From: Deltaproteobacteria bacterium
Lineage (GTDB): Bacteria > Desulfobacterota > Desulfobacteria > Desulfobacterales > JAFDCJ01
NCBI GenBank assembly: GCA_019312835.1
Contig: JAFDCJ010000227.1
Location: 1 to 43,688, forward strand
DNA length: 43,688 bases
Direction of reading: 5' to 3'
Shown: piece by piece, positions 1-43,688 of the stretch
How positions within the stretch are numbered: position 1 is the first letter of the stretch
How the letters are laid out: each line of letters opens with the position of its first letter
Notes under the pieces: model-generated
Told to the model about the DNA's origin: nothing
The model's database searches: none
Seen by the model: the letters and a program-made list of their open reading frames with translations, nothing else
Translations under genes and position numbers: made by a program

Positions 1-503
1 GAATTTTGAAGCGCATATTTATACAGGTTGGGATACTTTTCGCGGGACGGTTCCTGATCACGAAAAATAAATGCACCGATCATGTCATTGGCGTAACTGG
101 TCATTAGATCAAAATACCGCTGGATGGCATCTTGTTCTTCGGGAAAGGCTTCTTTCAACACGGCAATGGTTTGATCACGATCCGTCCTGAGGGTAATGTT
201 GAACCCGTCCGGTGCGGCCACGTGGTAAAGATCGGAGATTTCCACGAACTCGAGATCATCCAGCACCCCGAGCTTATCCAGATCCAGGCGCAACAGGCCG
301 GGCTTTTCCGGTGTGCCCAGCCCGCTGAGCTGATGCAGCGCCACCTCGAACTCGAAACGGCCCCGGCAGAAACTCGTGGCGGCACCCCCGGGAATATTGT
401 GCCGCTCGAGCAGCATCACATTCAGACCCTTGCGCGCCAGGGTCGCCGCGGCCGTGAGCCCGCCATTGCCGGCCCCAATCACGACGGCATCGTATTTTTC
501 CAT
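1..503 (-). CDS. CrtI-like FAD-dependent oxidoreductase, N-terminal part (runs off window)
   Basis: The protein starts MEKYDAVVIGAGNGGLTAAA, a Rossmann dinucleotide-binding motif (GAGNGG at about residues 11-16), followed by an LLERHNIPGGAAT stretch typical of the phytoene-desaturase/retinol-saturase-like NAD(P)/FAD oxidoreductase family. About 167 residues are visible; the family usually has about 500, so the C-terminal two thirds lie beyond position 1. The ATG at 501-503 has a clear GGAGG five bases upstream, which fixes the start. It is the last visible gene of the minus-strand acyl-CoA cluster, downstream of the acyl-CoA dehydrogenase. Its substrate cannot be read from the fragment. Desaturation or saturation of a polyprenyl or other lipid-like substrate is the family role, and a link to the acyl-CoA genes is inferred from position only. 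Confidence 0.8.
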   Translation of the reverse strand, partial: MEKYDAVVIGAGNGGLTAAATLARKGLNVMLLERHNIPGGAATSFCRGRFEFEVALHQLSGLGTPEKPGLLRLDLDKLGVLDDLEFVEISDLYHVAAPDGFNITLRTDRDQTIAVLKEAFPEEQDAIQRYFDLMTSYANDMIGAFIFRDQEPSREKYPNLYKYALQN

Positions 504-550
504 AAAACCTCCGATGGAATCAGAAAAATAGTTAAATAGCAATTTATATT

Positions 551-640
551 GATAGCTCATAGCCTAGAGCTCATAGCTCAAAGTAAAATGGATTTTAATC
601 CTTTAGACTACCAGCTATCAGCTATGAGCTATGAGCTTCT
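551..640. repeat. Intergenic word palindrome, AGCTCAT/ATGAGCT type
   Basis: The gap between the acyl-CoA dehydrogenase and the CrtI-like gene is an imperfect palindrome. The left arm (about 551-595) repeats the word AGCTCATAG and the right arm (about 596-640) repeats its complement CTATGAGCT. An RNA copy could fold as a long stem with several registers. It may end or stabilise the upstream transcript; that is inference. Confidence 0.75.
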
Positions 641-1782
641 TATAGGCCCATGAACTTGGCCGCTATATTCTTCATCACCTCGTTCGTGCCCGCAAAAATC
701 GTCATGATCTTGGCATCGCGCCAGGCCCTGACGATCTTGCACTTCTCAAGGGTGCCGAAATTCCCGCATAGATCCAGGCAGCGGTTGGCCACGCGGTTCA
801 ACATCTCGGTGGTCCAGTATTTGGCCATGGATGTTTCAATGATGATATCTTTTTTTTCAACGTGATCCGCCACCAGTTTTTCGACAAAGGTTCGGCCCAG
901 CTTGACGTCGGTCGACAACTCCACCAGGGCAAACTGCACCGCCTGTGATTTTGAAAGGGGTTTTCCGGAAACAGTGGTCTGTTTGCAGTAATCGACGGTC
1001 CACTCCAGGATGCGCTCCGCGCCGGTAACCGCCATAATCGCGCATACCAGCCTTTCCTGCTGGAGCTTATCCATCAGCATCAAAAAACCCATGCCCTTTT
1101 CGCCCAGGCGGTTTTTCCGGGGGATACGGCATTTTGAAAAAAACAGCTCCGCAGTATCCTGGCTCCACATGCCCATCTTTTCCAGGTGGCGCCCGGTTGA
1201 AAATCCGGGGGTCTGGGTCTCAACCACGAAAAGCGAAAGGGCTTCATAGGGATTTTCGACGGCCGGGTCCTTGGCGGCCACCACAACCAGATCGGCATTC
1301 AAGCCGTTGGAAATAAAGGTCTTGGAGCCATCGATGACGACCTCTTCACCTTCCTCCACCGCCGTGGTGGCAATGCTCGCCAGGTCGCTGCCGGCACCCG
1401 GTTCGGTCATCGCCACCGCCGTCACAATATCACCCGATACGCAGCCGGGAAGATATTTTTTCTTGATTTCTTCTGAACCGAAGGAGGTGATATAAGGAAC
1501 CACGATGTCACTGTGCAGGGGGGTCGCCAGCCCGGTAATCCAGGTCTGGGTCATCTCTTCGGCTGCGATGAAAGCGTACAGAAAATCGCCCCCCATGCCG
1601 CCGTATTCGGCGGGGACATCCATGCACAAAAAGCCACCCTGCCCCATTTTCTGCCAGGCACTTTTGGGTACAATCCCGTCTTTTTCCCATTGATCACCGA
1701 AGGGTGTTATCTCCTTTTCCAGGAAGGCCCTCAACCGTTCTCGAAATTCGTTGTGATCCTTAGAATAATTTAAAATTTCCAT
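640..1782 (-). CDS. Acyl-CoA dehydrogenase (FAD-dependent, LCAD/IVD-type active site)
   Basis: 380 residues, the normal family size. It oxidises an acyl-CoA to the trans-2-enoyl-CoA and passes electrons to electron-transfer flavoprotein. Visible marks are the signature AMTEPGAGSD (residues 124-133), KTFISNG (164-170) and a C-terminal FAGTNEVMK. MCAD-type enzymes keep the catalytic Glu in a YEGT motif near the C-terminus, but here that motif reads FAGT. Instead a Glu sits in QQERLV (E243), where long-chain and isovaleryl-CoA dehydrogenases have theirs. This argues for a long-chain or branched substrate. An upstream in-frame ATG at 1881 would add 33 residues encoded by an intergenic repeat, so the start MEILNYSKDH at 1782 is preferred. 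The gene lies downstream of the thiolase and probably belongs to the same operon. Confidence 0.92.
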   Translation of the reverse strand: MEILNYSKDHNEFRERLRAFLEKEITPFGDQWEKDGIVPKSAWQKMGQGGFLCMDVPAEYGGMGGDFLYAFIAAEEMTQTWITGLATPLHSDIVVPYITSFGSEEIKKKYLPGCVSGDIVTAVAMTEPGAGSDLASIATTAVEEGEEVVIDGSKTFISNGLNADLVVVAAKDPAVENPYEALSLFVVETQTPGFSTGRHLEKMGMWSQDTAELFFSKCRIPRKNRLGEKGMGFLMLMDKLQQERLVCAIMAVTGAERILEWTVDYCKQTTVSGKPLSKSQAVQFALVELSTDVKLGRTFVEKLVADHVEKKDIIIETSMAKYWTTEMLNRVANRCLDLCGNFGTLEKCKIVRAWRDAKIMTIFAGTNEVMKNIAAKFMGL

Positions 1783-1824
1783 GTCTGGTAATCTCTTCGT
1801 TCGTGCGTTAGGATCGCTGCGCTT

Positions 1825-1915
1825 AAGGTTGGAGGTTGGAGGCAAAAAAGGATTGGATCTTTTTATATTCTGACACCTCATCCTCCAACCTCTAACCTCA
1901 AACCGCCAACCGCCG
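1825..1915. repeat. Intergenic word palindrome, GGTTGGA/TCCAACC type
   Basis: Between the thiolase and the acyl-CoA dehydrogenase, the left arm (1825-1842) is a tandem GGTTGGAGGTTGGAGG. The right arm (about 1880-1911) is the complementary series TCCAACC, CTAACC, AAACCG, CCAACC. The spacer is about 37 bases. The architecture matches that of the other gaps in this cluster, but the word is different. Confidence 0.7.
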
Positions 1916-1935
1916 AAGGCGTTGCCCTCAACCTA

Positions 1936-3147
1936 TTATCCCTCGTACCTCCCTACTATGGCAATACTGCAAACGTTCATAGCGGGAAAGCCGCCCAGGT
2001 TATGGGTCAGACCGAATTTAGGATCTTCCAGCTGCCGCTCGCCGGCACGTCCATGAAACTGAAGATACATCTCGTAGAGCATTCTGAGACCCGAGGCGCC
2101 GATGGGGTGCCCGAAACATTTCAAGCCGCCGTCCACCTGGCAGGGAATTTTGCCGTCACGGTCGAAGACCCCATCCATCACGTCGCGCCAGGCTTCACCC
2201 CGCTCGGATAAATGCAAATCTTCCATCGTCACCAGTTCCGTAATGGAAAAGCAATCGTGCACTTCCATCATACTGATCTCCTCTTTGGGATCTTGGATGC
2301 CCGCCTCCTCGTAGGCTCTGGTGCTGCATTTGCTGGTGGTGACAAAATGATCGCCGTCCCAGTCGTTGTATCCCAATTCCTCGCCGCTGCTGAGCGCCAG
2401 CTGCAAGGCCTTGACGGTGATAAAATCCTTTTTACCCAGCTGTTTGGCCATCTCGGGTGTGGTGACAATGGCGCAGGCCGCGCCGTCGCTTACCCCGCAG
2501 CAGTCGAAAAGCCCCAGCGGATGGGCAATGATCGGGGCCGCCATAATCTGGTCCTCGCTGACGGCTTTGCGCAGATGGGCTTTGGGATTCAAGGCGCCAT
2601 TGGCATGGCTTTTGGCCGAGACATGGGCAATCGCCCGTTTGATGTCCTGATCGGTAATGTTGTATTTGGCGGTATATGCACTGGCAAGCTGGGCAAAAGC
2701 ACCGGGAGCCGTCATGTTGGGAAACCACTGCCACATCAGGCTGCCGGAATCCGATCCCGTAAAACTGGGCAGGCCGCCGTATCCGGTATCTTTGAGCTTT
2801 TCCACGCCCAGGGCCAGCGCAATATCATAGGCCCCGGAAGCCACCGCATAACAGGCACCGCGAAAGGCCTCGGTACCGGTGGCGCAAAAATTTTCAACCC
2901 GGGTAACCGGTATGTTGGGCAACCGCAGGGTAATTGAAAGCGGCAGGGCACTGCGACCCACATTGATGCTGTCAAAACAGGTTCCCAGCCAGGCCGCACC
3001 GATCTCTTTTTTTTCGATACCCGCATCCTCCAGGCACTCTTTAAAGGCCTCGACCATTAACTCTTCTGCCCCCATGTCCCAGCGCTCCCCGAATCGGGTG
3101 CAGCCCATACCGATGATTGCAACTTTATCTTTTATTCCTGTAGCCAT
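1936..3147 (-). CDS. SCP2-type thiolase / acetyl-CoA acetyltransferase-like protein
   Basis: 403 residues with the thiolase fold. It is expected to cleave a 3-oxoacyl-CoA with CoA or catalyse the reverse condensation. The likely nucleophile is Cys88 in VENFCATGTEAF. HDCF (297-300) and GHPIGASG (346-353) supply the active-site histidines, and Cys344 precedes the latter motif. These features place it with SCP-x and archaeal acetoacetyl-CoA thiolases rather than FadA-type enzymes. Members of this branch often need a DUF35 partner; here such a domain lies inside the gene just upstream (3306-6035). A GGAGG about eight bases before the ATG supports the start. The chain-length specificity is not visible. 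Confidence 0.9.
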   Translation of the reverse strand: MATGIKDKVAIIGMGCTRFGERWDMGAEELMVEAFKECLEDAGIEKKEIGAAWLGTCFDSINVGRSALPLSITLRLPNIPVTRVENFCATGTEAFRGACYAVASGAYDIALALGVEKLKDTGYGGLPSFTGSDSGSLMWQWFPNMTAPGAFAQLASAYTAKYNITDQDIKRAIAHVSAKSHANGALNPKAHLRKAVSEDQIMAAPIIAHPLGLFDCCGVSDGAACAIVTTPEMAKQLGKKDFITVKALQLALSSGEELGYNDWDGDHFVTTSKCSTRAYEEAGIQDPKEEISMMEVHDCFSITELVTMEDLHLSERGEAWRDVMDGVFDRDGKIPCQVDGGLKCFGHPIGASGLRMLYEMYLQFHGRAGERQLEDPKFGLTHNLGGFPAMNVCSIAIVGRYEG

Positions 3148-3164
3148 AATTTTTCCTCCGGAAA

Positions 3165-3300
3165 AATTGGTTGATTGGTTGATTCGTTAATTAGCTGATG
3201 GGTTTGAAGTTACTGACCCTGCTGATCACACCATCTGACCATTCGACTATTTTCTATTTAACTGATTCTCTATTCGACTCTTTTTCTATTTGACTATTCT
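3165..3300. repeat. Intergenic word-repeat array, GGTTGATT and CTATTYGACT words
   Basis: The gap between the fusion gene and the thiolase contains GGTTGATT repeats at about 3169-3190. A longer series based on CTATTYGACTATTT follows at about 3240-3298. The two parts are only loosely complementary, so this is the least palindromic member of the series, but the tandem-word composition is clear. Confidence 0.55.
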
Positions 3301-3305
3301 GCTGC

Positions 3306-6035
3306 CTACCCTATTACGAAAAGTTTTTCCAGCAGCTGCGATTTCATCACATCGCCTCCGATCTGCAGCTTGCCGGAAGTGAAGGCCTGCATGGCCGGCA
3401 GCTTGCCGCCCATCATGGCCAGAAAGTCTGCTGCCGCCATTTTGATGGTGCAGGCGGGTTTTGCGTGGGTTCCCTTCGCAACCGTGCAGGCCGCATCTTT
3501 GATGATGCAATACCACTCGCCGCCGCCTTGGCCGGATATACTAAACTGGAAGACGACATCGACACCGGCAGCCGCCTCCGCTTTGAAGCTGCCCATCATT
3601 TTATCGAAAATCGCCTGCACGTCACTGCCTTGCTGGGAGGCAGTTTCCTCTGATTCTGCCGCTTCGGAGGGCGGCGCGATCAGGGCGAAAATGGCCGCGT
3701 TGGCGTCCTCCATTACCCTGGCACCGTCCATTGAATTGATTTTGTCCCAGTTTTCGTGGATCTGCTCCGGGGTGGGCGGATTGTCCGGATCCCCAAGCTG
3801 AACGGTGGGACCCGTATGGATGACGGCCCGGTTAAAATATCCCATGCCGCTGTTGAATATGGCCCCGGATTCGGCACAGTTCTCACCGCAAAGATACATC
3901 ACCATGGGAACGACAAACTCAGGTTTCGATTTTTCAAACAGATCCGGCGGCATGACATCTTCGGTCAGCCGTGATGCGGCGATGGGGGCAATCGTATTGA
4001 CTTTAATGTTGTATTTCTGGCCTTCCAGCTTGAGGGTATTCATCAAACCTACCAGCGCCATTTTGGCGGCTGAATAATTGCTCTGGCCGAAATTGCCGTA
4101 CAATCCGGCTGCCGATGTGGTCATGACGATCCGGCCGTAGCCGTTTTCTTTCATCGCGGCCATGGCCGGGCGGGTCACATGGTAGGCACCATTGAGATGC
4201 ACATCCATCACCGCCTTCCAGTTCTCCGGCTCCATCTTAATAAAGCTCTTGTCCCGTAGAATCCCGGCGTTGTTGATGACGATGTCGAGCCGACCGAAGG
4301 CGTCCAGGGCCGTCTTGACGATATTCTCACCGCCTTCGGGGGTGGCGACGTTGTCGTAATTGGCCACGGCTTCACCGCCCAGGGCCTTGATTTCATCTAC
4401 GACAGTGTCGGCCGGCGACGCCGATCCTTTGCCGGAGCCGTCTCGGGCACCGCCCAGATCGTTGACCACGACCTTGGCGCCCCGCCTGGCCAGTTCCAGG
4501 GCATAGGCCTTTCCAAGACCGGCACCGGCACCGGTGACTACCGCCACGCGGTCATCAAAGCGGATCATATCCTTTTCCGCTGCTGCTCCGGGTATTGGCA
4601 CGGCTTTCCAGAAATAGTTTACAAATCCGCGCTCCCTGTCAACCCCTTTGCGCTTGAAGCCCATTTTGACGGGCAGACCGACCCTGACGTCATCGAGTTC
4701 ACAATCGGTAAAATCCAGCACCGCCCGGCCGCCGCCTTCAAACTGTACCATGCCGTAGATGGCCGGCGGATCGACCGATACCGAAAGCAGGTCGCCGGTA
4801 AAGGTTTTGACCCGGGCGGGAACATCGGCAAATTCGTAATCCTCCTGGCTGTGAAACGCACCGCATTCCGGATTGACACAGATATCGGCTTTGGGAAACT
4901 GGGGGGTGCCGCATTCGGTGCATTTACCCCCAACCAGTCCCAAAATCATTTTATTCTTGCGCCATAAAACCGAGGTGGCGGTCTGGGTCGGGGCCTCGGC
5001 CCGGATCCCCATTTCGGTTTTGATCAGATCCCTGAATTTGAGCCATTTGAAATAATTGTCCGTTGTCTTTTTATTGGCCAGTGATCCGGCAACCCCGTTT
5101 CTGGCGGCCAGTTTGGTGATATTGTCCGTGACCTCGAAATACAGTGCATTGGCGCCCTGACCGAAACCGCACATCAGAATTCGATCCCCGGGCTGAGCCT
5201 CTTCCAGGGCGCTGATAAACATCATAAATGAATGAGCCGCACCGGTCTCGCCGCAGACCTCATGCATGTTGTCCACCAGCTTTTCCGAGGTCGCTCCCAG
5301 CCCGGCGGCGATATTGCGGTGGTCGCGTTTAAAAAAGCAGGGGTAAACCAGCCGATCGACATCATCCATGCCGATTCCCAACTTGTTAAACAGGCCGTTG
5401 ACGACCCGGGGAATAATCTCGGCATATCCGGCATCTCTGGTCCAGCGCTCTTCCCAGACATAGTCGTATTTTTTATCGGCGCCGCGGTAGTGATCGACAA
5501 AATCCATGGATAACGAATAGGAGCCTTTGTATTCGGCGATCACATCGTCATCGCCCACGGTTAAGGCGGCTGCCCCGTCACCGAACCACATTTCATAGAA
5601 ATAGGCCGTTTTGGTTTCCCGGCTGTCGCTGGCCGTCACCATAATATTGTGCCGCTGTCCGCTCTGGATCGACTCGAGCGCCGTTATGAGCGCAGTGGTG
5701 GCCGCCTTCTGGGAAGCGGTGTGGTCGGCGGTGATCATCTCATCTCTGAGGTTGAGGGCGGCCGACACGATTCCGGCGTTCTGGCGATCTGCAAACGGCA
5801 GGGTCGTCGAAGCCAGGTACAGGGCGTCCAGCTGGCTTTTATCCCGGCCGCGCAGACAGTCACGCGAAGCCTCCACCGCCATGGTGATCGCGTCTTCATC
5901 CCAGTTGCACATGGATCGCTCGCCCTGCGCCACCATCATAATGGCAGGCGCAAACCAGCCCATCCCTTGAAAGATGGCCATACGGTCCAGTCTCAACCGC
6001 GGAATATAAGCACCGTAGGAAGTAATTCCGATCAT
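3306..6035 (-). CDS. Four-domain fusion: HMG-CoA-synthase-like + DUF35 Zn/OB + SDR + SCP2
   Basis: 909 residues from MIGITSYGAY. AAGGAG lies eight bases before this ATG and too close to the ATG two codons upstream. Residues 1-340 are a thiolase-fold domain of the HMG-CoA synthase/KAS III type. Residues 365-480 are a DUF35 domain with zinc-ribbon cysteines C372, C375, C386 and C391 and an OB fold. Residues 488-790 are an MFE-2-type short-chain dehydrogenase with TGAGAGLG (501-508), NNAG (588-591), N615, S641, Y654 and K658. Residues 805-905 are an SCP2 sterol-carrier domain. The likely job of the SDR is (3R)-3-hydroxyacyl-CoA oxidation, with SCP2 carrying the acyl chain. In the first domain the position of the catalytic Cys appears to be Gln109 (codon 5709-5711), so condensing activity is doubtful. 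The SDR-SCP2 half is a close paralogue of that in the next gene upstream. I know of no standard protein with this order. Confidence 0.85.
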   Translation of the reverse strand: MIGITSYGAYIPRLRLDRMAIFQGMGWFAPAIMMVAQGERSMCNWDEDAITMAVEASRDCLRGRDKSQLDALYLASTTLPFADRQNAGIVSAALNLRDEMITADHTASQKAATTALITALESIQSGQRHNIMVTASDSRETKTAYFYEMWFGDGAAALTVGDDDVIAEYKGSYSLSMDFVDHYRGADKKYDYVWEERWTRDAGYAEIIPRVVNGLFNKLGIGMDDVDRLVYPCFFKRDHRNIAAGLGATSEKLVDNMHEVCGETGAAHSFMMFISALEEAQPGDRILMCGFGQGANALYFEVTDNITKLAARNGVAGSLANKKTTDNYFKWLKFRDLIKTEMGIRAEAPTQTATSVLWRKNKMILGLVGGKCTECGTPQFPKADICVNPECGAFHSQEDYEFADVPARVKTFTGDLLSVSVDPPAIYGMVQFEGGGRAVLDFTDCELDDVRVGLPVKMGFKRKGVDRERGFVNYFWKAVPIPGAAAEKDMIRFDDRVAVVTGAGAGLGKAYALELARRGAKVVVNDLGGARDGSGKGSASPADTVVDEIKALGGEAVANYDNVATPEGGENIVKTALDAFGRLDIVINNAGILRDKSFIKMEPENWKAVMDVHLNGAYHVTRPAMAAMKENGYGRIVMTTSAAGLYGNFGQSNYSAAKMALVGLMNTLKLEGQKYNIKVNTIAPIAASRLTEDVMPPDLFEKSKPEFVVPMVMYLCGENCAESGAIFNSGMGYFNRAVIHTGPTVQLGDPDNPPTPEQIHENWDKINSMDGARVMEDANAAIFALIAPPSEAAESEETASQQGSDVQAIFDKMMGSFKAEAAAGVDVVFQFSISGQGGGEWYCIIKDAACTVAKGTHAKPACTIKMAAADFLAMMGGKLPAMQAFTSGKLQIGGDVMKSQLLEKLFVIG

Positions 6036-6069
6036 CTTCATTTCTCCTTTATAAATTGGGTTAGAGCTC

Positions 6070-6150
6070 ATAGGTGATGGGTGATAGGTGGCGGATTAAT
6101 TTCTTTCACCTATTACCCATTACCTCTCACCCATTACCTTTTATCTATTC
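6070..6150. repeat. Intergenic word palindrome, ATAGGTGATGGGTG/CACCTATTACCC type
   Basis: This lies between the two fusion genes. The left arm (6070-6092) repeats GGTGAT/GGTGATAGG and the right arm (6105-6139) repeats CACCTATTACC and CACCCATTACC. The spacer is about 12 bases, giving one of the most convincing hairpins of the series. Confidence 0.75.
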
Positions 6151-8255
6151 CATTTGAACACCTTTTCGATCAACTGCGACTTCATGATGTCACCCTCGAT
6201 TTTGAGCTTGCCCGAGGTGTAAGCCTGCATGGCCGGCAGTTTCCCGTTCATCATGTCCAGAAAATCGGCCGCATCCATTTTCAAGGTGCAATTCGGTTTT
6301 GCGTGTGAACCCGAAGTCACCCGGCAGGTTTGATCTTTAATCACGCTGTGCCAGTCGCCGCCCCCTTCACCGGAAATGATGTACTGAAAGACAACGTCCA
6401 CCCCCGAGGCCGCATCGGCCACGAAAGCTGCGGGCATCGCGTCGAAAACGTCTGTCGCCGAACCGAACCCCGCGGTTTCTCCGGTCGAGGCTGCGGCCGG
6501 TTTCGAAAAGGCCGCCAGCAGATCTCCGATTTGCTCGGTGACATCCTGATATTCTCTGGCCCCTTGCAGAGATGTTATCTTTTCCCATTCGGCCACCAGC
6601 TGTTCCGGAGCTGGCACGCTTTGGCCGTCGCCCACCACTGCGCCGGGCCCGGTCACCATGGCCACCCGGTTGAAGCATCCCAGCCCGGCGTTGTAAATAT
6701 TTCCGCTGGCGGTGCAGACCTCGGACACCAGATACAGGGCCATGGGGGTTACCAGCTCCGGTTTCAGCTTGTCCAGAAAGTCCGGCGGCAAAATATCCTC
6801 GGTCAACCGGGAGGCTGCCACCGGCGCGATGGTGTTGACGTTGATGCTGTACTTGCGCCCTTCCAGCTTCAGGGTGTTCATCAGTCCCACCAGACCCATT
6901 TTGGCGGCGGTATAGTTGGTCTGGCCGAAATTGCCGTACAAACCCGCCGCCGATGTGGTCATCAAGATGCGACCGTACCCCTTTTCTTTCATCACCGCAA
7001 ACGCCGGACGCGACACGTTGTAGGCACCGTTGAGATGGACATCCAAAACCCCGGCCCAATTTTCGGGCTCCATTTTCAAAAAGCTCTTGTCCCGCAGAAT
7101 CCCGGCATTGTTGATGAGAATATCCACCGTCCCGAATGCATCCAGGGCCGTTTTGACGATGTTCGCGCCGCCATCGACCGTGGCCACATTGTCATAATTG
7201 GCCACCGCCTCACCCCCCAGGGCCTTGATTTCGTCGACCACCTTATCCGCCGGTGCCTGGGAGCCGTCTCCGGACCCGTCCCGGGCGCCCCCCAGATCGT
7301 TGACCACGACCTTGGCGCCGCGTTTGGCCAGCTCCAGGGCGTAGGTGCGGCCCAGCCCGGCACCGGCACCGGTGACAATGGCCACGCGGCCGTCAAAACG
7401 GATCTCCGTTTTGGGAATGTCGCCGTATTCGAACACGCCGTTGTCGATGACCACTTCCTTGGTTTCGGTATTGATGACCTTCCAGACGGCCCGGCCTTCA
7501 TCGGTTTTCCAGATGACGATCCTAACGGGCATGCCGGGATACAGGGGTCTTTTAAAGCGGCAGTCCATGCGCCGGGCCTTTTCCGGTTCACCGGGGATAA
7601 AGGTCTGGATCAGAGAACGGCAGGCGTAACCATGGGTGCACAGCCCGTGCATGATGGGTTTTTCAAACCCGGCCATTTCCGCAAATTCCTGATCGACATG
7701 CAGCTGAAACACATCCCCTGAAAGCCGGTAAATCAGGGGCTGGTCTGCGGAAGGACTTGCGTCGACCACGAAGTCCGGATCCCGGTCCGGGAAAGCGACC
7801 TCTTTCGCCGGGGCGTTTTCGCCGCCAAAGCCGCCGTCCAGGCGGGCGAAAACCGTCACGATGCTGGTGAACAATTTCTGGCCGTTGGAATGGGAGGTCT
7901 CGAATTCGCCCACAATCAACGCCCCCTTGTCCTTGCCCTTGTCGTAGTAGTGCTTGATGGCCCCCTCGGTGATCATGGCCCCCTCAGGCGGGATCGGATT
8001 GTGAAAGATGAGCTCCTGCTCTCCATGAAGGATCCCGGCCAGGTTGACATTGCTGGTGGTGGCCACCTCGGCCATAAAATCGTAGATCGTGGTGATGCCG
8101 AAGCTGGGAATGACCTTCAGATCTTTTTCATAACAGTACTCCAGATCGGAAAAGCCTGCACCAACACCAAGTGCATAAAGGACGGCATCCTTCCAGGTGT
8201 AGTCCTTCGTAAACGGGCCGATCTTCTTGCCGACCGCATCAAGATTGAGCGCCAT
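6141..8255 (-). CDS. MaoC-type enoyl-CoA hydratase 2 + SDR + SCP2 fusion (MFE-2-like)
   Basis: 704 residues. Residues 1-280 form a double hot-dog MaoC/hydratase-2 unit that should hydrate trans-2-enoyl-CoA to (3R)-hydroxyacyl-CoA. The catalytic dyad is visible in YRLSGDVFQLHVD as D181 and H186, although the usual Asn-Pro before Leu-His is Phe-Gln. Residues 285-590 are an MFE-2-type SDR with TGAGAGLG (295-302), NNAG (382-385), S435, Y448 and K452, expected to oxidise the hydroxy product with NAD. Residues 600-700 are an SCP2 domain. Eukaryotic MFE-2 has the order SDR-hydratase-SCP2; here the hydratase comes first. It is probably the first enzyme gene after the TetR regulator. AGGA lies about nine bases before the ATG. 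Confidence 0.9.
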   Translation of the reverse strand: MALNLDAVGKKIGPFTKDYTWKDAVLYALGVGAGFSDLEYCYEKDLKVIPSFGITTIYDFMAEVATTSNVNLAGILHGEQELIFHNPIPPEGAMITEGAIKHYYDKGKDKGALIVGEFETSHSNGQKLFTSIVTVFARLDGGFGGENAPAKEVAFPDRDPDFVVDASPSADQPLIYRLSGDVFQLHVDQEFAEMAGFEKPIMHGLCTHGYACRSLIQTFIPGEPEKARRMDCRFKRPLYPGMPVRIVIWKTDEGRAVWKVINTETKEVVIDNGVFEYGDIPKTEIRFDGRVAIVTGAGAGLGRTYALELAKRGAKVVVNDLGGARDGSGDGSQAPADKVVDEIKALGGEAVANYDNVATVDGGANIVKTALDAFGTVDILINNAGILRDKSFLKMEPENWAGVLDVHLNGAYNVSRPAFAVMKEKGYGRILMTTSAAGLYGNFGQTNYTAAKMGLVGLMNTLKLEGRKYSINVNTIAPVAASRLTEDILPPDFLDKLKPELVTPMALYLVSEVCTASGNIYNAGLGCFNRVAMVTGPGAVVGDGQSVPAPEQLVAEWEKITSLQGAREYQDVTEQIGDLLAAFSKPAAASTGETAGFGSATDVFDAMPAAFVADAASGVDVVFQYIISGEGGGDWHSVIKDQTCRVTSGSHAKPNCTLKMDAADFLDMMNGKLPAMQAYTSGKLKIEGDIMKSQLIEKVFKWNR

Positions 8256-8293
8256 TGTAAGGTTTCCTTTCGTTGTCTTTGGTTGGTATGTAC

Positions 8294-8440
8294 TTGAGGT
8301 TCAGGGTTCAGGGTTAATCTGCAACTCAGAAGAACTGAAATACTGAACCTCAGATTCTTCAACCTTTGAACCCAGAACCCTGAACCTTTGAACCCAGAAC
8401 CCTGAACCTTTGAACCCAGAACCTTTGAACCGATGAACGG
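8294..8440. repeat. Word palindrome with 22-bp tandem repeats, GGTTCAGGG/AACCCTGAACC type
   Basis: This lies between the TetR gene and the MaoC fusion gene. Two identical 22-bp units begin at 8361 and 8383 (each starts AACCTTTGAACCC), and a third begins at 8405 and degrades after about 16 bases. The complementary words GGTTCAGGGTTCAGGG are at 8297-8314. The array therefore has both tandem and inverted order. Confidence 0.8.
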
Positions 8441-8457
8441 TCATGGTCTATGGCCGT

Positions 8458-9087
8458 TCAACTCTTTTCAGCCGTGAAGGCCGGAACAAGGATAAATTTA
8501 AGCGTCTCCTTGACCACCTGGATATATTCATCCCGGTTGGTATCCAGCAGCGGCCGGAAAAAATTTTCGCCCGAGATAAAATTCAGCACCGTATTCCAAA
8601 CGGCCAAAATGCGGGCCTTCGCCTCGGTCGAAACCGATTCTCTGTTCTTCGAAAGCCCCATGGCAACGGCAATATTGGAAATGTGCTTTGACATTCCGAT
8701 GTCCAGGGTGACACCATGCTGGGTCTTGTTGAAATATCCGAACAGAATCAGGTTTGAGACTTCGGGATGGGAAAAAAGGTAGTCCGACATCATGTCGATG
8801 GCCAGTTCAAGACGGGTTGCCAGGGATTGCCCGCTGACTCTTTTTTCAACTTCGTTTAATTTGTTCTGGATCTCTGCGCTGATTTCAGCCAGAACCGCCT
8901 CGTACAAATCCTGCTTTTCGCCCCAGTGATAGTAAAGCGTTGATATGTCGATTCCCACATCTCCGGCAATCATCCGGGTGGTGGTATCGTTGTACCCGTA
9001 TTCGCCAAAAAGTTTCCGGGCTGAGCTCAGAATTTTGGCCTTCATTGAATTGGGATCTTTACGGGCCTTTTCCAGGCGTGAAGGCAT
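8458..9087 (-). CDS. TetR/AcrR-family transcriptional regulator
   Basis: 209 residues, the usual TetR size. The N-terminal helix-turn-helix is visible at about residues 16-65 (ARKLFGEYGYNDTTTRMIA, then GIDISTLYYHWGEKQDLYEAV), followed by an all-helical ligand-binding half of no recognised specificity. AAGGAGG seven bases before the ATG fixes the start. It is the first gene of the minus-strand acyl-CoA cluster, so it may repress its own operon in response to an acyl-CoA. Regulators of fatty-acid degradation in related bacteria are often of this family. A small palindrome at 9108-9122 could be its operator. Confidence 0.92.
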   Translation of the reverse strand: MPSRLEKARKDPNSMKAKILSSARKLFGEYGYNDTTTRMIAGDVGIDISTLYYHWGEKQDLYEAVLAEISAEIQNKLNEVEKRVSGQSLATRLELAIDMMSDYLFSHPEVSNLILFGYFNKTQHGVTLDIGMSKHISNIAVAMGLSKNRESVSTEAKARILAVWNTVLNFISGENFFRPLLDTNRDEYIQVVKETLKFILVPAFTAEKS

Positions 9088-9107
9088 TCACCGCCTCCTT
9101 TCAAACA

Positions 9108-9122
9108 ATAGCTTCCAGCTAT
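9108..9122. promoter_or_regulatory. Candidate TetR operator, 15-bp palindrome
   Basis: ATAGCT and AGCTAT are exact inverted half-sites around TCC, located between the divergent TetR gene and the plus-strand fragment at 9167. Position and symmetry fit an autoregulatory site. No -10/-35 pair was confidently read. Confidence 0.35.
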
Positions 9123-9166
9123 AAATTCAATCAAATGTTTCCATCAACTGATGGAGAGATTAGCCG

Positions 9167-9532
9167 ATGTGGCCCTGCCCTGTCAAGGAATTTCTAAATG
9201 AGGATACGATTGCTTCCATTGAACGACTGAAACAGATTGCGGCAACCAGCTGGCTGACCGGCCATCAAGCCGGCCTATTCGAAGAAAATCCCACAAACCC
9301 CCGGGATCAATACCTGGCGGTAATCGGTCAATGCGAAGGCCAGTTGCTGGACTACCTGGTTGAGCCCCACACCCTGGAGGAAATCGTCCATCAGCGGATA
9401 GTGTGCCGGCACCCGGGGGAGCCGCAGGATTTCTATGCCATGGCCGAGGAGATGATCATGCAAAAGCACCTGAATTTTCTGATAGCCCGATCCATGGTGC
9501 TCAAAGAGGCAGGACGGTTTCGCCGTGTTTAG
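9167..9532 (+). CDS. C-terminal fragment of a metallo-beta-lactamase-fold hydrolase (probable gene remnant)
   Basis: 121 residues. The body (IERLKQIAATSWLTGHQAGLF, then YLAVIGQ, LLDYLVEPHTLEEIV, MIMQKHLNFLIARSMVLKEAGRF, each a short piece) resembles the C-terminal helical tail of MBL-fold hydrolases of about 300 residues, including a late GH. The metal-binding HxHxDH motif and the rest of the fold are missing. Upstream DNA belongs to the TetR gene on the other strand, so the N-terminal part has been lost. A GGAGAG stands before the ATG, so a small protein could still be made. I treat it as a remnant; function unknown. Confidence 0.45.
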   Translation: MWPCPVKEFLNEDTIASIERLKQIAATSWLTGHQAGLFEENPTNPRDQYLAVIGQCEGQLLDYLVEPHTLEEIVHQRIVCRHPGEPQDFYAMAEEMIMQKHLNFLIARSMVLKEAGRFRRV

Positions 9533-9608
9533 AGTGTTCGAGCATCAGCGAAGTAGAGCTGCGGATGGGACGTGGCCTAATTGGAGGTCGATTATATGAT
9601 ATTTGATC

Positions 9609-10466
9609 TCAATGCTTCTCCGGCACCAGCAACTCACTCAACAGGCTATCCCGGGGATGTTTATCCAGCTGAAGGGAGTAATACCGGGCCAACGCTTCGG
9701 TCATGATTTTACCGGTTTCGCTGTCTGCAAACAACTCCATACCGTAGCGCACATCCTTGGCGCCATTTCCCAGGCTGAAGGCGTGCCCGGTATAATCACC
9801 TTCCAGGGCCGGCGGAACCATTTTTTGCAGGGTGCCGGAATTTGCCGCTCCCCGGGAAAGTATCGCATATAACGTGCGCGGATCGATGTCTGCGCGAGCG
9901 GCTGCCTGTATGGCTTCAACTACCAGAGCGACCTGGCCCATGGTGATAAAGTTGTTCAGCAATTTGACCTGCAGAGCCGAGCCGACTGGGCCGATGCGGA
10001 CAACCGATTCCGAGTAGCAGGCAATCAGCGGGCGGGCTTCTTCATAAACGGACTGATCCGCGCCGACAAATGAGACCAGCCGGCCGGCTTCGGCGTCTTT
10101 GGGGCCGCGGGTCACCGGCGCATCCATAAAATCGACCTTAAATTTTTCGAGGCGACGATGAAGTTTTATGGCTGTCTGTGGTTTGGATGTCGTGCAATCT
10201 ATCCAGAGTAAATTTTTATCCAGGTGGGGTTCGGCACGGTTTACCACTGCTTCGATCTGCTCGGCGGTGCCCACACAGGAAACTACTGCCTCGGCTCCCG
10301 CAAGCAGTTCACCGTAGCCTTTCGCCTCGGCGGCCCCATGCCGGACCAGTCTTTCAATGTTTTCGCGCTTGCGATTGGCAATCACCCGCAGCGAATGGCC
10401 CGCTTTCAGGAGGTTGGAGGCGATTCCGTATCCCATAAAACCGGCCCCAATGAATCCAATCTGCAT
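9609..10466 (-). CDS. 3-hydroxyisobutyrate-dehydrogenase-family NAD(P) oxidoreductase (possible L-threonate/tetronate dehydrogenase)
   Basis: 285 residues. The N-terminal GFIGAGFMGYGIASNLLKAG is the dinucleotide-binding signature of beta-hydroxyacid dehydrogenases. DAPVTRGPKDAEAG (about 115-128) is the substrate-binding motif, and the catalytic Lys is expected in KLLNNFITMGQ. The family oxidises the hydroxyl group of small hydroxy acids. Position downstream of a PdxA-type gene and a TRAP transporter fits the four-carbon sugar-acid pathways, where LtnD (L-threonate 2-dehydrogenase) belongs to this family. That assignment is inference; tartronate semialdehyde reductase is an alternative. It is the last gene of the minus-strand operon. 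Confidence 0.8.
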   Translation of the reverse strand: MQIGFIGAGFMGYGIASNLLKAGHSLRVIANRKRENIERLVRHGAAEAKGYGELLAGAEAVVSCVGTAEQIEAVVNRAEPHLDKNLLWIDCTTSKPQTAIKLHRRLEKFKVDFMDAPVTRGPKDAEAGRLVSFVGADQSVYEEARPLIACYSESVVRIGPVGSALQVKLLNNFITMGQVALVVEAIQAAARADIDPRTLYAILSRGAANSGTLQKMVPPALEGDYTGHAFSLGNGAKDVRYGMELFADSETGKIMTEALARYYSLQLDKHPRDSLLSELLVPEKH

Positions 10467-10584
10467 GAAAGGTTTCCTTTTTCAAACACTGCAAGACACT
10501 ATCATTGCAGTGGCGGCGGTCTGGAATTCAGGGAAACATTAGCAACCCACATATTGCCTTTTATCAACTCTGGTGGCGCGGTAT

Positions 10585-11604
10585 TTATCTCGCCGACTCC
10601 AGGCGGTGCTGCAGCCCCATGCGGCAGGCCAGATCGAAAGCGTGATGCATCGCTGAAACATTGGCCGTTCCCTTGCCCATGATGTCGAAAGCCGTGCCGT
10701 GGGCCGGCGTGGCAATGGGGATGGGCACCCCTCCGAGAACCGTGACACCGCGATCAAAGCCGGCCAACTTCATCGCTATTTGGCCCTGATCGTGATACAT
10801 GGTCACAATAGCATCGTATTCGCCGGACAATCCCTTCAAAAAGATGGTGTCGGCCGGAAAGGGACCGTCGACCTGAATGCCTTTATTTCGAGCCTTTTCG
10901 ACCGCCGGTGCGATGATGTCAATTTCTTCATGGCCGAAGTTGCCACCGTCACCCCCATGCGGGTTGAGAGCTGCCACCCCGATGCGCGGAGCTTCAACCG
11001 CAGCCCGTTTCAGAGATCTGCAAACAAGGTCAATGGAAGCGATGATCCGCTCTTCGGTTATCAGGGAACTAACATCCTTAAGCGCCACATGCGAAGTAAC
11101 ACGTGCTGTCCATAACTCTTTGAGCACGTTAAGTTCGCAGAAGTAGCTATCATATCCAACGCGATGGGCACACCAGTGCAGTTCGTCACTTTCGGTCATA
11201 CCCGCAAGATGCATGGCTTCCTTGTTAAGAGGGGCAAAACAAACGGCATCCGCCTGGGCGTTGAGCGCCAGATCCAAAGCCATTTGCATGGTTTCCAGGC
11301 TATAGCGTCCGCCTTCGGCGGTGGCTTGAGCGTCGGTGAACCGCCCTTTGACCGGACTGTGATAATCGAATAATACGGGTCGATCGTCTGAAAAATCCGC
11401 GTCATCGAAATTGGCGACCTCGCTGGCTGCAACGCGAACGCCAGCAATCCGCTGTCCTTTTAAAAACTCGTCTTTATCGGCAATTAAAAATAAATTGGCC
11501 TGCTGGGATATATCCTTTATCGCCAATAGCTTGGCAACCAGCTCCGGCCCAATGCCTGACGGGTCCCCCATCAGTAGAGCAATCGTAGGCTTGTCAATCG
11601 TCAA
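10585..11604 (-). CDS. PdxA-family 4-phospho-hydroxyacid dehydrogenase (PdxA2-like)
   Basis: 339 residues. It has the GDPSGIGPE motif (13-21) and the three metal-binding histidines of the PdxA family: H172 in TSHVALKD, H216 in NPHGGDGG and H271 in YHDQGQ. GTAFDIMGKG follows near 303. PdxA oxidises 4-phosphohydroxy-threonine in vitamin B6 synthesis; the PdxA2 branch oxidises and decarboxylates D-threonate or D-erythronate 4-phosphate to dihydroxyacetone phosphate. Linkage to a TRAP transporter and sugar-acid genes favours the catabolic role. The start codon is TTG (11602-11604) with GGGAG nine bases upstream, 24 bases after the dctM stop; no in-frame ATG competes nearby. No DUF1537 kinase, its usual partner, is present in the window. 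Confidence 0.85.
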   Translation of the reverse strand: MTIDKPTIALLMGDPSGIGPELVAKLLAIKDISQQANLFLIADKDEFLKGQRIAGVRVAASEVANFDDADFSDDRPVLFDYHSPVKGRFTDAQATAEGGRYSLETMQMALDLALNAQADAVCFAPLNKEAMHLAGMTESDELHWCAHRVGYDSYFCELNVLKELWTARVTSHVALKDVSSLITEERIIASIDLVCRSLKRAAVEAPRIGVAALNPHGGDGGNFGHEEIDIIAPAVEKARNKGIQVDGPFPADTIFLKGLSGEYDAIVTMYHDQGQIAMKLAGFDRGVTVLGGVPIPIATPAHGTAFDIMGKGTANVSAMHHAFDLACRMGLQHRLESAR

Positions 11605-11628
11605 TCTCGCGATCTCCCATATGCAGAA

Positions 11629-12912
11629 TCATTTGTAGAAAAAATCAACCAGTGTCAGCGATATGGCCGGCACGTAGGTGACCATCAAAAGTATACCCAG
11701 CAACACAGCTATGAATGGAATGTTGACCTTGGTGGTTTCCCAGATATCGGTTTTGGCAATCGAACAGGAAGTGACCAACACGCTGGCGACCGGCGGCGTT
11801 TGCTGCCCAACGGCGATATTGAGCGTCATGATCAGGCCGAACTGAATGGGATCTATACCGATTTGATGGATCAGGGGCATGACGATCGGCACCACCAGAA
11901 TGATGGCCGCCGCGCCGTGCAAAAACATTCCGATCACAAACAACCCGCAGTTCAATAACGCTAAAACCGCATACTTGTTGTTGGTGAGTTCCATAACCCA
12001 GCGCGCAAAATTCTGAGGCAGCTGGATCTCGGTCAGATACAGACCCAGCACGGCTGAAGTTGCAACCAATAGCATCACCACGGCGGTTTGCATGACCCCT
12101 TCGATCATCGCCTTGCGCAGATGCTTCCAGCTCAGCTCCCGGTAGATAGCCCCGCCGATAACCAGAGCGGCCACCACGGCCAACCCGGCACCTTCCGTGG
12201 CGGTTACAATCCCGCCAAAAATGCCCCCCAGGATAATCACAGGCAACAGCAGGGCCCATCCGGCTTCCTTGAAAGCCTTCCACAACCGGCCGAGATCAAA
12301 GGCTTCCTCCCGGGGCAAATCGTGGCGTACGGCATACCAGTAACACAGTGCCATCATGGCCAGACCGCCCAGTACACCCGGAACCACGCCGGCAACGAAC
12401 AGTTGCACGATCGAGGCATCGGCCAGGGCCCCGTATATAATCATGGCTATCGAGGGTGGAATAATGATAGCGATGGAAGCCGAGGACGAGGTCACCGCTG
12501 CTGCCAAACGGGCGGTGTAGTTGCGGCGCACCATCGCCGGAATGAGCACGGAACCGATGGCAGCCACATCGGCCACGGCCGACCCTGAAATTTCTGCAAA
12601 AAACATCGAAACGCCGACATTCACCATAGCCAGACCGCCCCTTACAAATCCGATTAAGGCTGATGTCAGATTGATCAGACGCCGTGAAATGCTGGTGGTA
12701 TTCATCAGAGCGCCGGCCAGGATAAACAGGGGAATGGCCAGCAGCGGAAAATTCGTAGCACCATCGAACATGGTCAGGGCGGCATTAAATACACTGTCGA
12801 ATCCGCGCGATATTATCATGCCGACAACGGCAACGACACCGAGGCCAACTGCAATGGGCACGTTGATCATTACGAGTATAAACAGCCCGATAACAACGAG
12901 TGTGATCGTCAT
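11629..12912 (-). CDS. TRAP transporter large permease subunit (DctM family)
   Basis: 427 residues, almost entirely hydrophobic, the typical length and 12-14 helix profile of DctM subunits. Recognisable pieces are AEISGSAVADVAAIGSVLIPAM (about 109-130), a conserved DctM region, and IGMFLHGAAAIILVVPIVMP. It forms the sodium-driven transport channel in the inner membrane together with DctQ. It overlaps dctQ by four bases (ATGA), implying translational coupling. The substrate is set by DctP; context suggests a small sugar acid. Confidence 0.93.
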   Translation of the reverse strand: MTITLVVIGLFILVMINVPIAVGLGVVAVVGMIISRGFDSVFNAALTMFDGATNFPLLAIPLFILAGALMNTTSISRRLINLTSALIGFVRGGLAMVNVGVSMFFAEISGSAVADVAAIGSVLIPAMVRRNYTARLAAAVTSSSASIAIIIPPSIAMIIYGALADASIVQLFVAGVVPGVLGGLAMMALCYWYAVRHDLPREEAFDLGRLWKAFKEAGWALLLPVIILGGIFGGIVTATEGAGLAVVAALVIGGAIYRELSWKHLRKAMIEGVMQTAVVMLLVATSAVLGLYLTEIQLPQNFARWVMELTNNKYAVLALLNCGLFVIGMFLHGAAAIILVVPIVMPLIHQIGIDPIQFGLIMTLNIAVGQQTPPVASVLVTSCSIAKTDIWETTKVNIPFIAVLLGILLMVTYVPAISLTLVDFFYK

Positions 12913-13442
12913 GATGATTGCCTCGCTTCCTCGATTGCGTCTTCTATCGCCTCTTTTTCAAAATCGGTTCCTGCCATGGCCTTGCGCCAGGCATCGGGAA
13001 TACTGAGAACTTCGGCAACAATAAAGAGAGCGGACCCGACGGGAATGACTGATTGGGTGAAGCTAAGCGGCACCCAAGGCAGGCTGATGAGCGACTCCTC
13101 ACCAAAAACTCCCAGCAAATACCAGCCGGCCCAACCGATCAACACAAAAAAACCGATCACAAACCCCTCGGCGAGGAAAAAAGCCGTGGAACGCACCTTG
13201 GGGGGTAAGGCCAGAAAAAGTCCGGCAAAACCCAAATGTCCCCGTTTCAGCGCCGCCAGCGCAGCGCCGTAATAGGTTAACCAGGCAAGCTGGACCGAAG
13301 CCACTTCGTCATACCAGACCAGCGAAGATCCTGAGAATCGGAATATGACGGCCACAACGACCACCAACGCCAGGCTGATCAATAGAATGATCGAAACGAT
13401 TTCAAGAAGCCACTCAAACAAACGGTTCAGCGCGCTTATCAT
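12909..13442 (-). CDS. TRAP transporter small permease subunit (DctQ family)
   Basis: 177 residues from MISALNRLFEW, with four predicted membrane helices (about 10-35, 45-65, 85-115 and 125-150) and the DctQ-typical VWYDEVASVQLAWLTYYG segment. An upstream in-frame ATG at 13493 would add 17 polar residues unlike the family N-terminus and has no properly spaced ribosome site, so the inner start is chosen. Neither start has a strong Shine-Dalgarno. The gene ends inside the dctM start. It is separated from dctP by about 180 bases holding two hairpins. Confidence 0.88.
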   Translation of the reverse strand: MISALNRLFEWLLEIVSIILLISLALVVVVAVIFRFSGSSLVWYDEVASVQLAWLTYYGAALAALKRGHLGFAGLFLALPPKVRSTAFFLAEGFVIGFFVLIGWAGWYLLGVFGEESLISLPWVPLSFTQSVIPVGSALFIVAEVLSIPDAWRKAMAGTDFEKEAIEDAIEEARQSS

Positions 13443-13514
13443 AATGTTTTGCCTGTAAAGGGAATTAACACCTGCACTTTTGCCGCAATCCATGCCTCGG
13501 GTAAGCTAGGGATA

Positions 13515-13549
13515 TACACCTGTGTTCATGACTGGTCATGACAGGTGTA
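13515..13549 (-). other. Hairpin in the dctP-dctQ gap
   Basis: TACACCTGTG and TCATGAC on the left are mirrored by GTCATGA and CAGGTGTA on the right around a two-base loop, with one small bulge. It precedes dctQ, so it may protect the 5' end of the dctQM message or reduce its translation. The role is inferred. Confidence 0.5.
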
Positions 13550-13574
13550 AAATTCAGGCAGCAAAAAGCAAAGT

Positions 13575-13610
13575 GCTGCCGGCCCTGCATTTCAAAGCGG
13601 GTCCGGCAGC
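13575..13610 (-). terminator. Hairpin after dctP, likely attenuating terminator
   Basis: The ends GCTGCCGG and CCGGCAGC pair exactly, with a partly paired interior. On the minus strand the stem is followed by a T-rich stretch, and it starts 13 bases past the dctP stop. Such a partial terminator would give more binding protein than permease, as is common in TRAP and ABC operons. Confidence 0.55.
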
Positions 13611-13623
13611 GGAGATATCACAT

Positions 13624-14595
13624 TTAGTCTGCCAATTGTAGCGCCATATCTATCATCTGTTTGCCGGTAGCAACCTCTTTGGCAAATTCCTCGTAAATGG
13701 GTTTGCTGGCCTCTACAAAAGCTGCGCGATTGGCATTGTTGATTTCCATGCTGCCCTGCAGCCTGCTGATCAGGTCCAGATCTCCCTGGGCTCCCATAGC
13801 GTACATCCAGCCCTGCACATCGCGTGCTGTTTTTTCGAGAATTTCCCTGACGTCCGCCGGCAGCTTGTTCCACTGATTGGCACCCGTGGTGAGGTATGAC
13901 GGCGTGTAGACGTGACCGGTGATGGAGAGGTATTTTTGCACTTCGTTGAGCTTGGCGGCGGAGATGTTAGTCAGCGGATTTTCCTGCCCATCTATGACGC
14001 CGGTCTGCAAGCCGACAAATACTTCAGAAAACGACATCGGGGTTGGGTTGGCACCCCAGGCGGTAAACATTTTAATGCGCCAGGTACTCTTGGGGGTTCT
14101 GATTTTAACACCATTAAGATCGGCCGGGGTGTTGATAGGTTGAACATTATTGGTGATGTGCCGGATGCCATTTTCCCAGAATCCTATTACCTTGTATCCC
14201 TTTTTCTCGATGGCAGGCGCAATCATTGGCCAGAAAATAGTGTGTTCGATGCGGTTTAGGTGGGCGCGGTCCTTGACCAGAAAGGGCATGTCAAACAGAC
14301 CGGCCTCTCCGGCGATTGAAGACATGATGGAAGAAGGCATGGACAGATGCACCGTGCCAAGCTTGAGCTTTTGCATCAGATCCTTGTCTTTGCCCAGTTG
14401 AGCTGCACCGTAGAAAGTAACCTTGCCTTTATCACCGAGCAGATCATTGGCCCGGCGAGTGAACTCTTCAGCCGTGATATACTGGGTTGAACCCGGTGCG
14501 GCACTGATAGCGAAGACGATTTCAGTTTGGGCCATCGCATTGGAGATGAATACAACCGACATGGCTAGCACAGCAAGAAAAGAAACTTTTTTCAT
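13624..14595 (-). CDS. TRAP transporter solute-binding protein (DctP family)
   Basis: 323 residues. A signal peptide is clear: MKK, a hydrophobic core and ANAMA-like cleavage before QTEIVFAIS at about residue 23. The mature part has the DctP pattern, including GVKIRTPKS (about 162-170), where the Arg normally salt-bridges the substrate carboxylate, and SFSEVFVGLQTGVIDGQENP near 188-207. This periplasmic protein captures an organic acid for DctQM. GAGGAGG six bases before the ATG is a strong ribosome site. It is the promoter-proximal gene of the minus operon, facing the divergent GntR regulator, which probably controls it. Confidence 0.93.
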   Translation of the reverse strand: MKKVSFLAVLAMSVVFISNAMAQTEIVFAISAAPGSTQYITAEEFTRRANDLLGDKGKVTFYGAAQLGKDKDLMQKLKLGTVHLSMPSSIMSSIAGEAGLFDMPFLVKDRAHLNRIEHTIFWPMIAPAIEKKGYKVIGFWENGIRHITNNVQPINTPADLNGVKIRTPKSTWRIKMFTAWGANPTPMSFSEVFVGLQTGVIDGQENPLTNISAAKLNEVQKYLSITGHVYTPSYLTTGANQWNKLPADVREILEKTARDVQGWMYAMGAQGDLDLISRLQGSMEINNANRAAFVEASKPIYEEFAKEVATGKQMIDMALQLAD

Positions 14596-14921
14596 AACTA
14601 CCTCCTCGAGTTGTAGATTGCATGCAATTTTTAAAGACTTGACTAAATTAGGCTATTGCACTATTAAAAGCTATCTAAAAATCTAAAAAATTGCATTAAA
14701 TTGTATTCAATTTTGTTATATCATCAAATTTTTATTGTCAACCCTTTTATGCGTTTTTTTTGAATATATATAACTAATTGAATTATTTAGATATTAATAA
14801 CTGACTTATTAGACGAAAAAACTTTTTGATTTTTTTAATCTGAAAATATATTTGATTTTTGCATGCAATTAGTTTATGCAAACGTTGAGGGTATGCCGTG
14901 AAACCAAATGGATGAGCTAAG
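14596..14921. promoter_or_regulatory. Divergent AT-rich promoter region with ATTGCATGCAAT operators
   Basis: This 326-base gap separates dctP and gntR. A perfect 12-bp palindrome ATTGCATGCAAT is at 14617-14628, next to dctP. TTGCATGCAA occurs at 14859-14868, next to gntR, and a near match ATTGTATTCAAT is at 14700-14711. A half-site TTATGCAAA follows at about 14874. The middle is extremely AT-rich, as expected for divergent promoters. FCD-type GntR proteins bind short palindromes of this kind, so the regulator at 14922 is the obvious candidate. The pairing is inferred. Confidence 0.6.
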
Positions 14922-15674
14922 ATGACCACATCAAACACCATATCGAAATCGCTGGAAGATGAAAATTCCGCGGATCATTTCCATCCGAAAGGGACCAGGG
15001 AAAACACCGTTCAGCCCTTGGCGCAACAGGTTGCCGCCCGAATTCGTGACATGATCATCCAGGATCTGCTGACACCCGGTGAATGGATTCGCGAACAGGC
15101 GCTGGCAGACAAATTGAGTGTCTCGCGCACACCACTGCGCGAGGCCCTTAAGATGCTGGAGCTCGACGGTCTCATCCGGTTATTGCCCAATCGCGGCGCC
15201 GTGCTAATGGAGTTGACCGTTGAAGAAGTCAAAGAAAAACTGGAGGTGTTGGCGGTGCTGGAAGCCCTGGCCGGCAAACTGGCCTGTCAGAAAGCAACGG
15301 ACGCAGAACTGGCAGAAGTCAAGGCGTTGCATTATGAAATGCTGGCATGGTTCAGCCGAAAGAATCGGCTGGAATATTTCAAGCTCAATCAACGTATCCA
15401 TCTGGCTATTGTTGCGGCAAGCGGCAACCAAACCCTGATCGAAACCCACGGTCGGATCAATGCCCAGCTATATCGTGTGCGTTATCAGTCGAATCTGCAA
15501 AACGAATTGTGGGGCACGGCAGTCGACGAGCATGAGGAGATGGTAGCAGCGCTGGAAGCGCGCAGCAGCGAGGAACTGTCCAAATGCATGCTAAACCATC
15601 TTGGCCAAACCTTTTCTAAATTCAGCAAAAATCTGGAACTCAAAGAAAAGGACATACCCCCTAAAGAATTTTAA
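14922..15674 (+). CDS. GntR-family transcriptional regulator, FCD type
   Basis: 250 residues. The winged helix-turn-helix lies at about residues 32-98, with GEWIREQALADKLSVSRTPL and REALKMLELDGLI as the recognition region. A helical FCD effector domain follows at about 105-230, with LEVLAVLEALAGKLA and metal-ligand-like positions NQRIHLAIV and DEHEEMVAAL. FCD regulators sense small organic acids. It is divergent from the TRAP operon and leads the plus-strand dehydrogenase-kinase-aldolase genes, so it probably represses or induces both. The N-terminal 30 residues are longer than usual and polar. Confidence 0.9.
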   Translation: MTTSNTISKSLEDENSADHFHPKGTRENTVQPLAQQVAARIRDMIIQDLLTPGEWIREQALADKLSVSRTPLREALKMLELDGLIRLLPNRGAVLMELTVEEVKEKLEVLAVLEALAGKLACQKATDAELAEVKALHYEMLAWFSRKNRLEYFKLNQRIHLAIVAASGNQTLIETHGRINAQLYRVRYQSNLQNELWGTAVDEHEEMVAALEARSSEELSKCMLNHLGQTFSKFSKNLELKEKDIPPKEF

Positions 15675-15826
15675 ATGCATGAATTGCCCTTCCATTGGAA
15701 TTGATGTTTAGCAATATCATATGGGTAGAAACGACACGACAGACCATGCCCATCCAGGGAAGATATGGCATTCAGGCACTAGCGAGAATGTTTAGTTTGC
15801 CGGCTTGGCCGGGTTAGGTAATCAAT

Positions 15827-16912
15827 ATGCTGAAAATAGTTGGCGTTGGTGATCCGGTTATTACAGCGGACACCATGCAGGAAATCTTCCGGCAACAAGA
15901 TCGCCTTAGGGGCGAATTTCAAAAAATTACATGGGGTGTCACTGATCAATCCCAGTTGCAACACCAGCGCAGCCTCTATGAAGCAAACGGCCCGGAGGCC
16001 GTCCCCGTTCCGGGACACATCCTGCAACAGGGTGCCGCAGCGCAGATCCTGTTGGTGCATTTTGCACCGGTATCCGCGCAAATCATCGCGGGTCTGCCGG
16101 AGCTGAAAATTATCGGTGTCGCCCGCGCCGGAGTTGAAAATATCGATGTTGAGGCCGCCGATCAAAGAGGGGTTCTGGTCTTCAACGTAACCGGCCGCAA
16201 TGCCGAAGCGGTATCAGATTTCACCGTCGGACTGATACTGGCCGAATCTCGCAACATCGCCCGGTCCCACGTGGCCCTGCTTCGGGGAAAATGGCGCAAA
16301 GAGTTTGTTAACACTTCCTACTGCGGAGTGCTGCTGGACAAAACGGTCGGCCTTGTGGGCTACGGCCGAATCGGCCGGCTGGTGGCACGTAAACTCAAAG
16401 GGTTTGGTGTGAGTATCGTTGTTTATGACCCTTACACGCCTGCGAGCACGATTCTTGAAGACGGCTGCGAGCCGATCGGCGTTGGTGAGCTATTTAGACA
16501 AAGCGACTTCATCTCGCTTCACGCCCGATTAACCGCTGAAACCAAACAATTTATCAACGCCGAACTCATCGCAGAAATGAAATCTTCCGCCTATTTCATC
16601 AACACGGCACGCGCCGGTCTGGTGGATCATCGTGCGCTCATCACTGCGCTCACAGAAAAGCGCATCGGAGGAGCCGCGCTTGATGTATTCGAGCTTGAGC
16701 CTTTGCCTCCGGGCAGCCCGCTGTTGGAACTTGACAACGTCACGCTGACTTCTCATCTGGCTGGCGTCACCCAGGACACGTACCGCCTTTCGATGGAACT
16801 TCTTTATAAAAATCTGGCTGACTTCCTTGAAAAAGGCCGGCAAGATAACCTGATAAACCCCTCTGCAGCCGATCAGCATGACCTGCAGGATTGGCTGGCA
16901 GCGCAAAGATGA
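15827..16912 (+). CDS. D-isomer-specific 2-hydroxyacid dehydrogenase
   Basis: 361 residues. The NAD-binding motif GYGRIG is at 178-183, with an acidic D201 after the second strand, which favours NAD over NADP. The catalytic set is R262 (NTARAGLVD), E291 (ELEPLPPGSP) and H310 (TSHLAG). The family interconverts 2-hydroxy and 2-keto acids; D-3-phosphoglycerate, glyoxylate/hydroxypyruvate and D-erythronate enzymes all belong here. In this locus an action on a sugar acid or its phosphate is likely but not provable. Its stop overlaps the start of the kinase gene (ATGA). Confidence 0.88.
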   Translation: MLKIVGVGDPVITADTMQEIFRQQDRLRGEFQKITWGVTDQSQLQHQRSLYEANGPEAVPVPGHILQQGAAAQILLVHFAPVSAQIIAGLPELKIIGVARAGVENIDVEAADQRGVLVFNVTGRNAEAVSDFTVGLILAESRNIARSHVALLRGKWRKEFVNTSYCGVLLDKTVGLVGYGRIGRLVARKLKGFGVSIVVYDPYTPASTILEDGCEPIGVGELFRQSDFISLHARLTAETKQFINAELIAEMKSSAYFINTARAGLVDHRALITALTEKRIGGAALDVFELEPLPPGSPLLELDNVTLTSHLAGVTQDTYRLSMELLYKNLADFLEKGRQDNLINPSAADQHDLQDWLAAQR

Positions 16913-18429
16913 AACATCAGGCCATCATAACCGTTGACGCGGGAACCACTTTTTGCAAAACCCTGGTGTGGGATTCAAATGGTGCAATTCTGGCCAGAGC
17001 CCAGCGTATGAACCAGCCAATATATCCACGACCGGGATGGGCCGAGCAAACACCCCAACTCTGGTGGGACAATACCCGATACACCATAAGGGCCGCTTTG
17101 CAGCAGGCCATTTCCAAAATGGGCGATCTTCAGATCTGTTCGATAGGCCTGACTTCCTGCCGGGACATTGTCATTCCGATTGACCACCACGGCCAACCAC
17201 TGGGAAATGCAATTCTATGGATGGATACCCGTGCTATAAACGAAGCTGAGGAAATCGCAGCGCAGTTAGACGCCGCCAGCGTTCACCGCAAAACCGGGAT
17301 GGTCATAGGGCCAACTTTTCCCGCCTGCAAAATTCTCTGGCTCAAGAAACATCAACCCGGACAGCTTGAAAACTGCGCTTATTTCCTGCAGCCCAGAGAT
17401 TACGTATTTTTCAGGCTTACCGGGGAATTGCTGACCGACTACTCCATGGCCTCGCGCACGATGATGCTGGACCAGAAAACCTGCACCTGGTGGGACGCTA
17501 TGTTCGACCTGCTGGGAATCAAGACCTCACAGTTTCCAGAGCTTTGCCCTGCATTGTCATTTCGACCCCTCCAACCCGAAGTCTCCCGTCAACTCGGCTT
17601 GCCGCCCGACACACCGGTGATTCTGGGCGGCGGGGATCGGCAGTGCGAAGCCCTCGGTGCCATGGTGTCGGAAAAGCGGGCTATGGATTCAACCGGCACC
17701 GCGACCAATATCTCCTTGGCCGGACCTGCAGCAGGCACAACCTTGCACCCCAAAGTCGTCCGCTCGATTCATGTGGTTCCCGATCATCTTTTGATGGAAG
17801 TCACTATCAACACCTCCGGTCTGGCAATGGAGTATTTCCGGGAACTTTTCAGGGGTGACGAAAATTATTTTAAGCAGATCGCAGCCCAGGTCGCCGGTGT
17901 GCCGCCGGGTTCAAACGGCCTGATCATGCTGCCTTTTTTCATGGGTGCGCGTTCGATCCGCTGGAACCCTCGCGCTACCGGGGCACTTTTCGGCCTGACC
18001 TTTGTCCACAAAGACAAAGAAATCATCCGCGCCCTGATGGAAGGCATCGCTTTCGAAGAAAAAGCCGCTCTGAAGCTTTTCCGGGAAATCGGATTTGCAC
18101 CCCATGAGATCAGAGCAATAGGCGGCGGATCGCAAAGTGAAATATGGAATCAGATCAAGGCCGATGTTACCGGTATGCGCGTGGTGACTTTGAATGTCTC
18201 TGACTCGGCTTCTTTCGGGGCCATGGCCTTGGCTGCTGCAGCTATCGGCATGGCCCCGGAACCGGAAACGGCAGTCAGGCGTCTGAGCAAAATCAAGAAG
18301 GAATACGTGGCCGATCCTCGCAACACAGGCAGATACGACGAGATATTTCAACTTTACAACGATTTATATGCCGCCAACGAAAACATGTTCGCGCGGTTGG
18401 AAAAAATAAAGCAGGTCTTTTGGGACTAA
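16909..18429 (+). CDS. FGGY-family carbohydrate kinase
   Basis: 506 residues from MKHQAIITVDAGTT. The ATG overlaps the previous stop, and six extra in-frame codons upstream are probably not used. The N-terminal phosphate motif DAGTT is at 10-14. D243 in GGGDRQCEALG is the expected catalytic base and IGGGSQSEIWNQ (about 404-415) is the adenosine motif. FGGY enzymes phosphorylate sugars or polyols; xylulokinase and the AI-2 kinase LsrK are relatives. Pairing with a DhnA/LsrF-type aldolase suggests phosphorylation of a keto sugar or keto sugar acid that the aldolase then splits. The natural substrate is unknown. Confidence 0.9.
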   Translation: MKHQAIITVDAGTTFCKTLVWDSNGAILARAQRMNQPIYPRPGWAEQTPQLWWDNTRYTIRAALQQAISKMGDLQICSIGLTSCRDIVIPIDHHGQPLGNAILWMDTRAINEAEEIAAQLDAASVHRKTGMVIGPTFPACKILWLKKHQPGQLENCAYFLQPRDYVFFRLTGELLTDYSMASRTMMLDQKTCTWWDAMFDLLGIKTSQFPELCPALSFRPLQPEVSRQLGLPPDTPVILGGGDRQCEALGAMVSEKRAMDSTGTATNISLAGPAAGTTLHPKVVRSIHVVPDHLLMEVTINTSGLAMEYFRELFRGDENYFKQIAAQVAGVPPGSNGLIMLPFFMGARSIRWNPRATGALFGLTFVHKDKEIIRALMEGIAFEEKAALKLFREIGFAPHEIRAIGGGSQSEIWNQIKADVTGMRVVTLNVSDSASFGAMALAAAAIGMAPEPETAVRRLSKIKKEYVADPRNTGRYDEIFQLYNDLYAANENMFARLEKIKQVFWD

Positions 18430-18442
18430 TTGGAGGAAAGCA

Positions 18443-19132
18443 ATGAATGTAGGCAAAGAAATCAGGATGAATAGAATAATCAACTCTAAATCCGGCAAAG
18501 TATTTTTCGCCACCATCGACCACGGATTTCATCGCGGTGTGCTACCGGGAATAGACAATATAGCGGCGGCTATCCAAAAAATCGCCGATGGCGGCCCGGA
18601 CGTGATGACTATGCACAAGGGCCTGGCCAAAAAGTACTTCCCTCCCTACGCCGCCAATATTTGTCTGGCCGTCAAGAGCACGACCTTCTCACCCTACCAT
18701 CCTAACTTGGATGTGCCGGTAGCCGATGTGGAAGAAGTACAAAAATTGGGGGCTGATGCGGTTTCGATCGGCCTTTTGACCGGCACCAGGGACCAACCGG
18801 CCATGTTCGCCCACATGGGTCGCATTTCTCGTCAGTGCGAGGAGCGCGGCATGCCGCTGATCGTGCACGCCTATCCTAAAGGCGAATTGATCAAGGAGGA
18901 TGAGCGCTATAGCTATGAGCATGTCTCATACTCGGTGCGGGCGGCCGTCGAGTGCGGGGCCGATATCGTCAAAACCTGGTACACCGGTGATTACGATTCT
19001 TTTGCCAGGGTGGTGGAAGCCAGTCATGGACGCGTGGTGGTAGCCGGTGGTGCCAAAATGAAAGACACCGAGTCATTCTTCAAGGTTACCTATGATGTCA
19101 TCCGAGCCGGCGCACTTGGGGTCGCCTACTGA
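18443..19132 (+). CDS. DhnA/LsrF-type class I aldolase, interrupted by in-frame TGA
   Basis: 229 residues up to TGA at 19130-19132. The fold is the class I aldolase TIM barrel: FATIDHGFHRG (about 22-32) and DVMTMHKG near the N-terminus, and the Schiff-base Lys is expected in ADIVKTWYTGDY (about 175-186). A phosphate-binding VVVAGGAKM (about 199-207) follows. The reading frame continues past the TGA with RNIFQAENP and ends at TAA 19238-19240. Relatives read GRNIFQ here, so TGA stands for a Gly in the second phosphate-binding loop (a GGA to TGA change). Without the last 36 residues the enzyme is probably inactive. Options are a nonsense mutation, a sequencing error or recoding. GGAGG precedes the ATG, 13 bases after the kinase stop. 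Confidence 0.8.
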   Translation: MNVGKEIRMNRIINSKSGKVFFATIDHGFHRGVLPGIDNIAAAIQKIADGGPDVMTMHKGLAKKYFPPYAANICLAVKSTTFSPYHPNLDVPVADVEEVQKLGADAVSIGLLTGTRDQPAMFAHMGRISRQCEERGMPLIVHAYPKGELIKEDERYSYEHVSYSVRAAVECGADIVKTWYTGDYDSFARVVEASHGRVVVAGGAKMKDTESFFKVTYDVIRAGALGVAY

Positions 19133-19240
19133 CGAAATATCTTCCAGGCCGAAAACCCCACCAGAATGGTCACTTCCCTTAAATCTATCATTCATGAGGG
19201 ATCCACCCCGGATCATGCCATGGAGGTTTTACGCGGATAA
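19130..19240 (+). pseudogene. Detached C-terminal end of the aldolase after the in-frame TGA
   Basis: In the same frame as the aldolase, this stretch encodes RNIFQAENPTRMVTSL and a further 20 residues up to TAA. It matches the normal LsrF/DhnA C-terminus in length and content. No ATG with a ribosome site restarts it. No convincing stem-loop follows the TGA at the distance expected for a bacterial selenocysteine element. Confidence 0.7.
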
Positions 19241-19268
19241 AGACACTTACCGGTGAATATCAAAGGGT

Positions 19269-19586
19269 TTATTTATCCAACCGCTCTTTTTCTGCCAGTA
19301 ATTTGTTCAGGGTTGCGTTGATTGCCCCAAGCGACGCTTTGATATCATTCAATTGGCCGATAATGGAGTCACGGTCAGCGGCGCCGGCCTGTGACTGGCC
19401 GGCACCGCTGCCGATTTTGCGGGAAATGTCATCCAGGCGGATGCCCAGGGTGACAATGAAATACAATAGCAGAAGGAATGTAAAATCTTCGGCCTGCCAG
19501 TAAAGCACCTGCCAGCCGATGATCATAATAACCAAGAAAATGGCGCTGGTAACCAGATAGGGACGATCCGTTATCCACTTTTTCAT
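19269..19586 (-). CDS. Small membrane protein with C-terminal coiled coil, unknown function
   Basis: 105 residues. Two hydrophobic helices (about 10-28 and 34-50) follow MKKWITDRPYL. A Gly/Ala/Gln-rich linker (about 58-70) leads to a heptad-like helix (IGQLNDIKASLGAINATLNK, then LLAEKERLDK). Its ATG overlaps the stop of the acyl-CoA ligase gene by four bases, so the two are translationally coupled. A membrane adaptor or oligomerisation partner for the ligase is possible, but no family is recognised. Confidence 0.75.
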   Translation of the reverse strand: MKKWITDRPYLVTSAIFLVIMIIGWQVLYWQAEDFTFLLLLYFIVTLGIRLDDISRKIGSGAGQSQAGAADRDSIIGQLNDIKASLGAINATLNKLLAEKERLDK

Positions 19587-21322
19587 TTAGCCTTCTCGAG
19601 CTCCTCGTCTCTCAGCACCCTGCGCAGGATCTTACCAACGTTTGAAACCGGCAGGGTGTCCCTGAACTCGACAATTTTGGGCCGTTTATATCCGGCCATA
19701 TTCTCTTTGCAGAATTCAAGGATTTCCTCTTCGGTTGCCGTTTCTCCCGGTTTAAGCTCGATGTAGGCTTTGACGACTTCGCCGCTTTTCTCATCCGGCA
19801 CCCCTACAACGGCCGCAAGTGCCACCTTGGGATGGGTAAACAGGATATCTTCCACATCCCGCGGGTAAACATTGAAACCGCCGACCAGGATCATGTCCTT
19901 TTTGCGGTCGGTGATCAGGATATACCCGTCTTCATCGACATGGCCGATATCCCCGGTCAGAAAATACCGCTTGCCGTCGACCTCACGAAATACTTTTTCG
20001 TTCTCATCGGGTCTGTTCCAGTAGCCCTGCATCACCTGGGGACCGCAAATGGCGATCTCACCGTCTTCACCCTGGGGCAGGGCCTGGGTCCCGGTATCGA
20101 TATCCAGCACTTTAACGTCTGTGCCGGGTATCGGAAAACCGATGGTCCCTATTTTGCGTTTTTCCTTGCTGGTTGGATTCGACGTTGCCACCGGTGCCGT
20201 CTCGCTGAGGCCGTAGCCTTCAAAAATAACCGCGCCGGTTTTTTCCTCAAACTGCTTGCAGACTTCCGGGGGCAGCGGCGCGCCGCCTGAAAAACATCCG
20301 ATCAACGATGTCAGGTCGTACTGGTCAATCTGCGGATGATTGGTAAACGCCACAAAAATGGTCGGCACCGCCGGCATAACGGTGGGCCGGTATTTTTGAA
20401 CGGCCTTGAGCACTTCGGTGAACGGTGGGTTGCCGGCCCGGGGATCGGGGATGCAGATGAGGCTGCCGCCGATCGAGCAGGAGGACATCATGGCCACCGT
20501 CAAACCGAAACTATGATACCACGGCAATACCCCCAGATAAGTGTGAAAACCGCCTTTGCGAAGCTTTTCGGGCTGTCCGCCGGGCTCGTGGACGAACACG
20601 CCCCATTCACCCAGGGCCGCCAGGTTGTACATAAAATTGGAATGGGTCAACGCCGCCCCTTTGGGAACCCCGGTGGTGCCGCCGGTATAGATGATCAACG
20701 CCGGATCCTCGGTCGGATTGATGTCAGCCGCTGGCGGCTCGGGTCTGGCCCCTGCCACCACGTCATCAAAGAAAAGGTGGCCCGGCTGGTGGTTATCGGC
20801 TTTTGGAATTTTGCCCAACAGTCCGCCCAGAATTGCCTTTATTTTGGGCAGGTAAGATTTGACGCTGCAGACCACCACCGTGTCTACATCGGTATCCTTG
20901 ATGGCCTGGGCCGTGGTCGGATAAAACTGGGGGTGATCCATGCAAAATACGGCCTTGGCGCCGGCATCCTTCAACTGGTAATTCAATTCGTTGCCCGTAT
21001 ACAGGGGGTTGCAGGTCACACAGACGGCCCCGGCCTTGAGGATGCCGAAAAAAATGGCTGGATAATGGGGGATATTCGGTAAAAAGATCGCCACCCGGTC
21101 CCCTTTTTGAATGCCGCGGGAAACCAGAAAATTGGCGATCCGGTCAGCGGTATCTTTTACCTGGGCATAGGTCCGCGTGGCATCGTTAAATATGGTGTAG
21201 ACCTGGTTGGGGTAATCCCTGGCAGAGTCGTCTAGAATCGTGAACAGGGGTCTTTCGTAATCGGTGACATCGCGCGCCACACCCTCCGGCCAGTTGGGAG
21301 TCGGCCAAGTCGTAGCAACCAT
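19583..21322 (-). CDS. Long-chain-fatty-acid-CoA ligase (AMP-forming)
   Basis: 579 residues, a normal FadD size. It activates a fatty or other carboxylic acid to its CoA ester through an acyl-adenylate. The P-loop IYTGGTTGVPKGAALTHSN lies at about 211-229, with GYGLSETAP, then TGDIGHVDEDGYI, DRKKDMILVGGFNVYP and the C-terminal catalytic Lys region SNVGKILRR. AAGGAGG five bases before ATG sets the start. The MVATTWPTPNWPEGV N-terminus is common in anaerobic fatty-acid degraders. It is a plausible source of acyl-CoA for the cluster at 1-9 kb, though not linked to it. Confidence 0.93.
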   Translation of the reverse strand: MVATTWPTPNWPEGVARDVTDYERPLFTILDDSARDYPNQVYTIFNDATRTYAQVKDTADRIANFLVSRGIQKGDRVAIFLPNIPHYPAIFFGILKAGAVCVTCNPLYTGNELNYQLKDAGAKAVFCMDHPQFYPTTAQAIKDTDVDTVVVCSVKSYLPKIKAILGGLLGKIPKADNHQPGHLFFDDVVAGARPEPPAADINPTEDPALIIYTGGTTGVPKGAALTHSNFMYNLAALGEWGVFVHEPGGQPEKLRKGGFHTYLGVLPWYHSFGLTVAMMSSCSIGGSLICIPDPRAGNPPFTEVLKAVQKYRPTVMPAVPTIFVAFTNHPQIDQYDLTSLIGCFSGGAPLPPEVCKQFEEKTGAVIFEGYGLSETAPVATSNPTSKEKRKIGTIGFPIPGTDVKVLDIDTGTQALPQGEDGEIAICGPQVMQGYWNRPDENEKVFREVDGKRYFLTGDIGHVDEDGYILITDRKKDMILVGGFNVYPRDVEDILFTHPKVALAAVVGVPDEKSGEVVKAYIELKPGETATEEEILEFCKENMAGYKRPKIVEFRDTLPVSNVGKILRRVLRDEELEKAK

Positions 21323-21496
21323 TTTTACCTCCTTGTGATGATGGTTAGATTGAACTGTCGACGCTGATTATAGATAACGGCCATAGCTGAATACCAGCCG
21401 GCCGACACAGCATTGAGTCATCAGGTCAGTATATTGAAAACAGGGATAGGTGTCAAACAAGAAAGTCCTCCAAATTCAACCAATAAATAATGGAAC

Positions 21497-22255
21497 TTAG
21501 AGATATTCGGCGTATTCGGACAGGATCAGATCGTGCAATTTCTGCCCGATGGCCAGACCCAGATCCAGGAATTGAGGGCCGTACTGCCGGCCCGTTTCTG
21601 TTCGAAAGGTGGTCTTTATTTTTTCCAGGCTTGCCATACCCTGCGGATACCGGGCCATGAATTTTGACAGGGGCGGATTTAAGAATGACACCATGTCCCA
21701 GAGGGTGTCGGTGAAATTATCCGGGCCCCACCGGAACTTATCGGCATCGTACAGGCAATCGGCTATCAGAAGGCCTTCGGCGGTCTCGATCGGAATATTG
21801 TCTTTGAAGGCCTCGTGGTCTTCAATGGCCCGGCACACGTCCTCGATTTCATCATAGGAAAGTGAATAGCCTTCGAGCACGGTACGGGCATAATCCGCTC
21901 CGTGCCTGGAATGATCTTTCTTCTTGCGCATGGTGTCGTGCAGCAGCCCGGCACACTGAACGATCAGGGTCCGGCGCCTGAGCTGGGATTCACCATAGCC
22001 GGCGGCCTGCCCCTCGATATTCATCAAGGCACCGGCATCGATGGTCACTTTGATGGCATGCTGCAACCCGTGACCGAAATCATCGTCCAGGTTGTCGCTG
22101 ACAAAACGGCATAATTTTCGAATCTCCGGATCGGCTCTGAACAGCCGGCTGGAATATTCGTAGGCTTGTGAATGATCTTTATAAAAATCAGGAGGGGGGA
22201 AGCTGGAGACGATTTGGCGTGCCTGCTCGCGCAAACGAGCATAGATCGATTGCAT
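21497..22255 (-). CDS. HD-domain hydrolase, function unknown
   Basis: 252 residues. An HD metal-binding pattern is present: H66 in GHGLQHAIKV, H106-D107 in LLHDTMR, then H118 and H147 (EDHEAF) and D172 in YDADKF. HD proteins are metal-dependent phosphohydrolases acting on nucleotides or similar substrates. The DADKFRWGPDNF region resembles uncharacterised HD proteins of anaerobes. No Shine-Dalgarno is seen before the ATG, which follows a run of eight T; a downstream start is not obvious. It stands alone, with about 390 bases of repeat-rich DNA upstream. Confidence 0.8.
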   Translation of the reverse strand: MQSIYARLREQARQIVSSFPPPDFYKDHSQAYEYSSRLFRADPEIRKLCRFVSDNLDDDFGHGLQHAIKVTIDAGALMNIEGQAAGYGESQLRRRTLIVQCAGLLHDTMRKKKDHSRHGADYARTVLEGYSLSYDEIEDVCRAIEDHEAFKDNIPIETAEGLLIADCLYDADKFRWGPDNFTDTLWDMVSFLNPPLSKFMARYPQGMASLEKIKTTFRTETGRQYGPQFLDLGLAIGQKLHDLILSEYAEYL

Positions 22256-22306
22256 GCTTAAAAAAAACCCGAATAAAAGGCAGAAAGTTGGCGGTTAATG
22301 TATAAG

Positions 22307-22350
22307 CCGGCCCGCTGGTTATTTTCAGGGCCTCAAGCCCGGCGGGCCGG
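22307..22350. terminator. GC-rich hairpin between the HD gene and the 22643 gene
   Basis: CCGGCCCGC (22307-22315) pairs with GCGGGCCGG (22342-22350), and an inner GGGC/GCCC pair lengthens the stem. It lies downstream of the minus-strand gene ending at 22643, so it may be its terminator. A T-run appears only about 35 bases further on, so intrinsic termination is uncertain. Confidence 0.4.
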
Positions 22351-22366
22351 AACCGAATAGAAGATA

Positions 22367-22583
22367 GAGGCGGTTTCAAAACCCCATCCAACGCCCAGAT
22401 ACGGCGTTGCGCGTCTCTTAGAAATGCTCAATACTACCGTGTATTCTGCGCTTTCTAAGATGTTAAGCATTGACCCCTACGGCGTCTCGCGGCCTTGAGG
22501 CATACCTTAATCTATTTAAAATAGGCATGTCATCCCGCTAGGCGGGGTCTTTGGACGTGATCTGATGTTTTGAAACCACTTCT
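22367..22583. repeat. MITE-like palindromic element with GGTTTCAAAAC ends
   Basis: About 215 bases bounded by exact inverted ends GGTTTCAAAAC (22372-22382) and GTTTTGAAACC (22567-22577). The inside holds nested inverted words, CTTAGAAA and TTTCTAAG, around an AATAC...GTATT centre. No open reading frame is supported. The layout resembles the element at 43494-43637, which has the same type of centre, so both may belong to one class of non-coding dispersed repeats. Confidence 0.5.
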
Positions 22584-22642
22584 AATTTAAAACGTCTTCT
22601 GGAATGGCTTCTCAACCAAATTATAAATACGCCCAGACGGCC

Positions 22643-23137
22643 TCAACCTTCAGTCAGGTCAAAGGGCTGACCGCAAACTTTCCAGCCGTCTTCTTCTTTT
22701 ACCACCGTTAGGGTTTCCTCAACTTTATAGGTATCGCCAAGAAAGAATATTTTGGCCACCGCCGCATAAACCGGATTGATCGATCTTCGGCGTTCGCCGG
22801 TAATTTGGATCTTGGCCGTGTTTTCATCCACCATCTCGGTTTGCAATTCGAGGTGCGACAGGGCCATTTTCTTCCAGCTGGGATCAAAGCCCTCGGCTCG
22901 GGCTTCGGTGGCAACGCGATGGATATAATCATCAACGACATTGGTATCTTCATCGCCTGCCAACTCGGCGCACAGCATGTCGGCCATGTCGGCATCCAGA
23001 TAAAAATAGGCCTTGCTGAAATCAACGGCTACCGCTCCGGGGGATTCATGCCGATCGATACCGATCAATGCGATCTGCAGGATGAAGAACACGATAACTA
23101 CTGCCCCTAACACCACGAATTTGCTGCCGCTACCCAT
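22643..23137 (-). CDS. Membrane-anchored NTF2-like hypothetical protein
   Basis: 164 residues. One N-terminal hydrophobic anchor (about 7-27, FVVLGAVVIVFFILQIALIG) is followed by a soluble domain facing the periplasm or cytoplasm. The pattern ALSHLELQTEMVDENTA, a basic RRR turn, and VEETLTVVKEEDGWKV suggests an NTF2/DUF4878-like lumazine-binding-protein-like fold. The strong AAGGAGG before the ATG supports expression. No catalytic residues are evident. Standing alone between two repeat-rich gaps, it offers no functional context. Confidence 0.75.
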   Translation of the reverse strand: MGSGSKFVVLGAVVIVFFILQIALIGIDRHESPGAVAVDFSKAYFYLDADMADMLCAELAGDEDTNVVDDYIHRVATEARAEGFDPSWKKMALSHLELQTEMVDENTAKIQITGERRRSINPVYAAVAKIFFLGDTYKVEETLTVVKEEDGWKVCGQPFDLTEG

Positions 23138-23483
23138 TGGATTTACCTCCTTTTTTAATGCTGCCGGAAAGGGCCTGACGCTGCCGCTTAATTCAAATCG
23201 TTAAACAACTCACCTAACATGAATCATAATCGATGACAAGAATTTTTCTGTCTGCTCTCCGGCAATCAGTTGAAAACAAGACCGATGTAAAACAAGGCTT
23301 GACAGCAAATCCCTTACCCTTTATTTTGAGATTAAGCTCATAACCATTAACCCACCCTTCTTGTCTTTAACGAAGCATTAATATCACTGAAGCGGGACGG
23401 TCATGAAACCGGTTGTTGCCACCAGAATATACTGACCATGGCGGAACCTGCGCAAAATAAAATTGCCGGCGGAGACAATCTGT

Positions 23484-23636
23484 ATGGGGTTTACGGCGGC
23501 CTGCAATCACTGCACCGGCCTGCCGGCAGTAGAGAAGATGCTGGAACTGGGTATTCCGGTGGTACAGGGATCGGCAAAGCATGGCTCCAAGAGCAAATTA
23601 TATGTCGGCAACGGAGATGAGGTCGTGTTTGGATAA
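23484..23636 (+). CDS. Possible 50-residue Cys-containing protein, unrecognised
   Basis: A short frame encodes MGFTAACNHCTGLPAVEKML and then about 30 residues ending in GDEVVFG. GGAG lies about nine bases before the ATG, and a TTG at 23463 could extend it to include another Cys. The CNHC pair, the GIPVVQGSAKHGSKSK stretch and the ordered composition look protein-like. I do not recognise a family. It may be a small metal or redox protein, or the end of a decayed gene. It lies in an otherwise gene-free 659-base gap. Confidence 0.35.
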   Translation: MGFTAACNHCTGLPAVEKMLELGIPVVQGSAKHGSKSKLYVGNGDEVVFG

Positions 23637-23651
23637 CATCCCCCGGGGATC

Positions 23652-23712
23652 AAATGAAGCGGCATTGCCAAACTCGTGCGAGGCAGATCTGATGTCTGCC
23701 TCGCTTCATTTG
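23652..23712. terminator. Nested hairpin upstream of the diacylglycerol kinase
   Basis: GCGAGGCAGA (23678-23687) pairs with TCTGCCTCGC (23695-23704). An outer pair, AAATGAAGC (23652-23660) with GCTTCATTT (23703-23711), competes with or extends it. It follows the small frame ending at 23636 and precedes dgkA. No T-run follows, so it may be a processed-end stem or a mutually exclusive fold. Confidence 0.45.
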
Positions 23713-23796
23713 GGGCCGCTGAAAATAATTTGACTCCTGATATAGAAAATAGTTTATAGGAGTTTAGAATTCATTCGGGTAAAAAGGCAGACGCGT

Positions 23797-24171
23797 ATGG
23801 GAAACAAAAATGAAAACCTGATCGACCACATCGTCAACGCGTTTAGATATACCTTTGCCGGATTCAAATCGGCCTGGCAAAACGAGCTGGCCTTTCGTGG
23901 TGAGGTGGTGGTGGTCACTGTCATGCTGCCCCTGGGCATCTGGCTCGGACAATCGGCTGCCGAGCGGGCCCTGCTGATCGTATCTCTCCTGTTGATTCTG
24001 ATCACTGAACTGGTGAACTCAGCCCTTGAAGCAGTGGTGGACCGCATCGGGCCGCAGAGGCATGAATTATCAAAACGCGCCAAAGACCTGGGCTCTGCCG
24101 CCGCATTTGTCAGTATGGTTGCGGCTGCGCTGGTGTGGATCATTATAGCTTACGGTCGTTTTTTAGTTTAA
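23797..24171 (+). CDS. dgkA: Diacylglycerol kinase (DgkA, prokaryotic integral-membrane type)
   Basis: 124 residues with three membrane helices, as in the whole family. It phosphorylates diacylglycerol or undecaprenol at the inner membrane. The conserved core ELVNSALEAVVDRIGP (about 68-83) and RAKDLGSAAAF (about 93-103) carries the catalytic Glu and metal-binding residues. The N-terminal HIVNAFRYTFAGFKSAW is the usual amphipathic surface helix. It is monocistronic, followed by a REP pair. Confidence 0.95.
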   Translation: MGNKNENLIDHIVNAFRYTFAGFKSAWQNELAFRGEVVVVTVMLPLGIWLGQSAAERALLIVSLLLILITELVNSALEAVVDRIGPQRHELSKRAKDLGSAAAFVSMVAAALVWIIIAYGRFLV

Positions 24172-24196
24172 GATTCCGGGCGTCAACAAGCATAAA

Positions 24197-24258
24197 TCGC
24201 GGCTGGAAGCCGCTCCCACTAGCCCGTAAACGTGCGTGGGAGCGGCTTCCAGCCGCGA
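24197..24258. repeat. REP-type inverted pair (REPIN)
   Basis: Two 23-base units (24197-24219 and 24236-24258) are exact inverted copies separated by 16 bases. Each contains the internal palindrome GCGGCT-GGA-AGCCGC and a CTCCCAC/GTGGGAG flank. This is the classic GTGGGAGCGGCTTCCAGCC type REP sequence known from many proteobacteria. It sits after dgkA and converges on the minus-strand activase gene, where such pairs often lie. No RAYT transposase is in the window. Confidence 0.85.
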
Positions 24259-24327
24259 CAATCCAATGGCATCAAACGACTTTGTCCTCATTAATCGAGC
24301 GTCAAACTGCCCTGCCATTTAAGGTTT

Positions 24328-25026
24328 TTATCTGAGGATGCATTCGGTCACCCAAGGGGAGGCGACCGCCTTCAATTGCTGCAACTCCTCATCGCTGTAT
24401 TCATTTTCAACCCCACCGAAAAATTCGGGATGCAACACATCACTGCTGCGAAAGTGCTGCAGGGCATACAGCCGGGCGCCTTGAATGAGGCGGGAGATAT
24501 TTTCGACGGTCTCGAGGGTAACAATCGGCTTGACGCAGGTGGTCCTGAATTCATAATCGATCCCGGACGCCATGAGAATACGGATGCTGTCAAGGATGGG
24601 ATCCGGACCATAGCCGGCTCTGATGTAAGATTTGTACAGCACCGGATCGGTTTTTAGATCCATGGCGACATAATCGACCAGTTTTTCAACAATCAACCGT
24701 TCCAGCACCTTCGGACGGCTTCCATTGGTATCCAGCTTCACCGCAAAGCCGAAGCCTTTGATCTGCCTGCAAAAATCCTCCAGATCGGGTTGCAGGGTCG
24801 GCTCCCCGCCGGAGATGACGACACCATCCAGAAAACCCTGCCGTTGCTTGAGAAACGCATAGATATTTGAAGCGGTTAAGTCAGCCGGGCAGGCGGCGCT
24901 GCCCCTGGCAAGGGCCGGGTTATGGCAGAAGGGGCAGTCAAAGTTGCAGCCCGATAAAAAAATGACCGAACTCAATTTGCCCGGGTAATCGATTAAAGAG
25001 CTTTTCTGGAATCCACCTAGCTGCAT
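24328..25026 (-). CDS. nrdG: Anaerobic ribonucleoside-triphosphate reductase activating protein (radical SAM)
   Basis: 232 residues from MQLGGFQKSSLIDYPGKLS; GGGAG before this ATG makes it a better start than the one eight codons upstream. The radical-SAM cluster CNFDCPFC (C27, C31, C34; CX3CX2C) is clear, with SGGEPT at about 80-85. It uses S-adenosylmethionine to install the glycyl radical on the class III reductase encoded just upstream on the same strand. Its length is that of the longer activase type rather than the roughly 155-residue E. coli NrdG. A 356-base gap filled with stacked palindromes separates it from nrdD. Confidence 0.9.
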   Translation of the reverse strand: MQLGGFQKSSLIDYPGKLSSVIFLSGCNFDCPFCHNPALARGSAACPADLTASNIYAFLKQRQGFLDGVVISGGEPTLQPDLEDFCRQIKGFGFAVKLDTNGSRPKVLERLIVEKLVDYVAMDLKTDPVLYKSYIRAGYGPDPILDSIRILMASGIDYEFRTTCVKPIVTLETVENISRLIQGARLYALQHFRSSDVLHPEFFGGVENEYSDEELQQLKAVASPWVTECILR

Positions 25027-25063
25027 AGCACTCTCCCTGATTGAGCACATGGTGCTCCATCAG

Positions 25064-25155
25064 AGGTTATTGGTTATTCGACAGTGAACAAGCCTAAAGA
25101 CATAAAGAGGAATTATTCCTTATTTAGGCTTAACCAATAACGATTAACAAATAAC
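25064..25155. repeat. Word palindrome, GGTTATT/AATAACC type, with inner hairpin
   Basis: The outer words GGTTATTGGTTATTCG (25064-25080) and TAACCAATAACGATTAAC (25131 onward) are roughly complementary. Inside, AAGCCTAAA (25090-25098) pairs exactly with TTTAGGCTT (25123-25131), and AGGAAT/ATTCCT pair within that. It is the first of three palindromes stacked in the nrdD-nrdG gap. Confidence 0.7.
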
Positions 25156-25177
25156 TGCCAATTGGCAAACTGTTGTA

Positions 25178-25244
25178 CGGAAGCCAGAGGGCATTCTATT
25201 TTTGCGCCATCATCTGTTCTCCTCTGAATACCCTCTGGCTTCCG
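25178..25244. repeat. Inverted repeat, GGAAGCCAGAGGG arms
   Basis: CGGAAGCCAGAGGG onward (25178-25196) pairs with 25226-25244 over 19 positions with one mismatch, separated by 29 bases. It is the second palindrome in the nrdD-nrdG gap and shares no word with its neighbours. Confidence 0.75.
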
Positions 25245-25257
25245 AAATCTGATAGGA

Positions 25258-25378
25258 GAATTTTTTTCACCACGGATTTTCACGGAAAAACGCAGCATAA
25301 TTTAATCCGCAAACAAATCTTTTAATTTTCTTCTCCGTGCGCTTCCGGGTTCTCCTTCCGTGGTTAAAAATTCTGCTG
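25258..25378. repeat. Word palindrome, CACCACGGATTTTCACGG / CCGTGGTT type
   Basis: The left words CACCACGG and TTTTCACGGA (about 25268-25290) are answered by TCCGTGCGCTTCC and TTCCGTGGTTAAAAATTC (about 25335-25376). The spacer is AT-rich. It lies directly after the nrdD stop, so it may act as the 3' end structure of that message. Confidence 0.6.
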
Positions 25379-25382
25379 CCCG

Positions 25383-27476
25383 CTAACTCGCTACTCTGAA
25401 ATTCTTGCGGTCCCCGTACTCAGCCTGCTTGCCTTCATTCCATTGTCTAACCGGTCTTAAATACCCAACGACCCGCGAATAAACCTCCGTTTTTTGATCG
25501 CAGATCGAGCAGGTTTCCTGTTCCCCGTCAAGATAACCGTGAGACGGGCATATGCTGAAAGTCGGCGTGAGGGTAAAATACGGCAGCCGGTAATTGTTGG
25601 AGATTTTGCGAATCAATCCTTTAATGGCTTCCAGGTCGTTGACATGTTCACCCAGAAAAATATGCAGCACCGTTCCGCCCGTGTACTTGGTCTGCAGCTC
25701 ATCCTGCAGCCTCAACGTCTCGTAAATATCATCGGTATAATTTACCGGCAGCTGGCTTGAGTTGGTATAATAAGGGGCCGCACCCTGGCGATAATCGGCC
25801 TCATTGGCGCAGATGATGTCGGGTAATTTCTGTTTGTCCAGCATCGCTAGCCGATAGGACGTCCCTTCAGCCGGGGTGGCCTCGAGGTTGAAGATCGCTC
25901 CGGTCTCCTCCTGAACCTTCGCCAGCGTATCCCGAATAAAATCCATAACCTCCATCGAAAACTGCTGGCCGTGCTCGGTGGTGATGTCCTCTCCGATAAA
26001 ATTTAAACAGGCCTCGTTCATGCCGATAATGCCAATGGTGGAAAAATGATTCTTCCAATAGAGACCCGCGCCGTTTTTGACTTCCCTTAAATAAAATTTG
26101 GAATAGGGATACAGATCTTTCTCGGTGAATTTTTCCAGAATCTTGCGTTTTATCGACAGGCTTTCCACCGCCAGCTGGAGCCTCTCGATAAGATGGGCAT
26201 AAAACTCACTTTTAATTTTACTCGCATATCCGATGCGCGGCAGGTTGATGGTGACCACCCCAATGGAGCCGGTCAAGGGATTGGCGCCAAACAGTCCGCC
26301 CCCTCTTTTTAACAGCTCCCGGTTGTCCAGACGCAGGCGGCAGCACATGGATCGGGCATCTTCGGGCGACATGTCCGAGTTAACAAAATTGGAAAAATAA
26401 GGAATCCCGTATTTGCCGGTCATTTTCCAGACAGGCGCCAGGTTCGGATTCTCCCAATCAAAATCCTGCGTGAGGTTGTAAGTCGGAATGGGAAATGTAA
26501 ATACACGGCCCTTGGCGTCACCTTCCATCATTACCTCGGCGAAAGCTCGGTTGATCATGTCCATTTCGGGCTGGAACCGGGCATAGGTCTCCTCGCGGTC
26601 TTCGCCGCCCACGATTACAGGCTGATCCCTTAGAATCGAGGGCACACAGAGGTCCATGGTGATATTGGTAAAGGGGGTTTGAAAACCGACCCGGGTGGGG
26701 ATGTTGATGTTAAAAATGAATTCCTGGAGGGCCTGCTTGACATCCCGATAATCGAGTTGGTCACAGCGGACAAAGGGGGCCAGTAACGTGTCGAAATTGG
26801 AAATCGCCTGGGCGCCGGCCGCTTCTCCCTGAAGGGTGTAGAAAAAATTTACGATCTGACCGAGCGCAGAGCGCAGGTGCCTGGGCGGTGAGCTTTCAAC
26901 TTTGCCTTCCACGCCCTTGAATCCCTGGCGGAGAAGATCCTGCAGATCCCACCCCACACAATAGACCGACAGCAGGCTGAGGTCGTGGATGTGGATGTCA
27001 CCGGCTTTATGCGCATTTCGAATCTCGGGCGGATAGATGCAATTGAGCCAGTATTCCGAGGTTACATCCGAGGATATATAGTTGTTGAGCCCTTGAAGGG
27101 AGTAGCTCATGTTGCTGTTCTCTTTGACCTTCCAGTCCATTTTTTGGATATAATGGTTTACCAGATCCACATTCAGCGTGGTGGCCATTTGCCTGATCTG
27201 GGCATGCTGCTCACGATACAAAATGTAGGCCTTGGCCGTTTTATAATAGGGAGAGTCCAGCAAGACCCGTTCGACGATGTCCTGAATCTCCTCGACTTCC
27301 GGTGTGGGATCCGGTCTCATTTCATGGGCCAGGGTCAGCACGCGCAGGGTTAGTTTTCTGGCCTCCCGTTCGTCAAATTCCCCGGTGGCCTTGCCGGCCT
27401 GTGCGATGGCCGTGGTTATTTTGGATGAATCAAACTCGACAATTCTACCGTCACGCTTCTTGATTTTCTCAAACAA
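25383..27476 (-). CDS. nrdD: Anaerobic (class III) ribonucleoside-triphosphate reductase
   Basis: 697 residues from a TTG start at 27474-27476. It makes deoxyribonucleotides from NTPs under anoxia using a glycyl radical. The N-terminal ATP-cone (KKRDGRIVEFDSSKITTAI) begins almost at once and sets overall activity. The catalytic barrel includes HIHDLSLL, and GLFGANPLTGSIG carries the loop region. The zinc site SICPSHGYL...CSIC and the radical loop RVVGYLRPV (Gly671) close the protein. The longer frame from GTG at 27728 adds 84 residues unlike any reductase. GGAGAGG lies eight bases before the TTG; GTG at 27485 is a weaker alternative. Probable NrdR boxes lie upstream. Confidence 0.92.
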   Translation of the reverse strand: MFEKIKKRDGRIVEFDSSKITTAIAQAGKATGEFDEREARKLTLRVLTLAHEMRPDPTPEVEEIQDIVERVLLDSPYYKTAKAYILYREQHAQIRQMATTLNVDLVNHYIQKMDWKVKENSNMSYSLQGLNNYISSDVTSEYWLNCIYPPEIRNAHKAGDIHIHDLSLLSVYCVGWDLQDLLRQGFKGVEGKVESSPPRHLRSALGQIVNFFYTLQGEAAGAQAISNFDTLLAPFVRCDQLDYRDVKQALQEFIFNINIPTRVGFQTPFTNITMDLCVPSILRDQPVIVGGEDREETYARFQPEMDMINRAFAEVMMEGDAKGRVFTFPIPTYNLTQDFDWENPNLAPVWKMTGKYGIPYFSNFVNSDMSPEDARSMCCRLRLDNRELLKRGGGLFGANPLTGSIGVVTINLPRIGYASKIKSEFYAHLIERLQLAVESLSIKRKILEKFTEKDLYPYSKFYLREVKNGAGLYWKNHFSTIGIIGMNEACLNFIGEDITTEHGQQFSMEVMDFIRDTLAKVQEETGAIFNLEATPAEGTSYRLAMLDKQKLPDIICANEADYRQGAAPYYTNSSQLPVNYTDDIYETLRLQDELQTKYTGGTVLHIFLGEHVNDLEAIKGLIRKISNNYRLPYFTLTPTFSICPSHGYLDGEQETCSICDQKTEVYSRVVGYLRPVRQWNEGKQAEYGDRKNFRVAS

Positions 27477-27757
27477 TTCCGACACCTCTCCAAATTTTTC
27501 TGGGTTGCGTAAATGTCTCGCCAAAGAGCCTAAAGGCCCGTTCCGGATAAGGATGAGCTCCGGAAAAATCAATCTTATCGCCAGGCTTCTGAAATCGAAT
27601 CGGGCAGAGATAACGGATCTCAGATATGATACGGTTCGGAAGTAAACCGAAAGAAAAAGGGGTCTTGAGGCCGTCCTGAAATCTAACCCCCTTTTAAGAA
27701 AAGGCATGCGGCCCAAATCGTGGGTCACCTGAAATTCTCAGCTGATAGACCATGTAT
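27477..27757 (-). other. Long untranslated leader of nrdD, no gene supported
   Basis: About 250 bases lie between the candidate NrdR boxes and the TTG start. It holds small hairpins (TCCGGA repeated at both ends of a 23-base segment, and GCCTTTAGGC) but no riboswitch class that I recognise. Translation of this part as an N-terminal extension looks unconvincing. Confidence 0.4.
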
Positions 27758-27805
27758 ACCACAACATATGGACGAAAGTCAAATTTTTTTTCTATATATA
27801 GTAGG
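27758..27805 (-). promoter_or_regulatory. Candidate tandem NrdR boxes upstream of nrdD
   Basis: CTATATATAG (27792-27801) is a perfect match to the core of the NrdR box. CAACATATGG (27762-27771) matches eight of ten core positions. Their centres are 30 bases apart, about three helix turns, as NrdR pairs require. NrdR represses ribonucleotide reductase genes when dATP is high. No nrdR gene is in the window. Confidence 0.5.
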
Positions 27806-27982
27806 GGAATCTGATGGAGGATTTAGCAATCCGTGACGAATTATGATATATATTGAAGCAGGAGACCAGGGGCGAGCGTCGAACATCAGAGCCTCTGACC
27901 ATCATTCCATTTGTGGTAGCCAAAAACGTGCATCGCTAATGACAGCAGGTTAAGTAATAAATTTAACTTTGAGACAAAGAGA

Positions 27983-28447
27983 ATGTCCACCCGTGCCATC
28001 CAGTTTTTGAGTCAAAGAAAGATCGGCTTTGAAGTGGTCAAATACGATCATGAGGAAAAAGGGGCCGAATTCGCAGCCAGGGCTTCCGGGTTCCCCCTGG
28101 AAAAGACGGTCAAAACCCTGGTGGTTGATCTGGGGCGAAACCAACATACACTGGTATTGATGCCGGGCGACAGACAGCTGTCCATGAAGCGCCTGGCCCG
28201 GGTGCGGGGCGTCAAACGCGCCGCCATGGCCGACACCCGGACAGCCGAACGCCTTACCGGCTATCTGGTGGGCGGCATCAGCCCGTTTGGAACCAGGCAA
28301 CCGCTGCCGGTCATCATGCAAGAAGGCATATTGAAATTTGATGACATTTTAATCAATGCCGGTCAACGCGGAACCATGCTGAAAATAGCACCCCAAATTA
28401 TTCCCGCGGTACTGGACTGCACGGTGGCGGATGTAGCTCAGCGATGA
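27983..28447 (+). CDS. ybaK: YbaK/EbsC-type aminoacyl-tRNA deacylase (Cys-tRNA(Pro) editing)
   Basis: 154 residues, full length for YbaK. It hydrolyses Cys or other residues mischarged on tRNA(Pro). The family pattern is visible: ARASGFPLEKTVKTLVV (about 31-47), whose Lys is catalytic, then VLMPGDRQLSMKRLA and GYLVGGISPFG (about 93-103). AAAGAGA precedes the ATG. It stands alone between the nrdD promoter region and a repeat-rich gap. The closely related ProX-type deacylases cannot be fully excluded, but GGISPFG favours YbaK. Confidence 0.9.
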   Translation: MSTRAIQFLSQRKIGFEVVKYDHEEKGAEFAARASGFPLEKTVKTLVVDLGRNQHTLVLMPGDRQLSMKRLARVRGVKRAAMADTRTAERLTGYLVGGISPFGTRQPLPVIMQEGILKFDDILINAGQRGTMLKIAPQIIPAVLDCTVADVAQR

Positions 28448-28713
28448 TGAAAAGTGGTTCTCAAACCACTCGTGGCGGCACGCCCGGGAATTCGTTTTAA
28501 AAGCCATCCCCAAAAAATCTCTGTTTTCTGAATGGCACGCCGGATTTGACCCCCGCTGAAGACGGGATCACGTCCGGCATGACAAAAAGCCCTAAAAACA
28601 ATTCCGACAATTGGAACACCGCCTGTCCAGGAAAGGGAAGTGCGCTGTCGGACAGCATGTTTTAGCAGGTATTCCAGGAGCACAGCGCAATCCACCAACG
28701 CTTTATCTCCATG
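28448..28713. other. Gene-free gap with two hairpins
   Basis: AGTGGTT (28453-28459) pairs with AACCACT (28464-28470) directly after the ybaK stop, a likely 3' end structure. A second palindrome at 28539-28578 has GCCGGA/TCCGGC ends and an inner CCCG/CGGG pair, resembling the GCCGGA...TCCGGCATGAC dispersed repeats seen in many bacteria. No gene is supported. Confidence 0.45.
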
Positions 28714-29616
28714 CTACAGCGGATGAAACCATTTCATAAAGCGTTCGTCTCTGAATTGCATGATGTCATCCATCAGCTGCATGACCCGCGTCGTTATGGG
28801 CCCGGGTGCCGTCAGTTCCCGGTCTTCAAAACGGGCGACGGCTTCAATTTTGGTGCCTGTATGGACAACAAAAATTTCGTCGGCTGACAGCAATTCATCG
28901 GCTGTGATGGGTTTTTCAACGGTGGTCAGGCCGAATTCCGGCGCGGCCTCCAAAACCGACCGACGGGTAATGCTCGACAGGACCCGGCCCAAAGGTGGTG
29001 TCATCAACACACCCTCTTTGACGATAAACACCGATTCAATTGAGCCTTCGGCCAGAAAGCCATCGGTTCCCAGCAGGATACCAATGTCAAAGCCCCGCGA
29101 GACGGCATCTTTGCGCGCCAGATAGCCATTCAGATAATTGGCGCAGGCCTTGGCCCCCACCGGAACCGTTTCGGGGTGCAATTTGCGCCACTTGGCCAAA
29201 CAGGCTGAGATGGTATGCTTCTTGTCCAGGACCAGCTCCTCGCTTTCCGGGATGGCAAAAACAGCAACATCCAGCCGGGAATTCAGAACCAGCTCGGTGA
29301 TGACTTCCTCACTCCAAAAGGCCAGTATTTTGATAATGCCGCGCCCGATGTCGTTGGCCTTAACCGTGGCTTTAACCGCCTCGATAATTTCCCCGGTCGT
29401 ATAGCGAAGCTCCATCTCCAGGAATGCGGCACTATTTGTGAATCGTTTCAGATGGTCATCCAACCTAAACGCCATGGGGCCGTTTGGTCCGGGATGAACC
29501 CCCAGTACATCGAAAATGGCTGACCCCCGGGAAAAACCATGGGACAAAATAGGAACCGTCGCATCGCGACGCGCAACCAGCTCTCCGTTTAACCAAACTT
29601 GCAAATTGTTGTTCAT
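28714..29616 (-). CDS. Class IV PLP-dependent aminotransferase (branched-chain / D-amino-acid type)
   Basis: 300 residues, the usual size for BCAT, D-alanine aminotransferase and aminodeoxychorismate lyase relatives. The PLP Lys is K156 in VPVGAKACANYLNG, and E190 in DGFLAEGSIESVFIV contacts the pyridine nitrogen. The normal Asn in EGSxxN is Ser195 here, which suggests a non-standard substrate. HGFSRGSAIFDVLGV near residue 26 is the N-terminal domain signature. GGAG before the ATG supports the start. Leucine/isoleucine/valine transamination is the default guess, but specificity cannot be told. Confidence 0.87.
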   Translation of the reverse strand: MNNNLQVWLNGELVARRDATVPILSHGFSRGSAIFDVLGVHPGPNGPMAFRLDDHLKRFTNSAAFLEMELRYTTGEIIEAVKATVKANDIGRGIIKILAFWSEEVITELVLNSRLDVAVFAIPESEELVLDKKHTISACLAKWRKLHPETVPVGAKACANYLNGYLARKDAVSRGFDIGILLGTDGFLAEGSIESVFIVKEGVLMTPPLGRVLSSITRRSVLEAAPEFGLTTVEKPITADELLSADEIFVVHTGTKIEAVARFEDRELTAPGPITTRVMQLMDDIMQFRDERFMKWFHPL

Positions 29617-29710
29617 ATCAACTCCGTTTCATTGTTCGTCATATGTGGTGCGCTCATATCAAACGCTGTATTTCAAACGGTCGGGCGTTAATCGTTTTAA
29701 ATAATGGTAT

Positions 29711-29792
29711 AAGGTGTCAGGTGTCAGGTGTCAGGATCCGCCATTCTGAAGCTCAAGCTGACACCTGAAACCTGACACCTGAAACCCACAAC
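29711..29792. repeat. Word palindrome, GGTGTCA/TGACACC type
   Basis: The word GGTGTCA is repeated three times at 29713-29735. The complementary TGACACC series occupies 29759-29790, with a 23-base spacer. It lies between the minus-strand ChaN-like gene and the aminotransferase gene, just after the former's stop. Confidence 0.8.
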
Positions 29793-29794
29793 CT

Positions 29795-30739
29795 TTACTT
29801 CGTTACCCAGATGTAATCGGCGATATCCGGTTCCACCTCGGCACCGACGGGGGCCGTGTAAATGGTTGTAAAGGCTTTGCCGGTCCGCTTAAAGGCCCGA
29901 TCGGGAATGCCATACTTGAACTGAATATGTCCATTGCCGGCCAGCACGACCATGACATCATCTTTCAAATTTTCGGCAATGGCGGCTGCCATGCCCTCTT
30001 CCCAGACGACCTGGGCGACATAAAAATTATCAAACTCAACCTCGCCACTGAAATGGTGCTTGTGGGTCTCAAAAACGTTTTGGACATAGTCGCGGTGGGC
30101 CGCGATGGATACATCCATCTGCTGGGGAAGGTGCTTTTTTTCATCTTCCCTCAGGCTTTCGATACCGCCTTCCCGAATCCTGGGCGGGATGTAATTGGGA
30201 ACGTTTAGTCCTACCAGCCGGAGGCGGTTGTCTTTGATAAAATTCAGAATATCCCGGTATAAATCGAAATCGTAGCGCCAGTTGACGTACCAGTGCACTT
30301 TTTGCAAAAATTCCTGTTGCTCCAACTCGCCGGCAGACCATTGATCGAGCACCTGCTGGTAGGAATGATCAAACATCTCCATCCCGACGGCCAGATGGGG
30401 AGATTTCCGCCAAAGGGCCTGGATAACCTCCAGCTGAACCCTGTGGGCCTCCTGGCTGGTGTGTATTTCTCCCACATAGATGATCCGGCTGTTTTGGATG
30501 TCTTCGATCAGCGCTTGAAAAGAAACCGCAGTGGATTCGCTGGTCGCAATAATGGTACCTTCTCCAAAAGATTCCGGCTCACCTTTTATGACCAATTTTT
30601 GAGGTGTCACGGCACATCCCCATAACATGATCGGTAGAAAAATACATAAACTAATGCAAAATCGCCATTTTGCATCCCCCAGTGCCATCATCATCGTGCT
30701 GGCTTTTCTCATAACTTGATTTTTTTTCCCCAAAGACAT
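29795..30739 (-). CDS. ChaN-like (Tiki/EreA superfamily) lipoprotein
   Basis: Up to 314 residues. A hydrophobic stretch ending LPIMLWGCAVTP is a lipoprotein signal, with Cys42 as the lipid site. The soluble part has the ChaN/Tiki pattern: IIYVGEIHTSQEAHRVQ (about 86-102), VGMEMFDHSYQQVLDQW and VVLAGNGHIQFKYG near the end. ChaN-type proteins bind haem or act as metallopeptidase-like enzymes at the outer membrane. The start is uncertain: ATG 30739 has no Shine-Dalgarno, and ATG codons at 30712 and 30694 or 30688 would give a more typical signal length. It stands alone. Confidence 0.85.
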   Translation of the reverse strand: MSLGKKNQVMRKASTMMMALGDAKWRFCISLCIFLPIMLWGCAVTPQKLVIKGEPESFGEGTIIATSESTAVSFQALIEDIQNSRIIYVGEIHTSQEAHRVQLEVIQALWRKSPHLAVGMEMFDHSYQQVLDQWSAGELEQQEFLQKVHWYVNWRYDFDLYRDILNFIKDNRLRLVGLNVPNYIPPRIREGGIESLREDEKKHLPQQMDVSIAAHRDYVQNVFETHKHHFSGEVEFDNFYVAQVVWEEGMAAAIAENLKDDVMVVLAGNGHIQFKYGIPDRAFKRTGKAFTTIYTAPVGAEVEPDIADYIWVTK

Positions 30740-30823
30740 AAGATTGATGGATGGGGCTTGGCCCCTATTTGATTGTAGTTACGTAAAGATAATTCATTAC
30801 GCTGTTTTATCAACTTAAATCCC

Positions 30824-31072
30824 ATGCCATCGGAAAAAAACCCGGTATTTAGAAAACCCGTTATACCCTGGTACCAGTCCAAAACGGCCTACGGCCTTAC
30901 CATTGCGTTTATGCTGGTCGTTCTTTTTGTTGGTCTGGTGGGCATCGCCGTCACGCGAGAATACGAGGCCTATAACGGCTACACCTGGGTCCCCGCGCTC
31001 CTGGTAATATTAGGCGGTTGCCTGATCATCACCAACATTATACGCCTTATCCGCAGATATACTTCCAAATAA
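30824..31072 (+). CDS. Small two-helix membrane protein, conserved-type hypothetical
   Basis: 82 residues. MPSEKNPVFRKPVIPWYQSK is followed by two hydrophobic helices (about 23-43 and 56-73) and a basic tail RLIRRYTSK. The layout suggests a real inner-membrane protein, although no Shine-Dalgarno is visible. Its last 63 bases overlap the end of the convergent Nudix gene. Function unknown. Confidence 0.65.
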   Translation: MPSEKNPVFRKPVIPWYQSKTAYGLTIAFMLVVLFVGLVGIAVTREYEAYNGYTWVPALLVILGGCLIITNIIRLIRRYTSK

Positions 31073-31681
31073 AGGGTATAAAAGCTCGATGAGACGATGC
31101 AGGATTCGGGCGGTAGCACCCCAGATGACGACATCCTCGAAAGGATATCTAAGCTCATCGATGGTGGGGATGCGACGGTGAAAATTAGCGAAGTGGTGGG
31201 TTCGGACGAGGGTTCTCAACGGAATTCTGAGAATTCTGGCGATTTCGGCAGGATCGTATCGAACGGGCCAGGTGGCATCCCAAACCCCGATAAAGGCTTC
31301 TATATCGCGTCCGTTGATGGTCTGGTAATGGCCAAGAGATCCAACGAGGTCAACTTGATCGCGACCGATTCCCGTTTCCTCTTCCAGCTCGCGATAGGCC
31401 CCCTCGAGCGGACTGGGGTCATCTTCTTCCAAATGCCCCCCCGGTAATGCTACCTGATTGCGCCAGGGGTAGCCTTCACTATCCGCTTTCTGGATTGCGA
31501 AAATGTGAGGATCTGCCATGCGAAACAGCAGCAGGAAAACACTGGTCGGCTTAAAAGGACCGGGCGGTGGCGGTCCCGGCGTTGAGCTACTACCGATAAT
31601 ATCCTTCAACTGTTCGATATTCAAGCCACTCAACCCGCTGGTCCGTCGTTTTTGAACGCTATCCATACGATCAGAAATCAT
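31010..31681 (-). CDS. Nudix hydrolase, CoA-pyrophosphatase (NudL/NUDT7) type
   Basis: 223 residues. The Nudix box is GGHLEEDDPSPLEGAYRELE followed by EETGI (about 83-107). It has one extra residue and an Asp at the usual first Glu, as in many CoA-cleaving NudL proteins. Such enzymes split CoA or acyl-CoA into 4'-phosphopantetheine and 3',5'-ADP. The first ATG lies in the last codons of the thioredoxin-like gene (11-base overlap), directly after GGAGG; ATG 31666 is the alternative. Coupled translation with that gene is likely. The 3' end overlaps the convergent small membrane protein gene. Confidence 0.87.
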   Translation of the reverse strand: MISDRMDSVQKRRTSGLSGLNIEQLKDIIGSSSTPGPPPPGPFKPTSVFLLLFRMADPHIFAIQKADSEGYPWRNQVALPGGHLEEDDPSPLEGAYRELEEETGIGRDQVDLVGSLGHYQTINGRDIEAFIGVWDATWPVRYDPAEIARILRIPLRTLVRTHHFANFHRRIPTIDELRYPFEDVVIWGATARILHRLIELLYPLFGSISADKAYNVGDDQATA

Positions 31682-32096
31682 CCTCCAAGAACATCTTCAA
31701 TAAGGCTTTTAGCTGCTCCGGTGATATATACCCCGGCCGGTTGCCGATGATCTCATTATTTTCTGTAATAAACCAGGTGTCGGGTAGCAATGTAATTTTG
31801 AACATGTCCGATAGCTTTTTGTTTTTGTCGACATTGACCTTGACCGGCAGGTAGTTTTTATTCAGCGTTCTAATGACGCCGGGGTCCCTGAACGTTTTGC
31901 TTTCCATTTCTTTACAGGTCCCGCACCAATCAGCGTAAAAATGCACAAAGATCTTTTTATTTTCCGCTTTGCTGCGAGCCATTGCGTCTGACATCGATTG
32001 CCATCGAATACCTTTCGCGCCCGCGCTGGCAGGCATAAGGGCCGCGGACAATCCCATCAGGACCAAAGCGGTTATTAAAATCTTGATAAACTTCAT
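31671..32096 (-). CDS. Secreted thioredoxin-like protein (WCGTC)
   Basis: 141 residues. The signal peptide (about 1-27, ending PASAGA) exports it. The thioredoxin fold shows YADWCGTCKEMESKTF (CxxC at about 58-61) and a cis-Pro in LLPDTWFI (about 104-111). It resembles the C-terminal domain of DsbD and thioredoxin_7 proteins and so is probably a periplasmic disulfide reductase or redox chaperone. GGGAG about nine bases before the ATG fits. It is the first gene of a two-gene unit with the Nudix hydrolase. Confidence 0.9.
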   Translation of the reverse strand: MKFIKILITALVLMGLSAALMPASAGAKGIRWQSMSDAMARSKAENKKIFVHFYADWCGTCKEMESKTFRDPGVIRTLNKNYLPVKVNVDKNKKLSDMFKITLLPDTWFITENNEIIGNRPGYISPEQLKALLKMFLEDDF

Positions 32097-32327
32097 GTCT
32101 GGGTTCTCCCGTCGCAGGGCAAATGCTAAAATAATTTAAACCCTTATTCTAGCACCCCTTCGGCGGAATTGCAAATATCAGGGTATCCGGAACGCATAAC
32201 CTGCCCGATCCGCCCTGGCATCTTAAACGCGCAATTGAGGTAAAAAGAAACCGGGAAGCCATAGGATGGAATGGGTCAATTTTATGGGCAGCAGCCCTCT
32301 TATCCCTGGGAGGTCAGGTCGGATTGA

Positions 32328-33194
32328 TCAGGCGGGCTTTTTGAATTTGCCGTTGTTTTCGGCAAAATGCTTGATCATTAAATCACCCAGCTCTTTGGAG
32401 CGGTTGGTGGCCGCCTCGACCGCATTGATCAAGGTTGTGCGCAATCCGCCGCTTTCAAGGGTTGCCAAACCGGCAATGGCCGTGCCCCCGGGTGAGGTGA
32501 CGCGATCTTTCAGCTGTCCCGGATGCTCCTGGGTTTCGATTAACAGCTTGGCTGCGCCCAATACGGTTTGAGCCGCCAAAAAGAGCGCGTCCTGCCGGGC
32601 GAGGCCCATTTTGACACCGGCATCCGCCAGGGCATCTACGATCAGGAATATGTAGGCCGGCCCGCTGCCGCTCAATCCCGTAATGGCATCCATCAAATAG
32701 TTTTCTTTGAGAAAAATGGTTTGGCCGATGGAATTGAAAATTTCCAGAGCCAGGCGCACGTCATCTTTGGTGGCATGTCCGCCCGCGGCTATGGCCGTGG
32801 CAGATTCCTTGACGGCGGCAGCAATGTTGGGCATCACCCGTATCAATCGCAGGTCCTTGCTGATACAGGCTTCCATGGCCGCCAGAGGCACGCCGGCGGC
32901 AATCGAGATGACAAGCTTGGACATATCGAGCTTGGATGCCGTTTCGGTCAGGGTCGTCGCCATGATCTGGGGTTTGACGGCATAGATAACTATGTCCGCT
33001 TCGTCCACCGCCCTGAGATTGCTGGTGGTGGTGCGGACTTTGTAATTGGCTTTGATTGATCTTAACGTATCCGGTCTGATATCGGTGCAGATAATATTTT
33101 GGGGCCGGGATGATTTGGAGCCGATCAATCCACTCACCAGCGCCTCCCCCATGTTACCCGTCCCGATAATGGCAATTATTTTATCTTTTAACAT
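32328..33194 (-). CDS. proC: Pyrroline-5-carboxylate reductase
   Basis: 288 residues from MLKDKIIAIIGTGNMGEALV; an upstream in-frame ATG at 33299 would add 35 residues that look non-coding. It reduces 1-pyrroline-5-carboxylate to proline with NAD(P)H. The GTGNMG motif binds the nucleotide, and the ProC signature is visible in AITGLSGSGPAYIFL and LKDRVTSPGGTAIAGL. AGGGG precedes the ATG. In many Desulfobacterota proC sits directly before yggT and divIVA; here it is about 8 kb away on the other strand. A lone 230-base gap follows, with nothing supported in it. Confidence 0.94.
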   Translation of the reverse strand: MLKDKIIAIIGTGNMGEALVSGLIGSKSSRPQNIICTDIRPDTLRSIKANYKVRTTTSNLRAVDEADIVIYAVKPQIMATTLTETASKLDMSKLVISIAAGVPLAAMEACISKDLRLIRVMPNIAAAVKESATAIAAGGHATKDDVRLALEIFNSIGQTIFLKENYLMDAITGLSGSGPAYIFLIVDALADAGVKMGLARQDALFLAAQTVLGAAKLLIETQEHPGQLKDRVTSPGGTAIAGLATLESGGLRTTLINAVEAATNRSKELGDLMIKHFAENNGKFKKPA

Positions 33195-33380
33195 GACCGC
33201 TCTGCCCCTTTTGAATTCTGTTTTTTTTAAAGTTGCACACCTAAAAACACGCTGCAAACAAGGTCGCAAAGTCTGACTCTTTAAATATTTCAGACGCATT
33301 AGTCAAGTAAATTATGACCAGCGCATAATTTGGCCGGGATACCTGGCACGTAAATCTTGACAATCGATGGGCTCAAATAT

Positions 33381-33401
33381 TATAATGGTTTAACCATTAT
33401 A
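33381..33401. promoter_or_regulatory. Perfect 21-bp operator of the FCD regulator
   Basis: TATAATGGTT is mirrored exactly by AACCATTATA around a central T, containing TGGT-N3-ACCA. This is the consensus class bound by FadR/PdhR/LldR-like FCD regulators. It lies 55 bases before the regulator gene, so autoregulation is likely. The promoter of the downstream oxidation genes may carry weaker copies that I did not see. Confidence 0.7.
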
Positions 33402-33456
33402 AATATCATATTAAAGCGGCTATTCTTTGAATTTCGACAATATATAGGGTGACGGC

Positions 33457-34176
33457 ATGTTCCAGGCGGCCAAGCAAACCAAAGTTTTCCAGGATGTAGT
33501 AGAACAGATCCAGGAGGCAATCCTGGATGGACGGTTGACAGCCGGTCAGACGTTGCCCGCGGAAAGAGAATTAAAAGAGATGTTTAGCATCAGCCGCGGC
33601 ACCCTGCGCGAGGCCCTGCGGGTTCTGGAACAAAAAGGTCTGATTGAAATAAGGCTGGGCGTGGGCGGCGGCTCGGTGGTTAAAGCCGTCGATACGGATC
33701 AAATCAGCGAAAGCCTTGGCCTGTTGATTCGTTCGCAGCAGGTATCTTTGAACCATCTGGCTCAATTCCGTGAAGATGTGGAAGGAATCGTCGCGGGCCA
33801 TGCCGCTGAAAACCATACCGCCGAAGACATCCACCAACTGAAAGAACTGCTGCAAAACGCTTCCAGGTGCTTAAAAAAGGGGCCTTCCCAGAGAAATGCC
33901 TTCATTGATATCGACAAACGGATCCACCTGACCATGGCCCGGATTACCGGCAATCCGGTATATATATCCGTCCTGCATTCCATTCACGATAACATCCACC
34001 GCTACTACGATCGGTTTCTATCCATGGACATACCCGAATTGGAGGAAAATTATAACGACCTGTGCGAATTGGTAAAGGCCATCGAAAATGGCGAGGCGGA
34101 GCGGGCTCGCCATCTGGCCAAACAGCATGTTCAACGTTTCAATCAATATATGAAGATGAGGGAAAAGAGCAGCTAA
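33457..34176 (+). CDS. GntR-family regulator, FadR/PdhR (FCD) type
   Basis: 239 residues. The winged helix-turn-helix is at about 10-75 (LTAGQTLPAERELKEMFSIS, RGTLREALRVLEQKGLIEIR). The FCD domain follows, with metal-ligand-like residues in FIDIDKRIHLTMA (Asp and His), HSIHDNIHRYY and AKQHVQRFNQY. Such proteins sense carboxylic acids such as pyruvate, lactate or amino-acid products. It leads the plus-strand oxidation island and has a perfect TGGT-N3-ACCA palindrome in its promoter. Confidence 0.92.
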   Translation: MFQAAKQTKVFQDVVEQIQEAILDGRLTAGQTLPAERELKEMFSISRGTLREALRVLEQKGLIEIRLGVGGGSVVKAVDTDQISESLGLLIRSQQVSLNHLAQFREDVEGIVAGHAAENHTAEDIHQLKELLQNASRCLKKGPSQRNAFIDIDKRIHLTMARITGNPVYISVLHSIHDNIHRYYDRFLSMDIPELEENYNDLCELVKAIENGEAERARHLAKQHVQRFNQYMKMREKSS

Positions 34177-34333
34177 CCTCATATTAAAAAAGGAAACAAA
34201 GTTTTTGGGAAATATATAAATTTTGGCTCATCCAATAAATAAACTTGAATTTCGAATTGCGTGCTTCGGATTTAAATAAAATTTGATGAGAAGCTTAAGC
34301 ACGACCATTTCTAATGAATCCAAGCAATGAATC

Positions 34334-36403
34334 ATGTCTAAATACAGAATTCAAAAACACCCCATCCTTGAGATACCGGATAGAACAGCAGTTTCCTTTA
34401 CCTGGAACGGCAAGAAGCTGATCGGCTTCGACGGAGAAATGATTGCGTCGGCCTTGTTCGCCAATGGCATCCATATTTTCGGACATCACCACAAAGACAA
34501 CAGCCCCCAGGGAATTTTCTGCGCCAACGGCCAATGCTCCCAGTGCATGGTCATGGCCGACGGCCTGCCGGTTAAATCGTGCATGACCCCGTTACGGGAT
34601 AAAATGGTGGTACAAAGTGTTGAAGGTCTTCCGACAATCCCGGATGAAAACCGCATCCCGCAAACCGGTGAAATACCCGTCAAAGAGGTGGATGTGTTAA
34701 TCATCGGTGGCGGTCCGGCCGGGTTGTCGGCGGCCATCGAACTGGGCAAACGGGGCATCGAGACGCTGATCGTGGATGACAAGGACCGCCTGGGAGGCAA
34801 ACTGGTGCTTCAAACCCATAAATTTTTCGGCTCGGTAAAAGATTCCCATGCCGGCACCCGCGGCTTTGAAATCGGCAAGATCCTGCAGGATGAACTCCTG
34901 ACCCTCGGCTCGGCCGAGGTCTGGTTAAACACCACTGCGCTGGCCGTCTTTTCGGATCAGGTTGTGGGGCTGATCAAGGACAATCAGTACAAAAAAATAA
35001 GGCCCAAAAAGCTTTTGGTGGCCACGGGGGCCAGAGAGAAAATGCTGTCTTTCCCGGGCAATACCCTGCCGGGCGTCTACGGTGCCGGGGCGTTTCAAAC
35101 CCTGGTAAACCGCGATCTGGTAAAATCTGCAGAGAAAGTGCTCATTGTGGGCGGCGGCAACGTGGGACTCATTGCCGGCTATCATGCCATTCAGGCCGAC
35201 ATAGCAGTAGTGGCCCTGATTGAAGCCCTGCCGCAGGTTGGCGGCTACAAAGTGCACGCCGATAAACTCAAACGCCTGGGGGTACCCATTTATACCAGCC
35301 ACACGGTGGTAAGCGCCAACGGAGCGGAACGGGTTGAATCTGTCACCATCGCCCAGCTGGATGAAAACTGGCATGTGATGCCCGACACGCATAAGACTTT
35401 TGAAGTCGATACGGTGTTGATTGCCGTCGGGCTGGCCGAAGTCAACGAATTTTATCTCAAAGCCCGGCAGTTCGGAATGGATGCATTTTGCGCCGGCGAT
35501 GCCCAGGAAATTGCCGAAGCATCGGCCGCCATGTTCACCGGCAGGATAGAGGGGCATAAAATCGCCCAATCGCTGAACATCGACATCGAACCAACGCCCG
35601 ATGAATGGGATGCCAAGGCCACCATTTTAAAGTCAAAACCGGGACGACCGACCCGCCGCCCACCGCCGTCAAAAGAAGACGGGGTTTTTCCTATTTTTCA
35701 TTGCTACCAGGAAGTCCCCTGTAATCCCTGCACCTCGGTTTGTCCGGTGGGGGCCGTCCGTACCCAGGATGATAAAATCACCGGCCTGCCCTATATGGAC
35801 GACCTGGATGCCTGCACCGGCTGTGCAAGCTGCGTGGCGGTTTGCCCGGGGCTTTCGGTGACGATGGTGGACTTCCGGGAAGATCCCTCCCATCCGCTGG
35901 TAACCCTGCCCTATGAGGTCTGGCGAGAAAAAGTAAAAGTGGGCCAGCAGGTTCCGCTCACCGATATCGACGGTGCCGTTTTGGGATTTTTCCCGGTGGA
36001 AAAAGTCCGTTCACGGAAAAAATATCCCGGCACCCTTCTGGTACAGCTGAAAGTTCCCAAAGCGGTTGCCAAATCGGCAGCGGGAATCTGGGTTCAGGAA
36101 AAACAGATTGAGCCGTCAACCATTTACGAAAAAGAACCCCCGCCCGATGAAGCCATTGTGTGCCGCTGCGAGCGGGTGTCGGCCGGCGAGATTCGTGCGA
36201 TCATCCGCAACGGCATCCGCGACTTAAATCAAATCAAGGCCTTGACCCGTGCCGGCATGGGGGCCTGCGGCTCCAAGACCTGCCGCCCCATGATCTGGCG
36301 GATTTTTCAGGAAGAGGGCATCGCGTTGAAAGATGTCACCGATCGGGTCGATCGGCCCCTGTTTATAGAGGTGCCCATCGGGGTTTTTGCGGGAAGTAAG
36401 TGA
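34334..36403 (+). CDS. Multi-cluster flavoprotein (HcnA/B or SoxA-like 2Fe-2S + FAD/NAD + 2x4Fe-4S + BFD-like)
   Basis: 689 residues with four modules. The N-terminal 2Fe-2S domain has C63, C68, C71 and C83. A pyridine-nucleotide disulfide-oxidoreductase core follows, with FAD motif GGGPAG (125-130) and second nucleotide motif GGGNVG (273-278). A ferredoxin insert has C457, C463, C466, C470 and C494, C497, C500, C504, giving two 4Fe-4S clusters. The C-terminal BFD-like 2Fe-2S site has C610, C612, C645 and C650. Parts of this resemble HcnA/HcnB, octopine-dehydrogenase and sarcosine-oxidase-alpha proteins, which pair with a DAO-type flavoprotein; exactly such a gene follows. It likely passes electrons from substrate oxidation to ferredoxin or NAD. 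The substrate is unknown. Confidence 0.88.
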   Translation: MSKYRIQKHPILEIPDRTAVSFTWNGKKLIGFDGEMIASALFANGIHIFGHHHKDNSPQGIFCANGQCSQCMVMADGLPVKSCMTPLRDKMVVQSVEGLPTIPDENRIPQTGEIPVKEVDVLIIGGGPAGLSAAIELGKRGIETLIVDDKDRLGGKLVLQTHKFFGSVKDSHAGTRGFEIGKILQDELLTLGSAEVWLNTTALAVFSDQVVGLIKDNQYKKIRPKKLLVATGAREKMLSFPGNTLPGVYGAGAFQTLVNRDLVKSAEKVLIVGGGNVGLIAGYHAIQADIAVVALIEALPQVGGYKVHADKLKRLGVPIYTSHTVVSANGAERVESVTIAQLDENWHVMPDTHKTFEVDTVLIAVGLAEVNEFYLKARQFGMDAFCAGDAQEIAEASAAMFTGRIEGHKIAQSLNIDIEPTPDEWDAKATILKSKPGRPTRRPPPSKEDGVFPIFHCYQEVPCNPCTSVCPVGAVRTQDDKITGLPYMDDLDACTGCASCVAVCPGLSVTMVDFREDPSHPLVTLPYEVWREKVKVGQQVPLTDIDGAVLGFFPVEKVRSRKKYPGTLLVQLKVPKAVAKSAAGIWVQEKQIEPSTIYEKEPPPDEAIVCRCERVSAGEIRAIIRNGIRDLNQIKALTRAGMGACGSKTCRPMIWRIFQEEGIALKDVTDRVDRPLFIEVPIGVFAGSK

Positions 36404-36429
36404 ATGACGAATGGAGAAACTTAAAAAAG

Positions 36430-36620
36430 AATATTGAATGTCGAATATCGAATACCGAATGTCGAAGGAAGATAAAAAAAGAATGTCGAATATCGAATTA
36501 CGAATACCGAATGTCGAAGGAAGGTATTCTATCGATTTTATAAATAAAGACTGAGCGAAGCGATTCAATCCTTCGAAATTCGTTATTCGAGATTCTGCGG
36601 TTCTACGGTTCGCTTTTTCT
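36430..36620. repeat. Word palindrome, GAATGTCGAATATCG direct repeats with complementary arm
   Basis: A block of about 35 bases beginning GAATGTCGAATATCGAAT and ending in GTCGAAGGAAG occurs twice, at about 36437-36471 and 36481-36520. The right arm (about 36568-36600) carries TCCTTCGAAATTCG and TTATTCGAGATTC. It separates the two flavoprotein genes of the oxidation island. Confidence 0.75.
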
Positions 36621-36649
36621 GGTTCCATGTTCATTAAGGAGCAGTTATT

Positions 36650-37798
36650 TTGAACTTTGACGTCATCATCGCCGGCGCTGGATCAGTCGGTGTGCCGACG
36701 GCCATGTCTCTGGCGGAGCTTGGCATCAAGCCCCTGGTCATCGATATGCACCCTTCACCGGGTCAGGGGGAGAACAAGCACGCCATCGGCGGCATCAGGG
36801 CCACCCACTCCACCCCGGGCAAGATCCGCATCTGCCGCCGCTCGATTGAAATATTTTCCACCTGGGAACAGTTATTCGGCGATAACATCGAATGGCTCCA
36901 GGGCGGATATGTTTATCCGGTATACCGGCCGGAAGATGAAAAACTGTTGAAGGGATTGCTGCCGGCTCAAAAACAACACGGCCTGAATATCAATTGGGTC
37001 GGTCAGAAAAAGATAAAGGCGCTTATCCCTGGAATCAATGCCGAAGGACTGCGCGGGGGCACGGTCTCGCCGGACGACGGCTCCATCTCTCCGCTGCTTT
37101 CGATCAACGCCTTTTACCGCCGGGCGCTGGCGTTAGGTGTACAATTTCGGTTCCAAGAAACCATCACCAGAATTATCTGTGAAAAGGGTAAAATCGTCGG
37201 TGTTGCCACCGACAAACAGAACTATGGCACGCAGGTGGTGATTGATGCGGCCGGTCCGTTCTCACCCGAGCTATGCCGGACGGCCGGGGTTGACCTGCCC
37301 ATCGCGCCCGATTCCCATGAGGGTGCCATCACCGAACCCGTGCAGCCGTTTTTTCATTGTATGGTGGTAGATATCCGACCGGCACCCGGTTCCAAAAGCT
37401 ATTATTTTTACCAAAACAAACAGGGGCAGGTTATTTTCTGCATCACCCCCGATCCGCCGATCATCGGCAAAGACAAACGCGAAACCTCGGTGTTTTTACC
37501 CCAGGTATGCTCCCGCATGGTGCGACTGCTGCCGCGGTTGAAGAACCTGCGGGTGCGCCGGACCTGGCGGGGACTTTATCCGATGACCCCGGACGGCGCC
37601 CCCCTGGTAGGCTGGAATCGAAACGCAGGGGGACTGCTGCATGCCACCGGCATGTGCGGCCAGGGTTTGATGCTGGCACCCGGGGTCGCCGAACTCGCCG
37701 CCCGCATGGTGGTCGGACAGACAACGACAGAAGACGAGATGGTCATGGCGGAATTCTCACCGTATCGGAAGTTTGAGGCGGATGAGGCGTTGAAATAG
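36650..37798 (+). CDS. DAO-family FAD oxidoreductase (HcnC / sarcosine oxidase beta-like)
   Basis: 382 residues. NFDVIIAGAGSVGVPTAM is the FAD-binding Rossmann motif, and the C-terminal TGMCGQGLMLAPGVAELAA completes the flavin site. RTWRGLYPMTPDGAPLVG (about 303-320) is the DAO-family substrate region. The family oxidises the C-N bond of secondary or D-amino acids such as glycine, sarcosine or D-proline-like compounds. The start is TTG at 36650-36652 with AAGGAG eight bases before it. With the preceding multi-cluster protein it should form an amine or imino-acid dehydrogenase. The exact substrate is not visible. Confidence 0.9.
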   Translation: MNFDVIIAGAGSVGVPTAMSLAELGIKPLVIDMHPSPGQGENKHAIGGIRATHSTPGKIRICRRSIEIFSTWEQLFGDNIEWLQGGYVYPVYRPEDEKLLKGLLPAQKQHGLNINWVGQKKIKALIPGINAEGLRGGTVSPDDGSISPLLSINAFYRRALALGVQFRFQETITRIICEKGKIVGVATDKQNYGTQVVIDAAGPFSPELCRTAGVDLPIAPDSHEGAITEPVQPFFHCMVVDIRPAPGSKSYYFYQNKQGQVIFCITPDPPIIGKDKRETSVFLPQVCSRMVRLLPRLKNLRVRRTWRGLYPMTPDGAPLVGWNRNAGGLLHATGMCGQGLMLAPGVAELAARMVVGQTTTEDEMVMAEFSPYRKFEADEALK

Positions 37799-37861
37799 CA
37801 TTGGCCTCAAAGCTCGAAGCTGAAGGCTCAAAGTTAAATGACATTGGTTGCAGTTAAAAAA

Positions 37862-37972
37862 ATGGTAGAAGGTTGAAAGCAGAGGGTGTAAGGTAGAGGA
37901 ATGCTGTCTTTTTTATTTTAACCTTTTCCGAATCTTCAACCTTATACCTTACACCTTCTACCCTATACCGGT
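37862..37972. repeat. Word palindrome, GGTAGAAGGT/ACCTTCTACC type
   Basis: The left arm (37862-37900) carries GGTAGAAGGTTGAAAG, GGTGTAAGGTAGAGG and related words. The right arm (37920-37970) answers with AACCTT, TCAACCTTATACC and TTACACCTTCTACC. It lies between the DAO-type gene and the aldehyde oxidoreductase gene, which has its own ribosome site further down. Confidence 0.75.
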
Positions 37973-38048
37973 AACCAATAGAGCCTTGATTACAATAATG
38001 AGGGATTATATATAAAGCTTATACTAACTGAAATGAGGAGAGAAAAAT

Positions 38049-40190
38049 ATGCCAGACTTTAAATTGGAAGTGACCAAAACGCTTGATTATAAGCGGCCTG
38101 AATTAGCGAAGGGCTACAACGATCAGACGCTGTTCGTGAATATCTCTAATGCCGATATGGCCGTTAAACCGGTGGATCAAAAAACCAAGGAAACATTCGT
38201 CGGCGGCAAAGGCTATGACCTCTGGCTGCTGTGGGATGCCGTTCAGGGAGACACCCGCTGGGATGACCCTCAAAACGCTATCTGCATCGCCTGCGGTCCA
38301 TTGGGGGGCACGCCGATCTATCCGGGTTCCGGAAAAAGTATTGTCACCACCGTTTCTCCTCTGACGGCCGCGCCCATAGACTCCAATGTCGGCGGCTACT
38401 TTGGCCCCTACCTGAAATTTTCCGGTTTTGACGCCCTGCGGATTCAGGGCAAGGCCAGCGGAGACACGGTAATTTTCATCGACGGTATCAACCAGCAGGT
38501 TCAGATCCTGGATGCTGCCGGTCTGCCGGAAAACGCCTACGAACTGTCGGCATTGCTGACCGATCATTTTGCCGATGGCAAGCCCCGCAGTATATCCGTG
38601 GTTTCGGCCGGCCCGGGAGCCCAAAACACCCTGATCGGATGTCTTAATTTTACCTGGTACGATGCCAAACGCAAGCGCGCACGCTATAAACAGGCCGGCC
38701 GCGGTGGTATCGGCACCGTTTTTACCGACAAGGGCCTCAAGGCGCTGGTGGTCCGCTGGGATACGGTCACGGCCGACACCAACAATCCGGCGGATAAAAC
38801 CCGATTAAAGGAAGTCGCCAAATTGCATTCCCGCGAGATAGTGGCGCTGGACCCCAAACAAAATGAAATGGCACGTATCGGAACCACCCATCTTGTCACC
38901 ATTATGAACGATCACGATTTGCTGCCGACCCATAATTTCCGCTACGGGTCTCATGCGGAGGCGCCGAATCTGGGTCAGGAAGTCTATCGGCGCCTGTTCG
39001 ATCCGGGTTTTGACGGTTGCTGGATGGGATGCACCGTGGCCTGCTCGCATGGCGTCAAAGACTTTGTCCCCCTTACCGGACCGTATCGGGGGAAAAAGGT
39101 GTTCGTGGATGGGCCGGAATACGAGACCGTGGCCGGCTGCGGATCCAACCTGGGCATATTCGATCCCCATACGGTTGTAGAACTTAATTTCTACTGTGAT
39201 GCCTACGGGCTGGACACCATATCGGTGGGAACGGCCGTGGCTTTTGCCATGGAATGCTATGAACTGGGGCTGATCGACCAAACCCATACCGGCGGCATGG
39301 ATTTAAGTTTCGGCAACCGCGCCAGCGCACTGGAACTGGTACATCAAATGGCCAGAGGAGAGGGCTTCGGTCAAGATATCGGGCAGGGTGTTCGCAGAAT
39401 GAAGCAAAAATTTGCCAGTGAATTTGGCGCCGACCCGGCCATCATGGCCGACATCGGCATGGAAGCCAAAGGGCTGGAATTTTCCGAATACATGACGAAA
39501 GAGTCTCTGGCCCAGCAGGGGGGGTATGGGCTGGCGCTTAAAGGGCCCCAGCATGATGAAGCCTGGTTGATTTTTCTGGACATGGTCCATAATTTTATGC
39601 CGACCTTTGAAGACAAGGCCGAGGCGCTGCACTGGTTTCCCATGTTTCGCACCTGGTTTTCGCTCTGCGGTCTGTGCAAACTGCCGTGGAATGATATCGT
39701 TCCCGAAGACAATAAAGATACCGCGGAACCGGCCAAGGTCATCAAGCACCTGCAGTGGTATGCGGATTATTTCAGCTCGGTGACCGGACGCGCCTCCTCC
39801 CCTGATGACCTGGTTGCCATGAGTGAGGTGGTTTACAATTTCCAGCGCATATTCAACCTCAAAATGGGGTTTGGCACAAGAGCGCACGACAAGCTGCCCT
39901 ACCGGGCCGTCGGACCGGTAACCGAGCTGGAATACGAATCCCGGGCCGAGCGCTACGACACCCAGCTGCGGGAAAAATTTAAGGTCGATATTGAAGGCAA
40001 AGACACGGCCGAAAAGATGGCCATCCTGCGTCGCTTGCGCGAAGAGCAGTACGAGAAGCTCCAGGACGCCGTTTACGAGCGCAGGGGGTGGACCCCCGAC
40101 GGTATCCCGACGGTTGCGACGGTCAAAAGATTGGGGATCGATTTTGAAGACGTCCTCGAGATTCTCAGGGAAAACGGGGTAACCGCATGA
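38049..40190 (+). CDS. Aldehyde:ferredoxin oxidoreductase (tungsten AOR family)
   Basis: 713 residues, slightly longer than archaeal AOR (about 605). It oxidises an aldehyde to the acid and reduces ferredoxin, using a bis-pterin tungsten site and one 4Fe-4S cluster. The cluster ligands are visible in CWMGCTVACSHG (CxxCxxxC, about 325-336) and the distal CGLCKLPWND (about 540). The N-terminal pterin-binding region includes GGKGYDLWLLWD and GPLGGTPIYPGSGK. A strong GAGGAGAG precedes the ATG. The ThiS/MoaD-like gene overlapping its stop fits pterin assembly. Within this island it may oxidise the aldehyde left after amine oxidation. BamB-like reductase roles are less likely from context. Confidence 0.92.
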   Translation: MPDFKLEVTKTLDYKRPELAKGYNDQTLFVNISNADMAVKPVDQKTKETFVGGKGYDLWLLWDAVQGDTRWDDPQNAICIACGPLGGTPIYPGSGKSIVTTVSPLTAAPIDSNVGGYFGPYLKFSGFDALRIQGKASGDTVIFIDGINQQVQILDAAGLPENAYELSALLTDHFADGKPRSISVVSAGPGAQNTLIGCLNFTWYDAKRKRARYKQAGRGGIGTVFTDKGLKALVVRWDTVTADTNNPADKTRLKEVAKLHSREIVALDPKQNEMARIGTTHLVTIMNDHDLLPTHNFRYGSHAEAPNLGQEVYRRLFDPGFDGCWMGCTVACSHGVKDFVPLTGPYRGKKVFVDGPEYETVAGCGSNLGIFDPHTVVELNFYCDAYGLDTISVGTAVAFAMECYELGLIDQTHTGGMDLSFGNRASALELVHQMARGEGFGQDIGQGVRRMKQKFASEFGADPAIMADIGMEAKGLEFSEYMTKESLAQQGGYGLALKGPQHDEAWLIFLDMVHNFMPTFEDKAEALHWFPMFRTWFSLCGLCKLPWNDIVPEDNKDTAEPAKVIKHLQWYADYFSSVTGRASSPDDLVAMSEVVYNFQRIFNLKMGFGTRAHDKLPYRAVGPVTELEYESRAERYDTQLREKFKVDIEGKDTAEKMAILRRLREEQYEKLQDAVYERRGWTPDGIPTVATVKRLGIDFEDVLEILRENGVTA

Positions 40191-40384
40191 TCAAGGTCGC
40201 CGACCAAGCCATCGACTGGCATGAGGGCATGACCATAAGCGACCTGTTGGCCGCGATAAACGATCCCCATCCCTATGCCGTCGTTCGCATCAATCAAACC
40301 TATGTGTCGCGGCCGCACTTTGACAAGACGACCATCCCGGATGATGCCGAGGTGTATCTCATACCAATGGTTGCAGGCGGCTGA
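40187..40384 (+). CDS. ThiS/MoaD-like ubiquitin-fold sulfur carrier
   Basis: 65 residues ending in the Gly-Gly tail (LIPMVAGG) that becomes the thiocarboxylate in MoaD and ThiS. The beta-grasp pattern is short but complete: ISDLLAAIN, YAVVRINQTYVSR, IPDDAEVYLIP. Its ATG overlaps the AOR stop (ATGA), so the two are coupled. A dedicated sulfur carrier for the tungstopterin dithiolene of the AOR is the natural reading; such pairs are common next to AOR genes. Confidence 0.9.
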   Translation: MIKVADQAIDWHEGMTISDLLAAINDPHPYAVVRINQTYVSRPHFDKTTIPDDAEVYLIPMVAGG

Positions 40385-41176
40385 GCAGGGATTTGGGATT
40401 GCGGATCGCGAAATGAAATTACAGGCACACGGCTTAAGGCCAAAGAGCTTGTCTTTTTAGAACCTATTCCAAAAATAGGATTTTGGTTCAAAATCGAGGC
40501 GGACGCGAGGTTTCCGGCATAGCTGGATGACCCATCTGATCTTATTTGTTCGGTTAGCTTCCACCCTCCACCGTCTACCTTGTACCATTATACTGTGCCC
40601 CGGCAGCCCGAGGGGCGCAGGAGGGGGGACCCATAACCCAATCGAGGGGGTCGCCAAAATTTGCATTCTACCGAAGGATGTGATATTTTTAATGATAATC
40701 CAATATTACAGTCCCTGAGCGATGCCGGTGTCGGCTATTTTGACGGCAGGAAATTATTTAAGTTTTAACCCGATCTGCCGATATAGGCTTTGAAACGCAG
40801 CAGCTGTAACCTCATGTCGAAACCCATAAAATAAATTTAGCATTTATATCAAATTGTTATAGGACATTCGCACCGCTACTGCCTTTTCCGGCTTATGATC
40901 AGCCCGCCGGTGGGCATGCGGGGCGGGTATCGAGTATTCAAGGGGAGATACCTAAACGGGCTGAAGGGAGTGAACATCGGAATCGGGAATTTTTCACATG
41001 AATAAGGGCCTTTAGAAAGGATCCCGGCGGTTTTTAAAGAGGCGCTTACCCTTTGATTTCTAATGAAATTCCTTGACTTATTGATGAGAATATAATTTAG
41101 TTTAATAAACTCCCGGCGATTCGGCCGGGGCTCATCACGTCAAGCGATCAGCTAAAGTGCAAAGGTTGGGCCGCAT
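40385..41176. other. 792-base gap without a supported gene
   Basis: It holds a half copy of a dispersed repeat at 40459-40509 (related to 43494-43544), a sigma-28-like promoter at 40758-40784, and several hairpins. One is CCCGCC/GGCGGG near 40905-40925; another is CCCGGC/GCCGGG near 41112-41128. No ORF in it shows protein-like composition or a good ribosome site. A small RNA between 40790 and 41100 is possible but not identifiable. Confidence 0.5.
40758..40784 (+). promoter_or_regulatory. Sigma-28 (FliA)-like promoter
   Basis: TTAAGTTT (40758-40765), an 11-base spacer and GCCGATAT (40777-40784) match the FliA consensus TAAAGTTT-N11-GCCGATAA at seven of eight positions in each box with exact spacing. 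No flagellar or chemotaxis gene follows; the next gene, yggT, starts nearly 400 bases downstream. Confidence 0.45.
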
Positions 41177-41473
41177 ATGTTTGTCTTCAGTAATTTATTA
41201 ACCGCAATAGCCAAAATACTGGATGTCGTTCTCGTCATTTTCATGTGGATCGTAATCGCCCGCGCTATTCTGTCCTGGGTTAGTCCCGATCCTTACAATC
41301 CGATCGTTCGCTTTATTCACAACATCACCGAACCCGTTCTCTACCAGATTCGGAAAAGACTTCCGGTGAATTTTGGGGGCATTGATTTTTCCCCCATTCT
41401 TGTTCTTTTGGCTGTCATCTTTCTACGGCAGTTCGTGGTGCAAAGTTTGTACGATTTTGCGCTGCGGCCGTAA
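41177..41473 (+). CDS. yggT: YggT-family integral membrane protein
   Basis: 98 residues with two long hydrophobic segments (about 8-32 and 68-92). The family pattern between them is ILSWVSPDPYNPIVRFIHNI followed by TEPVLYQIRKRLP. YggT proteins (also YlmG/CCB3-like) are linked to cell division and membrane organisation and are normally encoded beside divIVA, as here (24-base gap). The proC gene that usually precedes them is elsewhere in this window. The start has a weak AAAGG upstream. Confidence 0.93.
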   Translation: MFVFSNLLTAIAKILDVVLVIFMWIVIARAILSWVSPDPYNPIVRFIHNITEPVLYQIRKRLPVNFGGIDFSPILVLLAVIFLRQFVVQSLYDFALRP

Positions 41474-41497
41474 TCATCAGAAAGGCAGGTAACTCCA

Positions 41498-42001
41498 ATG
41501 AACATTACTCCCCTTGATATTCAGCAACAAAAGTTTAAGACCCGAATTCGAGGATTCGACGTTCGTGAGGTGGACGCTTTCCTCGAACAAGTGGCCAACG
41601 TCTTTGAATCACTGCAAAGAACTCACAAGGACATGCAGGAAGAGGTTCGGCGCCTTGAACTTGAAATCCAGGGGTACCGGAAACGCGAAGAAACCTTTAA
41701 GAGAGCGTTGCTAAATTCCCAAAAAGTTCTGGACCAGATGAAAGACAATGCGCGCAAATCAGCTGAGCTGATCATTGCCGAAGCCGAAGTCAAGGCCGAA
41801 AAAATATTAAACAATGCCCACAATCGGCTGGCACAACTGCACGAAGATATTTCGGAGTTGAAACGGCAACGCACGCAAATCGAGGTCCAGATCGGCTCTA
41901 TTGTTGAGGCTCACAGCAAGCTGCTCGAGCTCAGCAAAGAAGGCGCCAAAGCAATGGATGAAGAAGATGCCAAAGTGAAATTGCTTAAGCAGGCAAAGTA
42001 A
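41498..42001 (+). CDS. divIVA: DivIVA-domain cell-division/polarity protein
   Basis: 167 residues. The N-terminal ITPLDIQQQKFKTRIRGFD with VREVDAFLEQVANVFE (about 2-38) is the DivIVA lipid-binding domain. The rest is a coiled coil (about 40-150) with AELIIAEAEVKAEKILNNA, typical of the family. Such proteins bind curved membrane and recruit division or polarity factors; in deltaproteobacteria their exact partners are little known. AGGCAGG precedes the ATG. Confidence 0.93.
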   Translation: MNITPLDIQQQKFKTRIRGFDVREVDAFLEQVANVFESLQRTHKDMQEEVRRLELEIQGYRKREETFKRALLNSQKVLDQMKDNARKSAELIIAEAEVKAEKILNNAHNRLAQLHEDISELKRQRTQIEVQIGSIVEAHSKLLELSKEGAKAMDEEDAKVKLLKQAK

Positions 42002-42019
42002 TGGCTTAAAAGCCATTAC
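41998..42019 (+). terminator. Perfect 10-bp hairpin over the divIVA stop
   Basis: GTAATGGCTT and AAGCCATTAC pair exactly around a two-base loop and include the divIVA stop codon. No T-run follows, so it may protect the 3' end or, with the word palindrome just downstream, form a composite terminator. Confidence 0.45.
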
Positions 42020-42020
42020 G

Positions 42021-42200
42021 GTTAAGAGGTTCAAGGTTCAGAGGTCCAGGGGTTTAACTTGCGATGGGGATAACTGAGTCAGATTGAAATCTAATCTGAA
42101 TAATTGGTACGGGATCGCCCGAAACAGCATGATGGAATTTCGATTCCTTTGAATGACCGGTAAGGAAACCCTGAACGCTGAACCTAGAACGTTGAACCGC
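42021..42200. repeat. Word palindrome, GGTTCAAGGTTCAGAGG/CTGAACCTAGAACG type
   Basis: The left arm (42021-42056) repeats GGTTCA and the right arm (about 42166-42199) repeats its complement TGAACC. The spacer of about 110 bases is the longest of the series. Its words are close to those of the array at 8294-8440, 33 kb away. Confidence 0.7.
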
Positions 42201-42263
42201 AAGGTTACATCTTCTGAGTTTACAATAGAACCGCCCGGGGCGAATGTTTCAAGGTACAACCAG

Positions 42264-42310
42264 TGCGGAGAATTTCCGCACCCATTCGCTTAAGGCGGTT
42301 TTATCCGCCT
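42264..42310 (+). other. Two small hairpins upstream of pilT
   Basis: TGCGGA/TCCGCA (about 42264-42280) and AGGCGG/CCGCCT (42293-42298 with 42305-42310) stand in the leader before pilT. They may affect translation or mark a processing site. No known riboswitch class is recognised. Confidence 0.35.
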
Positions 42311-42385
42311 GAGCGGTTAGATTGGCTTGCTCGGAAACTGTTTAATAACATCGTACCTTAACGAATCTGAAAGCGAGAGTTTTGA

Positions 42386-43468
42386 ATGGCAAAAATTGAT
42401 GCATTTTTTAAATTAATGAACGAACAGGGGGCTTCGGACCTTCATTTGACATCGGGGCAGCCCCCGGCCCTGAGAATTCGCGGTGAGATCGAACGGATCA
42501 AATATAAAATCCTCGACAATGATGATTTGAGGGGGATGCTTTATGAAATTGCACCGGAACAAAAAATAAAACAATTTGAAGAGAGTGGCGATATTGATTT
42601 CGGCTATGAGATACCGGGACTGGCCCGGTATCGAGCCAATTTTTTTATGCAAAAAAATGGCGTCGGGGCCGTATTCAGGGAAATCCCCAGCGCCATCATG
42701 ACCGCAGATCAGCTGGGTCTGCCGGAGGTCGTGTCAAAACTGGCGACGCTCCCCAGAGGCCTGGTTCTGGTGACCGGTCCCACCGGCAGCGGGAAGTCGA
42801 CGACGCTGGCGGCCATCGTCGATGTGGCCAACCGTGCCCGCAAGGATCACATTATCACCGTCGAAGACCCGATAGAGTTCGTGCACCAGAGCCAGGGATG
42901 CATCGTTAATCACCGTGAAGTCGGCGTTCACACCGAATCTTTTTCAACCGCCTTGCGCGGTGCTCTGCGGGAGGACCCGGATATTATCCTGGTGGGAGAA
43001 ATGCGGGACCTCGAAACCATTTCGCTGGCGGTGGAAGCAGCCTCCACCGGACATCTGGTTTTCTCCACCCTGCATACCTCCAGCGCTTATAAAACCGTTG
43101 ACCGCGTTATCGAGGTTTTCCCGTCATCGGAACAGCCCCTGATCAGATCGACGCTCTCCGACGGCCTGCGGGCCGTCATCGCCCAAACGCTTTTTAGGCG
43201 GATCGACCGCAAAGGCCGGGTGGTCGCCCTCGAAATCCTGATCGCCAACCCGGCCGTCCGCAACCTGATCCGGGAGGGTAAAACCCATCAGATACCGTCG
43301 ATGATTCAAACCGGGAAAAAATACGGCATGATCCTGCTGGATGACTCCATTATGAATCTGTTTTCCAAGGGGATGATCAGCGCCGAAGAAGCATATGCCA
43401 AGGCAAATGACAAGGGCCGGTTCAGACCTCTGCTGAACGCGCCGCCGCCGGACTTCACCGAGGCGTAA
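42386..43468 (+). CDS. pilT: Type IV pilus retraction ATPase PilT
   Basis: 360 residues, normal for PilT. It is a cytoplasmic hexameric ATPase that disassembles pili for twitching motility. Walker A GPTGSGKSTT is at 131-140. The Asp box lies in TVEDPIEFVHQ, Walker B in DPDIILVGEMRD and the His box in GHLVFSTLHTSSA. The N-terminal ASDLHLTSGQPPALRIRGE is the PilT PAS-like domain. GAGAG precedes the ATG. No other pilus gene is in the window, so it is probably the first or only gene of its unit. Confidence 0.95.
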   Translation: MAKIDAFFKLMNEQGASDLHLTSGQPPALRIRGEIERIKYKILDNDDLRGMLYEIAPEQKIKQFEESGDIDFGYEIPGLARYRANFFMQKNGVGAVFREIPSAIMTADQLGLPEVVSKLATLPRGLVLVTGPTGSGKSTTLAAIVDVANRARKDHIITVEDPIEFVHQSQGCIVNHREVGVHTESFSTALRGALREDPDIILVGEMRDLETISLAVEAASTGHLVFSTLHTSSAYKTVDRVIEVFPSSEQPLIRSTLSDGLRAVIAQTLFRRIDRKGRVVALEILIANPAVRNLIREGKTHQIPSMIQTGKKYGMILLDDSIMNLFSKGMISAEEAYAKANDKGRFRPLLNAPPPDFTEA

Positions 43469-43493
43469 CGGCAGTTATTGGTTACTGGTTATT

Positions 43494-43637
43494 AGAAACC
43501 ATCTCAAAAAAAGGATTTTGGGTCAAAATCGCGGCGGCCGCGAGCTTTAAACCGGAGGAATACACCGGTATTTCGAGGATTTAAAGCGAGCGCACAAGAA
43601 AGATTTTGGTCCAAAAGACTTTTTTGAGATAGCTTCT
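43494..43637. repeat. Dispersed palindromic element after pilT
   Basis: Inverted arms of about 50 bases: AGAAACCATCTC, then a run of A and GGATTTTGGGTCAAAATC (from 43494), are answered by AGATTTTGGTCCAAAAG and TTTTTTGAGATAGCTTCT (to 43637). The core holds TTTAAACC...GGATTTAAAG around AATACACCGGTATT. The first arm is closely repeated at 40459-40509. It is non-coding, and the last 50 bases of the window add nothing recognisable. Confidence 0.7.
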
Positions 43638-43688
43638 AGTTAATGGTTTCAGGCGCACCGGCCGATAATATAAAATGAGGCCATTTAC

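Follow-up and report, generated by a model that had tools for sequence, protein, structure and literature searches.

The window is a contig of 43,688 nucleotides (JAFDCJ010000227.1) from a member of the Desulfobacterales (assembly GCA_019312835.1). Its minus strand encodes a protein that joins a domain resembling HMG-CoA synthase (HMGCS) to a DUF35 domain, an SDR, and an SCP2 domain (positions 3306–6071). The frame is uninterrupted from 6071 down to 3306. Its first ATG gives a protein of 921 amino acids, while the ATG at 6035, which is the start used by relatives, gives 909. Residue numbers in this text are those of the 909-residue version, except that the ranges of Pfam and NCBIfam matches are those of the 921-residue version. 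These matches are to the HMGCS-like models PRK04262 and TIGR00748 (residues 12–352), zf-ChsH2 (379–405), OB_ChsH2_C (431–472), adh_short (508–697), and SCP2 (831–918); zf-ChsH2 and OB_ChsH2_C score only near the Pfam cut-offs. The SCP2 domain is of the lipid-carrier type (3309–3626, minus strand; PF02036, 6.5e-17). All four domains fold in AF2 (mean pLDDT 82.2 and pTM 0.62 for a single chain, with 57 family sequences), and the low-confidence stretches include the linkers at residues 341–348 and 790–803. Thus the continuous 909-residue frame with four domains, which had first been proposed from the DNA letters, was recovered by a profile search of the full protein as well as by structure prediction. 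We also noticed an in-frame ATG directly before the SDR part (window 4440–4680, minus strand), which is present in 27 other fused loci as well (from a DNA-based list). We did not find a clear ribosome-binding site at this ATG. It may be an internal start, or the leftover start codon of an SDR-SCP2 gene that formerly stood by itself.

The fusion gene lies in an operon. Just upstream is a 704-residue protein (6141–8255, minus strand; Pfam) with a MaoC-type hydratase 2, another SDR, and SCP2, which is a permuted form of the peroxisomal protein MFE-2. Hereafter, SDR-A is the SDR of the fusion and SDR-B is the SDR of the MaoC protein. At the head of the operon is a TetR-family regulator (8458–9087, minus strand; Pfam), whose position is kept in relatives. 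Downstream of the fusion are an SCPx-type thiolase (1936–3147, minus strand) and an acyl-CoA dehydrogenase (640–1881, minus strand; Pfam). This order (TetR, MaoC-SDR-SCP2, fusion, thiolase, acyl-CoA dehydrogenase) is typical. The MaoC-SDR-SCP2 protein is upstream of the fusion in 52 of 52 cases, and the thiolase is the next gene in all 50 of the fused loci with enough contig downstream, so the gene set in the original prediction holds up well beyond this window.

Two relatives have extra neighbors: in Desulfosarcina alkanivorans there is an AMP-binding acyl-CoA ligase, and in D. widdelii there is a class III CoA-transferase. We tried to deduce the substrate from these and gave this up, as they are too unspecific. 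Also, the window's own genome separately encodes dehydrogenases of the FadB type (3HCDH), which rules out the idea that SDR-A is the cell's only hydroxyacyl-CoA dehydrogenase. Elsewhere in the window (9609–19132) are a TRAP transporter (DctP, DctQ, and DctM), a PdxA-like dehydrogenase, a 3-hydroxyisobutyrate-dehydrogenase-like protein, a GntR regulator, a 2-hydroxyacid dehydrogenase, an FGGY kinase, and an aldolase of the DeoC/LacD type. This looks like a sugar-acid catabolic cluster.

The first domain of the fusion (5016–6035, minus strand) has the HMGCS/KAS III fold according to the profiles, AF2, and Foldseek, which matched it to the archaeal HMGCS 6ESQ_I (TM 0.91 by target), PhlA (0.87), and MucA (0.86–0.88). 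It also aligns with 6ESQ_I and PhlA in sequence, but it does not have the catalytic triad. In the alignment with the archaeal enzyme, the motifs SESHP (with the catalytic Glu), FACKAG (Cys), and FHQPN (His) become STTLP, ASQKAA, and VYPCF in the window's protein, so that Thr77 (5805–5807), Gln109 (5709–5711), and Pro232 (5340–5342, all minus strand) stand at the Glu, Cys, and His positions. Across 81 sequences of the fused form and its near group, the Glu position is always Thr; the Cys position is Gln in 48, Leu in 27, Met in 2, Ile in 2, Glu in 1, Val in 1, and never Cys; and the His position is Pro in 80 and Ala in 1. The original prediction had called this domain a condensing enzyme. Because the triad is gone in 81 of 81 sequences while the thiolase next door keeps its catalytic residues in 60 of 60, we conclude that the N-terminal half does not function as a condensing enzyme, and we will refer to its HMGCS-fold domain as a pseudo-HMGCS. 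PhlA is similar: it lacks the Cys and the Glu as well (these are Gly115 and Cys83), and PhlC is the sole catalytic subunit of PhlABC (PMC6392133). The genomic context does not fit HMG-CoA synthase either. A profile search of the window's own genome (which is 93% complete) found no HMG-CoA reductase above the cut-off, and the non-mevalonate enzyme GcpE is present. Together with the loss of the triad, this rules out a role in the mevalonate pathway.

The DUF35 domain (4596–4979, minus strand) comprises a Cys4 zinc ribbon (Cys372, Cys375, Cys386, and Cys391), which is invariant in 81 of 81 relatives, and an OB fold. In a search of the PDB, this region matched the DUF35 chain of the archaeal complex (6ESQ_E) and PhlB. 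DUF35 proteins hold thiolase-type complexes together (PMC12329534), and the adjacent thiolase is the presumed partner. This thiolase scores 711.7 bits against PRK06157 (the cut-off is 403), and its Cys88 and its HDCF and KCFGHP motifs are invariant (60/60). Its solved relatives include 6ESQ_A from the archaeal complex (E = 7e-53), BbsB (7PXP), and PhlC, and it is nearer to acetoacetyl-CoA and SCP2 thiolases than to PhlC. The closest solved relatives of the N-terminal half of the fusion (PhlA, the 6ESQ HMGCS, and MucA) are all subunits of thiolase-type complexes. Most likely, the N-terminal half scaffolds the thiolase.

Alternatively, the HMGCS-fold domain could be an enzyme that was re-purposed by acquiring new catalytic residues. 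For example, it could be a retro-aldolase or a thioester lyase, given that Sal and Ltp2, which are thiolase-fold enzymes with DUF35 partners, are documented cases of re-purposing (PMC12329534). There are candidate residues near the old active site: in the fused proteins and their near relatives, Cys233 and His268 are conserved in 81 of 81 sequences, and residue 263 is Glu in 75 and Asp in 6. But the sister short forms vary. L023 and L024 have Val at the old catalytic Glu position; Cys233 is lost in L030 and L032; and His268 is lost in L026–L029 and in L032, yet the thiolase still adjoins. Furthermore, PhlA, the closest solved relative, is non-catalytic (PMC6392133). So we consider a new activity for this domain to be unlikely.

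The original prediction also raised the concern that the fusion might come from a frameshift or an assembly join at the DUF35-SDR junction. This was not borne out, as the same architecture recurs in many genomes. Among 117 genomes drawn evenly across the class, 31 encode a fused frame of 745–951 amino acids, with one copy per genome, as do 5 of 7 congeners (2 of these 5 frames end at a contig edge). Among the best 80 loci in named genomes, 62 have the SDR in the same frame; of these, 49 are complete with SCP2, 7 are complete without SCP2, and 6 are ended by the contig edge. The fusion loci are from Desulfobacterales, Syntrophales, Desulfomonile, and unclassified deltaproteobacterial bins, and they include the complete chromosomes of the cultured bacteria Desulfosarcina alkanivorans PL12 and D. 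widdelii PP31. Because the same long frame is found in independent genomes, including finished chromosomes, the fusion cannot be an assembly join.

The pseudo-HMGCS and DUF35 domains also occur together without the SDR. Unfused proteins of this kind (about 490 amino acids, with a thiolase as neighbor) occur widely in this class; those in the same taxonomic order are 33–52% identical, and closer ones (about 60% identity) are found in Nitrospirae and Chloroflexi bins. The thiolase adjoins the unfused form in all 13 of the intact short relatives among loci L023–L038 and, by script, in 11 of 13 among L039–L118, with one more that overlaps. So it was too narrow to regard condensing enzymes and DUF35 proteins as separate, interacting partners. 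The domain order was also thought to be undescribed, and this is right as far as the literature goes: our searches, which covered openly licensed papers and may miss subscription ones, found no paper that describes it. The architecture itself, on the other hand, is common in the genomes of Desulfobacterota. All of the parts are known, and the combination is a variant of the thiolase/HMGCS-fold/DUF35 complexes that we did not find in the literature.

Some relatives have other layouts. In a MAG chromosome (L040:9461-17461), the pseudo-HMGCS-DUF35 part lies in a frame of 611 amino acids, and neither an SDR nor a thiolase was detected after it; this is either a rearrangement or an assembly fault. 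Two distant relatives with 37–39% identity (G143:C76:43816-45231 and G114:C2:8079-9488) have frames of 679 and 587 amino acids and may be other fusions.

SDR-A (3792–4562, minus strand; adh_short) is an MFE-2-type (3R)-hydroxyacyl-CoA dehydrogenase of about 300 residues with an intact Ser641-Tyr654-Lys658. It is 54% identical to the corresponding enzyme of rat MFE-2 (1GZ6) over 295 columns, with a TM of 0.86 from Foldseek. The catalytic residues of the SDRs are invariant (63/63 for SDR-A and 57/57 for the second set). Within a genome, SDR-A and SDR-B are on average 75.5% identical, as compared to 71.9% for SDR-As and 72.4% for SDR-Bs from different genomes. In a tree of the SDRs, the A and B copies from one genome are strongly supported sisters in several cases (L086, L103, L071, and L079), and the strongly supported branches require at least 8 changes of the A/B label, which contradicts a single origin of SDR-A that is cleanly separate from SDR-B. 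This pattern suggests that SDR-A and SDR-B repeatedly exchange sequence within genomes, as two halves of one functional unit might, but repeated duplication would give a similar tree. The two arms have remained distinct in the lineage of the window itself, where they are 69% identical over the SDR-SCP2 stretch.

The SCP2 domains are less constant. Among 42 complete operons, 28 have SCP2 in both proteins, 8 have it only in the fusion, 6 have it only in the MaoC protein, and none lack it altogether. We dropped the idea that each operon needs at least one SCP2 domain, as about 1.1 operons without any would be expected by chance. As for the hydratase, the hydratase-2 motif GDxNPLH reads GDVFQLH in the MaoC protein (window 7692–7730, minus strand; residues 176–188 of the protein at 6141–8255). 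Among the relatives, the Asp and the His are kept in 58 of 58 and the Asn is replaced by Phe in 57 of 58. Because of this replacement, the activity of the predicted hydratase is less than certain.

Gene adjacency alone is insufficient to prove that there is a complex. Perhaps the operon is just a loose gene set, and the fusion arose by read-through of two neighboring genes that are not functionally coupled. The in-frame ATG before the SDR in many relatives does look as if a stop had been lost before a separate SDR-SCP2 gene, and 14 of 42 operons lack SCP2 in one protein or the other. But it seems improbable that uncoupled domains would be retained in one frame in numerous families, even where the proteins are only about 62% identical, with all of the SDR active-site residues kept and the thiolase always next. 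Even less plausible is a working condensing enzyme in a chain-building assembly line: although the fold and the family models match well and the enzymes are largely reversible in principle, no member that we examined has kept the Glu, the Cys, or the His, and HMG-CoA reductase was not found above the cut-off in this genome. The thiolase by itself might still drive the cycle in reverse.

We propose instead that the fusion is both the scaffold and the third-step enzyme of a complex for R-specific beta-oxidation (or its reverse), with the thiolase docked by the pseudo-HMGCS and DUF35 domains. We think that this is probably correct. The pseudo-HMGCS and the fused DUF35 would take the role of PhlA and PhlB: they would dock the separately encoded thiolase and wall the acyl-CoA cavity, and the HMGCS-fold domain would no longer catalyze condensation. 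The C-terminal SDR would oxidize (3R)-3-hydroxyacyl-CoA, and the 3-ketoacyl-CoA so formed would be cleaved by the docked thiolase, while the SCP2 domain may hold or deliver a hydrophobic acyl-CoA. The MaoC-SDR-SCP2 protein encoded upstream would add the (R)-hydratase as well as another copy of the SDR-SCP2 arm. The SDRs of MFE-2 are dimers, so the SDR-A and SDR-B arms probably pair, which would bring the hydratase to the thiolase. With hydratase 2 upstream and acyl-CoA dehydrogenase downstream, all four steps of R-specific beta-oxidation are present, and the conservation of this gene set supports the original prediction of an assembly for beta-oxidation or its reverse. Given that the cell also has FadB-type proteins, the operon would be a second, specialized route. 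More speculatively, the whole beta-oxidation spiral might be built on the scaffold of a dead condensing enzyme, with the thiolase on the pseudo-HMGCS and DUF35, the hydratase attached via paired, gene-converted SDR-SCP2 arms, and the dead cavity as the route by which CoA moves between the dehydrogenase, the carrier, and the thiolase. We are doubtful about this extended version.

How does this compare to known systems? The PhlABC acyltransferase of Pseudomonas protegens (5M3K and 5MG5; a relative is 9SKH) has an HMGCS-fold subunit, a DUF35 bridge, and a thiolase-type catalytic subunit. Its sequence hallmarks are found here: an HMGCS fold without the Cys and the Glu, a DUF35 with zinc ribbon and OB fold, and an adjacent thiolase with its catalytic Cys. 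However, in our system a single chain combines the PhlA- and PhlB-like parts and continues into SDR and SCP2, the thiolase is closer to other thiolases than to PhlC, and we saw no natural-product genes near the fusion. PhlABC is a heterododecamer that transfers an acyl group to a phenol. MucABC from Streptococcus macacae (9VBO and 9VBT) likewise combines an HMGCS-fold subunit with a thiolase-type catalytic subunit. The archaeal thiolase/HMGCS complex (6ESQ) has the same three protein folds, but its HMGCS is active, so that two active enzymes share a CoA site; the fusion has lost the triad, and its genome has no signature of the mevalonate pathway. The benzoylsuccinyl-CoA thiolase BbsAB (7PXP) and the steroid aldolases Sal/Shy and Ltp2/ChsH2 pair a thiolase-fold enzyme with a DUF35 partner, and in Shy and ChsH2 the DUF35 forms a fusion with another beta-oxidation enzyme, as it does here. 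But these systems have no HMGCS-like part, and the fusion partners of our DUF35 are a pseudo-HMGCS and a dehydrogenase, not a hydratase. Finally, peroxisomal MFE-2 (HSD17B4) shares the (3R)-hydroxyacyl-CoA dehydrogenase, hydratase 2, and SCP2. Its order is SDR-hydratase-SCP2 and its hydratase motif is GDxNPLH. Here the order is MaoC-SDR-SCP2, the motif is GDxFxLH, and another SDR-SCP2 unit belongs to the proposed thiolase scaffold.

The fusion brings together MFE-2 enzymes of the peroxisomal type and the thiolase architecture of PhlABC and the archaeal complex. It also offers a single-operon system for probing substrate channeling in DUF35 complexes, which has been named as an open question (PMC12329534). 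More broadly, a family of proteins from sulfate reducers and syntrophs that matches models of HMG-CoA synthase is probably a thiolase scaffold, and recognizing this would correct metabolic reconstructions of these bacteria.

Follow-up and report, generated by a model that had tools for sequence, protein, structure and literature searches.

The window, by which we mean the whole stretch of 43,688 nucleotides analysed here, carries five consecutive genes of a sulfate-reducer-like bacterium. All five reading frames are intact, lie on the forward strand and have clear Pfam matches. The first (positions 33,457–34,176) encodes a 239-residue regulator of the FCD/GntR family (FCD, 6.5e-21; GntR, 1.8e-18). 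It is followed by alpha (34,334–36,403), a 689-residue protein resembling HcnAB, SoxA and the alpha subunit of proline dehydrogenase; by beta (36,650–37,798), a 382-residue FAD protein of the DAO family (3.9e-57); by AOR (38,049–40,190), a 713-residue member of a long subfamily of aldehyde:ferredoxin oxidoreductases; and by a 65-residue ThiS/MoaD-like sulfur carrier (40,187–40,384; ThiS, 3.1e-10). A divergent flanking gene on the reverse strand (32,328–33,299) is proC, coding for pyrroline-5-carboxylate reductase (TIGR00112, 284.8 bits against a cut-off of 196.75). The AOR and ThiS frames share 4 bp, the ThiS-like start overlapping the AOR stop, and the remaining genes are separated by 157 bp (FCD–alpha), 246 bp (alpha–beta) and 250 bp (beta–AOR), with short repeats in two of these three gaps. 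In relatives, median spacing is about 26 bp between alpha and beta and about 5 bp between AOR and ThiS. A sigma-70-like promoter, TTGACA-18-TATAAT (33,357–33,386, forward strand), lies 70 bp 5' of the FCD gene and matches 12 of 12 consensus positions, although the total of promoter-like sites was no higher than chance (8 found, 7.1 expected from shuffled sequence). This promoter and the adjacency of the genes make it plausible that the FCD gene controls the whole cluster; of 80 alpha loci, 21 have an FCD-family gene close to alpha or AOR.

Alpha was predicted to hold four kinds of redox centre, as the initial annotation had proposed. An N-terminal [2Fe-2S] domain (34,385–34,621, forward strand; Fer2_4, 2.3e-24) has the motif C63-x4-C68-x2-C71-x11-C83. 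It precedes an FAD/NAD domain (Pyr_redox_2; 34,691–35,455, forward strand) with a complete NADH-type motif, GGGNVG at residues 273–278 followed by the acidic E297. A ferredoxin-like segment for two [4Fe-4S] clusters (35,702–35,845, forward strand) contains C457, C463, C466 and C470 as well as C494, C497, C500 and C504; the models Fer4_7, Fer4_9 and Fer4_10 match it at E-values of about 1e-5, at or slightly under their cut-offs. The C-terminus forms a BFD-like [2Fe-2S] domain (36,155–36,313, forward strand; Fer2_BFD, 3.2e-14) with C610, C612, C645 and C650. Across 44 sequences, the four cysteines of the N-terminal domain and all eight of the ferredoxin-like segment are invariant.

The best structural match of alpha is the L-proline dehydrogenase of Pyrococcus (1y56_A), while by sequence profile alone it scored marginally better against the sarcosine oxidase alpha subunit than against PH1363. 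Next in the fold ranking, after proline dehydrogenase and sarcosine oxidase, come subunits of the bifurcating NfnABC and StnABC, a likeness that may reflect just the common FAD/NAD fold. Beta falls within the sarcosine/dimethylglycine oxidase family, and its best PDB sequence match is 1y56_B at 135 bits, the next scoring 65; a search of beta against plasmid records returned generic names only. Alpha and beta adjoin in about 70 loci. Their architecture fits that of the heterooligomeric dye-linked L-proline dehydrogenases of Pyrococcus and Thermococcus (PDH1, PH1363/PH1364, PDB 1y56; and PDH2), in which a DAO-family FAD beta subunit accompanies an alpha subunit with an N-terminal [2Fe-2S] region and an FAD domain. 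In contrast to those enzymes, alpha here has 689 rather than 493 residues and adds the two [4Fe-4S] clusters and the complete NADH-type motif. In the literature searched, neither PDH1 nor PDH2 was found to be partnered with an AOR. HcnABC, D-hydroxyproline dehydrogenase and opine dehydrogenase (alpha4beta4gamma4) belong to the same superfamily and share with alpha the Cys-X4-Cys-X2-Cys-X11-Cys motif (PMC4575208). HCN synthase has separate HcnA, HcnB and HcnC, whereas the HcnA and HcnB equivalents are fused in alpha, which also carries the extra ferredoxin-like 4Fe-4S segment. Heterotetrameric sarcosine oxidase, SoxABDG, resembles the pair in that the N-terminal part of alpha corresponds to SoxA and beta to SoxB. 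However, the window proteins score far under the cut-offs of the soxA model TIGR01372 (155.8 of 1164 bits) and the soxB model TIGR01373 (96.9 of 529.45 bits), and a Pfam scan of alpha found no aminomethyltransferase domain.

AOR matches both domains of the WOR family over its full length (AFOR_N, 2.9e-46; AFOR_C, 3.1e-101) and the folds of 1aor and 9mqx. The residues listed for aldehyde oxidation in PfAOR are Thr243, Glu313, Tyr427 and His448 (PMC13328260). They are retained here: T279, E359, Y481, H502 and C543 align with PfAOR T243, E313, Y427, H448 and C494, T279 being read from the alignment. Candidate [4Fe-4S] ligands are C324, C328, C332 and C543, with a CX3CX3C spacing instead of the usual CX2CX3C plus distal cysteine; the sister clade has this spacing too. 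Like the class I tungsten oxidoreductases PfAOR, FOR and GAPOR, the enzyme has the catalytic Thr/Glu/Tyr/His set and appears to act as a single catalytic subunit, no electron-transfer subunit of a kind known for WORs lying beside it in the window. It differs from them in being about 100 residues longer, in the CX3CX3C motif and in its company of proline and ornithine genes. The metal may be tungsten or molybdenum, between which sequence cannot separate. Clade-specific residues could be listed, but region 472–499 was modelled at low confidence and without cofactor, and therefore we make no argument from the pocket. The ThiS-like carrier, found 3' of AOR in 17 loci, has a beta-grasp ThiS domain and a Gly-Gly end (...VAGG), and its score against TIGR01683 (35.1) is slightly under the cut-off of 37.45. 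The genome of the window holds about 17 further AOR-family matches, and a different AOR together with an HcnABC-like set adjoins a beta-keto acid cleavage enzyme there.

Whether AOR and flavoprotein genes co-occur in relatives had been named beforehand as the survey on which their association would stand or fall, and they do. Among 146 genomes of the same order, AOR is present in 37, including 26 of the 26 that carry alpha. The order FCD–alpha–beta–AOR–ThiS recurs within the genus and in other Desulfobacterota, and AOR, alpha and beta stay together, rearranged, in 14 Lokiarchaeal loci. The AOR sequences, including the Lokiarchaeal ones (55–58% AOR identity), form one clade with a support of 0.85. 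Many alpha/beta pairs in Chloroflexi, Cloacimonadota and Acidobacteria had no AOR within 10 kb. Mirror-tree correlation (0.82–0.88 over all loci, only 0.18–0.46 among non-Lokiarchaeal loci) mostly reflects the split between Lokiarchaea and bacteria and therefore was not used as evidence. The co-occurrence is far above chance expectation, the grouping is not due to chance, and the genes almost certainly work together, as the initial annotation had supposed of these modules.

The neighbouring genes point to a substrate. In the 14 Lokiarchaeal AOR loci, ornithine carbamoyltransferase (OTC) occurs in 12 and ornithine aminotransferase (OAT) in nine; in the one representative scanned, OTC, carbamate kinase and OAT all exceed their NCBIfam equivalog cut-offs. 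A gene of the ornithine cyclodeaminase family adjoins the cluster in four other loci, two of which also have a class III aminotransferase; it scores under its equivalog cut-offs and could instead encode a pyrroline-2-carboxylate reductase. Proline-racemase-family genes are found in four loci, their top model being proline racemase, yet under its cut-off, and an M24 Xaa-Pro peptidase (prolidase) in two. ProC lies near the cluster in 11 loci. Desulfosarcina alkanivorans PL12 is among the bearers of a full cluster with proC, while Desulfocicer vacuolatum has alpha/beta together with a proline-racemase-family gene. Within Desulfobacterota this adjacency was rejected as stand-alone evidence, being partly an old proC–yggT–divIVA synteny, and we therefore rely on the other neighbours, on the co-directional proC–AOR–thiS rows of four genomes without alpha, and on genome G205, where AOR–ThiS–ProC involves a different proC with no yggT in reach. 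None of 18 sister-clade AOR loci scanned had such neighbours within 1.5 kb, and no hydroxyproline or opine genes were seen near the cluster. Because the reactions of OTC, OAT, ProC, racemase, prolidase and the cyclodeaminase family converge on pyrroline-5-carboxylate (P5C) and glutamate-5-semialdehyde (GSA), the substrate would come from the proline/ornithine route. It is these recurrent neighbours that assign an activity to alpha/beta, which is probably a proline dehydrogenase; with slightly less assurance, AOR is likely to act on GSA/glutamate.

On balance we favour a cluster that breaks down proline, and via ornithine also arginine, to glutamate, with AOR oxidising GSA; a catabolic direction, from GSA to glutamate, seems to us equally the better reading. 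The FAD of beta would oxidise proline to P5C, alpha would take the electrons onward, and P5C would open spontaneously to GSA. AOR, with a tungsten or molybdenum bispterin, would then convert GSA to glutamate in place of P5C dehydrogenase, passing electrons through its [4Fe-4S] cluster, presumably to ferredoxin. The dithiolene sulfur of the AOR cofactor probably comes from the ThiS-like protein, and proline or a product may be the signal to which the FCD regulator responds. The proposed net chemistry equals that of PutA and P5C dehydrogenase, but the folds are unrelated, and tungsten, Fe-S clusters and ferredoxin would replace an NAD-dependent ALDH and a quinone-linked PRODH. Against this reading, a PutA-type Pro_dh–ALDH protein is present in the genome of the window, so the cluster is not its sole possible proline route, and the alpha/beta pairs lacking a nearby AOR and the CX3CX3C spacing of AOR also count against it. 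In its favour, in four genomes with both alpha and AOR, neither Pro_dh nor a P5CDH-like ALDH was found at the limits used. The initial annotation had an amine or imino acid oxidised to an aldehyde for AOR: the neighbours narrow this idea to proline, P5C/GSA and glutamate.

Where proline oxidation is concerned, we doubt its further suggestion that both electron pairs are kept as ferredoxin or NADH; unaided, only the GSA step could deliver them in that form. The proline/P5C couple lies at about -0.12 V (a potential for which the literature searched gave no value) and therefore would not reduce NAD or ferredoxin unaided, unless alpha/beta couples the proline step to reduced ferredoxin. Such flavin-based electron confurcation (proline + reduced ferredoxin + 2 NAD+ -> P5C + 2 NADH, with ferredoxin from the neighbouring AOR) would explain the ferredoxin-like clusters and NADH motif of alpha beside a ferredoxin-reducing AOR, and the lactate dehydrogenase of Acetobacterium offers a comparable scheme; we regard it as unlikely. 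If it were true, the two steps would sum to proline + 2 NAD+ -> glutamate + 2 NADH, with no quinone.

The initial annotation knew of no described pathway joining AOR with the alpha/beta modules, and our literature search likewise found none; nor did the literature searched describe GSA oxidation as a role of the tungsten AOR family or contain growth data for Desulfocicer vacuolatum. A 2026 classification assigns a defined physiological role to a member in only 5 of 92 WOR clades, and neither proline nor glutamate nor ornithine appears in it (PMC13328260). With a single named metabolite proposed for one AOR lineage, present in Desulfobacterota and Lokiarchaea, the function of that lineage can be put to a direct test. 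If the proposal is right, anaerobes would have an enzyme that stands in for P5C dehydrogenase and conserves, as ferredoxin, the low-potential electrons released when GSA is oxidised; sulfate reducers and Asgard archaea could plausibly draw energy in this way from the proline and arginine of proteins.

The opposite direction, in which AOR reduces glutamate with ferredoxin to GSA, feeds ProC and replaces ProB/ProA in proline synthesis, is improbable, though it fares best among the alternatives. The proC–AOR–thiS rows without alpha/beta and the arrangement in G205 would suit it. Both ProA and ProB are missing from 12 genomes of the order, nine of 37 with AOR against three of 109 without (Fisher p = 2.3e-4, a test that counts genomes of one genus several times, with ProB searched in genomes lacking ProA or having AOR, plus one other), and ProC is kept in all of them. 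However, OAT, which alone can supply GSA, is above cut-off in seven of these nine AOR genomes, so the enrichment is not decisive, and we do not take the loss of ProBA to prove that AOR works as a reductase. The genome of the window retains ProA and ProB, the dehydrogenase pair and FCD regulator in one row suggest degradation, and free glutamate, at about -0.6 V, is a difficult substrate to reduce.

Slightly less probable still is that beta removes the methyl group from an N-methyl amino acid (sarcosine, dimethylglycine or N-methylproline), with AOR oxidising formaldehyde to formate for formate-THF ligase. The family of beta agrees with this, as does the second AOR and HcnABC-like set beside the beta-keto acid cleavage enzyme; formate-THF ligase, near alpha/beta in four loci and 3' of ThiS in three, would fit a C1 substrate. 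Against it, the link to that ligase was seen in only a few bacterial loci, whereas genes for ornithine, proline and P5C turn up repeatedly in lineages with no close kinship, and the low soxA and soxB scores and the missing aminomethyltransferase domain of alpha argue the same way.

We give little credence to general aldehyde detoxification by an AOR placed incidentally beside alpha/beta. PfAOR, the first class I WOR characterised, takes a range of aldehydes and has a proposed detoxification role (PMC13328260), and the many other AOR-family matches in the genome could be read likewise, but incidental placement sits badly with the complete co-occurrence, its retention through rearrangement in Lokiarchaea, the orthologous AOR beside proC without alpha/beta, and the sister-clade loci devoid of such neighbours. 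Least probable is a 4-hydroxyproline route, with alpha/beta as D-hydroxyproline dehydrogenase, an enzyme of the same family (PMC4575208), and AOR acting on 2-oxoglutarate semialdehyde: the racemase-family neighbours could be hydroxyproline epimerases, but they score highest, albeit under cut-off, against proline racemase, and OAT and proC do not fit.

The five cluster genes were all intact on the + strand (33457-40384), as the initial annotation had read them, and its domain calls held in Pfam. The first gene encodes a protein matching FCD/GntR regulators. Alpha (HcnAB/SoxA-like, 689 aa) has two [2Fe-2S] domains, Fer2_4 and BFD, and between them an FAD/NAD domain and a ferredoxin-like segment; its 4 N-terminal, 8 ferredoxin-type and 4 BFD cysteines are invariant among 44 relatives. 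Beta belongs to the DAO family, the aldehyde:ferredoxin oxidoreductase (AOR, 713 aa) has both AFOR domains, and the ThiS-family protein (65 aa) ends in Gly-Gly. The divergent neighbor (32328-33299, − strand) is proC by its NCBIfam match. The alpha-beta and beta-AOR gaps are wider than in relatives because repeats occupy them: GAATATC-type short tandem repeats at 36423-36523 and an imperfect inverted repeat at 37864-37969, respectively.

The five-gene grouping is not a product of chance. Alpha, beta and AOR lie side by side in four further genomes of the genus (70-88% identity). Three of these have FCD, which is missing from the alpha-proC interval of the fourth. ThiS is found in three; the contig of the remaining one stops within AOR. 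The co-occurrence survey that the initial annotation had proposed bore it out: among 146 same-order genomes, alpha orthologues (at least 56% identity) occur in 26 and AOR orthologues (at least 69%) in 37, including all 26 with alpha (Fisher 2e-20, without phylogenetic correction). Alpha and beta are adjacent at about 70 loci of named genomes, and AOR was found in 33 of the 80 alpha loci. Desulfobacterota show the order alpha-beta-AOR-ThiS or a divergent variant, and 14 Lokiarchaeal loci the order AOR-alpha-beta (AOR identity 55-58%). AOR sequences, Lokiarchaeal members included, form a single clade (support 0.85), separate from a sister clade with 43-45% identity (L205, L220-L237) that is widespread in the phylum and has different, varied neighbors. 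In both, the [4Fe-4S] cluster motif is spaced CX3CX3C instead of CX2CX3C. At L046, L044 and L045, alpha relatives occur as separate [2Fe-2S], FAD, ferredoxin-like and BFD proteins, scattered over ~10 kb in L046 with beta distant. Two contigs binned as Thermoplasmatota (L092, L121) encode alphas 70-71% identical to bacterial alpha, reflecting either transfer or wrong binning.

The AlphaFold model of alpha (pLDDT 87) best matched 1y56_A (TM 0.80 on target), the alpha subunit of Pyrococcus L-proline dehydrogenase, followed by sarcosine oxidase and then bifurcating NfnABC/StnABC subunits. Beta scored 135 bits against 1y56_B, versus 65 for the next match. The AOR model matched electron-bifurcating 9mqx and 1aor, and PfAOR residues T243, E313, Y427, H448 and C494 are retained as T279, E359, Y481, H502 and C543.

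Proline dehydrogenase produces pyrroline-5-carboxylate (P5C), the substrate of proC and the cyclic form of glutamate-5-semialdehyde (GSA), itself the product of ornithine aminotransferase. Lokiarchaeal AOR loci carry ornithine carbamoyltransferase (12/14), ornithine aminotransferase (9/14) and also carbamate kinase, all three above NCBIfam equivalog cut-offs in the one representative scanned. An ornithine-cyclodeaminase-family gene at four Desulfobacterota loci (L096, L099, L100, L216), accompanied in the first two by a class III aminotransferase, scores under equivalog cut-offs and could encode pyrroline-2-carboxylate reductase instead. Proline-racemase family genes occur at L104 (Desulfocicer vacuolatum), L118, L152 and L153, and M24 Xaa-Pro peptidases at L255 and L118. 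Four alpha-less genomes have proC, AOR and thiS in the same direction (proC-AOR gap ~30-95 bp); G205 has the order AOR-ThiS-ProC, with a different proC and no yggT nearby. None of these proline- or ornithine-related genes lay within 1.5 kb of AOR at 18 sister-clade loci. Since neighbors, proC and proline dehydrogenase converge on P5C/GSA, we suggest that alpha/beta oxidizes proline and AOR oxidizes GSA to glutamate. Formate-THF ligase also lies near the cluster at L080, L085, L095, L097, L210, L213 and L255, in some directly 3' of beta or ThiS. A 450-aa protein encoded 5' of AOR in 11 Lokiarchaeal loci (L111 6306-7664 and counterparts) had no Pfam (1e-6) or NCBIfam (1e-20) match. Two Lokiarchaeal loci hold a ThiC-family radical SAM gene between AOR and alpha (L130 8650-9921; L143 8686-9945, assigned through clustering with the L130 gene). 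In open-licence literature we found no paper tying AOR to proline, GSA or ornithine, which is weak evidence of novelty; a 2026 family classification mentions none of the three (PMC13328260).

AOR could also run in the reducing direction, making GSA from glutamate, and joint loss of ProA and ProB is indeed enriched among AOR-positive genomes of the same-order set. However, seven of the nine such genomes encode ornithine aminotransferase, and therefore the catabolic direction, GSA to glutamate, stands as the rather more probable one, though not proved. ProA was likewise absent from all 17 Asgard genomes checked, 15 of which have ornithine aminotransferase above cut-off. The GSA/glutamate couple has a potential low enough for ferredoxin reduction. 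The proline/P5C couple (about -0.12 V) cannot reduce NAD or ferredoxin unaided, and thus the earlier proposal that both electron pairs are kept as ferredoxin or NADH fails at the proline step, unless alpha/beta also takes reduced ferredoxin. Such electron confurcation would be the more novel reading, but it appears unlikely and is not our main claim.

Four genomes with alpha and AOR, of which three reach 95% completeness or more, gave no match for Pro_dh (1e-10) or for a P5CDH-like aldehyde dehydrogenase (1e-60); the TIGR01237 cut-off was passed by none of the 146 genomes. In some genomes the cluster is not the only route, since the window genome encodes a 1204-aa PutA-type protein with Pro_dh and aldehyde dehydrogenase (L207 2632-6246, G000 contig C213), as do several other alpha-positive genomes. 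The window genome also holds a second, unrelated set (L047 405-5479, G000 contig C90), in which the C-terminal part of an AOR lies at the end of the contig, followed by HcnA-, HcnB- and HcnC-like genes and a beta-keto acid cleavage enzyme; this set might be linked to betaine/sarcosine metabolism.
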